A DNA stretch of 64,000 nt, from NCBI GenBank assembly GCA_021234155.1, contig JAJEKV010000023.1, forward strand, positions 5,105,945-5,169,944. The letters run 5' to 3'. Origin of the DNA: Isoetes taiwanensis (lineage: Eukaryota > Streptophyta > Lycopodiopsida > Isoetales > Isoetaceae). A program made the position numbers and the translations under genes. The notes below the pieces were generated by a model, which had not been told where the DNA came from, did not search any database, and saw only the letters and a program-made list of their open reading frames with translations. Position 1 is the stretch's first letter, and each line of letters begins with the position of its first letter. Below, piece by piece: positions 1 through 64,000 of the stretch.

Positions 1-480
1 TTTGGCTCTCTGTTTTGGCATTGACCAATTTTTTACTGAACTTTGACATAGATTTTCTTGGCCTTCCTCTATCCAAATCGAGTCAGACTTTCACCAGTAG
101 CTTCCTCCACTTGTCTATAAACCATACCAAAAATCAAAACTCAAAAATCTTAAAGGGTGTGACTGCTAAACTGATTTTTGTTCTGACAGTTTTTTTTGCT
201 TCAGGGACTGTAGTGATTTTGAGAAATCTAGCATTTCAAATTGAGTTCTTTTGCTTTATATGATCGAGGATTGATCACCCTAAGTGATCTGGAGGTCCTG
301 ACCAGTTTGTTTGCACTTCCTTTGAGGTTAGACTAAAATTCCAGGTTTTAGGCTAACAGAGTCATCGAAGATGTCTCCTCCATGATCAGTTACAGTTATC
401 AATGCTTGACCCTAGTTATGTGGCATAATCTAGTGCCCAAGGTGGAAGTTTCTCAACAATGATAGCAGATACGCAGCAAT
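1..480. other. No recognisable gene; upstream flank
   Basis: AT-rich sequence without a convincing coding region. An 82-codon open frame near the start has no recognisable domain and low-complexity composition. The chromovirus pol sequence becomes recognisable only from about position 481, so this stretch is either badly decayed pol or unrelated DNA. Confidence 0.5.
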
Positions 481-1012
481 TTATGGTAGAAGTGCGAGCA
501 TATCTTCAAACAACATGGGCACATCAGAAGAGTCTAGCAGATAGACATGAAACTCCTCGAGAGTTTGTTTTGTTATGAGAGATAAAGTTTGGCTCAAGTA
601 AAGGTCAAGTTTGGCTCCAAGGTGGACGGGGCCCTTCAAGATTTTGGAGCGAGTAGGGAGCCAAATATACAAGCTCGACTTGCCTGCACATCTTAAAGTC
701 CATAAGATCTTCCATGTGAGCTGGTTGGAAAGGCACAAACCAAACCCGGAGGAGGTTTTGGATACTCCAACTTTGTTGGAGATGACGGAGGAACAAGTTG
801 AAATTGTGCCTGAATTGCTTCTTGATAAGGCATTCAAGAAGACCAGGAGGTCTCTGTTCCTCCAATATTTGGTCAAGTGGAACCACTTGGCCATGGAAGA
901 TGCAACGTGAGTATTGAAGCAAGATTTAGTCAAGCAATACCCGGACTTCATGAGGGAGTTTGATGGGCGAGTCGTCTCCGAACTTGTCGACGCCGACTTG
1001 CCAGGTGCTTAG
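481..1012 (+). pseudogene. Ty3/gypsy chromovirus integrase C-terminus plus chromodomain (degenerate)
   Basis: This is the 3' end of the pol polyprotein of a Ty3/gypsy LTR retrotransposon. The region at 611-700 encodes APRWTGPFKILERVG followed by YKLDLP, the GPY/F module of the integrase C-terminus, then a VHKIFHVSWLERHKPNPEE-type linker. From about residue 65 of that frame comes a chromodomain (FLQYLVKWNHLAMEDAT, then VLKQDLVKQYPDF). A TGA at 908-910 replaces the conserved Trp of the chromodomain aromatic cage, and stops and frame breaks occur at 481-610, so the copy is dead. In this family the chromodomain steers integration towards methylated H3 chromatin. It shares its strand and the expected spacing with the polypurine tract and LTR that follow. 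Confidence 0.9.
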
Positions 1013-1877
1013 CTTAGTGTGCTCTTAGTTAGCTTGAGTAAGGCACATGCATTCTAGTCGAAGAAGGTGCATGTGCCGGGATCTTGGGCGTGTGGCGATG
1101 ATGGGATCGCCCCAAAGGCATTCTCTAGGCCAACACGCACCAAAGGTGCGCATGACGGAGGGTCATGTGAGAGAGGAAGTTAGGCATGGTGGGCTGGCGA
1201 TAGGACATCCGGCCGGATGATCTCTATGCCACGATGTGGGAACGCGCGACCGACCATGGGGGGTATGGTGAGGTATAAGTGATCATGCGCGATGATGGGA
1301 TCGTGAGACGTTCCCTAGCTTAAAACCCTTGGGGGCATGAGGCACTAGGGAGTACTCGACCACGGGAATCGAGTACAAGGTAGCACTTGATCATGGGCAA
1401 TGATAGGATCATCTTAAATGGTCCTTAAGCTCAAATCCTTATGGGGCCATGATCGAGTGCAAGGTAGTAGGGTAACCTTGAGCTAGTAGTTCGGCTCAAG
1501 GAGGTAATTAGGGGGGTGGTCCCCTAAAACCACAAACTTATTAACTTATATAACGTAATGTGCTACTTGTGCAGGCCAGTGAAGGGAAGCATGAAGGAGG
1601 GAGCACGTTACGAGAAGATAGGAGTCATAGATTTTAGACTAACTATGAACTCCTAAATTTGTTGTAATAATATTATATGTGTATACTTTTATAATAATAG
1701 TTGCTATGACTATATAATTTTGTATAACTTATAAATATAGTCTTATAATTACATAATAAGTAATAAACGAAATGTTGATCTTTTCAATAGAGTTAAGTTC
1801 TTATATTCTTGTTGTGAGTTTTGCAGGGCTGTTGCAGGTTCGTCACCTTAGCGTAATGCTGAGGACAGCATTATCCT
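1013..1877 (+). mobile_element. Non-coding 3' internal region of the chromovirus
   Basis: About 865 bases between the pol stop and the polypurine tract, with no open frame of note. It contains repeated phrases such as GATGGGATC(G/A)C and GGCATGAGGCAC. Long untranslated stretches between pol and the 3' LTR are common in plant chromoviruses. Confidence 0.6.
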
Positions 1878-1890
1878 AAGGGGGGGAGAA
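1878..1890 (+). other. Polypurine tract of the chromovirus
   Basis: AAGGGGGGGAGAA lies immediately before the TGTGACG start of the LTR. It is the expected plus-strand priming site for reverse transcription. The preceding phrase GCTGAGGACAGCATTATCC is also seen, diverged, beside the second chromovirus near 53.74 kb. Confidence 0.85.
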
Positions 1891-3509
1891 TGTGACGTTC
1901 CAGGGAAATATATGCCATAAATACGTATATTTCCAGGTCCGTCACTATACAAGTCTACTTCATAGCCTTGTATACCATAGATTGTGGCACTAGAGGGCAT
2001 GACTAAGTTATTCATATAACTTAGCCAACCTTATGTTAAGACCATTTTCCACGTGGCCTTAACCTATTGGGCACCCGCCACACGGACTTACCCTATTGGA
2101 GCCACGTGGCATAACATGTGAACCCTAACCTATAAAGGCCTAACCCTAGGCCTCTTTTCTGGCTCCAACAGTCTGGGAACCTTCTTCGCGCGCGAAACTC
2201 CGTTTCGAGAACCGTCTGCTGTGGCACAGCATAGCATGGCAGCCCCCAGAGCATGAGCGCATCAGCAGAAGTGGGAGCTACCTCGAACACCTCGAAGACC
2301 ATGGAGACGCCGGGAGCAGGAGGGAGTTCTTCGAGAGCAGGTATTTCGGCATAGATTTCTTTGTAGATCATCTGGAAGTTAGGACTCCAGAGTTAGCATT
2401 TCGTGTCTCTAGTAAAGCCTTCCTAGAATCCTCAGTCTACATCTTAAACCCTAATCAATGAACCCTAACTATAAGTTAGATACATATGATTAGGTTTAGA
2501 TGTTATTCTCATTATTATCATGTATGTGGATATGTGATGTTGGTTGATCATTGGGAAGGGGGGTAGAGACCTAGTAGCCATTACTTAGTGATGCTCCTAG
2601 TTTAGACCCTTTAGTTCCTATTATTATGCGGCCTGTGCATAAGAGCCCACCGGGCTATGGAGGCTATGATGTGACTCAGCACTACACAACGGGGCTAGAG
2701 GCAATACGGAGGGAGGATCCCTGCTGAGCGTGGCTACTAGGGATCCCATAGTGGGCTAGGCCTATGGCCGGTCACTTTGTGTGGGTTGGGCATGGGTCTG
2801 ACACCTCCTGGGGCAATGGTGTCACCCTGCCTCTCAGGAGTTGCAAGTCTCGGCTTGGCTCCTGTTTTGGGGGGTTAAGTCGGGTACGAATCGTGTGTCG
2901 CCACGATTCTCTAGCCGCCCGTGGAACCTCTAGACCCTGGGAAGGGGAGATGCAACCCTTCCTGCCTCGACGGACCGGGGAGATGCAACCTGGAGTAGTC
3001 CCGATGGGTGATACCATGGGATTGCGTATCCAAAAGTTAGAGTCATGCCAGAGCCCGATCTAGCCCATCTGCAAAGTATGCACAGGAGGGGCGGATGGAG
3101 TGGTCAACCCTAGCCATTGTCTATAGCCAGCCCCGCCAGTGTTATGACTCGGTCTACTCTATCTTGAGGCCTAGCCAGTCAGTCAACCTCCTCATGAGTC
3201 GGAGCCATGGGTAGGAGCTCTCATGTTTTATGGCATATGTTTATCTTCTTTGTAGCTATGGATATGGGATGGACTACCCTTCAAGGTAGTATGATGTGTT
3301 GTTATTGCTAGTTCTGACGTTGTTTATGCTTCCGCTGTGATAGGAGCCCATAGGGGAAGGGCGCGCAAGACACCTTCGTGTCCCCTTCCCGCACCAAGGT
3401 GATTCCAGAGTGCGGGATAGACGGAGGGCCCATGCGGTCGGAGGACCGGATGGGGGATTTCCTACGGAGTGTACGACCGGGTGCCGTATATTTTGTAGGG
3501 AGCGTCACA
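1891..3509 (+). mobile_element. 3' LTR of Ty3/gypsy chromovirus (about 1.62 kb)
   Basis: Starts TGTGACGTTCC directly after a polypurine tract and ends GGGAGCGTCACA, giving terminal inverted ends TGTGACG/CGTCACA. The next bases (AACAAGAAAATGC) continue a PPR coding frame, so the right end is well fixed. Recognisable relatives are the minus-strand fragment at 13.88-14.92 kb and the LTRs at 26.62-28.28 kb and 35.18-36.76 kb, which share blocks such as the GGGGCGGATGGAGTGG segment. The 5' LTR lies outside the window. Confidence 0.88.
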
Positions 3510-4566
3510 AACAAGAAAATGCAAGCCCTGATAAATTCACATTTTTTAGCATCTTGAAGATATGCAATAGCGCAGAACAAGAAAGAAGAATTCATGAGCA
3601 TATCATCCAAAATGGGCTTCAATGTGATGTCACAGTGGTGAGTACCATCCTTTATATGTATGCCAAATGTGGTAGCTTGGAAGAAGCTCGTAGACTCTTC
3701 GATAAATTCCCAACCGAAATGCAGTGTCATGGAATGCTATCATTGCAGGATACGCTGAACATGATGAAGGGATTCTTGGCTTGGAATGTTTTGAAAACAT
3801 GCTACAAAATGGAATTAGACCTGATAAGTTCACTTTTTCAAGCATTTTCAAAATGTGTGGCAACACAGGTGCGATGGAAAAGGGCAGGGCCGTGCAGGAG
3901 CAAGTTGCTGCAAGTGGTCTGCAAGGCGACATTGTTTTAGGCAGCACACTTGTAGAGATGTTCATTAAGTGTGGTGACTTTGAGAAAGCCAGAGCCACTT
4001 TCAATGAATTAAAGAATCGAGATGCGATAGCATGGAATGCAATGATTGCAGGGTATGCACAGCTTGGAGAGGCCAGTCTGGCAGTGCATTGTTTCAACAA
4101 TATGCAGCATGATGGTGTTTGCGCAAATGAAATGACTTTTAATCTTGTTCTAACTGCATACAGTTGTGCAGGTCTAATCGATGAAGGCGTTAGGCACCTA
4201 AGAAGAATGAGAGAAATTCATGGGATAAGACCAAACATGTTTCATGTTACTTGCATGGTGGATCTTTTGGGGCAGGTAGCATGCTTCAAAGAAGCAGAAA
4301 ATTTACTTGATGAAACAGTACATCCTGATGTTTGTCTATGTCTTACCCTACTTAGTGCATGCAAATTGCACGACAATGTAATACTTGGGAGACGATGTTT
4401 TGATGAAATAATGAAGTTAGATCCTTTTTGTGCTGCAGCCTATGTTCTTATATCTAACATCTATGCAAGGTTTTACATGCTAGAGGATAACTATAAAGTG
4501 GATATGACAAGAGATGCAAGAAAATGTTGTCGTGTTAAAGCTAACCTTCATAACCCAAAAGCTTGA
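3510..4566 (+). pseudogene. PPR protein gene, 3' part, truncated by retrotransposon
   Basis: Encodes the C-terminal half of a PLS-class pentatricopeptide-repeat protein, a family of RNA-binding proteins acting in organelle RNA editing, splicing and stability. Motifs in order: NASPDKFTFFSILKIC; DVTVVSTILYMYAKCGSLEEARRLF; SWNAIIAGYAEHDEG; NGIRPDKFTFSSIFKMC; a second WNAMIAGYAQLGE block; then an E-like region with GRRCFDEIMKLDP and YVLISNIYA. The frame changes by one base near 3715-3725, inside the segment expected to read NAVSWNA. The 5' half is missing because the chromovirus LTR abuts the first codon seen. The end (after about 4490) lacks a normal E+/DYW domain. The style of the C-terminus is that of fern PPRs (from memory). 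It is almost certainly non-functional. Confidence 0.88.
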
Positions 4567-5180
4567 AGTACTAGAATCTTTCAGCTGCAAAACAACATTA
4601 GCCCTGAGCCCGATGGATTTTATGTTGGAATGCGTTGTGACGAAGTCACTACTAATTGCTATTTCAACGAACATACCTTGCATTGTTATACTTGTCTGAC
4701 AGCGGAATGATTTTGCAGGCATCAGATTTTAATCCAGTATGTTTCTGCCCCGGGGAAAGAGAGGCTAATAGGACTTTGCTTTTGCTGCTATTTGGGTCAA
4801 TTCTACAAGCCTTCATGGTTAATTCTAATAGAAAAGTACCAATTTCTATGTTATGGGTTTAACTGGTGAATTCTACAAGCCTTCAGTGGAGAAGTAGCAA
4901 ATTCTACGTTATGGGGCTAACTCATAAATGCCTCTAAACTTAGACGTTAAGTTATCGAATGCCTCCAAGCTTACAGATGGGCTAATAAGATTAGTTTCTT
5001 CAAACTCAGAATAGAACATAGAGATATACCCTAAAGGAGGTCAGATCTGTTTCTACCCTACAATGTATATAAAAGAGCGTGCTTTTCGTAGTGATTTCGT
5101 TCAATCGTGTATTGTGTTTGAGATTATTCCTTTTTTTGGGTTGCCCCTAGGGGGGCAAACACTCGCTTATTGGGTTTGTG

Positions 5181-5220
5181 GCATATCTTAGGTATATGCT
5201 GGAATATACCTAAGATATGC
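5181..5220. repeat. Perfect 17-bp inverted repeat with 6-nt loop
   Basis: The left arm GCATATCTTAGGTATAT (5181-5197) and right arm (5204-5220) are exact reverse complements separated by GCTGGA. The DNA or RNA would form a stable hairpin. No gene is attached to it. Confidence 0.85.
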
Positions 5221-5569
5221 TAGTGACTGCTCCAAACCTACTGATCCCTGTAAATTGGCGGTCACCTGCATTGTGGGCCGCTGCTGTTTGAACCGGATAA
5301 CTGGCAACACACACACACACCATCTGGCTATGGCGACCCTCTCTTTAAATTTATTGCCTCTAATCCAATTCATATTAAAGTCTCGGGATTTTGGCTATGG
5401 CGTCTGCTATCGTCGACCCGCTTTGGCATGCCTAGGTTAAAATAGTAGGCGGCAGCCACAAGCCTTGCTTTATGCATCTACGCTTTCCTTCTTATGGTAT
5501 GCTTCGCTTACCTTAACGTCCTTGGCCTCTGCATTTAGCAGTAGGATTGAATCTCAACCGTCGATTTGA

Positions 5570-5642
5570 AGATGTTATCCCCAGTAACATATGTGGCCAA
5601 AACTGTTATGGCCATAACATAGATGTTATGTCCATAACATCT
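5570..5642. repeat. Cluster of GTTAT/ATAAC palindromes
   Basis: GTTATGGCCATAAC is a perfect 14-bp palindrome, followed by ATGTTATGTCCATAACAT, with further GTTAT(C) and AGTAACAT copies just before. The same CGTTATGGCC core recurs in the large inverted repeat at 6383-6559. Function unknown. Confidence 0.6.
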
Positions 5643-6382
5643 AATTTGTTTTTTCTGCTGCCTGGCTGGATCCTCGCCGTGTTTCCCTGTGGTCGAATCC
5701 CTCCTCAAAAACGCCATAGCCAGGCCTGCCATTCCGCCATAGCCATAGCCGGGCATCCGCCATAGCAGGTGCCTCCCGTGTGGTTGAATCCCTCCTCAAA
5801 GAAGCCATAGCCAGGCCTGCGACATGCACAAAACCTCATTCCGCCATAGCCATAGCCGGGCATCCGCCATAGCCGGGCCTCCGATCATGCTAAAAAGCCG
5901 CCATAGAGCCGTGGAGAATGAACAAGAAATAGATCGAAGCTCGAGTTCGATCGCCGATGCTGGCGGATGCAAGAAAGGAAATTTCGGAGGGATGAAGAAT
6001 GCGAGAAATAGAAACAATTGGCGGTCTTTTCCTCGTCTCGAGGATTTGGAGGATTATAAATGTCATTTGGAGTTGTAGGAGGAGTATCAAGAGTTAGATT
6101 GGAAAGAGGAGTTACCGGACTTGGAAGTAAAGCAGGCAGATGATGATGATAAACTGTAGTAGAAATAGTTTCCCTGTTCTTGGTGAAGATCCGGGCCTTG
6201 TAGCGGAGAATTAATGCGCTTAGTTTCAAGCTTTCTCAGATTCTGCTTCACTTTGTAAGAAGGTTGCCGCCGGACTAAATCCTTGCTTCCATTTTTTTGC
6301 TTGCTATTTAAATCCTGTTTGCCGGATTGCTTCAAAGGCATGGCTATGGCGGTTACTCTGCCAAATGCCTCGGCCAAAGACG

Positions 6383-6559
6383 TTAAGGCTGATAACGTCC
6401 ATGCGAGAGGCGTTATGGCCGATCAAAAATGGCCTCGTGGCCATGTGGCCAGAAAGTCCTCGGCCGTACTGCGTACGGCCTCGGACTTTCCTGGCCACAT
6501 GGCCACTCGGCCATTTTTTCCTGGGCCATAACGCCTCTGCACAGGACGTTATCTAGCCC
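6383..6559. repeat. Large imperfect inverted repeat (fold-back), about 87-bp arms
   Basis: Arms 6383-6469 and 6473-6559 are reverse-complementary with few mismatches, centred on GGCCGTAC-TGC-GTACGGCC. Paired blocks include GATAACGTCC/GGACGTTATC, GAGGCGTTATGGCC/GGCCATAACGCCTC and GGCCATGTGGCCA/TGGCCACATGGCC. The almost absent loop is typical of fold-back or MITE-like elements or of a palindromic rearrangement. No target-site duplication was identified. Confidence 0.8.
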
Positions 6560-8100
6560 ATAAGAACATGTCATAACAGGGGGATTTCCGTCGCCATAGC
6601 TGCATGCAACTTGTTCTAATCAGTTTAATCTCTAAAAAGAAGGCGACATCATTTAGAACCCATGGCAATCTTATCTTATTACCCAAGCTTCATAGATCAA
6701 TGACCAGGGTCTTGGAATCCATCGCCATAATTGCTGAACATGGTATTTTTGACACGTTTGCAGGCGGAAATCTTCAGATTAGAACCATACTAAGGAAATA
6801 GTCAAAGAGATCAGAGCATAAAGTTACAGATATACATTATTTGTTGAGGCCAAGGCAATCCAGAGTACTCAGCTATAATGAATCTGTTCAGTCTTTGCTT
6901 CATAATTCGGTGCTTGTGCTACCCATGCATCTGCAAAAAGTTTGATCGCCTGCATAATAAAAAAGTTCTATCAGTCCATATAACAAAGCTGCTAGAAGCA
7001 TGTAGAGATGTCTTATCTGTTATCGCCCATGTTCCAATGATGAGCTCAAGGGAATATCCTAGTTCTAGGGAGGCCTCGCACAGAGCATGCACTTCGTCAT
7101 GCATTCCGGCATGTTTTCCATTGCCTTATTTGAAGTGCCGGACTCCATCGCCCATATAAAGCTTTGAAATCTTTCCTAAAATGGGAAAAATCACAGTAAG
7201 AAGCACAACCAAAGGGGCTTTATCAGTATTCAATATATACAATGCTCATCTTTTATGTCGGGAAGCCAGGCCAAAATCTCAGATGTATAGAGAAGGAAAG
7301 TGCCGGAATAGATATATTAATCCAGCCATATCTGAAGAAAGGGCAAAATATAATGAATCTGTGCTCAGCTACAAGGATCTGCTTAGCCTTTGCTTCGTAT
7401 TCCGGTGCTTATGAAGTGCATTGGTAATCAGAAGGTAGCGACATAGCCGAAGCTTCAGGTTTTGTAGCACCGGAATGAGCATAGTCGCCATGGGCTTGGC
7501 TTTTAGCTAAGGCAAAAGGAAAAATCTGAAGGCCCCAGGCTCGAACATTTCCCAGACTATCGGAAGGGGACAGTTCAATTTTTGTCAGATTCGTACTGCC
7601 AGCTGGCCTCCTGTTGTAGGTGGGGATTGACAGGCTGGCAAGATTCGCTTTATGCCTCACGTGTCTACATACCCTCATTTTTTCTTGTTGAAGCCCGTTT
7701 ATTGTGGTGATAACTTTTTAAGGCATGGTTTCAGTTCTAAACAAGGTTAGGTTTCCACTTGAAGTTAACTTTTTTCACCCTAGAGGTGGTTGTATTATTT
7801 TGGCCAAGGTGGAGGTATAAGCTCCCCCTAGCCATTTTTTCCAATTTCTCCCCCTAGTGGTTATTGTGTTTCCATAATTCCTTCTTTGCTTCTTGTATTG
7901 TTTTTGGGGAGTGGGTCGTTCATGTTTGAACCGCCTAACTGGCAAGATAGACATCGCATCGGGCTATGGCGACCTCCAAGAGGCGAAACCCTCTAAGTGC
8001 GGCAGCAACAGAGTCCCACAAACACAAACAAAATGCCCTTGCATACTTGATGTAGAAGCCTATGACATAGCCATATTGCTTAGGATTTTAGGTTTAGAAT

Positions 8101-9948
8101 AAGAGGCAAACCGTTCTTCTCACTGTGTGCTTCAAGTATCGTCAAAGTCTGTTGTTTTCGACATTATGACCGCTTTTGAGTAAGCAAGTAAGCAAACATA
8201 GAACCTCATAGATTTGCAACAACAGATGCAACATCCACCGCCTAAAATAGTGGCACGGTTCTAGTCTACAATGTTCCATATTTTATCTATAGTACAATGT
8301 CAATTGCAAGAGATATCACTTCTTTCTCAAGTATTCTATTGTCTAGAAGTAGCAATTTGAATTAATTGTCAAAACATGACTTTGAACTGTGATTTAAGCC
8401 ACTTCACCCTCCGGCCATGGAGGGCAACCCTCCGTGCGTAGCACCTTGTTTCTATTGCAAAGGTTGCTTACCATTTTGAAACTTCATGAGGCAAGAATGC
8501 CTGATATTGATTTTGATTTTCTGGAATATGCAAGACAAAAATTTGCTCTATATTTTGCGTCAAAAAATCTATTTTAGGACATCCAAAGGAGGGACGCTTG
8601 AGGATATCTAATTTGGGAATTTAAGTTCTAGAACCAATAAGGAAAAACAAGTGACGGTATTATCATTATTTGAGAGCATAGTAGTTATTCGTTTATTAAC
8701 AATTGAACTTTTGACATGGACTATAATCACTTTTTGCTTTATCCTTTACACGACAGGAACTTTTGAACATTTTTTCATCTAATCAAGGAAAAGTTCTTTG
8801 AACATTTTTTCATCTAATCAAGGAAAAGTTCTCTCTTTAGCGACTTAGCTCGTAAACACAAAGGAGTCTGAAAGAGAGATGTTATACTAATGAAAAGAAA
8901 AGGACAAAGCCATGGTCATGCCCTCAACAATTGAAAAAGACAAAAAAGGGCTTCAAGTATTTGTTATCTTTCATGGGTCCTAGGCTACATCTACAATCAT
9001 GCAAGTAATGCCAACAGCCAACAGCCAGGGAATAACAAAATTTGAACTAGATCTTTGAATCATGAATCATGGACCACATTGTGAGCAATTTCTCATAAGT
9101 AAACATTGCTTTATATTTAAGGCATTTTAAAATGCCTATAGAATTGACCTCATGGACAAAATGAGATCCCGGATTCTCCTTGATTAACAACATTGGCGAA
9201 CCACAAAATTAGGCTACATTACACTGCTACTTTCATTTCAACATCCACTTTCTTTTCAATATCGATACCTACATTTAAACATCATTAGCCCAACACTAAA
9301 CATGCATATCAATGATCACAAAATGGTCTATAAAATCTGGGTGTATAACGAAGTTGTTGAAAGGCCGCCGCAATAAATTTCTTGTAGTGTTAAACTATAC
9401 TAGCAAACCATAATAAGAAAATATATATGCTTACTATGTCGATATACCACAATGAAAAACCTTAAATACAAACCTCACTGCATCTTGTTATTCAATATAT
9501 TAACCCACAAAGTAATATTAGTTTATCTTAGTAGTATAACACAAAGAATCACACAAAAAATTAATAACAGTTTCTTTTTGGGGGCTTTGTGGTAGACCAA
9601 ACAATTACGATCAAGAAGCCCTCAAGAATGTCATTTGTTTGTCAGAAAGCACAAGATATGATCCTCTAAGTATTACAAAAAGAGTGGATATATAATGCAT
9701 CCATGAAAAGCAACAACAGAATTTGAACTTGTGAGGATTACTGAAGCTATGTCCATTGCAGATCTTACTGAAGCTATGTCCATTGCAGATCCCCTCCTTG
9801 TAGGTTTTGTATCATATATTTACCGTAAGAATCATTGTGTGCAAACCTAACTAGTATTCATATCAAAGAGGAGATTAATTTACCGAGAAAATTACTTTTA
9901 TAGATAACGAGTAAAATATACGGGGAAAATTTACTAAACTGGAGCTCT
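8101..9948. other. Intergenic, AT-rich, with two short direct duplications
   Basis: No coding signal. About 36 bases containing GAACATTTTTTCATCTAATC are present twice in tandem at about 8760-8833. A 27-base unit ACTGAAGCTATGTCCATTGC(AGATC) is present twice in tandem at about 9742-9792. Both look like recent slippage or repair duplications. Confidence 0.6.
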
Positions 9949-11080
9949 TCACGGCTTCTCCTTGCGAATCCTCCTCACCAGGTGGAGGTCTTTGGGCATG
10001 ACTGTCGCCCGCTTGGCATGGATCGCGCAGAGGTTGCCTTCTTCAAAAAGTTGTACCAGCTCCGCCTCTGCTGCCTCCTGCAGGGCTCGGACCATCAAGG
10101 GTGCAGATCTTGGCCTCCTCGGCTTTGGCTGCTTCCTGGCGAGACCCCGCCGTCGTTGATGTGGCTCGGTAGTCGTAGCCCATCTTGAACTCCTGCATAG
10201 ACTTTTGATGTAGACACTCGAAAAGAGACTTTCTGGATCATCAGACTGATACACTGTTGGCAATGCCAAATATGCTGAGCAGCTCTACTGTGCTGGGAAT
10301 TTGGCCCATGGCGGACCTTCTTCGAAGAATCGGGTCGAGGTGGTGGAGGTTTGCTTTTCAACCCTGGTTGGCTACCCTATCAGGTCCATCGGCGGAGATA
10401 AATCTTGTATGCTGCTTCCTTCTTCTCGTACTCAATATCTTGTTTCAGATTTAAATAGCTTCTCGCTGATCTTGCCCTCCTTGGACTGCATTGGATATGG
10501 TTGCCGAGCGTAGACTCCGTCTGTTCTTCGGCCTCCTCCTCTTTTTCTTCTTTAGCCTCTTGCTCCTCCCTCTTGTTGGTGTGGTCCTTCCTCCTCGGGC
10601 TCATCCTCCTCTGGTTCGTCCGGTTGTGATTTTCTGACAACCACGCTCCCCCTACGCCTATCTTCACGTCTCTTTGTTCGCTTCTCCCTTGCCTACGTCT
10701 CTTCCTTCCTTTTCTTTCGCATTGATTGCTCGCTCCCCTTGCTGCTGTTCTTGTCACTGGGGTTGCTTGTATTGTCGAGGTTGCTCCTACTGCTTGCTGC
10801 TCACCCACTCTTCCTGGTGTTGGGGTTGCTCCTACTGTCGAGGTTGCTCTTGCTACTTGCTCCTCATCTGCTCTTCCTGTTGCTGGGGTTGCCCCTGTTG
10901 CCGATGTTGCTCTTGCTACTTGCTCCTCACCTGCTCTTCCTGTTGCTGGGGTTGCTCCTGTTGTCGAGGTTTCTCTTGCTACTTGCTCTTCACCTCTAGA
11001 AGCAGACGCCACGATCTCAATTTCCTCCGAGCCTTGCGATCATTCACTTGAAGTGCTAAGTCGTTGCCCTGGGTGCCACC
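9949..11080 (-). pseudogene. Histone H3-like gene with repetitive N-terminal extension, copy 1 (degenerate)
   Basis: The minus-strand frame ending at 9949 encodes [20 protein letters not shown] then [20 protein letters not shown]. This matches the alpha-2, loop-2 and alpha-3 part of histone H3 (canonical MALQEACEAYLV...[23 protein letters not shown]). Upstream (10380-11012) the protein is low complexity: three or four copies of a unit like GEEQVARATSATGATPATGR, then a basic patch (RKGRKRRRQGR), then an acidic patch (EEQEAKEEKEEEAEEQ). The alpha-1 region between them (10270-10380) is interrupted by stops and frame shifts. A close relative lies at 12361-13440 and a more distant intact one at 33136-34491. 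The architecture of disordered extension plus H3 fold is shared. Leucine/cysteine-rich frames on the opposite strand are shadows of the repeats. Confidence 0.8.
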
Positions 11081-11126
11081 CTCATTTAATTTAAGATCAG
11101 TAATGTTGTAAACTGAATGGTGAAAT

Positions 11127-11530
11127 GAGGATGAGAACTAGATTTCATGAATATGAGGAGGGCCAAAAGAGACCTGAGGATAGGCCATACCATGCTGAGG
11201 AGAAGATGGCTGTGAAGGCAAGGGAGTATGGCCAGAAAGAATGTGAATGTAAGTGCTGTCTGGAGTTTGAAAAGAATGAGGAGTGGGATGCACAGGGGCA
11301 TGATATGGCGACTGTAGTTGAGAACAGTGTTTACAGATAGGGGGAGACCCCAGCCTGGAACTAACACGAGGGATAGGCGATGTCAACTGAGCACGTGAGG
11401 GGACATGGCCTCCTTCAATGTCATAGTCAGGATCATACAGTTCACGAGCAACATCCTGGTGCTGATGGCGTTCCAATCTAGCTGCAGTGTGGCTGAGGAG
11501 TTCCTCTGGAGTGAAGGCACGAGCAGACAT
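11127..11530 (-). CDS. Unrecognised proline/histidine-rich ORF
   Basis: ATG at 11530 opens 134 codons beginning MSARAFTPEELLSHTAARLE, followed by an acidic DPDYDIEGG segment and a Pro/Ser/His-rich C-terminal half (HAPVHPTPHS, PLPSQPSSPQHG). No domain is recognised. It lies just upstream of H3-like copy 1 on the same strand, separated by a stop, so it may be the 5' part of the same original gene or a decayed gag-type protein. Start context and function are uncertain. Confidence 0.35.
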
Positions 11531-12360
11531 CTTGGAGGGAAGAAAAGAGAACTAAGACCCGGCAGCCGGCGATAGTGTTTAGGGTCTGGGTTCGGGATCA
11601 CTTGTGAGACAACCCTCTATGAGGACCCTTGAATCAAGCAGGGAAATCCTAGCTGAGTGTCGTGGGATTTTGCAAAGAGAACAAAAAGAAAGAAAAAGAG
11701 AGAACATAACTGAAAGAGACAATATGCAGAAATATGACTTCCTTGATATCAATCGGAGTACATGAACTCTCGTCAAGTGAGAGGAATAAAACGAACAAGG
11801 CTAAAATCTCACCTAAAAACTCAAGATCTATCTCTACTGATATACATAGTACAATGGCCCCAGGCCCAAAATAGGTAGTAGTAGATCTCGGTCACCAACT
11901 CCTGGATCAACGCAGGCGGCGCCTTCATTAGTGTCCGGATTCCCGCTATGTTAAGGCCGCACTTGTCGGAGGTCGTCATTTATCCATTCTGACTCTCTTC
12001 TTTGACACAGTCGTGGACTTCTGCGTGGCTTTTGGCGGGGGCGTGGGTCTGCTACCTGACGCGTGACCTACTCCCTTGCCACTAGCCTGCTGCATGGAAC
12101 TTAAGAATAGTTCTGTGCCTGGAGGTACAGGACTAACACTAACAACTTTTATTACAAAAATTGAACAACTTAGCCAAAAATCAAGGGACTCGGGTCAGAC
12201 CGCACCAAAGGGGTCTGCGTTCATGACGCAGAGGCATTTTGCGCGGTCAGACTAGAGATGACTTTGATCTCCCCCCCCTCCTCCCCCTTTTTCCCTACTA
12301 TTAATTCTAGGAATATATACATACAAGCTCAAAATTTTATTCAAATATTCCTAAATTTTA
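11531..12360. other. Spacer between the two H3-like copies
   Basis: No coding region supported. The minus strand from 11780 to 11535 reads like a pyrimidine-rich 5' leader (TTCTTTCTTTTTGTTCTCTTT) running into the ORF start at 11530. A C-run (TCTCCCCCCCCTCCTCCCCC) lies near 12270-12290. Confidence 0.4.
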
Positions 12361-13440
12361 TCTTTTCTAATCCTCCGTGGCAAGTTCATGTTCTTCAGCA
12401 TAATGGTCATCCTCTTGGCATGAATGGCGCAGATCTTGGCCTCCTCGAAAAGTTAAGTTCACTCTGCTTCGGCCGCTTCCTGGCGAGACCCCACCGTCGT
12501 TAATATGGCTCGGTAGTCGTAGTCCATCTTGAACTCCTGCATAGACCCTTGATGTAGGCATTCGAAAAGAGGCATTCGGAATCATCAGATTGGTGCACAG
12601 TTGGCAATACCAAATATGCCGAGAAGCTCTATTGTGCTTGGAATTTGGCCCATGGTGGACCTTCTTCGAAGAATTGGGTCGAGGTGGTGGAGGCTTGCTT
12701 TTCGAACCTGGTCGGCTCCCTTTGACGGACTCCGGCACTCTATTTACAATATCAGTAATTATGTCGAATCCATCGGCGGAGATAAATCTTACAATGCTGC
12801 CTTTTTCTTTTCGTACTCAATATCTTGCTTCAGCTTAAATGGCTTCTTGCTGCTTTGCCCTCCTTGGCCCTCTTCTTGGGTAGCTTGGACTGCATTGGAT
12901 ATGGTAGCTGAGCATAGGCTCCATCTGTTCTTTGGCCTCCTCCTCCTCTTCTTCTTTAGCCTCTTGCTCCCCCCTCTTGTTTGTGTGGTCCTTCCTCCTC
13001 GGGCTCATCCTACTCCAGTTCATCCGGTTGTAGTTCTCTGATAACCACGCTCCCCCTACACTTAGCTTCACGCCTTTTTGTTCGCTTCTCCCTTGCCTAC
13101 GTCTCTTCCTCCCTTTTCTTCCGTATTGCTGGCTCCCCTTGCTGTTGTTCCTGCTATAGGTGTTGCTCCTGTTGCCGAGGTTGCTCCTGCTACTTGCTCC
13201 TCACCTACTCTTCCTGCTGTTGGGGTTGCTCCTACTGGTGGGGTTACTCCTACTACATGCTCCTCACTTATTGTTCTTAGTGTTGGGATTGCTCCTACTG
13301 TCAAGGTCGCTCCTGCTGCCAAAGTTGCTCCTGCTACTTGCTCCTCACCTCTAGAAGCAGACACTACGATCTCAATTTCTCCCGAGCCTTGCGATCATTC
13401 ACCTAGAGTGCTAAGTCGTTGCTTCTCCAAGAGTGAAATG
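12361..13440 (-). pseudogene. Histone H3-like gene with repetitive N-terminal extension, copy 2 (degenerate)
   Basis: This copy is roughly 85-90% alike by eye to the one at 9.95-11.08 kb and on the same strand, about 2.4 kb away. Near 12380-12450 the minus strand encodes EAKICAIHAKRMTIMLKNMNLPRRI, an H3 loop-2/alpha-3 signature in which the usual MPKD is MLKN. The N-terminal part (13068-13364) again carries AGATSATGATPIAGT-type repeats, followed by a NKRGEQEAKEEEEEEAKEQ patch. Several frame shifts and stops break it. An LTR fragment on the same strand (13.88-14.92 kb) lies upstream, mirroring the LTR upstream of the intact H3 fusion at 33-34.5 kb. Confidence 0.75.
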
Positions 13441-13879
13441 ATTCGTCTGAAGAGCTTGAGTGGCTAAGTTCATCGTCTGGCCCAGGCCACAGGGCCTCAA
13501 GAATTTGTTTGCCACCGCCCGCCGCGAGTGCTTCTAATGTTCAGGTGCAAGCTGGAGCTTTTAACCTTCCTAGGTACTTGTTTGATCCTTCCAACAACTT
13601 AGCTTCCTTGATAGTGGCTTCTTCGAGCGCTCTTGCCTCTATCAAATGGTCGACTATGTCTATTCGCGGCTCCTTTGGGCCAATCTCGCAGATTGCTCAT
13701 TTGGTGCACATTCTTATGGCAGCTTCAGAGATTAGCTTATAATTTGCCTTACAAGGATAAAGGAGAGGTTCAAGCTACCATTTGGGAACTTCTAAGTAGA
13801 GGTGCTTCCATAGATTTAGTGGCTACTTTTCTTAAGTGTAAATTTATTATAACTATGGGTTATTAATTAAGGTACTTTG
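13441..13879. other. Unassigned stretch with a weak plus-strand ORF
   Basis: A plus-strand frame at 13509-13742 encodes 77 residues (NLPRYLFDPSNNLASLIVAS and on). A shifted frame continues to 13866 (KDKGEVQATIWELLSRGAS). The composition is protein-like, but I recognise no family. It may be an exon fragment captured between the H3-like copy and the LTR fragment. Confidence 0.3.
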
Positions 13880-14922
13880 GCTAGGGTTGGCCACTCCATC
13901 CGGCTCTCCTATGCATACTTTGCAGATGGGCTAAATCGGGCTCTGGCGTGACTATAGCCTGCCAGATATGCAATCTCATGGCATCACTCATCGAGACTAC
14001 TCCGGGTTGCATTCCCCGGTCCGATGAGGCAGGAAGGGTTGCATCTCCCCTTCCAGAGGTCTAGTGGCTCCATGGGTAGCTAGAGAATCGTGGCGACACA
14101 CGATTCGTACCCGATGAACCCCCCAAAACAAGAGCCAGGTTGACACCTGCAATTCTTGAGAGACAGGGCGACACCATTGCCCCAGGAGGTGTCGGACCCA
14201 TTCCTGACCCACTCGAAGTGACTGACTATAGGCCTAGCCCGCTATGGATCCCTAGTAGCCGCGCTCAGCGGGGACCTCCGTCCACTTTGCCACTAGCCCT
14301 GTTGTATGGTGCTAACTCACATCATAGCCCCCGTAGCCGGGTGGGTTCCTATGCACATGCCGCATCTCATAAGAACTAAGGGGTCTAAACTAGGAGCATC
14401 ATCTAAATAATGGCTACTAGGTCTCTAACCCCCTTTCCAATACAAGAGGAGCAAACATGATCAACCAACATCACATATCCACATAACATGATAAATAACG
14501 AGAATAACATCTAAACCTAATCACATGCATCTAACTTACAGTTAGAGTTCATTGATTAGGGTTCAAGATCTAGACTGAGGGTTCTAGAATGGCTCTAATA
14601 CGAAATGCTAAATCATCTGGAACCCTAACTTCCAGATGATCTATAAAGGACTCTAACCCAAATACCTGCTCTTGAGGAACTCCCTCCTGCTCCGGTGTCT
14701 CCACGTCCTTCAAGGGGTTCGAAGTAACTCCCAGTCGTACTGATGCGCGCATGCTCCGGGGGCTGCTGTGCTATGCTATGTCACAACAGACAGTTCTCGA
14801 AACGGAGTTTCGAGTGCAAACAAGGTTTCAAGACTGTTGGAGCCAGAAAAATGGCCTAGGGCCAGGGTTTGGCCATTTATAGGTTAGGGTTCCATGTCAC
14901 TACCACATGGCTCCAATGGGGT
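13880..14922 (-). mobile_element. Truncated Ty3/gypsy LTR fragment, reverse orientation
   Basis: This is the reverse complement of about positions 2085-3125 of the LTR at 1.89-3.51 kb, with blocks such as GGCCACTCCATCC, CATACTTTGCAGATGGGCTA, CGATTCGTACCCGA and GGCTCCAATGGGGTG. Both LTR termini are missing. The left break lies in unassigned sequence and the right break joins the minisatellite spacer (GAGCACAATTCACCC). Confidence 0.85.
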
Positions 14923-17195
14923 GCTTCCATGAGCACAATTCACCCTTAGAAGAAAAAAACTAATGAAATAAACTAAAACTTGGAACCAATAGGATGTCAT
15001 GTTTGAACCGATAAGGTGTGTCATGTTTGAGCCAATAGGGTGTCATGTTTGAACCAATAGAGTGTGTCATGTTTGAACCAATAGGATGTGTCATGTTTGA
15101 GCCAATGAGGTGTCATGTTTGAACCAATAGGGTGTGTCATGTTTGAGCCAATGAGGTGTCATGTTCGAGCCAACATGAGGTCATGTTTGAACCAATAGGG
15201 TGTGTCATGTTTGAGCCAATAGGGTGTGTCATGTTTGAGCTAATGAGGTGTCATGTTTGAGCCAACATGAGGTCATGTTTGAACCAATAGGGTGTGTCAT
15301 GTTTGAACCAATAGGGTGTGTCATGTTTGAACCAATAGGGTGTGTCATGTTTGAACCAATAGGTTGTGTCATGTTTGAGCCAATAGAGTGTCATGTTTGA
15401 ACCAATAGGGTATGTCATGTTTGAGCCAATAGGGTGTCATGTTTGAACCAATAGAGTGTGTCATGTTTGAACCAATAGGGTGTGTCATGTTTCAGCCAAT
15501 AGTGTGTGTCATGTTTGAACCAATAGGGTGTGTCATGTTTGAGCCAACATGAGGTCATGTTTGAACCAATAGGGTGTGTCATGTTTGAGCCAATAGGGTG
15601 TGTCATGTTTGAACCAATAGGGTGTGTCATGTTTGAGCCAATAGGATGTCATATTTGAACCAATAGAGTGTGTCATGTTTGAGCCAATGAGGTGTCATGT
15701 TTGAACCAACAGAGCACAACTCACCCTTAGAAGAAAAAAGCTAATGAAATAAACTAAAACCTTGGAACCAATAGGATGTCATGTTTGAACCAATAGGGTT
15801 TGTCATGTTTGAGCCAATAGGGTGTCATGTTTGAACCAATAGAGTGTGTCATGTTTGAACCAATAGGGTGTGTCATGTTTGAGCCAATAGGGTGTGTCAT
15901 GTTTGAACCAATAGGGTGTGTCATGTTTGAGCCAATGAGGTGTCATGTTTGAGCCAACATGAGGTCATGTTTGAACCAATTGGGTGTGTCATGTTTGAGC
16001 CAATAGGGTGTGTCATGTTTGAACCAATAGGGTGTGTCATGTTTGAGCCAATAGGGTGTCATGTTTGAACCAATAGAGTGTGTCATGTTTGAGCCAATGA
16101 GGTGTCATGTTTGAACCAACAGAGCACAACTCACCCTTAGAAGAAAAAAGCTAATGAAATAAAATAAAACCTTGGAACCAATAGGATGTCATGTTTGAAC
16201 CAATAGGGCATGTTTGAACCAATAGAGTATGTCATGTTTGAACCAATAGGGTGTGTCATGTTTGAGCCAATGAGGTGTCATGTTTGAACCAATAGGGTGT
16301 GTCATGTTTGAGCCAATGAGGTGTCATGTTGGAGCCAACATGAGGTCATGTTTGAACCAATAGGGTGTGTCATGTTTGAGCCAATAGGGTGTGTCATGTT
16401 TGAACCAATAGGGTGTGTAATGTTTGAGCCAATAGGGTGTCATGTTTGAACCAATAGAGCACAACTCACCCTTAGAAGAAAAAAGCTAATGAAATAAACT
16501 AAAACTTTGGAACCAATAGGATGTCATGTTTGAACCAATAGGGTGTGTCATGTTTGAGCCAATGACATGTCATGTTTGAGCCAACATGAGGTCATGTTTG
16601 AACCAATAGGGTGTGTCATGTTTGAGCCAATAGGGTGTGTCATGTTTGAGCCAATGAGGTGTCATGTTTGAGCCAACATGAGGTCATGTTTGAACCAATA
16701 GGGTGTGTCATGTTTGAGCCAATAGGGTGTGTCATGTTTGAACCAATAGGGTGTGTCATGGTTGAGCCAATGAGGTGTCATGTTTGAGCCAACATGAGGT
16801 CATATTTGAACCAATAGGGTGTGTCATGTTTGAACCAATAGGGTGTGTCATGTTTGAACCAATAGGGTGTGTCATGTTTGAACCAATAGGTTGTGTCATG
16901 TTTGAACCAATAGAGTGTGCCATGTTTGAACCAATAGGTTGTGTCATGTTTGAACCAATAGGGTGTGTCATGTTTGAGCCAATGAGGTGTCATGTTTGAA
17001 CCAATGGAATGTGTCATGTTTGAGCCAATAGGGTGTCATATTTGAACCAATAGATTGTGTCATGTTTGAGCCAATAGGGTGTCATGTTTGAACCAATAGA
17101 GTGTTATGTTTGAACCAATAGGGTGTGCCATGTTTGAACCAATAGGGTGTGTCATGTTTGAACCAATAGGTTGTGTCATGTTTGAACCAATAGGA
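14923..17195. repeat. Minisatellite array, block 1 (22/24-bp units)
   Basis: Tandem copies of TCATGTTTGAACCAATAGG plus GTGTG or GTG, giving 24- and 22-bp variants. The alternating forms have AACC or AGCC and AGG or GAG. A roughly 60-bp spacer (CACCCTTAGAAGAAAAAAGC then TAATGAAATAAACTAAAACC) recurs at about 14932, 15712, 16121 and 16457, so a higher-order unit of about 335-780 bp is visible. Every unit carries CCAAT. Long open frames (MTHPIGSN octapeptides on the minus strand) come only from the 24-bp periodicity. Confidence 0.95.
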
Positions 17196-18547
17196 GTTTC
17201 TGCCCCTCTAAGGAGATCACCAAAAGGAAGCATACCTTGCGTACCAACATGTCTAGCTCCCAACATTTGAAGCTTTCTTATGATGATGCTATATGTAGTT
17301 TGGGGAGTATAGGAGCTCTAAGGATTGAGAAAAATGGTGTTGCAGTTATAGTTACAGTGGCTACATGGATGTCCAATCAGATGTACTGGGAGCTCACATA
17401 TCTTGAAGTTAGTGAATTGTCTAACAAGATGGCAAAAACTCTGCTTGATCAAGAACCATCATTGGAGGTTTGTGGCTTCGAGGAGACCCTTGCTACTAAG
17501 TTTATGTACTCTCCTAACGTAGGAATTCAAGTGTTTATAGTTGACATCATGCTCACCTCATGCCCCCTTGTTCGCTATTTTTGTTCTCTCCCTCGTTGGC
17601 CCTCTAAATTGCATTTTGGTCTCTAGGATGATATTTAGCATGGTCTTGTGCTAACATTTGACATGGAACCTTTCTTGTATGTTTAAGTTCGAGCATTATA
17701 AACTGTATGGATTTTTCGATTCCTTGTGTTGTTTTATATGAATGGCTTTCTTTTATGACAAGAAGGTAAGTTCTCACATGTCTGCTAGCTAAACGCATTG
17801 GGAATTGCCCATTCTTTCGATCACCATCTGCTTTCCTAACTCTATTTAATGCAAGTATTTTGATCCCTTATCCTTTACTACTCCCTTGACATGCTCATGC
17901 TATTCCAGTTGTCTCTTGAATAGATTAGCTATGTTCGACGCTTGTTATGTTGTTCTTCGTTCCTCTAGTTCCATTTTCTCTATAATATCTATCCTTTGGT
18001 GTCACGGCTCCCATTCGCTCCCTTTCATCCATTGGGAGTCTTTTGTGCCTAGTTTCCAGTTCTCCTATTTTAGTTCCATTAAGGACTCTTCATAGAATTT
18101 TGAGGAATCTTACGCAAATTTTGGAGAATCTCATGCAATCTTCTACTTGCAATGGACTTATGTAGAAATCTCTTCACATGTCAGTTTGTAAATATTACTT
18201 TCTAGGTGCTCTTGAATTTGATGCAAGTATTTGATATTCATTTGGCTATGCATGAACAATGTCAGTTATTTTCGGCATAGGGATATGGTACTTAATCATG
18301 GTTTGCTACATGTCAATGCAACATACCCGATGGAAGTTTAGGAAATCTCATATAATCTTCTACTTCTTCGAAGAAACTTTTGAATGGAACAAATGTTAGC
18401 TTCATGATTTTAATTATATTTTGCTATCCTCATGCAGAATGTTGTTTGGCTTTTCTTGATTAATCTTGAAAAAGTCTACTCTTACTCTAAGAGAAAAAAA
18501 CTCCTCAAATGTTAGCTTGTAAGTATTACTTTTTAGGTGCATTGAAT
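17196..18547. repeat. Segmental duplication, copy A (partner 22199-23570)
   Basis: About 1.35 kb nearly identical to 22199-23570, offset by about 5.0 kb. Differences seen include one extra A near 22441 (GCAAAAAACTC against GCAAAAACTC) and an insertion near 23046. The copy stops abruptly at 18547 after AGGTGCATTGAATG, where it joins a piece of the collagen-like gene instead of continuing as copy B does. Confidence 0.93.
17249..17626 (+). CDS. Unrecognised ORF inside duplicated segment
   Basis: ATG at 17249 opens 126 codons (MSSSQHLKLSYDDAICSLGS, later VATWMSNQMYWELTYLEV and VCGFEETLATKFMYSPN). The stop is at 17624-17626. I recognise no domain. In the duplicate at 22.2-22.6 kb an extra A breaks the same frame, so at most one copy is intact. 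Protein-like composition in the first two thirds suggests an exon remnant, and the last part looks non-coding. Function unknown. Confidence 0.3.
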   Translation: MSSSQHLKLSYDDAICSLGSIGALRIEKNGVAVIVTVATWMSNQMYWELTYLEVSELSNKMAKTLLDQEPSLEVCGFEETLATKFMYSPNVGIQVFIVDIMLTSCPLVRYFCSLPRWPSKLHFGL

Positions 18548-18644
18548 GTAATGGTGAGGACCCTGGAAGCCGAGATACCTCTTATAAGCCTTGTACCCCT
18601 GGGCAGCATGCTCCAAATGGCAAGCCAGGAAAGCGAGGACAAAA
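18548..18644 (+). pseudogene. 97-bp exact fragment of the collagen-like gene inside the repeat region
   Basis: Positions 18548-18644 are identical, base for base by eye, to 25026-25122 in the collagen-like gene at 24593-25189. The left junction shares GT with both parents. The right junction runs from ACAAAA straight into TGCATGTTTGAACC of the minisatellite. No start codon or flanking gene sequence came with it. It marks the breakpoint of a deletion or duplication. Confidence 0.95.
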
Positions 18645-21600
18645 TGCATGTTTGAACCAATGGGTTGTGTCATGTTTGAGCCAATAGGGTGTGTCATGTT
18701 TGAACCAATAGGGTGTGTCATGTTTGAGCCAATAGGGTGTCATGTTTGAACCAATAGAGTGTGTCATGTTTGAGCCAATGAGGTGTCATGTTTGACCAAA
18801 AGAGCACAATTCACCCTTAGAAGAAAAAAGTTAATGAAATAAACTAAAACCTTGGAACCAATAGGATGTCATGTTTGAACCAATAGGGTGTGTCATGTTT
18901 GAGCCAATAGGGTGTGTCATGTTTGAACCAATAGAGTGTGTCATGTTTGAGCCAATAGGGTGTGTCATGTTTGAGCCAATAGGGTGTGTCATGTTTGAAC
19001 CAATACGATTGTGTCATGTTTGAGCCAATGAGGTGTCGGTTTGAGCCAACATGAGGTCATGTTTGAACCAATAGGGTGTGTCATGTTTGAGCCAATAGGA
19101 TGTGTCATGTTTGAACCGATAGGGTGTGTCATGTTTGAGCCAATAGGGTGTCATGTTTGAACCAATAGAGTGTGTCATGTTTATGCCAATGAGGTGTCAT
19201 GTTTGAACCAACAGAGCACAACTCACCCTTAGAAGAAAAAAGCTAATGAAATAAACTAAAACCTTGGAACCAATAGGATGTCATGTTTGAACCAATAGGG
19301 TGTGTCATTTTTGAGCCAATAGGGTGTCATGTTTGAACCAATAGAGTGTGTCATGTTTGAACCAATAGGGTGTGTCATGTTTGAGCCAATAAGGTGTCAT
19401 GTTTGAACCAATAGGGTGTGTCATGTTTGAGCCAATGAGGTGTCATGTTTGAGCCAACATGAGGTCATGTTTGAACCAATAGGGTGTGTCATGTTTGAGC
19501 CAATAGGGTGTGTCATGTTTGAACCAATAGGGTATGTCATGTTTGAGCCAATAGGATGTCATGTTTGAACCAATAGAGCACAACTCACCCTTAGAAGAAA
19601 AAAGCTAATGAAATAAACTAAAACCTTGGAACCAATAGGATGTCATGTTTGAACCAATAGAGTGTCATGTTTGAACCAATAGGGTGTGTCATGTTTGAGC
19701 CAATGAGATGTCATGTTTGAGCCAACATGAGGTCATGTTTGAACAAATAGGGTGTGTCATGTTTGAGCCAATAGGGTGTGTCATGTTTGAACCAATAGGG
19801 TGTGTCATGTTTGAGCCAATGAGGTGTCATGTTTGAACCAATAGGTTGTGTCATGTTTGAACCAATGAGGTGTCATGTTTGAACCAATAGTGTGTGTCAT
19901 GTTTGAGCCAATGAGGTGTCATGTTTGAACCAACAGAGCACGACTCACTCTTGGAAGAAAAAAGCTAATGAAATAAACTAAAACCTTGGAACCAATAGGA
20001 TGTCATGTTTGAACCAATAGGGTGTGTCATGTTTGAGCCAATAGGGTGTCATGTTTGAACCAATAGAGTGTGTCATGTTTGAACCAATAGGTTGTGTCAT
20101 GTTTGAGCCAATAGAGTGTCATGTTTGAACCAATAGGGTGTGTCATGTTTGAGCTAATAAGGTGTCATGTTTGAACCAATAGAGTGTGCCATGTTTGAAC
20201 CAATAGGTTGTGTCATGTTTAAGCCAATGAGGTGTCATGTTTGAACCAATAAAGTGTGTCATGTTTGAGCCAATGAGGTGTCATGTTTGAGCCAACAGAG
20301 CACAACTCACCCTTAGAAGAAAAAAGCTAATGAAATAAACTAAAACCTTGGAACCAATAGGATGTCATGTTTGAACCAATAGGGTGTGTCATGTTTGAGC
20401 CAATATGGTGTCATGTTTGAACCAATAGAGTGTGTCATGTTTGAACCAATAGGGTGTGCCATGTTTGAGCCAATAGGGTGTGTGATGTTTGAACCAATAG
20501 GGTGTGTTATGTTTGAGCCAATGAGATGTCATGTTTGAGCCAACATGAGGTCATGTTTGAACCAATAAGATGTGTCATGTTTAAGCCAATAGGGTTGTCA
20601 TGTTTGAACCAATAGGGTGTGTCATGTTTGAGCCAATAGGGTGTCATGTTTGAGCCAATAGGGTGTGTCATGTTTGAACCAATAGGGTGTGTCATGTTTG
20701 AGCCAATAGGGTGTCATGTTTGAACCAATAGAGTGTGTCATGTTTGAGCCAATGAGGTGTCATGTTTGAACCAAAAGAGCACAATTCACCCTTAGAAGAA
20801 AAAAGCTAATGAAATAAACTAAAACCTTGGAACCAATAGGATGTCATGTTTGAACCAATAAGGTGTGTCATGTTTGAGCCAATAGGGTGTCATGTTTGAA
20901 CCAATAGAGTATGTCATGTTTGAACCAATAGGGTGTGTCATGTTTGAGCCAATGAGGTGTCATGTTTGAACCAATATGGTGTGTCATGTTTGAGCCAATG
21001 AGGTCATGTTTGAACCAATAGGGTGTGTAATGTTTGAGCCAATAGGGTGTGTCATGTTTGAACCAATAGTGTGTGTCATGTTTGAGCCAATAGGGTGTCA
21101 TGTTTGAACCAATAGAGCACTACTCACCCTTAGAAGAAAAAAGCTAATGAAATAAACTAAAACCTTGGAACCAATAGGATGTCATGTTTGAACCAATAGA
21201 GTGTCATGTTTGAACCAATAGAGTGTGTCATGTTTGAGCCAATGAGGTGTCATGTTTGAGCCAACATGAGGTCATGTTTGAACCAATAGGGTGTGTCATG
21301 TTTGAACCAATAGGGTGTGTCATGTTTGAACCAATAGAGTGTGTCATGTTTGAACCAATAGGTTGTGTCATGTTTGAGCCAATAGAGTGTCATGTTTGAA
21401 CCAATAGGGTGTGTCATGTTTGAGCCAATAGGGTGTCATGTTTGAACCAATAGGGTGTGTCATGTTTGAGCCAATAGGGTGTGTCATGTTTGAGCCAATA
21501 GGGTGTGTCATGTTTGAGCCAATAGGGTGTGTCATGTTTGAGCAAATGAGGTGTCATGTTTGAGCCAACATGAGGTCATGTTTGAACCAATAGGTTGTGT

Positions 21601-22198
21601 CATGTTTGAGCCTGTCATGTTTGAACCAATAGGATGTGTCATGTTTGAGCCAATGAGGTGTCATGTTTGAGCCAACATGAGGTCATGTTTGAACCAATAG
21701 GGTGTGTCATGTTTGAGCCAATATGGTGTGTCATGTTTGAACCAATAGGGTGTGTCATGTTTGAACCAATAGGTTGTGTCATGTTTGAACCAATATGGTG
21801 TGTCATGTTTGAACCAATAGGGTGTGTGATGTTTGAGCCAATAGGGTGTGTCATGTTTGAGCCAATAGGGTGTGTCATGTTTGAACCAATAGGTTGTGTC
21901 ATGTTTGAACCAATAGAGTGTGTCATGTTTGAACCAATAGGTTGTGTCATGTTTGAACCAATAGGGTGTGTCATGTTTGAGCCAATGAGGTATTATGTTT
22001 GAACCAATGGAGTGTGTCATGTTTGAGCCAATAGGGTGTCATGTTTGAACCAATAGGGTGTGTCATGTTTGAGCCAATAGGGTGTCATGTTTGAACCAAT
22101 AGAGTGTCATGTTTGAACCAATAGGGTGTGTCATGTTTGAACCAATAGGGTGTGTCATGTTTGAATCAATAGGTTGTGTCATGTTTGAACCAATAGGA
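18645..22198. repeat. Minisatellite array, block 2 (22/24-bp units)
   Basis: Same family as block 1, about 3.55 kb. The spacer recurs at about 18801, 19212, 19576, 19936, 20297, 20776 and 21114, giving intervals of about 340-480 bp, several close to 360. The last 600 bases lack the spacer and are nearly pure 24-bp units. The two blocks share their right-hand ends (…CAATAGGAGTTTCTGCCCCTC) where they meet the duplicated 1.35-kb segment. Confidence 0.95.
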
Positions 22199-23570
22199 GT
22201 TTCTGCCCCTCTAAGGAGATCACCAAAAGAAAGCATACCTTGCGTACCAACATGTCTAGCTCCCAACATTTGAAGCTTTCTTATGATGATGCTATATGTA
22301 GTTTGGGGAGTATAGGAGCTCTAAGGATTGAGAAAAATAGTGTTGCAATTATAGTTACAGTGGCTACATGGATGTCCAACCAGATGTACTGGGAGCTCAC
22401 ATATCTTGAAGTTAGTGAATTGTCTAACAAGATGGCAAAAAACTCTGCTTGATCAAGAACCATCATTGGAGGTTTGTGGCTTCGAGGAGACCCTTGCTAC
22501 TAAGTTTATGTACTCTCCTAACGTTGGAATTCAAGTGTTTATAGTTGACATCATGCTCACCTCATGCCCCCTTGTTCGCTATTTTTGTTCTCTCCCTCGT
22601 TGGCCCCCTAACTTGCATTTTGGTCTCTAGGATGATCTTTAGCATGGTCTTGTGCTAACATTTGACATGGAACCTTTCTTGTATGTTTAAGTTCGAGCAT
22701 TATAAATTGTATGGATTTTTCGATTCCTTGTGTTGTTTTATATGAATGGCTTTCTTTTATGACAAGAAGGTAAATTCTCACATGTTTGCTAGCTAAACGC
22801 ATTGGGGATTGCCCATTCTTTCGGTCACCATCTGCTTTCCTAACTCTATTTAATGCAAGTATTTTGATCCCTTATCCTTTACTACTCCCTTGACATGCTC
22901 ATGCTATTCCAGTTGTCTCTTGAATAGATTAGCTATGTTCGACGCTTGTTATGTTGTTCTTTGTTCCTCTAGTTCCATTTGCTCTATAATATCTATCCTT
23001 TGGTGGTCACGGCTCCATTCGCTCCCTTTCATCCATTGGGAGTCTATCTTTTTTGCGTGCCCCTTTGTGCCTAGTTCCCAGTTCTCCTATTTTAGTTCCA
23101 TTAAGGACTCTTCATAGAATTTTGAGGAATCTTATGCAAATTTTGGAGAATCTCATGCAATCTTCTACTTGCAATGGACTTATGTAGAAATCTCTTCACA
23201 TGTCAGTTTGTAAATATTACTTTCTAGGTGCTCTTGAATTTGATGCAAGTATTTGATATTCATTTGGCTATGCATGAACAATGTCAGTCATTTTCGGCAT
23301 AGGGATATGGTACTTAATCATGGCTTGCTACATGTCAATGCAACATACCCGATGGAAGTTTAGGAAATCTCATATAATCTTCTACTTCTTCGAAGAAACT
23401 TTTGAATGGAACAAATGTTAGCTTCATGATTTTAATTATATTTTGCTATCCTCATGCAGAATGTTGTTTGGATTTTCTTGATTGATCTTGAAAAAATCTA
23501 CTCTTACTCTTAAAGAAAAAAACTCCTCAAATGTTAGCTTGTAAGTATTACTTTTTAGGTGCATTGAATG
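22199..23570. repeat. Segmental duplication, copy B (partner 17196-18547)
   Basis: Begins GAGTTTCTGCCCCTCTAAGG like copy A and stays collinear to about 23570. After this, copy B continues into unique DNA (TATGCAATAATTTGATAGTC) that leads to the collagen-like gene. Copy A has lost this continuation. The small number of differences implies a recent event. Confidence 0.93.
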
Positions 23571-24592
23571 TTATGCAATAATTTGATAGTCGTTTGGCTA
23601 TGCAGGGATAAAGTCAGTCATGATGGGCATAGGGATATGGTAAAATTGTGAAATCTTAAGCTAACTTCGGAGAACGTCATATGATTTTAAAGACAAATTT
23701 AGGGACTAACGGGTCTAAGGGAATATTCCAGAATAACCTTGGAGAACCGAAAGAAATCTTTAAAGAATGAAAAGATTTTCTTAGATTTCTTAGTGTTCCA
23801 CGATACAAAAGAATCTAAGATAACTTACAAGAGAATCTAAGACAACTTAAGAGAATCCAAGAGAATACAAGAGAATCTAAGATAACTTAAGGGAATCTTG
23901 GAGGGAAGATTGAATATAAGCTTTGTAATCACATTTAATTGTAAGTTAATAGGCTTTGTAGCCAATAGTGGGGCCAATATGTCATAAATATTAATAGTTG
24001 AGCATGTGTGAACATAAATTAGCTAAGGTGAGACTTGCATGTTAAATTGATATAAGGGCAAGTCCCATTGTGGGAATAGGTTAAGGTAGGTCTATTAATA
24101 TGACTTCTTTAAGGTTATTAAGTTAGGATACCTCTATAACTAATGTATGCTTAGGTATGTATAATATGCTCAATGAGGGGAAATTTTATGTAAAATCTAA
24201 AAGACACATTGAATGAGAAAAATGACTTCCACAAAAGATGCCATTTTTTTGGTATATTTTCTAAAAAATTTTAGAGGGGAATGCAGTTCGATTCGATATA
24301 AAACATTGTTATTGTAGGCAACCAACCTTGTTCAAAGTGTTCAAGACTCAAGATGTATCATACAATTAGTATTGGTCAATGTGGTCAAGACTCATACAAT
24401 TAGTATTGGTCAATGTGGGGTAGGGTAGGGTCAATGTGGTCAAGAATCAAGATGTATCATACAATTAGAGGGTAGGGTAGGGTAGGGTAGGGCTAGCATG
24501 TAAAAACGTAGGGTGCGTGTAAAAACATAGCATATGCATACATATATAGACTAGATGATATGAATCTCTCTTAGCCCTTGAAAGATTTTGAG
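23571..24592 (+). promoter_or_regulatory. Upstream region of collagen-like gene, with TAGGG repeats and TATA-like site
   Basis: No coding region. AGAATCTAAGATAACTTA-type repeats occur at 23810-23890. A duplicated phrase (CATACAATTAG, TTGGTCAATGTGG, CAAGA(A/C)TCA) occurs at 24340-24470. GGGTAGGGTAGGG runs lie at about 24417-24430 and 24470-24492 and could form a G-quadruplex. CATATATAGAC (about 24540) is a plausible TATA element some 50 bases before the ATG at 24593. Confidence 0.5.
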
Positions 24593-25189
24593 ATGGGAGG
24601 CCCTTATTTTCTCATAGTTTTATTGCTACTAGTTGCTACAAAGCACGCAACAAGCAACTTATCTTTTGTAGCAGAAGCACCATCCATAGCCATATTAGGT
24701 GGTGATCAAATGCCTGATAGTAAGAGACTCAATAACACATGTGTTGATGATAGTGATACATGCATAGATTATGAAAAAGAGTGCATACTAGGTGATGAGA
24801 AGAACCAAGGTAAGCACAAGCATAAGAAGGAGAAAGCTCATGTTTCTAATAGTACTACTGTTGCAAATGCAAGTACTAATGCGAGTGCCAAAGCACCACC
24901 TGCAAGTGAAGGAGGTGCTGGAGGTCGAGGAGGCCCTGGCCAAAGTGGAGGGCCAGGAGGAAATGGGGCACCTGCTACTATCCCAGGGCAAGCTGGAGGT
25001 GCTGGAGGGCCAGGGGGCCCTGGAGGTAATGGTGAGGACCCTGGAAGCCGAGATACCTCTTATAAGCCTTGTACCCCTGGGCAGCATGCTCCAAATGGCA
25101 AGCCAGGAAAGCGAGGACAAAAGGGACATGGTGGACCTTGTGAAGCAGGTGGTGCAGGTGGAAATGGAGGCGCTGCCTTGGCCCCCTAA
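24593..25189 (+). CDS. Secreted collagen-like glycine-rich protein
   Basis: The intact single-exon frame has 198 codons. Starting at the first ATG gives MGGPYFLIVLLLLVATKHATS, a clear signal peptide, so the protein is probably secreted or sent to the cell wall. Residues about 22-100 are a spacer with four Cys (TCVDDSDTCIDYEKECILG and one more further on) and a Lys/His-rich stretch. Residues about 105-198 are Gly-X-Y-like repeats (GGAGGRGGPGQSGGPGGNG; GGAGGPGGPGGNG; GKPGKRGQKGHGGPCEAGG) resembling collagen. The role is unknown; a structural wall or adhesive role is only a guess. Residues about 145-177 correspond to the 97-bp fragment duplicated at 18548. Microsatellite-like AT repeats follow the stop. 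Confidence 0.75.
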   Translation: MGGPYFLIVLLLLVATKHATSNLSFVAEAPSIAILGGDQMPDSKRLNNTCVDDSDTCIDYEKECILGDEKNQGKHKHKKEKAHVSNSTTVANASTNASAKAPPASEGGAGGRGGPGQSGGPGGNGAPATIPGQAGGAGGPGGPGGNGEDPGSRDTSYKPCTPGQHAPNGKPGKRGQKGHGGPCEAGGAGGNGGAALAP

Positions 25190-25365
25190 GTAATTTATTT
25201 CAATTTGTATTTCTTTTCAACTAATAGATTTTTATCCATTTGTATTTCTTTTCAACTAATAAATTTTCATCCATTTGTATTCTCTTTTTCTATAATAAAT
25301 TTTTCATCCATTTGTATTTCTTTTCAATGTAATTCTAAATTTTCATGCATTCGTATTTTTTAGGT
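25190..25365 (+). repeat. Tandem AT-rich repeats after the collagen-like gene
   Basis: Four diverged copies of a roughly 45-bp unit, CATTTGTATTTCTTTTCAAC followed by TAATAAATTTT. Several copies contain AATAAA-like polyadenylation signals, so this is probably the 3' UTR and termination region. Confidence 0.7.
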
Positions 25366-25597
25366 TGGACCTTGTTTTATCGTGCGTCCGGCCTTTCTAG
25401 CCTACCTTACAGTATTTCAAATTTTAGAATTCGACCTACCATCAAATTTCGAGCGAAACATAGGGCTGCACAGAGCGGCAATGGCCCTGGCGCATGCTTC
25501 TTTGGCCGAAATGTAGGTTCTCTGATTAAAATCTACTTTGGAAAACTGTATTTGCAATCTTATCTTTTCGCCATTCGTATGACCCAATTTATTGCAG

Positions 25598-25679
25598 ATG
25601 GTCAAACCCCCTTGCATCGAGGCCGCTGCCAGCAATCTGGTTGACATTATTCAATACCTGTCTACAAGCTACCAACATG
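25598..25679 (+). CDS. Candidate isolated exon of an unknown gene
   Basis: An 82-nt block flanked by good splice signals: CCAATTTATTGCAG before it and GTAAGC after it. One frame reads MVKPPCIEAAASNLVDIIQY then LSTSYQHG. A second block at about 26130-26382 follows a pyrimidine-rich acceptor (TTTCTTTCTCAATCCAG) and reads RLLVVPGGSLQQ. The reading frames of the two blocks do not join cleanly, so the gene is either broken or the junction is misread. Family not recognised. Confidence 0.35.
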
Positions 25680-26148
25680 GTAAGCATGGGTAAAACAATT
25701 TCTTAGAGAGTTTGGTTTTTAACTCATGCTTGATCATCCTCTGGAAATGCATTAAAATGCTAAAGTATTTTTGTGTTGTGAAATGCCGGACCAACTTTCA
25801 GATTTTTGGTTCAACTTAAGAAAAATATTTGACGCTCACATCATGGTGTCATTATATGTACTTGGCAAGTGCTATGGATCTTTATGCTTCATGTTTGTTA
25901 GTTTGAGGCTTATGATTTTGCCAAAGATTTTTATTTTTATGTGGACAGTAGGTAGTTGTTACAGGAATGTCTATGGTTTGCTTCGAGATGCCATTTACTC
26001 CATTTTTTCCAGGTGCATGACTTTTGCTGATTAACTTCCGTTATATATATCATGAAGAATGCACTTGAAAATGCACAATTGCTTCTTCATTTTCTTTCTC
26101 ATTTTGATTCTGTTTCTTTCTCAATCCAGGCTTTTGGTTGTCCCTGGT

Positions 26149-26230
26149 GGTTCTTTGCAGCAGTACTGTACCAATTTAAAAGGTTCTTTGCAGCAGCAAT
26201 GTACCAATCTAAAAGGTTCTTTGCAGAGGT
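26149..26230 (+). repeat. 33-bp tandem repeat in a candidate exon
   Basis: GGTTCTTTGCAGCAG, TGTACCAAT and TAAAA occur twice in tandem, followed by a third GGTTCTTTGCAG. In one frame this gives GSLQQYCTNLK-GSLQQQCTNLK-GSLQRYIERV. Each unit begins with GT and contains TTTGCAG, so every copy also duplicates a possible splice acceptor. Confidence 0.7.
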
Positions 26231-26470
26231 ACATTGAACGAGTGCAAACCCTACTTTGTACAGATTATGGATTTAGAATTTTGAATCTTACAAATTTCTG
26301 CACCTTTGAATCTTCAATTTTTAGAGAAAATCATTGGTGGGAGCAAGGCTATTTGGTATCGAAACCACTAAGTAACATGTAAATTTGCACAACAGTATCA
26401 TTGTTGTTCAATCTTAGCATATACCCAGTATAGAAGTCCTTTGAACGCTGTAATCTGGCCTCTGACAACT

Positions 26471-26545
26471 AATCCGAATGTAACTAATCCGAATGTAACT
26501 AATTCGAATGTAACTAATCCGACAACTAATCCGAATGTAATCCGA
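26471..26545 (+). repeat. AACTAATCCGAATGT short tandem repeat
   Basis: About five imperfect copies of GTAACTAATCCGAAT lie just upstream of a polypurine tract. Apart from these repeats, 26383-26620 contains no coding sequence. Confidence 0.75.
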
Positions 26546-26608
26546 CGTTGATAAATCAAATTAGTATTTATCTCGATAAATTGAATTGAATACTAAGGTA
26601 AACATTTC

Positions 26609-26621
26609 AAGGTGGGGAGAA
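26609..26621 (+). other. Polypurine tract
   Basis: AAGGTGGGGAGAA immediately precedes TGTGACGTTCC of the LTR. It indicates that the LTR at 26622 is the 3' LTR of an element whose internal part has largely been lost. Confidence 0.75.
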
Positions 26622-28280
26622 TGTGACGTTCCAACACAGTATACGGTCCTAGGGCGTATACTGTACTGCTTCGTCACGCGTACACGCCATCCCGACTGAC
26701 GTGTACGCCGACGTATAGCCAGGCTAGTAGCCCTAGGGGGCAACGTGCAAGGAGTGTGCATTTATTAATGTGCACATTAAACCATGTGCACATTCACTTA
26801 GGTGCACATTTTCCCATGTGGCCACTTTATACCAAGTGGGCCATACCCAAGTGTGCAATTAATGTGCACATTTCCCAATATGCACATTAATGTGGGCACA
26901 CCTTTCCATGTGGGCACATTTTGCCACCTAGCCATTAATGGCAAGTGGGCCCATTCCCAATTATCCCACATGCCAAAAGGGGATAATTGGAAACCCTAAC
27001 CAACCTCCATGTCTATTTAGGAGGGGAAACCCTAACTTGCCCATTTTCGTTTCTAGGGCTTTAGAACTCTGTTTTGGCTGCCTCAAGAGCCAAAACCGCC
27101 TCCCAGACTCTGCCTGAGAGAATTGCACCATTAGTTTCCCTTGATTCGAAGGCGCCTCAAAGAGGATGGTCGAACTTCGGTCGGGAGGAGTCCCTCAAGG
27201 ATCGGGGTATTTAGGCAATTTAATAGCTTAAACCCTCTTTTAGACATAGAATCGGTAGGTTTAGCCTATTAAATTGCTCATAGCAGCCTTCTAGATCTCT
27301 AGATGCGATTCTAACTAAAGAACCTAACTCTATGATATAGATTAGATCTTGTTCTTAGGTCTCTTATGATATATATGGATGATGTATCTCTATGAGCTCC
27401 TTGTATTGGGAAGGGGGGGTAGAGACCTAAAGCTTGGTAGTGGATGCTCCTAGATTAGCCTCTCTAGCACCATATAGATTCGGCTTTGTGTAAGAACCAC
27501 ATCCGGTTGTGTGTGAAGGGGCCGACCGGCTAAGAAGGAGGTTCATGTTCGACCCTTGAAGCGATCCCTATGGTGTGTTAGTGCTACAGGGGATCATAGT
27601 GACTAGGTCTAATGGCTTGCCCGAGTGCGGGCAAGGCATGGGCTCGACACCCGTGGGGTGGGGTTCACCTTCCGGTGGGTTGTCCGAATAAGGGCGGTGG
27701 CCCTCTAGTCACCTTGAGTCGGCATGGAGATCTCGGAGGGAGTGATCCCTACCGCTCCATCGGGGACCGGGAGATGCAACCCGGGGAATAGCCCCTTTGG
27801 CTATGCACCCGTGAGCTCGGATCGAGTCCCAACACTTTTCAGCCTACTACGCAAAGTGTGCCGGGGAGGGGCGGATGGAGTGGACTACCCATTGCCATGT
27901 TCTTATGCCAGCCAAATCCATTGCCATGAACTCTGTCTGCAATGAACTCTGGAGACCCAAGCTTGTCGGTCCACCCATGTGTCTGAGCCTTGGGTAGGAT
28001 TCCCTATGTATTGTGCTGATCATTGTCTATGCAGATGTGATGTACCACCCTTAGGGGTGGGTATACGTGTTGCTCTTATATACTGACATGTATGTTTACG
28101 CTTCCGCAGCTAGGTAGGCCCTGAGGGAGACGGGGTAAAATGACCCCTCCACTCTTCCCACTGGGACTCATTACGGGTGCAGTGATTGTGGAGGGCCCTG
28201 TATCAGTCTGGAGCTGGTATGGGGGATGAACTCCTGTTTGGATACGGTGGGTGCACCGTATACGAGTAGGGGACGTCACA
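26622..28280 (+). mobile_element. Ty3/gypsy LTR (about 1.66 kb)
   Basis: Starts TGTGACGTTCC, ends GGGGACGTCACA. It has the same block order as the LTR at 1.89-3.51 kb (GGGAAGGGGGGGTAGAGACC near 27410, GGGGCGGATGGAGTGG near 27870) but is clearly diverged. No primer-binding site follows (GAGTTGGTTTCTTC) and no chromovirus coding precedes it. Flanking pentamers GAGAA and GAGTT do not match. Confidence 0.88.
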
Positions 28281-29845
28281 GAGTTGGTTTCTTCAAGAGG
28301 CTTGAGTAGATGCACAGAATTCGTGCTCAAGTTTTGCTAGGAGATCAGTTGTTGCAGAAAAGAGTGCCTTTGATTGCCACGAAAATACTGAATTATCACT
28401 GCAACCGTTGGGAGAATGCCGCTGAAAGATGGCGCTAAAAAATTTCGGATGCAGGGAAAAACACAGATGCTCTGTTTGCAGGACAGAAGCTTGATGGATT
28501 CTGGCATGGAAAAACTGTTGTCACGCCATGGTCTGTTGGTAGATACAGATGAAGTGTGCAGAAGTGATTCCGGGTTGCAGCCAAAGCCAAAAATTTGTTT
28601 GTTGCAGAAAGAGGGCATCTCATTGTCTCTGAAATGTTCCAGGAGATGGATGAGATATCGGTTGGCTATGCAGCTCCAAGATGGCTTGAAAGTATTGCTG
28701 AATCTATGGCTAATTGGCATAACAAATCCATGGGGCTTTTGAGGAAAAGGGAGCGAGCTTGATTCCATGGAACTGTAAAAGACATTACCCCAGAAGATTG
28801 AACTGTTGATGCAAGAAAATTTGTTTGGGGCTTGTTTGCCAAGGCAAACCATGCCGACGAAAGTAAGACCATTTTCCTATGTTTCGGTGGTTGTCTGCTC
28901 TGTGATACAAAGGTCCTGTTGAAGGATGCAGAAGATCTGACTAAAACTTGACTCTTTTGTTCCCCAACAATAGCGAAATATAGCAAAATATGTCAAATCA
29001 TTGGTGATAGCCCTGCGTTCTGGTTGAACAAAAGGGGTGAAGTGCCCCTGTGTTGCACCTACTGTGTGCAGAAAGCTGAGGGCAGAGCATGAAATCAGAG
29101 TTATGAATGTAGAGCATGAATCAAAGTTAGGAATCACGATAGAGCTGTATGTTGCATCCGAGCAAAATCATCAATAAGAAACTGATGGGTCCAAGATAAC
29201 AGGTTGGGGCGGCAGATTTCCGATACTGAATGAGAGAGCAGAGGCCAGATTTTGAATTTTGGATCTGTATTAAAGATCCGAGGGCATCCCAGCATCCAAA
29301 ATAGAATGCAAGTGCTGGACAGAGAATCCAAGTGCTTGATGAAAAGAACTGTGGCAGAATTTGTCCCTTTGTGAAACCATTGGGCGAATATCACAGAGTA
29401 TGGTGATGAAGAACATGAAAGACCCACAGAGCATCTCCAGAGTTCAGCACCCAAAATACACTCGAAAATAAAAGAACTGGAGTAGTACTGAAGACCCGAA
29501 GGGCATCTCTAGCACAAAAATACACCCAAAAATAAGAACTGTATTACCTGTGGCAAACTTGTCTCTTGTCTCGTAAGAAATAAGAAATGTATGCGCCTTG
29601 TGCACAGAATAGAGGATAGCAAAAATAGCGTCGATCAACCCAAATGTCACAAATAAGAACTTTATTTTGCCACAAATCAAGTTTGCCCCCTTCCTCTTCT
29701 GAAAAGTGGGCAAATATCACAGATGATAATGCAAGAATGTGTCGGTGTAGATCCAAATATTTTTGGGCTTAAAACTTTTGGAGATGCTTGAAATACAAAA
29801 TAAGAGATTGATCATGAGCCCAAGAGCCCTGGCATGAGGCGCCAG
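28281..29845 (-). mobile_element. Internal region of a non-autonomous LTR element
   Basis: This stretch runs from the primer-binding site at 29828-29845 towards 28281 and has no long frame or recognised domain on either strand. On the minus strand a loosely repeated phrase (…TATTTT.GG(T/A)TG…GAGATGC(C/T)CT…GGGTCTT) occurs about three times between 29530 and 29270. No second LTR is seen, so the 3' end is missing, probably cut by the LTR at 26.6-28.3 kb. Confidence 0.45.
29828..29845 (-). other. Primer-binding site, TGGCGCC type
   Basis: On the minus strand CTGGCGCCTCATGCCAGG follows directly after the LTR end (…TATCAACA). TGGCGCC matches the 3' end of plant tRNA-Asp, a primer used by some Ty3/gypsy lineages; the bases after it match less well. 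Confidence 0.5.
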
Positions 29846-30292
29846 TGTTGATATTTGGGGTTCTTAGCATCACCTTGCAGCAGCAGTCCATGACTGCCGG
29901 ATGCCACAAGGCTGCCACAAATGCTCATGGATCAATAAAAGAAGACGGGAAGAAACTCCAAGAACAAGAACAAAGCAAAGAATGAACAAAACTGAATCAT
30001 ATTGATGCTCCAAAAGGAGGTGCTCCAAAACGTGAGCAAAAACCTAAACAATGAGAGGAAATGCTCTCTCTAAATAGTAGAGCAAAACCCTAACCCTAAC
30101 TGACATCTCACCGTCCACAGATCTAGGCTAAATCTGGGCCATAGATTGTGGGGTCCAATATGACAAATACATGTGGCATATGCCACCTACCATATATATG
30201 GGCTAAATCTGGGCCCTAGATCAAGTGGTCCAATGTGATGAATACATGTGGCCTATGCCACTCATACATATGTTTAGCCCAAAGGGCTAACA
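29846..30292 (-). mobile_element. Short LTR (about 447 bp) of a non-autonomous element
   Basis: On the minus strand it begins TGTTAGCCC and ends CAAATATCAACA, giving TGTTG/CAACA-like ends. It contains a duplicated segment (GGGCCC/TAGATTTAGCC, CCACATGTATT) at 30130-30270 and a pyrimidine-rich 3' half. A primer-binding site follows. Confidence 0.55.
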
Positions 30293-30548
30293 TTGTGATA
30301 CCATGGTTGATAAAGAAGATTAATTTATGTAGTGCTAGGCAATAATAATAAAGACCATAGAAGAGAAGAAAAGATCTTTATTATTAAGGAAAAGTAACAG
30401 TTACATCAGAGTTATATCCTTAACAAAACTTAGGGTCATAATGTACAAAAAGTAATGATTACAAACATAGTCTAGCCATAAGGCTGTACATTCAACAACT
30501 CTTAGTGAACACATACTTAGGCATAAAAGAAAACTGAAGAGATTAAGA

Positions 30549-31009
30549 CTAGGGCTGCGCAAAAGGGTAGAGGATGGAATAGCGGACGCTTTCCCGTACG
30601 ACCCTTACTACCTTATAGCGAGCCCATGCCTGGACAATGACATGCTGGTAGTCCAAGGTGGGACTAATGATGAGGAGATTAAAAAGATCTCGCAGTGCAA
30701 AGAAAATCTGCCATAAATGCTCATTAGCATCGGCATAAGCTTCATGCCTCGTCATGTCCCAATAATCCCAAGTTCGTGGAAGAGTTTGCTGCAAATGTTC
30801 GAAGGCACGTTCTCGGAGAATGTTGACTACTTCCAATCCTTTAGCTGGGTCATAAGGCTCTCCTTCCACAACAAGTTCCCCTTCTTCGGAGTCATCATCT
30901 CGATCTGGATATTCACCATATCGTTGGCCGTAGTCCTGATCGGGTGGTCCTGGATCATCCCTTCGTATCTCATTGGTGATTCGTTCCTCGATCTCTGCGA
31001 GATCATAGT
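30549..31009 (-). CDS. Second exon of an unrecognised acidic protein gene
   Basis: On the minus strand a classic acceptor (TTCATGCCTGTCGTCTTGCAG) precedes an exon. Its best frame reads DYDLAEIEERITNEIRR, an acidic DRDDDSEEGELVVEGE stretch, then about 100 residues rich in aromatic and charged positions (HLQQTLPRTWDYWDMTRHEA; ESVRYSILYPFAQP), stop at 30549. A polyadenylation-like TTAATAATAAAG follows at about 30380. No family is recognised. The likely first exon is at 31964-32876, but the phases disagree by one base. The gene lies downstream of the H3-fusion gene on the same strand. Confidence 0.5.
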
Positions 31010-31963
31010 CTGCAAGACGACAGGCATGAATATACTATGTGGAACAATTTCGTATATTCTAAACTCTAAAAGATACAAGGAAGTATCATGGGAGAAAATA
31101 AACAATTTAATTGTATTCAACGATACAATAATCATAATTCATAAGAAAATGACACATATATTATAGGATGGCTAAGAAAAATGCCAAATCAAAATTTACA
31201 TCTTATATGTAATACAAAAATTATACATTTAGAAAGAAATATCTAAGAACTAGGTTCCTCCTCGTCGTCCATAGCCCAGGGGATCCACCTTCTTTATAAG
31301 GGATATGCCACCTGCGTACATAGGGTAGCGGAAAAACCCCTAGTATACGTGTTTCTGATGGGCAAATTTGACCCCTTTCCGTATAGTTTTACAACTAGAA
31401 GAACATTCCAAAACCCCTACGACCCCTAGTATACATACGGAAAAGGATAAAAAATCGCCCCCTCCCATTGATGCACGTGGTTTTGACAGGTTCCACAAGG
31501 TGACACCCCCTTGGTCCATAGGTTGAGGAGGTGGTCGGTAGCGCATCAAAGTGGCGCTGGGGCTAACAGAGAGGGCGCCTCGAGCTGCGACCTCTGGTGG
31601 CAAGCAAGTGGCCAAGGGTGCCGCCACAAGGAGTCGCATATTATCGCAGCCCGCCACGTCCCCCAATGCTACGAGAGCCAAATCTCGACGGACCAAGGTA
31701 ATGGTGGTGGCGTGATAGTCAATCTTCTTGTGGCCCGCCAAGGTGGATATTGCGCGAAGTGCCCACCAAGATGCTTCAGAAGAAGGCCCCAAGTTCTTGG
31801 AGAAGAACAGGACCTCTCCTTGCCGGAAAGCTGAAAGGAAGAATCGGGTCACATGGTTGCCCATGGCCCTAATTTGGGGATCCCTGGAGGTCTCCGCTTC
31901 CTTTTCCAAGTTGCCGGGGATCTTTTCCTGCTCTGCTTCTTCCTTGTCATCCCTAAGACTTAC
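31010..31963 (-). other. Probable intron of the unrecognised gene
   Basis: Bounded on the minus strand by AAG|GTAAGT (donor at 31963) and CTTGCAG (acceptor ending 31010). It contains open frames (31340-31960) that look like read-through of exon sequence with no recognised domain. Intron length is about 950 bases. Confidence 0.45.
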
Positions 31964-32876
31964 CTTGGTGTCCCAAAGATCTTCCTCCTCCTCATCCACC
32001 TCTCCCATGGTGATCTATAATGGCTGATCTGCAGGAGGAGGCCGCATCTGCGCTGCAAAATGCTCCTCCGGAGGCTGGGGTGTATCAGTCAATAAGAACT
32101 GCTGAAGTGACAAAAGGGCCTCAACGGGCTCTAACTCTTCTGGCCGGTACGCTAGCAAGTCTTCGACTTGTGGCGGGTGCACAACAGGCGTTGTGAAGTC
32201 AAGGAAGTCATCCTGGCAGTACTCGGCAAGATCATAGAGGACCTCTATCTTTTTGCGGCCCCGCATATCAGCAATAACGCGGTAGGCCCACATTATGTCC
32301 TCTAGAATCAGGTACTCTTGATTATTCAAGAGTACGATAGGAAGGAGGTTGAGCCCTTCGAGTTTGAGGGCTTTAACTCTTCCTAGGGGCGCCTCGGTGG
32401 CTAACTCCCTCCACCGTGCAAAATCCTGCTCATCGACGACTTCGTCGTCTTCCGGGAGGTACAGGCGTAGAGGAATGCTCAGCAGCTATCTCCTCGTCCT
32501 CAACATACTGGTCCATAATGATGGCCAGTGCAAATCGGGCCTCAAAACAAGTTTCCTGATCTATTGTGACAATGGGGAGGTCAGTCCCTCGCCTTCTTAT
32601 GCCTTTAACGACATTCCGGGCATGCTCATCACCCCCTAACATCTGGAGCAGGGTGTGGAAGTCGAAGTAGAGCTGCGAATCGTCCTCGTTGTAGACACAT
32701 GCAGGTACAATCTCTTCGTAGAAGAACTGAAGGAAGGCGGCATAATTGGGATGCGCCTGCATGTTAGAGAGGAGGTCTACTTGCTGGAGGAGATAAGGGT
32801 GAAGAAGATCAAAGGGGACCGCAGGGTCCCAGTGTTCTCCATCCAGATACCATTGCTGAAGGGTGGGGTGAGCCAT
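31964..32876 (-). pseudogene. First exon of an unrecognised protein gene, with frameshift and stop
   Basis: ATG at 32876 opens MAHPTLQQWYLDGEHWDPAV, continuing through AFLQFFYEEIVPACVYNEDD and VRRRG-type basic residues to about 32440. There the reading shifts by one base into LYLPEDDEVVDEQDFARWRE, LILEDIMWAYRVIADMRGRK and CQDDFLDFTTP. A TAG at 32015-32017 ends that frame, and beyond it the same frame continues GEVDEEEEDLWDTK up to the splice donor. Rich in acidic, aromatic and Leu residues, perhaps helical. I recognise no domain. It starts only about 260 bases after the H3-fusion stop and may be a second gene of the same unit. Confidence 0.5.
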
Positions 32877-33135
32877 GAGGATGAAGGCGCAAGGGAGGAG
32901 AAGGAAAACGCTAAAAGCAAGAAGGGTAATGAAACCTTAATGGCCAAAAAGGGGCTTTATACTTTTCGGCACGTTTCCCGAAATTATTATTAAAATTTAT
33001 TATTTAATTAATAATTTATATTAAAATTCACACCAAGTGGCGGAAAAAGACATTTTTATATTTACACTTCAAAATGAGAATATTTTACATAGATAAGTTC
33101 ACAATAATTTTTCAACAGAAAAAAAAGAAAGTCGC

Positions 33136-34491
33136 CTAGTCACCGAAACTCCCTCGGATCCTTCGTGCTAGCTGGAGGTCCTTGGGCATTATGGTAACCC
33201 TCTTTGCATGTATGGCGTAGAGGTTGGCGTCGCTCAAAATGTCGATGAGGTAAGCCTCGGCAGCCTCCTGGAGTGCGAGGATTGCAAAGGCTTGAAACCT
33301 CAGGTCGGTTTTAAAGTCCTGGGCAATTTCCCGAACAAGCCGCTGAAAAGGGAGCCGACGAATCAATGGCTCAGTAGTCTTCTGATACTTACGTATCTCG
33401 CGAAGAGCTACTGTGCCCGGTCGGTACCTATGGGGCTTCCTCGGCTTGACGGTTTGCTTCAACAATGGGATGGATTTCCCGCCAGTTGTCAGATGCTTTG
33501 CCCGCTGAATGATCTGCTCGCGTCGCTGAGCCGATGTTTTCTTGGCAATGGTGGCATCCCTCTGCAATCGGGTCTTATAATCAACACCCCCCTTTACGGG
33601 TTTTGTATTCTTCCTCTTCCTATTACCCCACTCCCTATTCTTCCTATTCTTGCCTCCGCCCTGATCTACATGTTGATCCTGCTGTTGATCAACGTTCTGA
33701 TCCACCGTTTGGTCAATATTTTGATCAACATTTTGATCCTGCTGCTGATCAATGTTCTGATCCCCCTGCTGGTCAACCTGCTGGTCCTCCCGCTGATCCA
33801 TCTGCTGGTCCCCGCCCTGCTGGTTTTGGGCATCCTCCTCTTCTTTACGAAGCCTCTCTCTCTCAGCAGCCCGGGCCTCTTTGTCCAAACGCGCTTGTAT
33901 GCGCCTGGCAATCTCCGTATGGTACCGGGCTGGGCGAGCCCGAATGTCCGCTTGCACAAGATCCATGCGATCCTGGGTGAAGCTAGGTGGAACATTTTCA
34001 AAAACAAAACTATAAAGTTCTTCGTTCCAAAAGAAGGTGGGAAGGTTGTAATGGTCCCTGTACATAAGTACATGGCCTTTACCAAGGTAATAGAAACTGT
34101 TGGCCCGCTCTTCTGGTAGGGCACTAGCTATTTGCTGAAGGTCTTCTACCCTAGCAAGGAGCTGAATCCTTTGGGCCTCCGTCCGGATGAGCTCGGCGGG
34201 ATCTTCCTCGGGACCGGCTTGTGGATAGAACTTAACAAGGGCCCAAGCTTGATCAGGCTGCTCCACAAGGGTGTAGGGTTGGTCTGCAGCATTTAGCTTC
34301 ATGAGGAAGCGGTCGTTAAAGTGGAAGATCGGGTAGGGGATTCTACGGCCCGCAGTGAAATGAGTCACGAGTAGATCTAAGACATCGTCGATCATAGGGT
34401 TTTCCTTCGAAAGATAGTCTAGTAGGACGCTAAACAGCTGGAAGACGTTCATCTTCTTTAGGTCGACCGTCAGCTTGAAGCGCGGCATCAT
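33136..34491 (-). CDS. Histone H3-fold fusion protein (451 aa)
   Basis: Intact frame from tandem ATGs at 34491/34488 to a stop at 33136. Residues 1-180 are an unrecognised domain ([39 protein letters not shown]). Residues 185-222 are a charged probable coiled coil ([20 protein letters not shown]). Residues 225-277 are a DQQ/DQNVDQ repeat, and residues 280-300 a basic, probably nuclear-targeting patch ([20 protein letters not shown]). Residues 352-451 are a near-canonical H3 core: [68 protein letters not shown]. The usual H3 tail is replaced and the conserved Cys before AIHAKR is Tyr. Loop 1 has no insertion, so it derives from ordinary H3 rather than CenH3. Whether it enters nucleosomes is unknown. 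Confidence 0.85.
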
Positions 34492-35151
34492 AGCGCTGGC
34501 GATGGGCGACAAGGAAGAAGAAGTAGGGCGCTCAAACTTAAACAAGTGGCGCTAGGGAGTAGGTGAGGGCGCTAGGGGTTTAGGGTAGTTGCAAGGTGGC
34601 GGTAGAGGTCGGCTATGGCGGAGAAGGAGTTCAGGTCCGGCGGCTATGGCGGAAAAAGGTCGCCCAAAGAAACACACTTTTCAAAAAAAAAGTACACAAA
34701 ATTTGAATTTAACTTTTAACTTTTTATTAAAAATTTTCAGTTTTTTTTTTTTTTTTTCCCGGGCACGTATAAAAATACGCGGGACCGTATGGGGCGCTGC
34801 GAGCGTTATACGCTCCTAACTCCCCGAAAGAAACGCCTCGGACGACAGCAGCGCCCCTTTTGACTTTTCGGCCGGCTGTTGACGTCCCGCCCTCGGGAGA
34901 CGCGCCCCCTAGGGTATTTGAGAGGTATTGGAACCATTTTTGCCCCCATCCGAGCTACCTACAGAAAGTTATGGCCCTTCCAAACTTGGGTCCTCCAGTC
35001 GCCCTAAACTTCTTAAGAACTTACAATCTATTACATAACCTAGCACAAAACCAAACATCAAAAAGCTAAACAATCACACTAGCTTAAACTCCCTCCTAAC
35101 TACCGAACTAACGAGTTAGGGTTTGGTCAGTGCTATGATTTGAGTAACGAA
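34492..35151 (-). promoter_or_regulatory. Leader between primer-binding site and H3-fusion start
   Basis: About 660 bases, no long frame. The minus strand contains GCGTATTTTTATACG (a TATA-like palindromic site near 34770), a run of about 17 A (34741-34757 as T on plus), and CCGCCATAGCCG repeats (34610-34650) also found near 5.8 kb. GC-rich sequence with CCGTATACGGTC-like blocks lies at 34780-34820. It could be promoter and 5' UTR of the fusion gene, or the leader of an LTR element. Confidence 0.45.
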
Positions 35152-35170
35152 ATCCGCGGCTCTGATACTC
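35152..35170 (-). other. Primer-binding site, tRNA-iMet type
   Basis: On the minus strand, just inside the LTR end (…CATCACA), comes AGCAGAGTATCAGAGCCGCGG. TATCAGAGCC is shared with the usual plant TGGTATCAGAGCC site complementary to initiator tRNA-Met; the first two bases are changed. It marks 35175-36757 as a 5' LTR on the minus strand, with internal DNA towards the H3-fusion gene. Confidence 0.65.
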
Positions 35171-35174
35171 TGCT

Positions 35175-36757
35175 TGTGATGATCCACGAACATATCGCCC
35201 CCCGGACGTATATATCTGAGGACTTTCCCCTCCCATGGCGACCAACTTCGCCCATGGCGAGCCGCCCCTCCGTCTAACTCGGGCCATCTATGGCAAGATG
35301 CTCGAGTGAAGGACACAGAGGGATCATTCGGCCCACGCCTTCAATGGGGCTCCTAGGTCGCGGAAGCGTGAATACAAGGTTAGCACACAACATAATCATA
35401 TCATAAAATACCACCAACGAGGGGTGGCACATCCATCCAAGTGACAACAACCAAGAATATGCATTTAATACTAGCAAAACACCCAAATCCCTGGTTCTGC
35501 CCCGGCTCAGACTCCAGTGAGGATCGACTGACGGCTAGGTCTCAAGAGATCAACAGACCGAATCTTGACATGGCGTTGGCTGGCATAGAACATCGGCTAG
35601 GGTTGTCCACTCCATCCGCCCCTCCTGTGCACACTTTGCAGATGAGTTGAATCATGCTATGGCATCACTATAACCTTCCGGAGACGCAGACTCAAGGTGG
35701 TTCATGACGCCCCGGTCCGACGAGGCAGGTCAGGGAAGTGTCCCCTTCCAGGATCACAATGGTTCCATGGGTGAGCTAGAGAATACGTGCCGCATCAGCG
35801 ACCCCCGCATCCATATCCGACTTACTCACCCTAAATCTACTCAAAGTATATGGTGCCCCATATGGGTCACACCTCTGCACCCAGGGAGTGTCAGACCCAT
35901 ACCCGGCCCTCTACGTGACCGGCTATCAGGCCTAGCCCACTGTAGGAGTCCCAGGAGCCTTGTATGTTCGTGCAAGACCCCACCCCCACTTCACCACTGT
36001 GTCCCTTCTCTGGTGCTAAGCAATTCCATAGCATCCATGACTCGGTGGTCTGTTGTACACAGGCCGTAATAATTGGGAATTAAAGGAGCTACTAGGAGCA
36101 TACTAAAGCATATGGCACAGAGGTCTCTACCCCCCTCTAATCCCTGCTTTATGGAAGTTTAACAGAGCTACTTTCACATACACATCCATCCATCCATCAT
36201 AACATAATCCATAATTGAAATGTAATTTTAGATACCAAAGAAGGGTTAATCCTAAGTAAAACAACCAGAGAAGACTCAAAGGACCTAACTGAACGCTAGC
36301 CTTAAAGATATCAACTAGATTATCGACTGACCCGAGTTCCAGCTTGATCCATTGTCATGAGGCGCCTCCATCTCTCAGTAATCTGGTGTTCAGCAACAAC
36401 TGGAGTGGTCAGCAACAGTTCCAGGTGCTTGGGCGCTCAGCTGTTCCTTCTCTTGGCTCGATTTTGGGGTGAAAAGGGGGTAGCGATCCACCTTGATGGC
36501 CCAAGTTAGCATTCCCATGCTAGCCAACCGAGTTTGGCCAAGTGGCGCCTTCCTAATCCATTAATTAACTTAATTAACCCACTTAGATATTAATTCCTTA
36601 ATTATAGGTTATTATCCTTAATAATTAAATTAGCATAGCTAATTTAATCCTTTTTAGGTCAACCCCCTAGGTTACAATACCCCATGGTGGCGTACATTTA
36701 CTGGGTGATGTGTCAGTATGTTTATACGTATACCGTATAAATACTTAGAACGTCACA
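35175..36757 (-). mobile_element. 5' LTR of a Ty3/gypsy-like element (about 1.58 kb), minus strand
   Basis: On the minus strand it begins TGTGACGTTCTAAG at 36757 and ends GATCATCACA at 35175. It shares block order with the LTRs at 1.89 and 26.6 kb: GGGGGGTAGAGACC near 36125, GGATGGAGTGGACAACCC near 35600 and a CCACCCCTCGTTGG block near 35420. No matching 3' LTR on this strand was found to the left within the window. Confidence 0.85.
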
Positions 36758-37453
36758 CCACAACACTATAAACATAGCAAATCCATAGAGCCCTCCCGCT
36801 ATCTGCCATTCTCAGAACCCTAAAACCCCTAAAATGGTCGACCCCTAAAGTGGAAGAGCTCGAGCCTTGCATGCCTAGCATTTTTTTTCATCTTTCTTTA
36901 ACAAAAAATTAGATACAAGGGTAAACGACCACCGTCGGATTGTTGAAGCCAACCCAAATCAACGAACTAAAAAGGGCGCACTCTAAAAATACTATTTAGT
37001 ATGCCTCCACGAATACAAAGCCGAAATCATAGGAAAAGCATGTGAAAAACCGTATAAAACCACAAAAAAAAACCCCTGTTATAATGCTAGATATTAATTC
37101 TCGTTCTCAGTTGAGCATTCTCTATTTTGAGCCCCTCCAGAGCTCGACATAACTCCTCATTGAATAAGCCTATGCTTATAGCCATCCCCGAACACATCTC
37201 ACCAAGAACGGTCATATTATAGCAGTAAATATCAAGACCTTCATGAAACTATAAGATTGGTATAGGCCCTGGCAAGAAATGTCCTTCTGGCACAGGAGGA
37301 ACTTCAGTTGAATACGCACCAGGCGTGTGTTCAAACTGCTCAACCTCAGCGTCATTAGAGTTAATGCTAGGCGTGGGAGGTGGGGGTGCCTCCTCCACCC
37401 CCTCGATCATGAGTCCTGGCATTACTGAGCAGAAGAGATAATTAATGATCTAC

Positions 37454-37484
<31 letters not shown>

Positions 37485-38322
37485 CAACAGAAGCAGATCT
37501 GAACTGGAAGGAAACTAGAGATTAAGAGATTAATAGTAGTAACTATACATTAGTGAATTCGCGCCAGGTGCAAATTCACTAATCTATGAGTTAGAAAAAA
37601 AAAATTAGTGAATTTGCGCGTTCCCTTAATTTATAATTAAACTCTTTGAATGCACTTTATGCCCATTTGCTAATTCGCGATTGGCGTGTAGGAGATTAAT
37701 ATTAAGAAGACTTGCCATTGTACCCAGTTGGGCTAATTTAAAGTTTAAACTCTTTGAATGCATTAATAGAATTAGCAGACGTCTTTGTTGTAAGAGATTA
37801 ATATTAAGATAAGAAGCTAGTTACTGTATGCAATTCGCGTGTATTGGACTACTTTGCAATTTAAACATTTTGCACACAAACTTAATTCGCGCCTGGCGTG
37901 ATTTCAAAATTAAGGTTGAGCTCTCTCAAAACTAAGATTGAAAGAGCGAGAATCAAAAATAGTTTCTAAAGAAATTAAGGTACAACATTAAAGTGAGAGT
38001 AGAAACAAATTACGGAAATTAAGTCTTTATATTATCAAAAAAATATATTACAGTTAAAGCAAGTTGAAGAAATTAAAGTACAACATTTAAATGACACTAG
38101 AAACAAATTAAAGAAATTAAGTCTTCATATTATCAGAAAAATATTTTACATAAGGAAGGCCTTTTATTAGAGTTGCCCAGCTCTTTGTTTTAAAATAACA
38201 AAAAGTTCAAGGCAGTTTAAGGAGATGCCTAGCTCCATTCAAAATCTTAAGGTGAGGCCTTTTTTGGAGATGCCCAGCTCGCTTTTCTGAACAAAGAACT
38301 AAATAACAAGCAAGAAAAAAAA
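36758..38322. other. Intergenic, no supported gene
   Basis: AT-rich. Contains a 30-base A run at about 37453-37482. Several copies of a short motif combining TTAGTGAATT(C/T)GCGC or its reverse complement (AATTCACTAATC) lie at 37550-37620, with related AATTCGCG forms at 37670, 37830 and 37890. Two similar phrases (ACAAATTA..GAAATTAAGTCTT.ATATTATCA) occur near 38005 and 38105. Probably old transposon debris. Confidence 0.5.
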
Positions 38323-38763
38323 ATTGCCCTCGTCCTCCTCTTCTTCCTCTTCGCTTTCTTCAGCCATCTCTTCAAGGATGGCTTCTGCAACATCTTCATC
38401 ATCTGAGGAGGAGTCGGCATTCATGATAATCTGCTTCTTCTCTTCCTCTAATTCTCGCGCCACTCCTCATCCGCTTCCTCCATTTCTTCTGCTTTTTCGA
38501 CCTCCTTCTCCAGCTCTTTATCAGAATCTGCTGGTGTATGGGGGGACTCCGGACTGCCTATTACTCAGATTTAAATTTCCTGGGCGAAGCTTGCCCTCCA
38601 GAAACAGCCCCTCGCATTCATCCGGACTGTGGTGCAGAAGGCAGCCACAGCGGCATCTACGGGAGGGGGGAAGGAATTTCTTGATCAATTTCTTAAACTC
38701 CTTCTTTGCCTCTCTCAGGCGAGTCCGGCGGGATGGAGCAGGCCGGGCGGCATGGCTCACCAT
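38323..38763 (-). pseudogene. Unrecognised basic/Cys and acidic ORF, minus strand
   Basis: ATG at 38763 opens MVSHAARPAPSRRTRLREAK, KKEFKKLIKKFLPPSRRCRC and GCLLHHSPDECEG, stop at 38521. A shifted frame then reads PADSDKELEKEVEKAEEMEE and later IIMNADSSSDDEDVAEAILE followed by a run of Glu. A splice acceptor (GAGTAATAG) may separate the two parts. The closely spaced Cys/His residues could bind metal, but no family is recognised. It lies on the opposite strand about 1.2 kb upstream of the DUF7869-like gene at 40.0-42.7 kb. Confidence 0.35.
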
Positions 38764-38880
38764 GGTAAGGAAGGAAGGAAGGAAGGAAGGAAGGAAGGAA
38801 GGAAGGAATGAATGAAGGATGGATGGGCGCTGGAAGGATGGGCGCTTGAAGGAAGAAAGGATGGGCGCTTGAAGGAATGA
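38764..38880. repeat. GGAA microsatellite and degenerate GGAT/GAAT repeats
   Basis: Uninterrupted (GGAA)n at about 38766-38807, followed by GAATGAATGAAGGATGGATG and three GGGCGCT(T/G)GAAGGA units. Confidence 0.95.
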
Positions 38881-39032
38881 AGGGTTTCATGCAAGATATA
38901 GTAGTTGCATGCAAGATTTCGTATAGCTTAGTAGGCGCGGTTGTAATTATGATTCCATCACATCATATGCGAATTATACCCTATACGAATTAGCTATCAT
39001 TAATTCTATTGAATTAATTAGACCCTAGGTTA

Positions 39033-39502
39033 TGTAACGTTCCTAACCGACATGTCCTTAACCAACTGGGCAAAACCGTCTAGACGTTTATGAGTAGTCG
39101 CTTCTACCCATTTATGCCGGTGTCTCAGAAACGCCCCACAGGCACATTCAAGGTTCGAATACTCGAGTGGTCTACCATGGGCCCGTTACAGTCTCTCCCA
39201 CTAGAACTATGCTCGTCATCGAGCATCCAAGGCTATACCATGTCTATGTCATACCATATCACAATGATTACCAAGTCTTTACAAATTATCCATGCATATA
39301 GGCACCCATAAAGACTCGAACTCAAGACCTGCTCTGATACCAAATGTAACGTTCCTAACCGACATGCCCTTAACCAACTGGGCAAAACCGTCTAGACGTT
39401 TATGAGTAGTCGCTTCTACCCATTTATGTCGGTGTCTCGGGAACGCCCCACAGGCACATTCAAGGTTCGAATACTCGAGTGGTCTACCATAGGCCCGTTA
39501 CA
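39033..39502 (-). mobile_element. Complete TRIM (miniature LTR retrotransposon), 470 bp
   Basis: Two direct repeats of 158 bp (39033-39190 and 39345-39502), each starting TGTAACGTTCC and ending GGCCCGTTACA, flank a 154-bp interior. On the minus strand the interior begins TTTGGTATCAGAGCAGG, a clear tRNA-iMet primer-binding site, and ends TAGTGGGAGAGAC, a polypurine tract. The flanking pentamer GGTTA is present on both sides (39028-39032 and 39503-39507). The LTRs differ at about six positions. It has no coding capacity, so movement would need enzymes from another element. Confidence 0.93.
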
Positions 39503-39970
39503 GGTTATCATTAATTCTATTGAATTAATTACATCCTAGGTTATCATTAATTCTCTAGAATTACCCACATGTCAGCTATACTTACAACCTATTTTTGCCT
39601 ATACTTAATACTCTAGAATTACAACCTATACTTAACTCTTTAGTACTACTTACATACACCCTATGTTATTATTAATTTTTTATAATTACTTACACCTCAG
39701 CTATACTTACAACCCATTTTTGCCAACACTTACAACATATATCCCCATTTAATGGTTTTTTTTTTGTATTTTTTGAAGTTCCCTTTAATCTATTCTCATA
39801 ATTACTTTGTCCTTTTTTCGAGCTAATAGTAAGAACATTTAACTTTATATAGGTGAAGCGCGTGGATCCTAAAAAGGGTAAAAATGTAATGCCTTTCACC
39901 CCCAACATGTATCAACATTGTTACCACATGTTTTTATCACATTGTTACCCCATTGTTAACATTGTTCTTG
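39503..39970. other. AT-rich short-repeat region
   Basis: Repeats of GGTTATCATTAATTCT and of CTATACTTACAACC(T/C)ATTTTTGCC lie on both sides of and after the TRIM. A possible small exon (39854-39905: KRVDPKKGKNVMPFTPNM) follows an ATATAG acceptor. Otherwise no gene. Confidence 0.4.
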
Positions 39971-39973
39971 TAG

Positions 39974-42740
39974 GTCAATGGTGTGGACCACCCAAAGGGT
40001 GTTGAGGCTGAGACTACTAAGCAAATTATCCTCTACAGTAGGTTGAATTGGAAGAATAAGAAGGTGAAAGTGAAGCACCAATGCAATAAGGAGCTAGTAG
40101 GTGAAGGAACTATCATACTAGCTGATCCTATCCAAGATGTCAATGATGAAAGATTAGGAGAGGATAAAGTGGGTGTGGCCATAACAAGTTTAGAAGAAAA
40201 ATGGAAAGAAAAAGGGTCAAATCACCAGGATTGCACTGCTTGTATTAAACAATTGGAGGTTCCATGCATCATGCCATGGTCTATAGCCTGCATTGAGTTT
40301 ATAGGAGATTTCCTTTTACCAGAGCTAGAGGTTGTGTAGATGACACTGATTTTCTTAATGCACCTCCAATAGCTGCCAGGACCACATTTTCAGAAAAGTG
40401 GGCACACTCAATAGTGAAACAGTATCCTAGCAAGAGGTCCAAGTCAAGTAGTGATTGTTCACGTGAAGCTATGGCTAAGGTAAGGGGAATGGAATGTTGT
40501 TGGGCTAATTGTGTTCAGAAGTTTGAAATTGATGAATTGGTGGAAGCAAGAGCCACCTTCCAAGAGTATACTTATGATGAGAGGAGGACTTACATGTACT
40601 CCATTCATGAGCTTGCACTTCAAAATTAAAAATATCGAAAGAAAAAAAGATAGCCACTGCTAGGGGCATGGATATGTAAAGTTGCATGGATAAATATTCA
40701 TGGCATTCCAATTTCATCTTGGCAAAATTGGCAAGCAAGTCATGCAAAGGGGAGCAAAATTGCATTACATGGAAATAATGGCATGTTGAGGCCAACTTCT
40801 AGGATCCTGGCTGCTAGGGAGGTTTTTGATAAATATGTTGAATTCAATGCTGAGAATATGCCGCATAAAAGTAGGAAAGATCAATAAGGAAAAATAGTTG
40901 TCGAGAAGAGATTGCCATGCTATTGTACCCAGAAGAGCATATTGGAGGAAGTGAATGCTTTGCTTCGAGAACTAATGGTACCTGCAATATCTCAATCCAG
41001 CTTCAGTAGACTATGGAGCAAGCACTTCAAGCATGTCATTATAGACCCTTCGAACAACTTTGCAAAGTGCAACTTGTGTACTAAGTTGAAAGAGATTATG
41101 GATAAGACCAAGCAACCAAGCCAAAGGGCTAAGATAAGGGAGCAAATGAAAGATCACATGACAGACCAACTATCATGTAGATCCACTTATTGGATGTGGA
41201 GAACATTATCATGTTTGAAACCCAATAACTATGTTTGTATTATACATGACAAGATAGATCAAGCGAAGACTTGTTTGCCACAGTATAGTTATATACCCAA
41301 GCAAATCAATAGAGCTTATCCTATGCAAGTCTCTCTGATAGGTGCAATAGTGCATAGCTCGGTGCCAATTTATTATGACCATTTTAGTTTGCAATTGGAG
41401 TGATGATCCTGCTTTTCATATTGGAAGTGTGATGAGGTGCTTGAGCTGGAGGTGGTAGCCAACCACTCTTCAGTGCGTTGTTGGATAGAAAACCTAATAA
41501 TTTAGAGAAGTTTACTAAGGCAAGGTTTAGGAAGTCAGGTGCTTCTGAACATGTTGGAGCCTCAAGTTCGCATCCCCAACCTCGAGATCTACCACCAAAG
41601 TTCCTCCCCCAACTTGACAATTGTGCTGGACAGAATAAAAACAGGTATATGTTCTCATTCCTATCTTATTTAACAGCTGTGGGTGTCTTTGAAAGAGTGA
41701 ATTTAGGGTTCTTAATGCCTGGACATACTCATGAGGATGTGGATGCATTTTTTGGGAAGTATAGTGCGCAGTTAAAATCTCAAATTGTGACCAATCTTTC
41801 TAGACTAATGGAAGTCCTTAGTGAATGCATTTCAACTTCTCTTATAGGGTTGATCATACAAGAGGTGCCTGATTGGAGGAATTTTATCGAAGGTTATGCT
41901 CTTGATATGGAAGGTCAATCTAGACCTCTTCAGTACACTTTCTGGGTCATGGGAAATAAGCCAATAATGTAATGGAAGATGAGGCCTTCAGATGATAAAT
42001 GGAGGCCAGATGAGGGAGTACCTATATGGCAAGAAGATGAAAATGGTAAACCTAAGATTCCAAGGGGTCAACCAATAGCTCTTAAGCTTTTTGTAGAGGT
42101 GGATTCATTGCAAAGCACATTGGACGGCATTTCTGAATACATCAAGTATTGGAAAAATAACCCCGATGATATCAACCTTGCATTGATAGATTATTGGATA
42201 CAGGTACATGGATTATTGGGACAAGTAGACACATCCTCTGATGAACTGAAAGATGGATGGCTACCTAAGTCTAGGTGGAGAGACTTGATAACATCTGAGG
42301 AAATTGATGATGTGGTTAGTAGTATTCGCAAGTCGATGACTCCTCCAGCTGCTGAAAAACATTATGTTAGTCCTAGGAAAGGAAGGCCTAAATATTTCAG
42401 GCTGGAGTATTATGATCCAAAAAAAAATTTGCTTTGCCATCAATTTGCACTTATAGTACCAGAGTGCAAAGAGATATACCCTGTGTGGATGGGGTACACC
42501 ATCTCAGATGTTTGCAAAGAAGTGGGTGACCGCAATGTGAACAAAGTTCGTGTGGAGTGGTGGTGTCCAGTGCACCAATTAAATGCAATGGCAGAGGAAG
42601 AAAGATATAGAGACTGTTGGACAAAGAAATGGAAGAAAAACCCTATTGAAGGGGATGATTGGGTTGAGTTAGATACTATTTTGTTTTCATGGACCCAAAT
42701 GTCATTCCAAACAAGACTGTTAGCGTTACAATACCTGTAG
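39974..42740 (+). pseudogene. DUF7869-type transposase-like gene, member 1
   Basis: Open pieces on one strand in order: 39983-40339 (VDHPKGVEAETT; GEGTIILADPIQDVNDERLG, loosely like the DUF8039 beta domain of plant transposon proteins); 40400-40900 with ECCWANCVQKF; 40912-41403 with FAKCNLCTKLKEIMD; 41478-41972; and 41979-42740. The diagnostic block at 41605-41770 reads FLPQLDNCAGQNKNRYMF then LGFLMPGHTHEDVDAFFGKY. In this family the LDN..GQNKN and GHTH.D.D.F motifs resemble an RNase-H-fold catalytic core. In-frame stops near 40627, 40653 and 40887 and frame changes near 41400-41480 and 41972 show it is decayed. The C-terminal 250 residues have no recognised domain. A paralogue lies at 50.7-53.5 kb. 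Confidence 0.75.
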
Positions 42741-43778
42741 AAGTGAGGAAGAAAGCTATGATATCTCTAGGCGTCACTTCTGAGAAGTAATTGGCATTAT
42801 GTCACTCGACATATATATGTAAAATATTTTCAATTTTTAATGCAATCATGTTGTGCTGTTATAAAAAAAAAGTCACATTCTTGATGCAAATTTACTAACT
42901 CGGGAAAAAGTTGCAGTGCCAAAATGGTCCAAAATCCTGACATAAATCTAATTTAAATGAATGATGGTTATAACATCTAATCTATCTACCTGAACATACA
43001 TGGTTAGGTTCCCTTGTTAGGGCTTGTGATCTCAGAATCTATAAGACCTCTAAGGCTGAACTAACGTGCTAAACCAGCTCATTGCCGGCCTAAAAGTCGG
43101 CGTTGCACAACAGAATAGCCATTTACCTAATCCTTGGCTTGCTCCATCTCCTCGAAATGCGTCCATGCCTTCATTCGGGCTAAAGGCAGCTACTTCTGGA
43201 AGATCTGTTGTGCAAATGCGGCTTAGCGGCGCCTGGCAATGCAGAATAGCAGTTTAGCTTGGCCGGAATGGCCCAAGGAAGCCAAAATATGAAACTAGAA
43301 AAGGTCTAGGGTTTCCCCTTTTATTCCTTTTACATGAACTTTTAGGTTTAGGTTAGAAGGGGCCAATGGGGCTTTGCCATTTGGCAAAGGGGTTTAATTG
43401 CGTATGTTTAATATACATGCACATATGAGGTTGCCCCCTAGAACACTGTTGCAAATTAAACGGGAGTGTTGCAGCACTCCCGTTTCGTAGATTCCCTTTT
43501 AAAAAACACCATGTTTCTAAAGTAAGCCTTTTTTGATAGTTATTGAGAATTTGTAGAGGTTCGCGTTTTTTTTTCATATCATTTTGGGCCATCATACTTA
43601 TGAAACACAAATCATAAAAATAGCGAAATTTAGGCATAGACTTGAAGAGACTGAAAGCATGACAAAAAAAAAGCACCAGAATAGAAAGGAAAAAAAAGTA
43701 ATATGTTTTTAATAAATTTTTGTACATCAATATTGAAGATACATTGTAATAAATAATGATAATTTTAACATGCAGTAG
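42741..43778. other. Intergenic between DUF7869 member 1 and the methyltransferase gene
   Basis: No gene supported. Near 43458-43485 an 11-bp perfect inverted repeat (AAACGGGAGTG, loop TTGCAG, CACTCCCGTTT) is visible. The last part is probably the 3' UTR of the minus-strand methyltransferase gene. Confidence 0.5.
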
Positions 43779-45233
43779 TTAAAGATCTACATCATACTCC
43801 TCATCATTCTTTTTGCTGCTCTCTGCCGTCTGCTCCTTCTGTGCCGTCTGCTCCTTTTCTGGAGACTTAAGTTTTGCATCCGCCTTGTCCTCTGGAATGG
43901 TAGCTAAAGCTACTTCTTTAAGCTCTGTAAAGGTTGCCTCGTCGTCTAGTGAGCTCGAGAATGGAGGCTGTATCTTTGAGGACGTCAGTTTAGCAAAATC
44001 AGATGAAGACTTGGCCCCTAACTCTTGATTTTCATCTGGTAAAGTAGGTAAGGCAGCCAGTCTCATCTTCACAAAATTCACAGCCTCCTTATCAATATCC
44101 ACGGCTACACAGTTGCGGCCCTTCTTAAGTGCACATGCGATGGTAGTACCAGAACCAGAGAAAGCATCAAGCACCCAATCTCCTGGACGCGAGAACATGT
44201 CCAGGAGATGGTTGATGAGCTTCTGTGGTTTCTGGTAGTGATTCACAATCCTGCCTTGTGCACTTGGGTCCTGCAATTTCTGTAAGACTGCTGGAAACTC
44301 TAGGACGTTTGAAAAGTTTTGACAGACGGCAGAGTTGAAGTGTTCCATGGTCCTCTTCCCATCAAAACTCCAGTAAGCAACATGAAGGTACTCTACCTTG
44401 CTGAGTAACCTTGGTCCTCCACCATGGTAGTTGATGTTCGTTTTGTACCTAGTGAAATATTTAAAGTGATGTTAGCAAAAACAAGAAAACACTTCGAAAA
44501 CTAGAAACAGGAAATCCTATTCCGGAATACACGACGTAATCGAAGAGGAAAGTAATTGTATTCTGGAATAAGACTTACCAGACAAGGTTTTCATATCCTG
44601 CCTGAACTGGAGAACCAAAATGGTTTTTGAAAGCTGATTCTACCAAGCCAGCCTGCATGCTCGAATGGAACATAACTAGACGCCAATGTTTGGCAGTTGT
44701 GATCTGCTTGATTCCATCAATGAAAGCATTAAACTCTGAAAATTTAAAGGGCTGGTCGTCGTATCTGCTGTCTTTAAGCTTAAACCCGTATGGAAGATCA
44801 GCAATAACCAAAGTAAAGTCCTGTGGCTTAACCGTTCCGACAAGGTCCGTGCAATCGCCATGAATGATCGAAAATAGATTGTTTTGATCAAACATGCAAA
44901 ATCTTTCATAGTCGGATGGTTCTGGCTCAACAGTTCTTCTTTCAGCTAACGACCTCTCTTCCCATGCAGTTCTAACCAAATGCATGAAGCCCTCGGGAAG
45001 GTCTTTGTTCTTCTTCTTGCTCTGGAAGGAAAAACAGAACAACAACTGTCAACCCATCGTTTATGCAGAGAAGAGAAATTTTCAGAGTACTTACCCAGCC
45101 CTCAAAATTTGGTGCATATTGCACAATGCGCTCGTCGGAAGTGGCTATTGGGTAGAGTTTCTTGCACCTTTCCCATGTCTCGACGTTTAGCTGCTCCATC
45201 AAACATGTTTGACATGTTATGACGTTTTTTTGG
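43779..45233 (-). CDS. Exons 4-6: DNA methyltransferase catalytic region
   Basis: Exon 5 carries motif IV as VIADLPYGF (44788-44799 encode DLPY), preceded by FSIIHGDCTDLVG. Exon 6 carries the (N)HYQKP(QKLINHLL) box and motif I as LDAFSGSGTTIACALKKGRN (FSGSGTT at 44142-44162), which binds S-adenosylmethionine. Motif IV before motif I is the beta-class order of the PF01555 N4/N6 family. DLPY differs from the usual DPPY (adenine) or SPPY (cytosine). Splicing exon 5 to 6 restores ENLVW|YKTNINYHGGG in frame. The last 110 residues are acidic/Lys-rich (EKEQTAQKEQTAESSKKNDE). Adjacent exon 4 contains VITCQTC, a possible metal-binding pair. Confidence 0.85.
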
Positions 45234-45381
45234 CTGCAAGACGTTAAGGAAACATTGAGTTAAAAAGTAAGAAACAAAGCAAAGCAGAAGAAAAACAAAT
45301 CAAAGTCAAGCTATTTGTAGTCCAGAATACAAACCGGTCAACTGGTGTTGCTACCTTGAAACAATATGTAGAAAATATTTG

Positions 45382-45602
45382 TATTCCAGGATACACACAT
45401 TGCTTGTCTCTAGAAAGGCATGTATATTCTGGAATACACAATGCTTTTCTAGAGGAAGGCATGTGTATTCCAGAATACACATGCCTTCCTTCAGAGGAGC
45501 AATGTGTATTCCGGAATACACAATGCATTTCTAGAGAAAGGCATGTGTATTCTGGAATACACATTGCTCGTCTGAAGGAAGACATGTGTATTCTGGAATA
45601 CA
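45382..45602. repeat. 41-bp-spaced palindrome array within intron 3
   Basis: Six to seven copies of GTGTATTCYRGAATACAC alternate with spacers that are themselves mutually inverted (AATGC.TTTCTAGA(G)GAAGGCAT and ATGCCTTCCTTCAGA). Adjacent units can therefore pair into hairpins. Spacing is 41 bp at 45425-45589. Confidence 0.88.
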
Positions 45603-45848
45603 CTTTCTACACCGAAGTTTCTGGGACTTTAACATCCAAGGAATAAAGTTTGTGTCAGAGATCTTACTTTTGCAATTCCTTTGACATTCTTCCAGGCTGA
45701 ACTCCTTATCAACAACTTTTTGGAGCAGCCACTCCAGAAGCTCTGTGTCGGAGAAGCCCTGCATTTCTCGCCAGACGGTAATGGTCATTTTTTTTTTGGG
45801 CACGCCGGAGGATTTTTTCTTGGCTGTCTCCTTGCCCTTGCTCTTTAA

Positions 45849-48492
45849 CACTAGAGTTGTCCCGGGGACCATTTCTGGTCCATGGACCAGAAATGGTCCA
45901 CCACACCCCCTGCCACTTAAACTGATATATCTCACAAGAGAAATTTTAATTTTAAAATATACCACCACTATTTGAATCCTCGCTTGATTCTTAACGACCT
46001 GTAAGAATTTCATGACCACTGGATTCACCTTTATATTGGTATGATTGTTCAAACTTTGGAGAATTTGGCAGTTTTTACAGCACTCTAGAACTGCATTCTT
46101 CAATTTTCTAGCATAAAAGTGTCTAAACCTTGCCAAATATGAAATTAATTGATATATTATGATAAAACATGTCAATTTGCATGTTTCCATGTTTTGCCAC
46201 TATCATTTGATATCAATTGAAGCCGCCAAACCCTATTTCGCTTAAAAATGCTGCATGAGGTTCAAGAATTATTTCTCTCTTATTATTACAAGTTTCGACT
46301 TAATTTTTGTGACAATGAGTCCTTAACTAGACAAACTATAGTCTAAGGAATTTTTTTTATGTTTATATGTTTTTTTTAGTATCATTATTAACTAAGGAAA
46401 TTATTGTACAGAATTCAAAATAAAAATATGGGTTAAAGTGCTTCGATAAACCCCATCTATAAGTCTCATAAGGATAGTAAATGATGCATTCTAATTAACT
46501 CTATATAGGAATTCACTTTATCAACATAAATATAGTGTAACTAGGGTATAACCATGCATTATCTAGATCTAAACAAGATCTAATATAACAGGATGAACAC
46601 AAAGAAAGGTTCCAAAGTGCATTGATTAGACCCTTATAGGTCTAAAACTCAACAATAATGTAGGTAATGATGGTTATTGATGAATAGAGGACAATATCAC
46701 GAAGTTTAGCCATGACTATAAATAAATAGATCAAAAGACTTTTCGTACCTGTTTTTCTAGTTCATCTAAAATATTAACTTATTGCACTGCATTTCTCCCA
46801 TAAGCCTTTTAAATGGCTCAATATATGATAAAAAGGGATATTGAGGTCCTCGATGTGGTCTTATTAGAAAAAAAATGTAGAAACCTACTTACTTTCCACT
46901 ATTATAAAGTTAAACAATGTGTGGCTGCTCCAAAGTGTTGTAGTCTAAGTAGGTACATGTAGATCAACTTTTATGACAAGTTATAATTTTTGTAAATTTG
47001 AACGTTTGTTGACAATATATATCGCAAATTTCATGTTAGAATAATATATTATATACAAGATTTGAATATAAATAAGCATGGACTATTTATAGGTCCAGAA
47101 TTAAACCAACTGGATTGAGAAAATTTCTCTATTTATTTGCATTGGCTCTATTCATTTTGTCCCCTACAATGATATTATGATTTCTCATCGTCTATAAGAT
47201 AATCTTTGAAAGGTGTAAGTGGACTTTCTCATACATTCAAAGTAGCCCTTAGCTACTTAATTTTTGTGCTTCAATATCACCTTTTAGATAGACAATCCTC
47301 CCTAATCAACTAATGTTATCATATATAATGTGATATAAACTATATTCTAAAGAATTGATTAAGATGATGATGTTCTTGACTTTTAAATGAGAGGGTTATG
47401 TGGACCAATAATTGGCATCGGCATAGCAGTCTATCTTGATCTTCTTTAGTCATACCTTTTCATATTTTTCCTTGGTTCAGCTTGCATTGCTATCTTAACT
47501 TTGGGAAGCTTTGAAATATGGTGTTTGAAGTTCATTTTCAAGGCACAAATCTAGAGATCAAATATGGAAAACATTTGATGATAACTTGGAAGTAATACTA
47601 AAAGTTTTAGCCCAAACCTAGCAATAGATATTTTTTATTGATAGAGGATCTCATGAAATACTAATATCCTAAAATTCAGCTTGAGATCGAATAACATAAA
47701 GAAGTTATTGATTTAAAATGAACCTGTGGACCAGTAATGGTCTTAGATACAGAAACCTTTATTGATTTATCATGATCGTGCCTTTTGCTCTTTTTCTTTA
47801 CTTGTTTTTTCTTTGGTTTCATATCCATACAAGCATTCATATATTTTTTTTTTAATAATATACTATTTCAATAAATTTCCTTCAAATATAACAAAATAAA
47901 CATCAATTAAAAGTCACTTAAAATTGTTACTATAAGTCAAAATTTGAATCTTCAAATTACAGGCCAACAAATATTTTTTATGCATGAAGCAATTAGTCAA
48001 CTACTTATATTCCAAATTTGAAGCAAAAAAATCATTTTCATGTAAAAGTTATAGAATTTTAATTGAAACTTGACCTTACGGGAACCATTATTGGTCCATA
48101 GAAAGAAAAACTATTTTGACCCCTGTCATGTTTGGTGACTATATCTTCCTTTCTAGACTTCAAATTGGAACAAGGTTTTTTGTGTATTCATCCTTATCTC
48201 GTATAGAAAAATACTATTATAATGAAAAAAATCAAAAAAATCTTTTTATTGAGACAGTTTTACATTATGTAAACATGAAGCAAACTGGACTTGACCCCTC
48301 TTGGTTCACCTAGACATAACTTTCAATTTTAGGGGTATATGCATTTTTAACTATTTTTCCTGTACAATATGACTGCCATATATTAACATGTAGAAAGGGT
48401 TTAACTGAATTTTATGCCATTGATTTTATATGAATTTTAAAGCGAACTGTACAAATGAACCATTTATGGTCCATCAAGGGACAACTCTAGTG
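45849..48492. mobile_element. 2.64-kb non-autonomous DNA transposon with TTAA target-site duplication
   Basis: Terminal inverted repeats CACTAGAGTTGTCCC (45849-45863) and its exact complement (48478-48492). TTAA lies on both sides (45845-45848, 48493-48496). Sub-terminal motifs (GGACCATTTCTGGTCCA at the left; ACCATTTATGGTCCA at the right; ACCATTATTGGTCC near 48082) are repeated. There is no coding frame of note and the interior is AT-rich. Removing it with one TTAA restores the open frame FERGE|LKSKGKE of exon 3, which shows the insertion is secondary. The TTAA target is typical of piggyBac-like elements, while the CACTA start recalls CACTA elements; the superfamily is not settled. Confidence 0.9.
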
Positions 48493-48607
48493 TTAACTCC
48501 CCTCGTTCGAACATTGTAAATATCTCGTCCTGGAGTTTCCAAATCTATTCAAGAAGATTTCACGTCAGATAGTTGATTTGTTATTCTGGAATACGTTTTG
48601 TGCTTAC

Positions 48608-50002
48608 CCTGACATCTCTAAAAGCTAATTGGAACCAGTTATCGTGGCCAATGAGAGACTGCCTTTCATTGGCCTCGTCATATTTCAGGCAGCATTCAAT
48701 GGCACACGCCTCCTTAAGCTCCAAGGAAAATGCTGGCTTCTTCAGGTCCTCACCGTACTTCTCCTTGAAAATTACGTACTCCCTGTGCATAAACCGGATC
48801 TTGTCGACGAAGCTCATCTTTAGTTTGTACTCATTGTCAGCATTGTGGATATTGGCAACGATTTTTGCTTCTTCATCGGTAAGACCACAGTAAACAGCGT
48901 AGAGGACGGAGAGGTACCTCGGGTTCTTCTTCTCTTTATAAAGTTGCCTTCTTGCCTTGAAGCTGTGATTTCCTCCCAAGACGTAGTGAGTGTAGGTGTC
49001 TGTATTTTCTCTGTCATAGTCTTGGGGGGTTTTGCACTGCTCCCTGTCAACAAGGACAACTATTGGGGCCACATGAACATTTGGATTGCTCCTTATTCTG
49101 TCCTTCAGGTTCCTCAAGTGATCGGCATAAATTTTGCGAACCTGAAGTGGCCTTTCACCAGCTTCATTTTTCGGGGGCAGCCTCATGCATGTCACAGGAA
49201 GGTATATCACCCCTTGTACAAATTTGTCTCTATTGATTACCTCCATTTTTTCGGAGGTCTTATCTTTTTTTTTTCTTTTATTGCTACCCCAGGAGCTTTT
49301 CCTTTTCCCTTTCGTTTCTTTGTGCTTTCCTCGGGGACTTCTGCATTTTCCAGCTGCTGTACTTTCTGCTTCTTTGGTTCCTTAGCGGCTATGGTGTCTC
49401 TTGGCCTGCTAAGTTTCTTTGGCTGCTCTGGGGGGTTTTCCGCTTCTTCTTCTTCTTCTTCTTCGGAACTTCCATCTGTTGCCCTCCCAGAAGTACTAGC
49501 AGAAGGTGATGATTGTGATCTTCCTCCATCTGATTGCTCGAACTCACTGACAGGAAAGTCCTCGCTCGTACTAGAACAAACCTGTCTAATTATTGTAGCC
49601 AGGCTTCATTTGGTCCGGTAGTGAGAAATGAATTTGTACAGTGGCTGTGGTTGCACACTGACAATTCTGAAGCTTGCGATATCTACGACAATGAATTCCT
49701 GGGAGGTCTTGAAGGATAGCCTCCCCACCTGACCTCCTTGTCCGGCAACCTCGGAGACCTCTTTTATTGTTCCCAGGTTAAGAAACTCGGAGTCCGCGTA
49801 CCATTTGTTCCCAGCACTCTTGCAGACATGTAGAAACGTCAGTGTGCTGTATTTTCCACCTGCACCCCTGGTTACGAACCATTGCGCTTGAAAATTTTCA
49901 TAAATTGCAGGCTCGTACGTGTCCGCAGTCTGCCTCTGTGGGTGTAGTCGCCTGAGCTTAAGAGTTTTTTTTGGTGCCCCCTTGCTTCCTTCTTCCCTGC
50001 CA
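48608..50002 (-). CDS. Exon 2: N-terminal domain, linker and ParB-like domain
   Basis: From the acceptor GTTTCAG at 50003 the frame reads GREEGSKGAPKKTLKLRRL, then QAQWFVTRGAGGKYSTLTFL and GRLSFKTSQEFIVVDIASF. The TGA at 49606-49608 may have been CGA. Next come a Ser/Glu-rich linker (DGSSEEEEEEEAENPPEQPK) and a Lys-rich stretch with an A run that shifts the frame. From 49246 the ParB-like domain reads IYLPVTCMRLPP, VAPIVVLVDREQ, HYVLGGNHSFKARRQLYKEK and VANIHNADNEYKL. GGNHSFKA occupies the place of the ParB box-II motif (GERRxRA) and resembles phage ParB/sulfiredoxin-fold versions. It ends at the donor AGG|GTAAGC. Confidence 0.8.
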
Positions 50003-50346
50003 CTGAAACGTTTAAAACAACAATGTTAAGACATAAAATGGGACGAAAACTGTATTCCAGAATAAGATTTACTAATCTTCTACCCTAAAGGCCAGCAAAT
50101 GACAGGAAAAGTAGCGAAAACATTGTCGCTCTAACTCGATTTTCAATGCATTATTTGGACTAAAAGGTAGTATGTTTAACCTAAAAAGTGGTCTGTTTAA
50201 GCTAAAAAGTGGTATGTTAAGGCTAAAAAAACAAGCATTTTCAAAAAGACAGGCAAAGTGTATTCCGGAATACACTTTGCCCTACAAAAGTAAATCAGTA
50301 AACACGCGAAAGACGTACTATGTACTTTACATGCTTACCTGTCCAT

Positions 50347-50682
50347 TATTTTCGCTATGTGAATCGGAATACAGCAAATGAATATAGGTCGGAAGGCGCT
50401 CGGGCTGGCGACTAGAACTCTGAAAGCAGAATACGCAACTGAGGCACTCAAATTTCCTTTTTAAAGGTAGGCCACTGTCAGTTGTGTTTTTCTATGTGAT
50501 CCGGAATACGACTTGTCCAAACATTCTGGACAAGTGTATTCTCGAATAGGATTCATGCACACACACGGCAAATGCTGTACACCAAACAGTATTCCGGAAT
50601 AGCTTTTTGTATTCTCGAATATGTTTAGTCCAACCGCCTTGTGAGTTACTGACAAGTCCACAATTTTTTGCAGTTGTTTAAC
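50347..50682. promoter_or_regulatory. Divergent intergenic region between methyltransferase and DUF7869 genes
   Basis: About 340 bases separate the two start codons on opposite strands. It holds four good copies of the palindrome (50497-50621) and one degenerate copy near 50360. On the minus strand, an acceptor (GCGTATTCTGCTTTCAG at about 50420) suggests a 5' UTR exon of the methyltransferase gene. On the plus strand, TTTTTTGCAG ends at 50672, just before the DUF7869 ATG at 50683. Confidence 0.6.
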
Positions 50683-53526
50683 ATGGTTAACCGCTTCGTG
50701 AATAAACTTCCACCACCCTTTGTTTGCCCAAGTACCTCTACTTCGGATGGAACACAAGACGGAGATGCTTCTTCAACTCCTACCTCGACAGGGTCTTTGT
50801 TGCTTCTCGAAGATACTCCGAGTCCAGTTACTAGTAGACTGCCACCACCTTTCTAACCCTCTCCAAGTCCAGCAGGAAACCGGCTGCCACCTCCTTTCAT
50901 AGCCTCACCTGTTGCACGTAGCAATCTTCCACCACCATTTGTACCATCCCCCGATACTACAAAGGCTTGACCTCAGCAAATTTTTCGGAACAGACTACCT
51001 CAGCCATTTGTAGTTTCTCCTTCTTCACTTACACAAGCAAGGAATATAGCACGTTCCAAAGACTGCGAGATCCTCCATCGGTTTTCCCACCACGATTTCA
51101 CTACAAATGAAGACGACCTTGCAGCATCTACTCCTCTTCACACAACCGTGGTGACACATGGGTTTGCAGAATTTCAGTCGGCTCTAAGAGACATGTTTGA
51201 ACGAACTCCTTTTGAAGAAGCTACAACAACATTCGCTGGCACATCATATCGTGGCCCATCTCCTTCATTCAACACTGTACCTCCACCTTATCCGGGTACA
51301 GCTTCACGTGGTTTGTTCTCCTCTACAAGCACACCACTAAGGGTAGAGGAGGTCACCCCCAGAGTAGAACTCTGTTCAGAAGATGAAGATACCAACGAGG
51401 TGCAACGAGATTACACATTCTCTAGCCAGTCCACCAAGAAATTCAAGGTGGATTGTGGTGTGAGAGCATGCTCCTCTGTAAGAAGAAGAAACCTTATGGA
51501 CGAGCATAAAATGAGATGATTTTTAAGAAGTAGATGCTGCTCATTGGGTTGCATCAACAAATTTAACATGTCCAAATTACGAGCAATTAGAGACAACTAC
51601 AGTTCAATGACATTGGCTGACCAGAATGCCTACTTGGCCTATCATGTAAGACCAGACCGCAACACCTTCTTGCACTACATTAACCGTGAAGAAGTTTGCC
51701 AGAAATGCTTTATGGTTGTCCACCGTTTAGGGTCCACCAGAATGTCTAGAAACACAAAAGACTGGACAAAAATCCAACAATTGATGATCATTGTGGACCA
51801 AGAAGAGTTGTAACCATGCATGCCCTTGCTGCTATCTCATGGATGAAGAAATATTTCAGAGAAACATGTGAGAAGCTGCCTAACAGCAATATGTATCATT
51901 TAACTGATAACATCACCAAAAAAGATGTTTTTAATGAGTACAAAGAGACTTGCACTCAGCTTCAGCACATCTCTTACTCACACTTCACCGGACTGTGGAA
52001 AAGTGAATTCGGTCATATGAAAATTCCCAGAAGACATAGAATGTCTGTTTGCTCAAGGTGTGCAGAATTAAAGAGTCAACGAGAAACTGTAAAGACAGAG
52101 GTCGAAAGACGTAAGCTCATGCTCTCCAATCTCTCACTTATTTTAAAGAAAATGATTTGACTGATTTCTTTCAGATATTGTGCAACAGAACCTTGCCAGA
52201 CATCGTGAACAATAAGCAACAGAGAGAAGAAAGCTTGCCAAGTACAGAAAAAAAGCTCTTGAACGTCCACTGCAATATATGTCTGTTGTGATAGATGGAA
52301 TGGATAAAAAAAAAACTACTCTACCCCATTTCTTGAACATTCCTAAAGATGTGCCAGAGGAATGTCTTGTTAAGGTCCACCTTGTAGGAGCTATGGTCTT
52401 CAAAAGAAGTCTAAAGTGCAAAGTATTTTTGACGTATCCAAACTTGCATGGTGACCCGAACCTCACAATTACAATTCTTAACAAGGTCCTGTGCGAGCAA
52501 GAGCAGTTACCACCAGTGCTTTACCTGCAACTTGACAACACTACAAGGGAGAACAAGAATCAAACACTCTTTGCTTACTGTGCCATGTTAGTGGAGCTAG
52601 GGATCTTTAGAAAAGTGAAGCTCGGTTTCTTACTTGTAGGCCACACTCATGATCAAATTGACCAAATGTTCAACAAATTTTTCTGTGCGCCTTAGAAGGA
52701 AGAATGCTTTTTCTCTTCCTACTTTAGTTCGAATTATTGAAGATTCTTACACTCCCACTCCAGTGATTGATCTTCTTAAAGAGACTGCTAATTTCAGAGA
52801 GTTTGTTTTCTCTCAACGTTCAGACAGAGAACAAGCTGTGAACAAGTTGAATGATCTCACCTTCCAACATCACATCAAGTTCTACTTGAAGGACGGCCAA
52901 AGCTTCTTACAGGGGAAGAAGTATACCACAACTAAGGACTGGAGTCCACCAGAGGGATTATGCTTTCTTAAATATATTCCAGACACTTCCTTCATAGAAC
53001 GTGCTGAGCAACTTCCTCTCAAAAATCCTAAGGAGTCCAAGAGAAGAAAAGTATCAGCGCCATCCTTAAAAGCCATTGAAAATGGAATTTCCTCAGGCTT
53101 TAAATACTTCTTAGAAGAAGATCGAATGTGGTGGAGTAATTTCTTTCTCGAACAGAAAATTGTTGTACAAAAGAACCATTTAAATGGCCTAACACCTTCC
53201 ATCAACCCCAGCACCAAGCAGGTCCAAGCAATGCTACATTAGCCCCTGCAGTAGAAGAAGACGAGGATCGAGTCATGTACCTCGGACCAAGACGCAGGAA
53301 TGAGCCTCAAGGTAATATCACAGAAATTACCAAAGGTATGCTAATTGCTCTTCCAACTGAGGAGGATGACAAAGGTCGACCTTTCTGGATAGCAAAAGTG
53401 CTTGACACAGTCAAGGAGGAAGGCTTAGTCACTAAACTCAAGATCCATTGGCTTGCAACACAGCACAAAAAATTAAGTCATTTGGGGGTCAAAATAGAAT
53501 TTCATGCATCCCTTTTTTTTTTTTAA
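50683..53526 (+). pseudogene. DUF7869-type transposase-like gene, member 2
   Basis: From ATG 50683 an N-terminal region contains five to six (K/R/N)LPPPF repeats, interrupted by TAA (50854) and TGA (50968). The frame continues to 51519, and past a TGA comes RSRCCSLGCINKFNMSKLRA, the Cys motif also seen in member 1. It continues through EEVCQKCFMVVHRLGS, SVCSRCAELKSQRE, then LQLDNTTRENKNQTLF (52527-52562) and LGFLLVGHTHDQIDQMFNKF (52641-52682), the same core pair as member 1. The C-terminal part (52649-53242) reads LVRIIEDSYTPTPVIDLLKE onwards, and a last piece (53275-53500) reads FWIAKVLDTVKEEGLVTKLK, similar to the DNA-facing tail of such proteins. Frame changes lie near 51810, 52160-52280 and 52690. 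It is head-to-head with the ParB-methyltransferase gene. Confidence 0.72.
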
Positions 53527-53529
53527 CCT

Positions 53530-53728
53530 CGTTTTACCCCCTTTTTTGTAAAAAAAAAGGAATCTTTGAGGAATTTTCCTTTTGCTCTCGTTTCGATGAT
53601 TTGCTCCCGTTTAATACGCAATCTTGTTCTAGGCGAAACCCTTTACGACTCTCAAGTACTTGTCAAGGTGACATGTACGCGTGATGTGACAGTACGTATT
53701 CAGACCATATATTATGCTGGAACTCACA
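53530..53728 (-). mobile_element. Partial Ty3/gypsy LTR, minus strand
   Basis: On the minus strand TGTGAGTTCCAGCATAATAT starts at 53728, directly after a polypurine tract (AAGGTGGGGAGAT at 53729-53741). The left end is not resolved; the DUF7869 coding sequence lies just beyond, so the LTR is short or truncated. Confidence 0.6.
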
Positions 53729-54877
53729 ATCTCCCCACCTTGAATTGATGATGTCCTCAGCATCATGTGTCTTCCCTCCTTGGAAACCTGCATGAACCTT
53801 GCAACACATTCCATGCATGCAATTTTATAACACAATTACCCCAAGGTAATATTTAATAAATTTTATAATCACATCACTTGTTCCATAACATACTATAGTA
53901 AGTTGATCTCTCAACCCTTACATTATCGTTTATTATTCACAAAATTTTATGGTTTGCACACTTATTATTAACACAGTTTCAAAATTTTATAATTTAAGGT
54001 CTATTTGGTCTCCTTGCAACAATGACAAAAAAAGTATGTGTTGCAAGTCTTCGAAGTGCGACACTCCTACCCCTTAGATCATTCTATTGGCCTGCCGGTC
54101 CAACACTACGTGAATACACATTTATTTATTATAAGGATGTTTATTAGGGAACCGCCCATTTAATTACAATTAATTTAACTATATGGATGCAAGACTAATC
54201 TGCGCATAGGAAGAGAATGCTTCTTTCATCGTGGTCGTGGAGACAGCGCCCTATAATGCCTAGGATGATGTCTAATGCCTACACCTCTCATCGCCCTTGG
54301 CATGGAGGATGGCTTCCTCCCCGTAGTGGGCATAAACTAGAGGTGCTTTCCTATCAGTGCATGATCCTATATGACCTCTTACCTCTCAATTTGTCTACTT
54401 CCTTGGCGTCGGAAGTAGACTTTTAATTTACCTTCCACTCACCTATCGGTTCGGTGTCGACTACTTTGGTGACGAGTACCCTTGCATTGCTCCATGAGTT
54501 GTGGGTACTGCTTCTCAAGATCTATTTGTAGTGCCCATGTAATGTCTTCCACTGGTAAGTGTCCCTTTCAGTAGGTATTGGAGAATTGAGATCTTCTTGT
54601 CTTCTTATAGGATTTGACAAGAAGAACAACCTCGAGGTGATCGTCCGTCATTTCCAGTAACTTTGTTGTCCCCAATACTTCCTCTGGATTAGGAGTGTGC
54701 TTCTTTAGGAGACTTGGAAAACAGGCAAGTCCAACTTATAGGATTGGTTACCTACTCTTTTGATTATCCTGAATGGTCCAGCCCACCTTGGAGCAAGCTT
54801 CTTGCAATTGTCGATGCAACGCTTCAGCCGATGCAGTGCTTGTCGCTATGCTCTTCTGCCGGCTTCTTGCTGCTAGA
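53729..54877 (-). pseudogene. Ty3/gypsy chromovirus integrase C-terminus/chromodomain remnant
   Basis: The minus strand near 54800-54700 encodes LAPRWAGPFRIIKRVGNQSY and KLDLP, the same GPY/F module as at 611-700. It is followed by TPNPEEVLGTTKLLEMTDDH and, after frame changes, KSYKKTRRSQF and VEDITWALQIDLEKQYPQLM (chromodomain, Trp retained). The non-coding stretch to the polypurine tract carries GCTGAGGACATCATCAATTC. Many lesions are present. It is a different subfamily from the first element. Confidence 0.8.
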
Positions 54878-56293
54878 AGGAAGGAAGGAAGGAAGGAAGT
54901 ATATTTTAACGTCCGCGGAGGCCAAACTTGACCTATGAGACGGTACATGCAGTACACAAAGCAGATAAAACCACAGCAAAAAGACAAATGCTACTATACA
55001 ATGTGTCCCTACTACTGGGATGAAAAAACCCCCACATGGGAGGAAAAACCCTGGTAGTAGGCTCTCAGATCCCTTGTCCTGTAAGGGATTCTCTGACGGT
55101 AGAGACTTGCAAAATGTAGGATGCGAGACGTGCAACCATTGGCGATGCCAGCAATTGATGCAGCGGTGCCGCAGAGCATCTAAGATCAGCATGTGTTGCT
55201 CGGATATGCGATATGCGGGGACACTCTTGCAGAGCATGGTGCTCATCCTCCACCGTGTCGCATGTGGCAACACTAGCATATTCTCTCATGCCGGGGATTC
55301 TCGCCCTTCATCCGTAGTCCAACGACTGCCCTCAATGCGAGATGATGGGACCCCGGCCCTCACGGGGGCAATAGCTCTCCGTTTCTTCATAAATATATGC
55401 GCTTTCAAGTACTGGTGTGGGCCATGTTCGGTGTTGGATTAACTTGCGTGTGGTAGTGCTCTATTTTAGGCTTTGCACGCAGTGGTCGCATCCCCGCAGT
55501 GGTGGCAAAGCGCTCATTGTGTGTGTACTTTGCCCCCGGGCATCGTGCATAGCCACAATCTGGCCGGTAGTCTATAGACCACGTTGCGAACCACCCACGG
55601 CGGTGTTCCCCGCCATACCCTCTTCCGATCGTTGTGGCTCTTGTGCCAATAATAGAGCCCTCGGGGAAGACGTTGTGCATCCATTTGGTGACCTTGTGGA
55701 AATATGCAAGATGTCACAAGATAGCGGAATGTTGCGGGGGGCGAACCAGATCTCATATAGCAAAATCGATAAAGCACCGTGTCCTTGATACCTAGGTCAG
55801 TATGTTAAGAAGGCCTTCGCACCCTCTCTAGCTTATCCTGTGTGTTCTTGCTAATTGCTTTGGACCCCACACCTCTACCCCATACAACAATCTTTGGTTC
55901 AACGAGTGCTCGAGCAGTGTGCTCTACGTGCCCAATCACACATAGGTCTATTCTCAGAGCAGCTATTCTCAAGATAGCATCTGGGTGGCTTTCCATCCCG
56001 CTACTGACCCATCTTTCCACACAGTCATCCCATAACATGTTAGCGCAAAAGTCGATTCCCAGATACTTGAAGGTCCTTACAACATCCACCTTCTGTCCTC
56101 TGTAATAGAGATCTAGGATATCATGCTGCGAGGAGAGGACTGCCAGGAGCTTAGTTTTCTGCAAGTTCACCGTCATTCCTGTTGTGTCACAGAACCCACT
56201 AAGAGCGTCCAAATGATATCCTCCACCAACTGTTGCATATCGGCTAGCATCTGCTGGGATACTTCTACCTTGGACACAGGGTTTAGTTAACAT
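54878..56293 (-). pseudogene. 5'-truncated LINE (non-LTR retrotransposon) 3' part
   Basis: The minus-strand frame 56293-55805 reads GMTVNLQKTKLLAVLSSQHD, VDVVRTFKYLGIDFCANMLW and RIDLCVIGHVEHTARALVEP, the thumb and downstream region of a LINE reverse transcriptase (GM..N..KT, F.YLG). Further on, at about 55260-55230, DTVEDEHHALQECP gives a Cys/His knuckle typical of LINE C-termini. The element ends in a (TTCC)n tail at 54878-54899 (as GGAA on plus), a common LINE 3' tail. It seems inserted into old chromovirus DNA. Plus-strand frames here are shadows. Confidence 0.8.
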
Positions 56294-59200
56294 CTTATAT
56301 AAGCATTATCTTGGACCCCTGCATGATCCCTGCTAAACTTCCTTTAATGCATGCAATTACATTAATTACCTCAAGGTAATATTTTCATATTAACTTTATT
56401 ATAGTAGTATTGGATATATTGCTTCCAATAGTATTACATTTAACTAACTACTATATGATAACTTTATGGCCTTTAAGATATGTCATCATACAATTATCAA
56501 GGCAACACTTATATTTTGGAAATTATTTTAAATATTTATCATATGGCTAGGTTGTATATCATCGGAACCAAGTGTTGAGCGTGTGACTCTCGGTCGCTAC
56601 TTGGTTGGTGATGTATCAATCTTAGATGTATATACTTTATAGTTGCTATACTTATGACAAGATAGATAAATTCTTATTATATTTGCCTTTGGAAGGAATT
56701 ACATCCTTGCAAAGGTTTAACTAAGATTTTATATAATTATTATCTTACTTTATCTCGATACTAAGATATCTACACAAGACAAAACTATCTATGCAGTTAT
56801 TATGAACATATAATTTTTTAACAAGACCTTAAAGCTTATGATACATGCCCTCATGGAGTGCTATCAATGCCCTGCATAATAGTATACTTAAAATTATATA
56901 ATTTATGTGGTTAGAAGGGGTTCATAACCCTGAATAATTTAATTAAGAGCTAGGCTACTAGCTCATTCCTAGGTGTGAATGCAGGCAATTGATCACAGCG
57001 TAAGAAAATTATACTTTTTCCATTATGCATTCTATCTATACTTTGATGCAAGGCCTCTCCCCACCTTAGCTGTCGCACCCCCATTGAGCTAGTGTCGACT
57101 AATTTGGAGACGCCTTGGCCATTGCATTGCTTCCATTAATTCGCTCCCCCGCGTCAGCCTTGCATGCTGAAGGACACATGGACATTAAGCATCTATCCAT
57201 CTTACGCTCCTTGTGCTTTGGCTACTTGCGGAATGAACTCTATTCTAAGGGTCAACTAATTTGATGGCGATTCAACGCCTAAGATATAGGTAGGTTCAGT
57301 CCTAAGATTGAGCCCCCACTTTCTTCATAAGAAAATGGTCCTACACCTCAATGTATCCTATCCCCTCAATTGATGTTGTCATAACATCGTAGCTATATAG
57401 TATGCTATTTTCGTTTTGGGCTTTGGGAGGGTTTTCAGGCAGTGGTTTGGACTATGATTTCCGTATAGTATTGTATTGAAAAGGGTATAATTTGCCATGT
57501 GAGAGCAGCTTCAGTGTTTCATGCTATTGTGGGTGGTTCGGAACTGCCTTTTTTCATGGATGTTTTTGAAGAGGCTGAAGTGCAGATTATGGTTTGAGGA
57601 TAGAAAGATAAGAATGAATGCTCGTTTCTTTTTTTAGAATGGATCCCAGCGGGGCAGGGAAGCCACGCTCTGGTGAGTTCCGGTGGTTCCGGAGAAAGAG
57701 GCAGAGTTTGCTCCCCATCTGCCTTGCTGCGTTATGTTGCTGAGGTTGAATAACTGTGTTCAGGCCGATATGGCAAGATTAAGAGGTTATATGCTTCTTA
57801 TCTAACACATTAATTCACAAGCCTTAGCTAACATATTTAACCGTCTATGATGGTGGATGCAACCATCATGTTTAACATATCTATCCCTAAGCGATGACTT
57901 ATTAAAAAATTTAGAACAATTCTAAACTGCAAGGTTTTGTCATCATGACAATTCTTTTTGTCTCAAAGGACTATGTGATTAATGTACTTCTTATTTTTAG
58001 ATGTACCTTTCATGTATTATTCAATTTTATATTCTAGATATCCCCCTTTCTTAGTTATTTACTCTCTTGGAATATTCCTATCAATTGAATTGATGTCATC
58101 ATAACAAGTTGGCCGGACTTATTAGATTACTTCTTTTCATTCGGTTGGATTATTCCTTGGAGGTACTAGCTTTATACATGGTCAACAATTATCCCAGTAA
58201 TGATTCCTTCTTAGCGAGGTGATCAATCTCTCCAAGTGGTTTCAATATGTTGGTCCTTCCCAATCGTTGACACGTAGGTTCTTAACTTGGGGCAATCCTT
58301 TCACGAGAAAATATAGAAATGCCTTCCAACCCCATTATGGATGTTATCATCCATAAGCCTCCTCAATCTTGCTCCTCAATCTTGCTAGCATCTCATCCAC
58401 TCCTTACCTTCTTGAAGCAGCAAGGTAACGTTATTTCGAGTTGCTTGAGACTCTGAGCTCCTCCTCGATGTAGAGGTCAACTTTCTTCTTTAGAGGCCTT
58501 GGTGGTTTTGATGGCGTTGTTGACCACTTGAAAGCTTCTATGTCACTTCCCAAAAATATGACATATGTCTCTCTATATGTCTCTCTATAGCTTCTTATAA
58601 GTATATCCTCTTATTTGTATGTCAGCTCGTGCTCGATTACTCATTGATATGTTTGAGCACTCCAATGTCTGTTAGTTACGATACCACATGCTTTGCTTCA
58701 CATGGTAACTAAGGATGTGACGGTCGTTGATGCTTCGGTGTTCTGATCTACTTCTTAATCTTGTTCTTGGGCAATAATTATTTTCCTTTCACAATGTCTG
58801 AAGACCTTTGGAGGCCCTCTTGAAGTTGTGCGCAATTCCCTTGTCTAGACTCGTAAGGAGTTGTTCTCTTCATTAGTTGCCTTTCGAATCGTCGATCCTT
58901 GTGTTCACGAAGTTACATGCGAGTTGTCGTAGCTTGGTGAGGTTTTCTAGTTGAATCTCCGATTCTTTGACTCGGTTCTCCTAGTCACTTCTCCATCGAG
59001 CTTCCCATCTTACCTGTTTAATCTCCTCGACCCGATGGCTTAGATGTTGTCACGTTCTACGGCGCTATACTGCCTTCTAGTCTTGTGGTACTTTCTAGTT
59101 GCACTTGATCACGCCCCACAGTTTTGAATCTCATGTTGATTGCTAGCACTTCCCCAGCCTCCAGTTTGTGGCCTTTGTCCCTCAATACATGTGCATCTTC

Positions 59201-60060
59201 CTGGCGAGTAAAGCCTCTCATGACTCTCCTCCATGATAGGTTTGCTATCGGGGATGATGTACTCTTATATTTGCATAGCTTGACCCTTGAATTGAAGAAC
59301 TTTCTGCCCTAGATCTACTCTTGTCCTTGAATAGCCTGGCTATTGTCTTGAACTCTCTTTTTGCCGAAGGTGCTTTGGTTACTATCCTTGTCATTAAGGT
59401 GTCGAATGCTTCTATCTTGGGCGTTGAGGTCCCTCGTGTCGAAGATATGTTTGGCTTTTTCTCTTCTAATTGTTGGTAGGAGTACGTGACGAAGCCATCA
59501 TCTAGTTGTTGAATGAGCATAGGCATAACCCATTGTTGTGGCGCCTTTCTTAAGTGTATCTCCATCTGGCACTCATGTTACAAACATCACCATACAAAGC
59601 AGGATTATGGTCGTCGAGAGGTTGCCTCCTTAGTTGACTCGTTGATGTTGGGTCGTCCCAAAGAATTCCTCGATGTCTGTCGGCTTGAGGTCGTGGCCGC
59701 AGTTTTTGAAGATGTCTGGTCGTTCCTCCTCCTGTTGTTGAGGACACTCGTGTCATAATGCCGTCACGTGTTTCTGCTTCTAGAGGAGGTACAGTTTCAT
59801 CCCAAAGATGTCTCCATGCAAAACCTAGATGGTGAAGCGCTAAGGATCTTGACATGACTGGTATTATCTCTCATCTTGACATTGTGCTGGACGAGCGATC
59901 TTATACTTGAGGCTGCTTCTTGAAGTGTCTGGAGTCGAAGCTTGGCTTGGGCTCTGGTCGTCTCTCTCTCATACTTGCTCTTCCATTTGAACACTTGCTC
60001 TTGGCTATACCTATGGTTCTTTGCTTCATCCTTTCACAGTCGAAGTGATGGAGTTTTTTG
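56294..60060 (-). other. Degenerate chromovirus-derived region
   Basis: The piece at 56340-56420 (TGCATGCAATTA, CCTCAAGGTAATATTT) matches 53815-53870 beside the second chromovirus. Near 57090 a GTGTCGACTA.TTTGG.GACG block matches 54450. Minus-strand frames at 59994-59245 (KYERETTRAQAKLRLQTLQE; HLWDETVPPLEAETRDGIMT; QQWVMPMLIQQLDDGFVTY) look gag-like in composition but break often, and the assignment is weak. Nothing else is supported. Confidence 0.4.
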
Positions 60061-61620
60061 ATGCAAACGCTAAACCCTAAAGCACGATCCTAAACTCATG
60101 TTTTGTACTATGTGTGAGCGCCTGATACTTATATTAGACATATATAAAATTATATTGGGATTTTAATTCATCCACTTTTCTAATTTGTAGAAGAGTATAT
60201 GCTTAAATGTTTATACTCCTTTAGGATTTTCCCTCCTCCAATCACGTTTGATTCTTCGGTTTTGCCGCATATTCCTCGTTCAGCTTGACTGCGGGGTTCC
60301 TTAATGTGTTGCGACTATAGTTGACCTTCGTGTGTGATCTGAGGTCGTTATCTCAAGTCGCAGAGAACGTTCTTCAATGTGAACCCTTGAGTTGAAAATG
60401 CTCCTCCTTAATGTATTTACCTGTCATGTGGAGTGTCGTGACTGCTCAACATCCCTACATGTAGTGTGCCGTTGCAAGGTTGAAGATGTGTTGTGCCATT
60501 AATCGTTTGAGTACGATCACCTGGTTGTTGCAGTCGGGCATTCTTGCATGCCTTCGAAGCTCTGAGATAGCGATCGTTAGGTAGACAGTGTTATTTCTCG
60601 GCGGGTTGAATTTTTGAGTTTGACTCATGTTGCTTGGACTTTGCTTCATTGCAAGATGCTTCCCCTATACCTGGAAATGTGGTTGTCTCCATTGCACATG
60701 CCATTGCTCCTCTGAGTTACCTTTGAATGGTCTGTGGTTGTTGGCTAAGTCGGCTTCTCCATCCTTTGGGTCGGCTCCACTCGAGTCTCAAACTACTTGG
60801 CTGAAGCATTGGAGTCGTTCTTCCTTGGGTTTGCAGGCGTTTCTGGATCTTGAAGTCTTGTTCCCTTGATCTTGCCCCTGATACTGATATATGCCTTCAA
60901 GCCGTAGATGTTCCTCCCTTGTTATGTGTCTCCTCTCCTTCCTTCATCATGATCCCCTATTTTTGAAATCGATGAAGTCATTATCGTCTTCTTACTAAAG
61001 CAAGGGAGCTGAAAGCTCGTCATGGCTGGACTTGGTTGTTTTGCAGTTGTCTAGTTTTGTTGCACCTTTTGTTGACGTTGTTTGACATTCGCTTGAGCGG
61101 CTAGACTGCGAGATCGTGATGGTCTTCCCTGTGGTTTCTGTACGCTCCTGTGTCACTATGAATTCTTGTTTCGACGGAAGATTATACTCTTTACCCCTAG
61201 CTCATGATGCCAATCTAGGCTTCCTCGTTCAATATACTCCTCCACCTGTATGTTTCTGCCTTGTGTTCTTCCATTTTAACTCGTATGCATTGAGTCAGTG
61301 GAGGGATTGAGATCTTCTTTCTGCTGTGAGCTCATGGATGTGGCAGTCGGGTGCTTGATAGTCGAGAAGGTTCTTCATGTAGATGATTAACGTATGTCTT
61401 CCATTTGATGAAGGTTGTTGATAGGTCAGTTGTGCCCTGTACTACTCGTTTCGTTTGTAGAGGTGTTTGTCATAGTGCTTCCTCTCTTGGGTCTACCTTT
61501 TCACTCTCCTCCCTTATTTTGTCAGTACACTCGTGGGAATGATAAGAGATGGAAGAAAAGGAAGTTGACTGGGAATGATCTAGTATGGGATAAGAGCATT
61601 CCTCGCAAGGGCTAGATTGC
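60061..61620. other. Unassigned, weak coding-like composition
   Basis: Frames of 60-80 codons occur on both strands (for example the minus-strand 60649-60455 reading SELRRHARMPDCNNQVIVLK), with none recognisable. It continues the composition of the preceding stretch and may be more retrotransposon debris. Confidence 0.35.
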
Positions 61621-63230
61621 AGCCAGAGCAAGGCACTACTTGTATCCATATCAGCTAGGTATTTTCTTGCAAATAGATTCTTTTTTTCCTCATGATCAAT
61701 CTACTATGTCATCTTTACAAATAAAAGAATAAGAATGCTGCCAGCTAGCAATTCATTTTTAGGGCTCTAGGCCCTACCTTCATGTTAAGATTATATGTCA
61801 TGTTTAATTGTTCTTGATTCTTATAATTTTAAAAAGTAATTTTATCTTTAAATTTAAAGTATAATTGTTATAGAAACATGAAATTGCTTTCTAAACTAAT
61901 GTTTACGTGAATCTATTTAGAATTAGACATTTCAAGAATATAAAATTTTAATTTTTTGTGATTTCTTAATTTAAAATTTGGCAATCAAGATAATTTGTAA
62001 ATAAAATATGATGGTTTGATAAGTGATTGACTTTAAATTAGATGAGAATTTCACAATTTGCAAACTCTTAGCACTTTAAAAAAAAAAAAAAATGTTAGAT
62101 TAAAATTAAATAAAAGATAAAGTTTATGTTTTAATGACAAATATTGAATACTTTATTATTGATGAAATAAATATATATTGAAAATTAATTTAAAATAAAC
62201 TAATCAAATTTTTTTAATTAAAACATAAACGTAATTATTTGATTCTTTTCATCTAAACTTTCTTTAAACATTTAAAAAAAATAACCTTTTAATCATATAG
62301 AGTTCATTGTAGATGAAATTTTAATTATAAATGGATTAAAGTAAAAATTAGTCTAGAAAGCAATTTTAAACTTTTAATTATCATACTTTTTATCTGAAGA
62401 TAAACTGTAAATTTTATAAAAATCAACAAGCATTAAAAATACATATAATCTTATCACTACATCCTTGAAGGATATCTATTATATTTGAATAAGTCCAAAT
62501 TTTTTAAATATGTTATAAGTATTATCTCATCATAAAAGCTTTTCTTATCCTATGTCATTTCAAGATTCCAAAGTAAAATACGGATTATCTCAATTTGTTT
62601 CATATAGCATCTATAATTTGTTGTAGTCTGATTTCTCAAAAGAGATCGTCTTCCTTTTAGCATCATATGAAATAAGATGAATTTGTTGCGCCACTCCTCC
62701 AATAGTGCCAATACCAGAAACCCTACTAGGTTTTATCAACAAGCACATTTGAGAATCGTCAAAGCTCATGTAATTCTCAAGTGGAAGATGTCATGAAGCC
62801 TCTTGAAATTGGAAGTTGAATGGTGGGACCTTTACATTGAAAGGGGATTTTTATTTGGAGGGTTTTTTTGGAGAGGGCTTAGAGGGTTTTTAGAAGAAAA
62901 TTCTAAGAACATTCTAATCTGATAGGATGAAATCTCTATTGATTTATTTTCAAGATATAGCATATGCACTCAGAAGGCAAGTGTTTAAAACATATACTCA
63001 GGATGTATTGATGTATTGTATCTTACAAACAACAATAGTAATTATTACAAGTCAATATGAAAAAGAAGTAACATGAGTGAAAGTCCTTTTGTACATCATC
63101 AAGGGCCCTTCACAAAACATCCTCTAATCTATTATTAATGCAACGTTTGATGATGGCCCTTTATTTACTAATAGATTTATCTTGATTCGAAACAATATGG
63201 AAGATGTTCTTCAATATGTGGGATTTAACC
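61621..63230. other. AT-rich intergenic, no gene seen
   Basis: Strongly AT-rich with homopolymer runs (for example the A run at about 62078-62091). No coding frame above 60 codons with plausible composition. A G/T-rich patch lies at 62855-62900. Confidence 0.6.
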
Positions 63231-64000
63231 CACAATTCTTCTACCTTTGCATTTTGGTGCATGTAGGATATAGGGCAAATTGGGATTCCCATTGCATATC
63301 TCTACATATCCCTTAAGCCATTCCATCCGGTGGGTTTTAAAAACGGATGATTGGTGTTTAATATATTGCACATTGAAGAATGTATTGCTTTTTAAGGCAA
63401 AGAAAGAATTTGTGTCAACGGCATTGCAGGGTATTGGGCAACGTGTGGGGAACACTATAAACCAATCGAGAATTTTTCGGAAGTTTTCTGTTGGGTTGCT
63501 ACGAAGAAAAAAGTTCCGGCTCCAAACAAAAGACTAGATAGCCGACTGGCCAGAGTAGCAGCAAGAAATTTTCTGTTGGGACCAAAAAATTTGCCTAACA
63601 AGGTTCAAGTTTTGGAATATTTTATCTTCCTTCCACACATCGTGCGGCGGCGCACTCGCTCCAAAATTGTCCTCCAAAAAATATTTATTTAGAAGTGTGT
63701 TGTAGCCGTTGAAGGCACTGATTGTTTCTGAGAAGAGATGCGCCGGCGCACTGCTCCAACAAGAGGTGATTATTAGCATTTGCCCATTCATTTGCTTCAT
63801 TCATAAGAAGATTCCATACCCATATTGTGTGCATCTGGCATTCGCTTGCATTTCCACCTTTGTGGGCCACCGCAGCTTTTGAGGACGTGCACCGGCGCAC
63901 CTGCTCCAAAGAGGGGTGATTATTTCTTATCTGCAAGGTGGAATCAGACATGAATGACTTCTAGCTGGATATTTTTGGATTTATCTCTTATCATTTCTGG
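63231..64000. other. Unassigned region with a roughly 145-bp internal repeat
   Basis: The phrase G(C/A)(G/A)CCGGCGCAC(C)TGCTCCAA, then GAG(G)GGTGATTATT, occurs near 63740 and again near 63888. A relative (TGCGGCGGCGCACTCGCTCC) lies at 63641. Frames of about 88 codons on the minus strand cover this but show no recognised domain. Confidence 0.45.

Follow-up and report, generated by a model that had tools for sequence, protein, structure and literature searches.

In a 64-kb stretch of Isoetes taiwanensis DNA (the whole of which is referred to here as the window), a broken, spliced gene that joins a ParB-like domain to a beta-class amino-methyltransferase stands head to head with a second decayed gene carrying DUF7869, and a non-random cluster of short palindromes occupies the introns of the former and the promoter that the two share. 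We propose that the locus is a decayed transposon of about 10 kb which carried the DUF7869 gene together with a self-targeting ParB-methylase accessory gene, an explanation that, taken as a whole, we give an even chance of being correct. The palindrome would be the first site put forward as a possible target of a transposon ParB-methylase, here in a vascular plant.

Gene structure and decay

The ParB-methylase gene occupies 43779..50346 on the minus strand, with its ATG at 50346 and a stop codon ending at 43779, and consists of six exons and five introns.

50339..50346, minus strand: exon 1; start codon, donor GTAAGC
48608..50002, minus strand: exon 2, interrupted by a TGA and a frame change; carries the unassigned N-terminal domain, the acidic/basic linker and the ParB-like domain with its tail
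49606..49608, minus strand: in-frame TGA in exon 2
49265..49274, minus strand: A10 run in exon 2, site of the change of reading frame
48493..48544, minus strand: exon 3, first part; runs up to and includes one TTAA
45849..48492, no strand assigned: AT-rich insert of 2644 bp breaking exon 3; its terminal inverted repeats, CACTAGAGTTGTCCC, match perfectly over 15 bp
45668..45844, minus strand: exon 3, second part; ends at the strong donor, or reaches 45613 with the weaker donor
45095..45233, minus strand: exon 4
44579..45021, minus strand: exon 5, with motif IV of the methylase (DLPY) at 44799-44788
43779..44448, minus strand: exon 6, with motif I of the methylase (FSGSGTT) at 44162-44142 and the stop codon

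All five introns have GT..AG ends, confirming the five canonical introns and the start and stop given in an earlier note on this DNA. Four of them splice in frame and intron 3 is ambiguous, since its strong donor, GTAAG, shifts the frame by one base while a weaker one, GTGTAG, preserves it. The joined translation, with X placed at the breaks, has 963 residues, near the 956 proposed previously. It comprises, in order, an unassigned N-terminal domain, an acidic/basic linker, the ParB-like domain and the methyltransferase.

This copy is a dead pseudogene, carrying the TGA, the frameshift at the A-run and the insert, which is flanked at both ends by TTAA (45845-45848 and 48493-48496). Neither these three lesions nor the 13 palindromes described below appear in the earlier note. 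The same 64-kb window holds a PPR gene, which together with the fern relative described below makes a vascular-plant host likely; Rfam and tRNA scans returned nothing.

The palindromic sites

There are 13 exact copies of TATTCNNGAATA at the locus, ten distributed across four introns and three in the promoter common to both genes (no strand is assigned to any of them).

44518..44529: palindrome TATTCCGGAATA, intron 5
44559..44570: palindrome TATTCTGGAATA, intron 5
45425..45600: array of five palindromes with a 41-bp unit, intron 3 (at 45425, 45466, 45507, 45548 and 45589)
48582..48593: palindrome TATTCTGGAATA, intron 2
50053..50064: palindrome TATTCCAGAATA, intron 1
50261..50272: palindrome TATTCCGGAATA, intron 1
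50537..50621: three palindromes (50537, 50590 and 50610), intergenic stretch between the divergent genes

Two further copies with one mismatch lie near the intron 3 array, at 45382 and 45318. The 13 sites fall in 1373 bp of non-coding DNA (the five introns plus the 337 bp between the divergent genes), compared with none in 2884 bp of exon, and the remainder of the window has one more, at 23724. In 300 dinucleotide shuffles of the non-coding DNA, which control for composition and not for evolution, 13 copies were never reached. To allow for the motif having been noticed before the test, its count was set against the top score of any 5-base arm with the 2-base spacer, which in the shuffles was two. 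The window also contains 14 copies of another dyad, CATGA..TCATG, every one of them inside the tandem arrays at 15-22 kb.

The central dinucleotide of the 13 sites is CG in four, TG in five, CA in two and TC in two. This distribution is what would be expected if an ancestral CG had been 5mC-methylated and had then decayed, and the ancestral palindrome was probably about TGTATTCCGGAATACA. Within the 41-bp array the flanks agree closely near the palindrome (0.96) and less so further away (0.69). The flanks of the eight sites outside the array are dissimilar, with a mean identity of 0.33 and a maximum of 0.47 over 28 pairs. The cluster is known from this one locus.

What such sites might be for can be considered in several ways. 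They could serve as a transposase substrate, or as structural hairpins in replication or splicing, and have nothing to do with the ParB-methylase. All 13 are dyads with 5-base arms and four of the five introns hold at least one, as such a role would allow, but the sites are internal, with 1.08 kb separating them from the element's candidate end on the left (see below) and 3.0 kb from that on the right, and they occur in the promoter too. Moreover, the flanks vary around a short core that has been kept, a pattern that fits recognition by a protein better than it fits the stem of a long hairpin. We regard a substrate or hairpin role as doubtful.

Heat-responsive plant transposons exist, and TTCnnGAA is a pair of heat-shock half-sites. 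The palindromes might be bound by a transcription factor of the host, such as heat-shock factor, and have been captured to give stress-driven expression; TTCNNGAA lies within every palindrome and three of the sites are in the divergent promoter. This is unlikely, given that ten of the 13 sites are intronic. In addition, 13 of the 14 non-coding occurrences of TTCNNGAA bear the full TATTC..GAATA arms, which heat-shock factor should not need, and the non-coding DNA contains no three-unit heat-shock element, although the DUF7869 gene has one at 52330. The arm count and the lack of three-unit elements in the non-coding DNA led us to set this interpretation back.

The divergent gene and the candidate element

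The DUF7869 gene, which we take to encode a probable transposase, and a pair of candidate terminal inverted repeats complete the locus.

50683..53526, plus strand: decayed gene in divergent orientation, encoding DUF7869 (PF25273); its limits are approximate, and several stops and frame changes interrupt it
43437..43466, plus strand: left member of the candidate terminal inverted repeats, matching the right one at 25 of 30 positions
53604..53633, minus strand: candidate right terminal inverted repeat

The candidate 30-bp repeat encloses both genes, and its score was equalled or beaten in two of 500 shuffles. No target-site duplication, which in Sola1 elements is 4 bp long, is visible at these ends. 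A scan for 14-base repeat pairs (at least 12 matches, with a duplication of at least 4 bp) found nothing; the candidate pair itself, at 11 of 14, falls below that filter. CpG depletion of the element resembles that of the window (0.53 versus 0.52). A Pfam scan of ORF pieces, covering part of the ORFs of the window, showed no ParA family.

The ParB-like and methylase domains

48710..49219, minus strand: ParB-like domain, for which the profile evidence is weak; the GGNHS box spans 48976-48962

The profile signals for a ParB-like identity are weak but concordant. Pfam gave no match for this part of the protein and the sole NCBIfam match was to the ParB family TIGR03764 (E 0.0012), while in PHROGs ParB-like families at E 0.031 and 0.059 ranked under an unnamed family at 0.0017. 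Among sub-threshold plasmid records (E 0.4-9) four of five are annotated as ParB family; of ten sub-threshold phage records nine have no annotation and one is a ParB-like nuclease. The box reads GGNHS, and the GxxR of the ParB Box II P motif (PMC12704722) is not present in the domain. Pfam recognised no HTH family in the protein. A single-sequence structure model of the ParB-like part had a pLDDT of 40 and its fold search gave no informative match, nor did comparison with solved structures return anything relevant.

The last exon matches PF01555 (E 9.9e-18, Pfam). In beta-class amino-methyltransferases motif IV, which is DPPY-like, precedes motif I, FxGxGTT, and the order of DLPY (exon 5) and FSGSGTT (exon 6) is the same here. 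Motif IV of N4-cytosine methyltransferases is SPPY-like. The N4-cytosine activity brought up in the earlier note is not favoured because motif IV is DLPY here and DAPY in a protein from the fern Adiantum nelumboides, and because the best solved relatives of the methylase are adenine enzymes; the predicted target is thus somewhat likelier to be N6-adenine. Against a phage collection the methylase matched 620 records, all at below 60% identity, and some of those listed are annotated as N4-cytosine methylases.

Relatives

The A. nelumboides protein (E 2.9e-27) is the only strong relative found. The search with the whole core, in which scoring was confined to the 7997 candidates with most words in common, returned two proteins; the second, P0002, appears to be a bacterial methylase of ordinary type combined with a nuclease-like domain. 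The fern protein aligns from the ParB tail through the insert site into the methylase and does not cover the ParB core; the fern model lacks a normal methylase motif I. Since this model carries the ParB tail and the methylase together across the insert site, we conclude from the alignment that the two parts are a genuine fusion in a single gene. The single spliced ParB-PF01555 gene described earlier thus stands, on the strength of the Pfam match and the fern linkage, with weak signals on the ParB side.

Of the comparisons with plant and phage proteins proposed in the earlier note, the plant one gave the fern relative, and in the phage collection nothing related to the ParB part scored at E up to 1. 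Protein searches with the ParB part alone likewise gave none among 474 and 592 candidates at E up to 1, and pattern scans of viral and genome contigs, which reach close relatives only, found no relative of it. Scanning of viral contigs for GTGTATTCNNGAATACAC identified two contigs with a single site in each, and a scan with a two-row alignment gave four loci in which similarity is confined to the surroundings of methylase motif I. A contaminant or phage origin of the gene was set aside, the ParB part being without phage relatives (E up to 1) or matches in the contig scans (close relatives only).

Comparison with known systems

VANC, of the Arabidopsis VANDAL elements, causes loss of methylation and is not known to contain a ParB-like or a methylase domain. 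The resemblance lies in a short motif clustered in the introns of the element and upstream, mainly in non-coding DNA: the VANC21 motif forms tandem repeats in the introns of VANC21 and VANB21 and upstream of VANA21 (PMC5735166). The VANC motif arrays have one orientation, whereas the sites here are palindromes.

The closest parallel in layout is Sola1-1_Ec32 of the brown alga Ectocarpus, in which a ParB-methylase is encoded opposite the transposase; cases from green and red algae are also cited (PMC12477816). An accessory gene of this kind is already in print. Both loci have a ParB-like domain and an amino-methylase in one protein of about 1000 residues; in Ectocarpus it is encoded opposite a transposase in a large DNA transposon, and here opposite a probable transposase gene in a proposed one. 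They differ in that the host is here a land plant, the neighbour is a DUF7869 gene, and the introns and promoter carry a palindrome cluster, of which section 5 of PMC12477816 makes no mention. The authors of that section guess that ParB-methylases bind and modify their own element.

Phage and bacterial fusions of ParB with N6_N4 methylases share the domain pair and the association with mobile elements (PMC12704722 and PMC5512222); the present gene, in contrast, is a spliced eukaryotic one with an extra N-terminal domain, and no close sequence relative of its ParB part was found in the phage, plasmid and contig searches. ParABS systems also place a ParB protein beside clustered palindromes (parS, about 16 bp), but here GGNHS replaces GxxR, a methylase is attached, no ParA was seen in the ORFs scanned and no HTH was recognised. 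The bdelloid N4CMT is likewise a eukaryotic PF01555-type amino-methylase; it carries a chromodomain, and 'ParB' is absent from the main text of PMC8885841.

N4CMT provides a precedent for a captured amino-methylase (PMC8885841), and one could envisage a ParB-methylase that was gained by horizontal transfer and took on a chromatin role in the host, with transposons as neighbours by chance. The relative encoded in A. nelumboides and the weakness of the candidate terminal repeats fit such a history. We consider it improbable, however: the copy has decayed in three ways, it shares a promoter with the divergent DUF7869 gene, an algal transposon of the same layout has been published (PMC12477816) and the A. 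nelumboides model also lacks a normal motif I. The adaptation to nuclear chromatin read previously from the linkers is not supported, as linker composition alone is uninformative and the gene is probably a transposon accessory gene. That the ParB and methylase parts are separate genes or contamination, joined by an artefact of exon assembly, is highly improbable despite the want of a strong in-frame donor for intron 3 and of fern coverage of the ParB core, given that core and tail are read in a single open frame, that the tail occurs with the methylase in a single fern protein, and that the ParB part has no relative in phages (E up to 1) or in the contig scans (close relatives only).

Proposed mechanism and implications

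We suggest that the locus is the remnant of a DNA transposon of roughly 10 kb in a land plant, which would have carried two divergent genes, the DUF7869 gene, probably a transposase, and the ParB-methylase accessory gene. The ParB-methylase may have been guided to the element by the clustered palindromes, ancestrally about TGTATTCCGGAATACA, that lie in the introns of its gene and in the promoter common to both genes, binding them as a dimer through the ParB-like or another DNA-binding part. It would then methylate DNA near the sites, more likely at N6-adenine than at N4-cytosine, and the methylation might let the genes of the element escape host silencing, or tune them. Points that weigh against this reading are the single locus, the weak ParB signals with GGNHS in place of GxxR and no recognised HTH, the weak terminal repeats with no visible target-site duplication, a CpG depletion no greater than that of the window, and the N4-cytosine annotation of some phage methylases. 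The central proposition, that a vascular-plant transposon ParB-methylase recognises its own palindromes, in a parS-like and VANC-like cluster, and marks the element with 6mA or 4mC, is tentative, and we place it a little below an even chance.

For the ParB-methylases of algal transposons there has so far been only conjecture as to their role, and the site cluster makes that conjecture testable. Among the open-licence literature matches listed, this would be a first on two counts, as a proposed target of transposon ParB-methylases and as a land-plant example, extending this kind of accessory gene to land plants. The analogy with VANC suggests convergence on the same strategy, here using a methylase.

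A fused and decayed ParB-methylase gene

The ParB-methylase gene runs from 50346 to 43779 on the minus strand and has six exons and five introns, all GT..AG; at intron 3 a strong donor breaks the frame and a weaker donor keeps it. The copy is dead. The features discussed here are as follows.

50002-48608, minus: exon 2, with an N-terminal domain, then an acidic linker rich in lysine, then the ParB-like domain
Exons 5 and 6, minus: methylase, motif IV (DLPY) ahead of motif I (FSGSGTT)
49608-49606, minus: in-frame TGA in exon 2
49274-49265, minus: frame change at an A10 run
45849-48492: AT-rich insert, 2644 bp, perfect 15-bp terminal inverted repeats, TTAA on both sides
Plus strand, head to head, about 337 bp from the ParB-methylase gene: divergent decayed DUF7869 gene (PF25273, E 3.8e-39)
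43437-43466 and 53604-53633: candidate terminal inverted repeats, 30 bp, 25 identical, outside both genes
3344-4566, plus: PPR gene (PF13041, E 4.8e-28; E motif scores under the curated cut-off)

By eye, the TTAA-flanked insert has its own GGACCAT..ATGGTCC-like palindromes close to its ends.

Motif IV before motif I is the order of the beta-class amino-methyltransferases, and exon 6 matches PF01555 (E 9.9e-18). The best solved relatives are CcrM, MboIIA and RsrI. These and motif IV make adenine somewhat more likely than cytosine as the modified base, although some phage relatives are annotated as N4-cytosine enzymes.

The ParB assignment is weaker than that of the methylase. The N-terminal domain of exon 2 and the ParB-like domain have no match in Pfam. 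For the latter the sole NCBIfam match is a ParB family (E 0.0012); in PHROGs two ParB-like families (E 0.031 and 0.059) rank below an unnamed one (0.0017), and four of five plasmid records matching below threshold are named ParB. The ParB box consensus is given as GxxR in PMC12704722. No such box was found at the expected place, which reads GGNHS, so ParB-type nucleotide binding is not supported by the sequence.

Protein searches gave one strong relative, which comes from the fern Adiantum nelumboides (550 residues, E 2.9e-27). It holds ParB tail, insert-site stretch and methylase in the same order, with a short gap adjoining the insert site. It leaves the ParB core uncovered and is abnormal around motif I; decay or a poor gene model may therefore affect the fern protein as well. 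Since ParB core and tail share a single open frame, and tail and methylase lie in one fern protein, we judge the fusion to be real, and the earlier reading of a single spliced gene with five introns stands.

The palindrome cluster

The new part of the finding is a cluster of the palindrome TATTCNNGAATA. Of 14 exact copies in the 64-kb window, 13 lie between 44518 and 50621: ten in introns (four of the five; one in the 63-bp intron 2, none in the 73-bp intron 4) and three between the two genes, with none in 2884 bp of exons. It never arose in 300 shuffles of the locus's 1373 non-coding bases, in which the best count for any 5-base arm with the same spacer was 2. A different dyad, CATGA..TCATG, likewise has 14 copies in the window, every one of them inside the tandem arrays at 15-22 kb. 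Long tandem arrays of GAACCAATAGGGTGTGTCATGTTT, in 24/46/116-bp units, occupy 14983-17194 and 18647-22197 and are probably satellite.

Five copies form a 41-bp tandem array (near flanks agree at 0.96, far flanks at 0.69); the flanks of the other eight are unlike (mean identity 0.33). Eleven of the 13 sites have CG, TG or CA at the centre, which fits loss of an ancestral CG through cytosine methylation, but CpG depletion in the whole element is no greater than in the window.

A heat-shock reading of the palindromes is set back because full arms are present in 13 of 14 TTCNNGAA and the non-coding DNA has no three-unit heat-shock element; the DUF7869 gene contains one. The lone copy outside the element (23721-23735) overlaps a three-unit heat-shock-like sequence.

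The palindrome and gene results describe one decayed locus, read in genomic sequence.

Probable transposon setting

The locus looks like part of a transposon. The divergent DUF7869 gene is presumably a transposase. The candidate terminal repeats score 35. Of 500 shuffled pairs, whose mean was 24.1, 2 scored at least as high, and the flanks compared in direct orientation gave 28. No target duplication could be seen beside the repeats. A perfect hairpin, AAACGGGAGTG..CACTCCCGTTT (43458-43485), overlaps the inner edge of the left repeat. The N-terminal region encoded by the decayed DUF7869 gene has LPPPF repeats, interrupted by stops (50683-50970). Directly left of the element lies a second, different DUF7869 gene (40888-42740, plus; E 1.7e-32), also broken.

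Elsewhere in the window, the PPR gene belongs to a class whose large families are typical of land plants, and it hints at a land-plant host. A 471-residue open frame (33136-34551, minus) ends in a core-histone domain (PF00125, E 4.8e-41), which we take to be histone H3; about 350 residues of uncharacterised sequence with DQ-rich repeats replace the usual histone tail.

Proposed function

Transposon ParB-methylase genes are already published, in algae (Sola1-1_Ec32, Ectocarpus; PMC12477816), so the claim of an undescribed fusion has to be narrowed: among the open-licence literature matches listed, the land-plant case and the palindrome site are, as far as searched, unpublished.

Among working systems the nearest analogue is VANC, from the VANDAL transposons of Arabidopsis: its motif forms clusters of tandem repeats in VANC21 and VANB21 introns and upstream of VANA21 (PMC5735166, PMC10398659). 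A nicking role is possible by analogy, since the ParB domain of the bacterial ParB-methylase Bce_0392 can also nick DNA (PMC5512222). We propose that the ParB-methylase would have bound its own palindromes as a dimer and methylated the element, at a base somewhat more likely to be adenine than cytosine, and that this methylation may have protected or activated the element's two genes.
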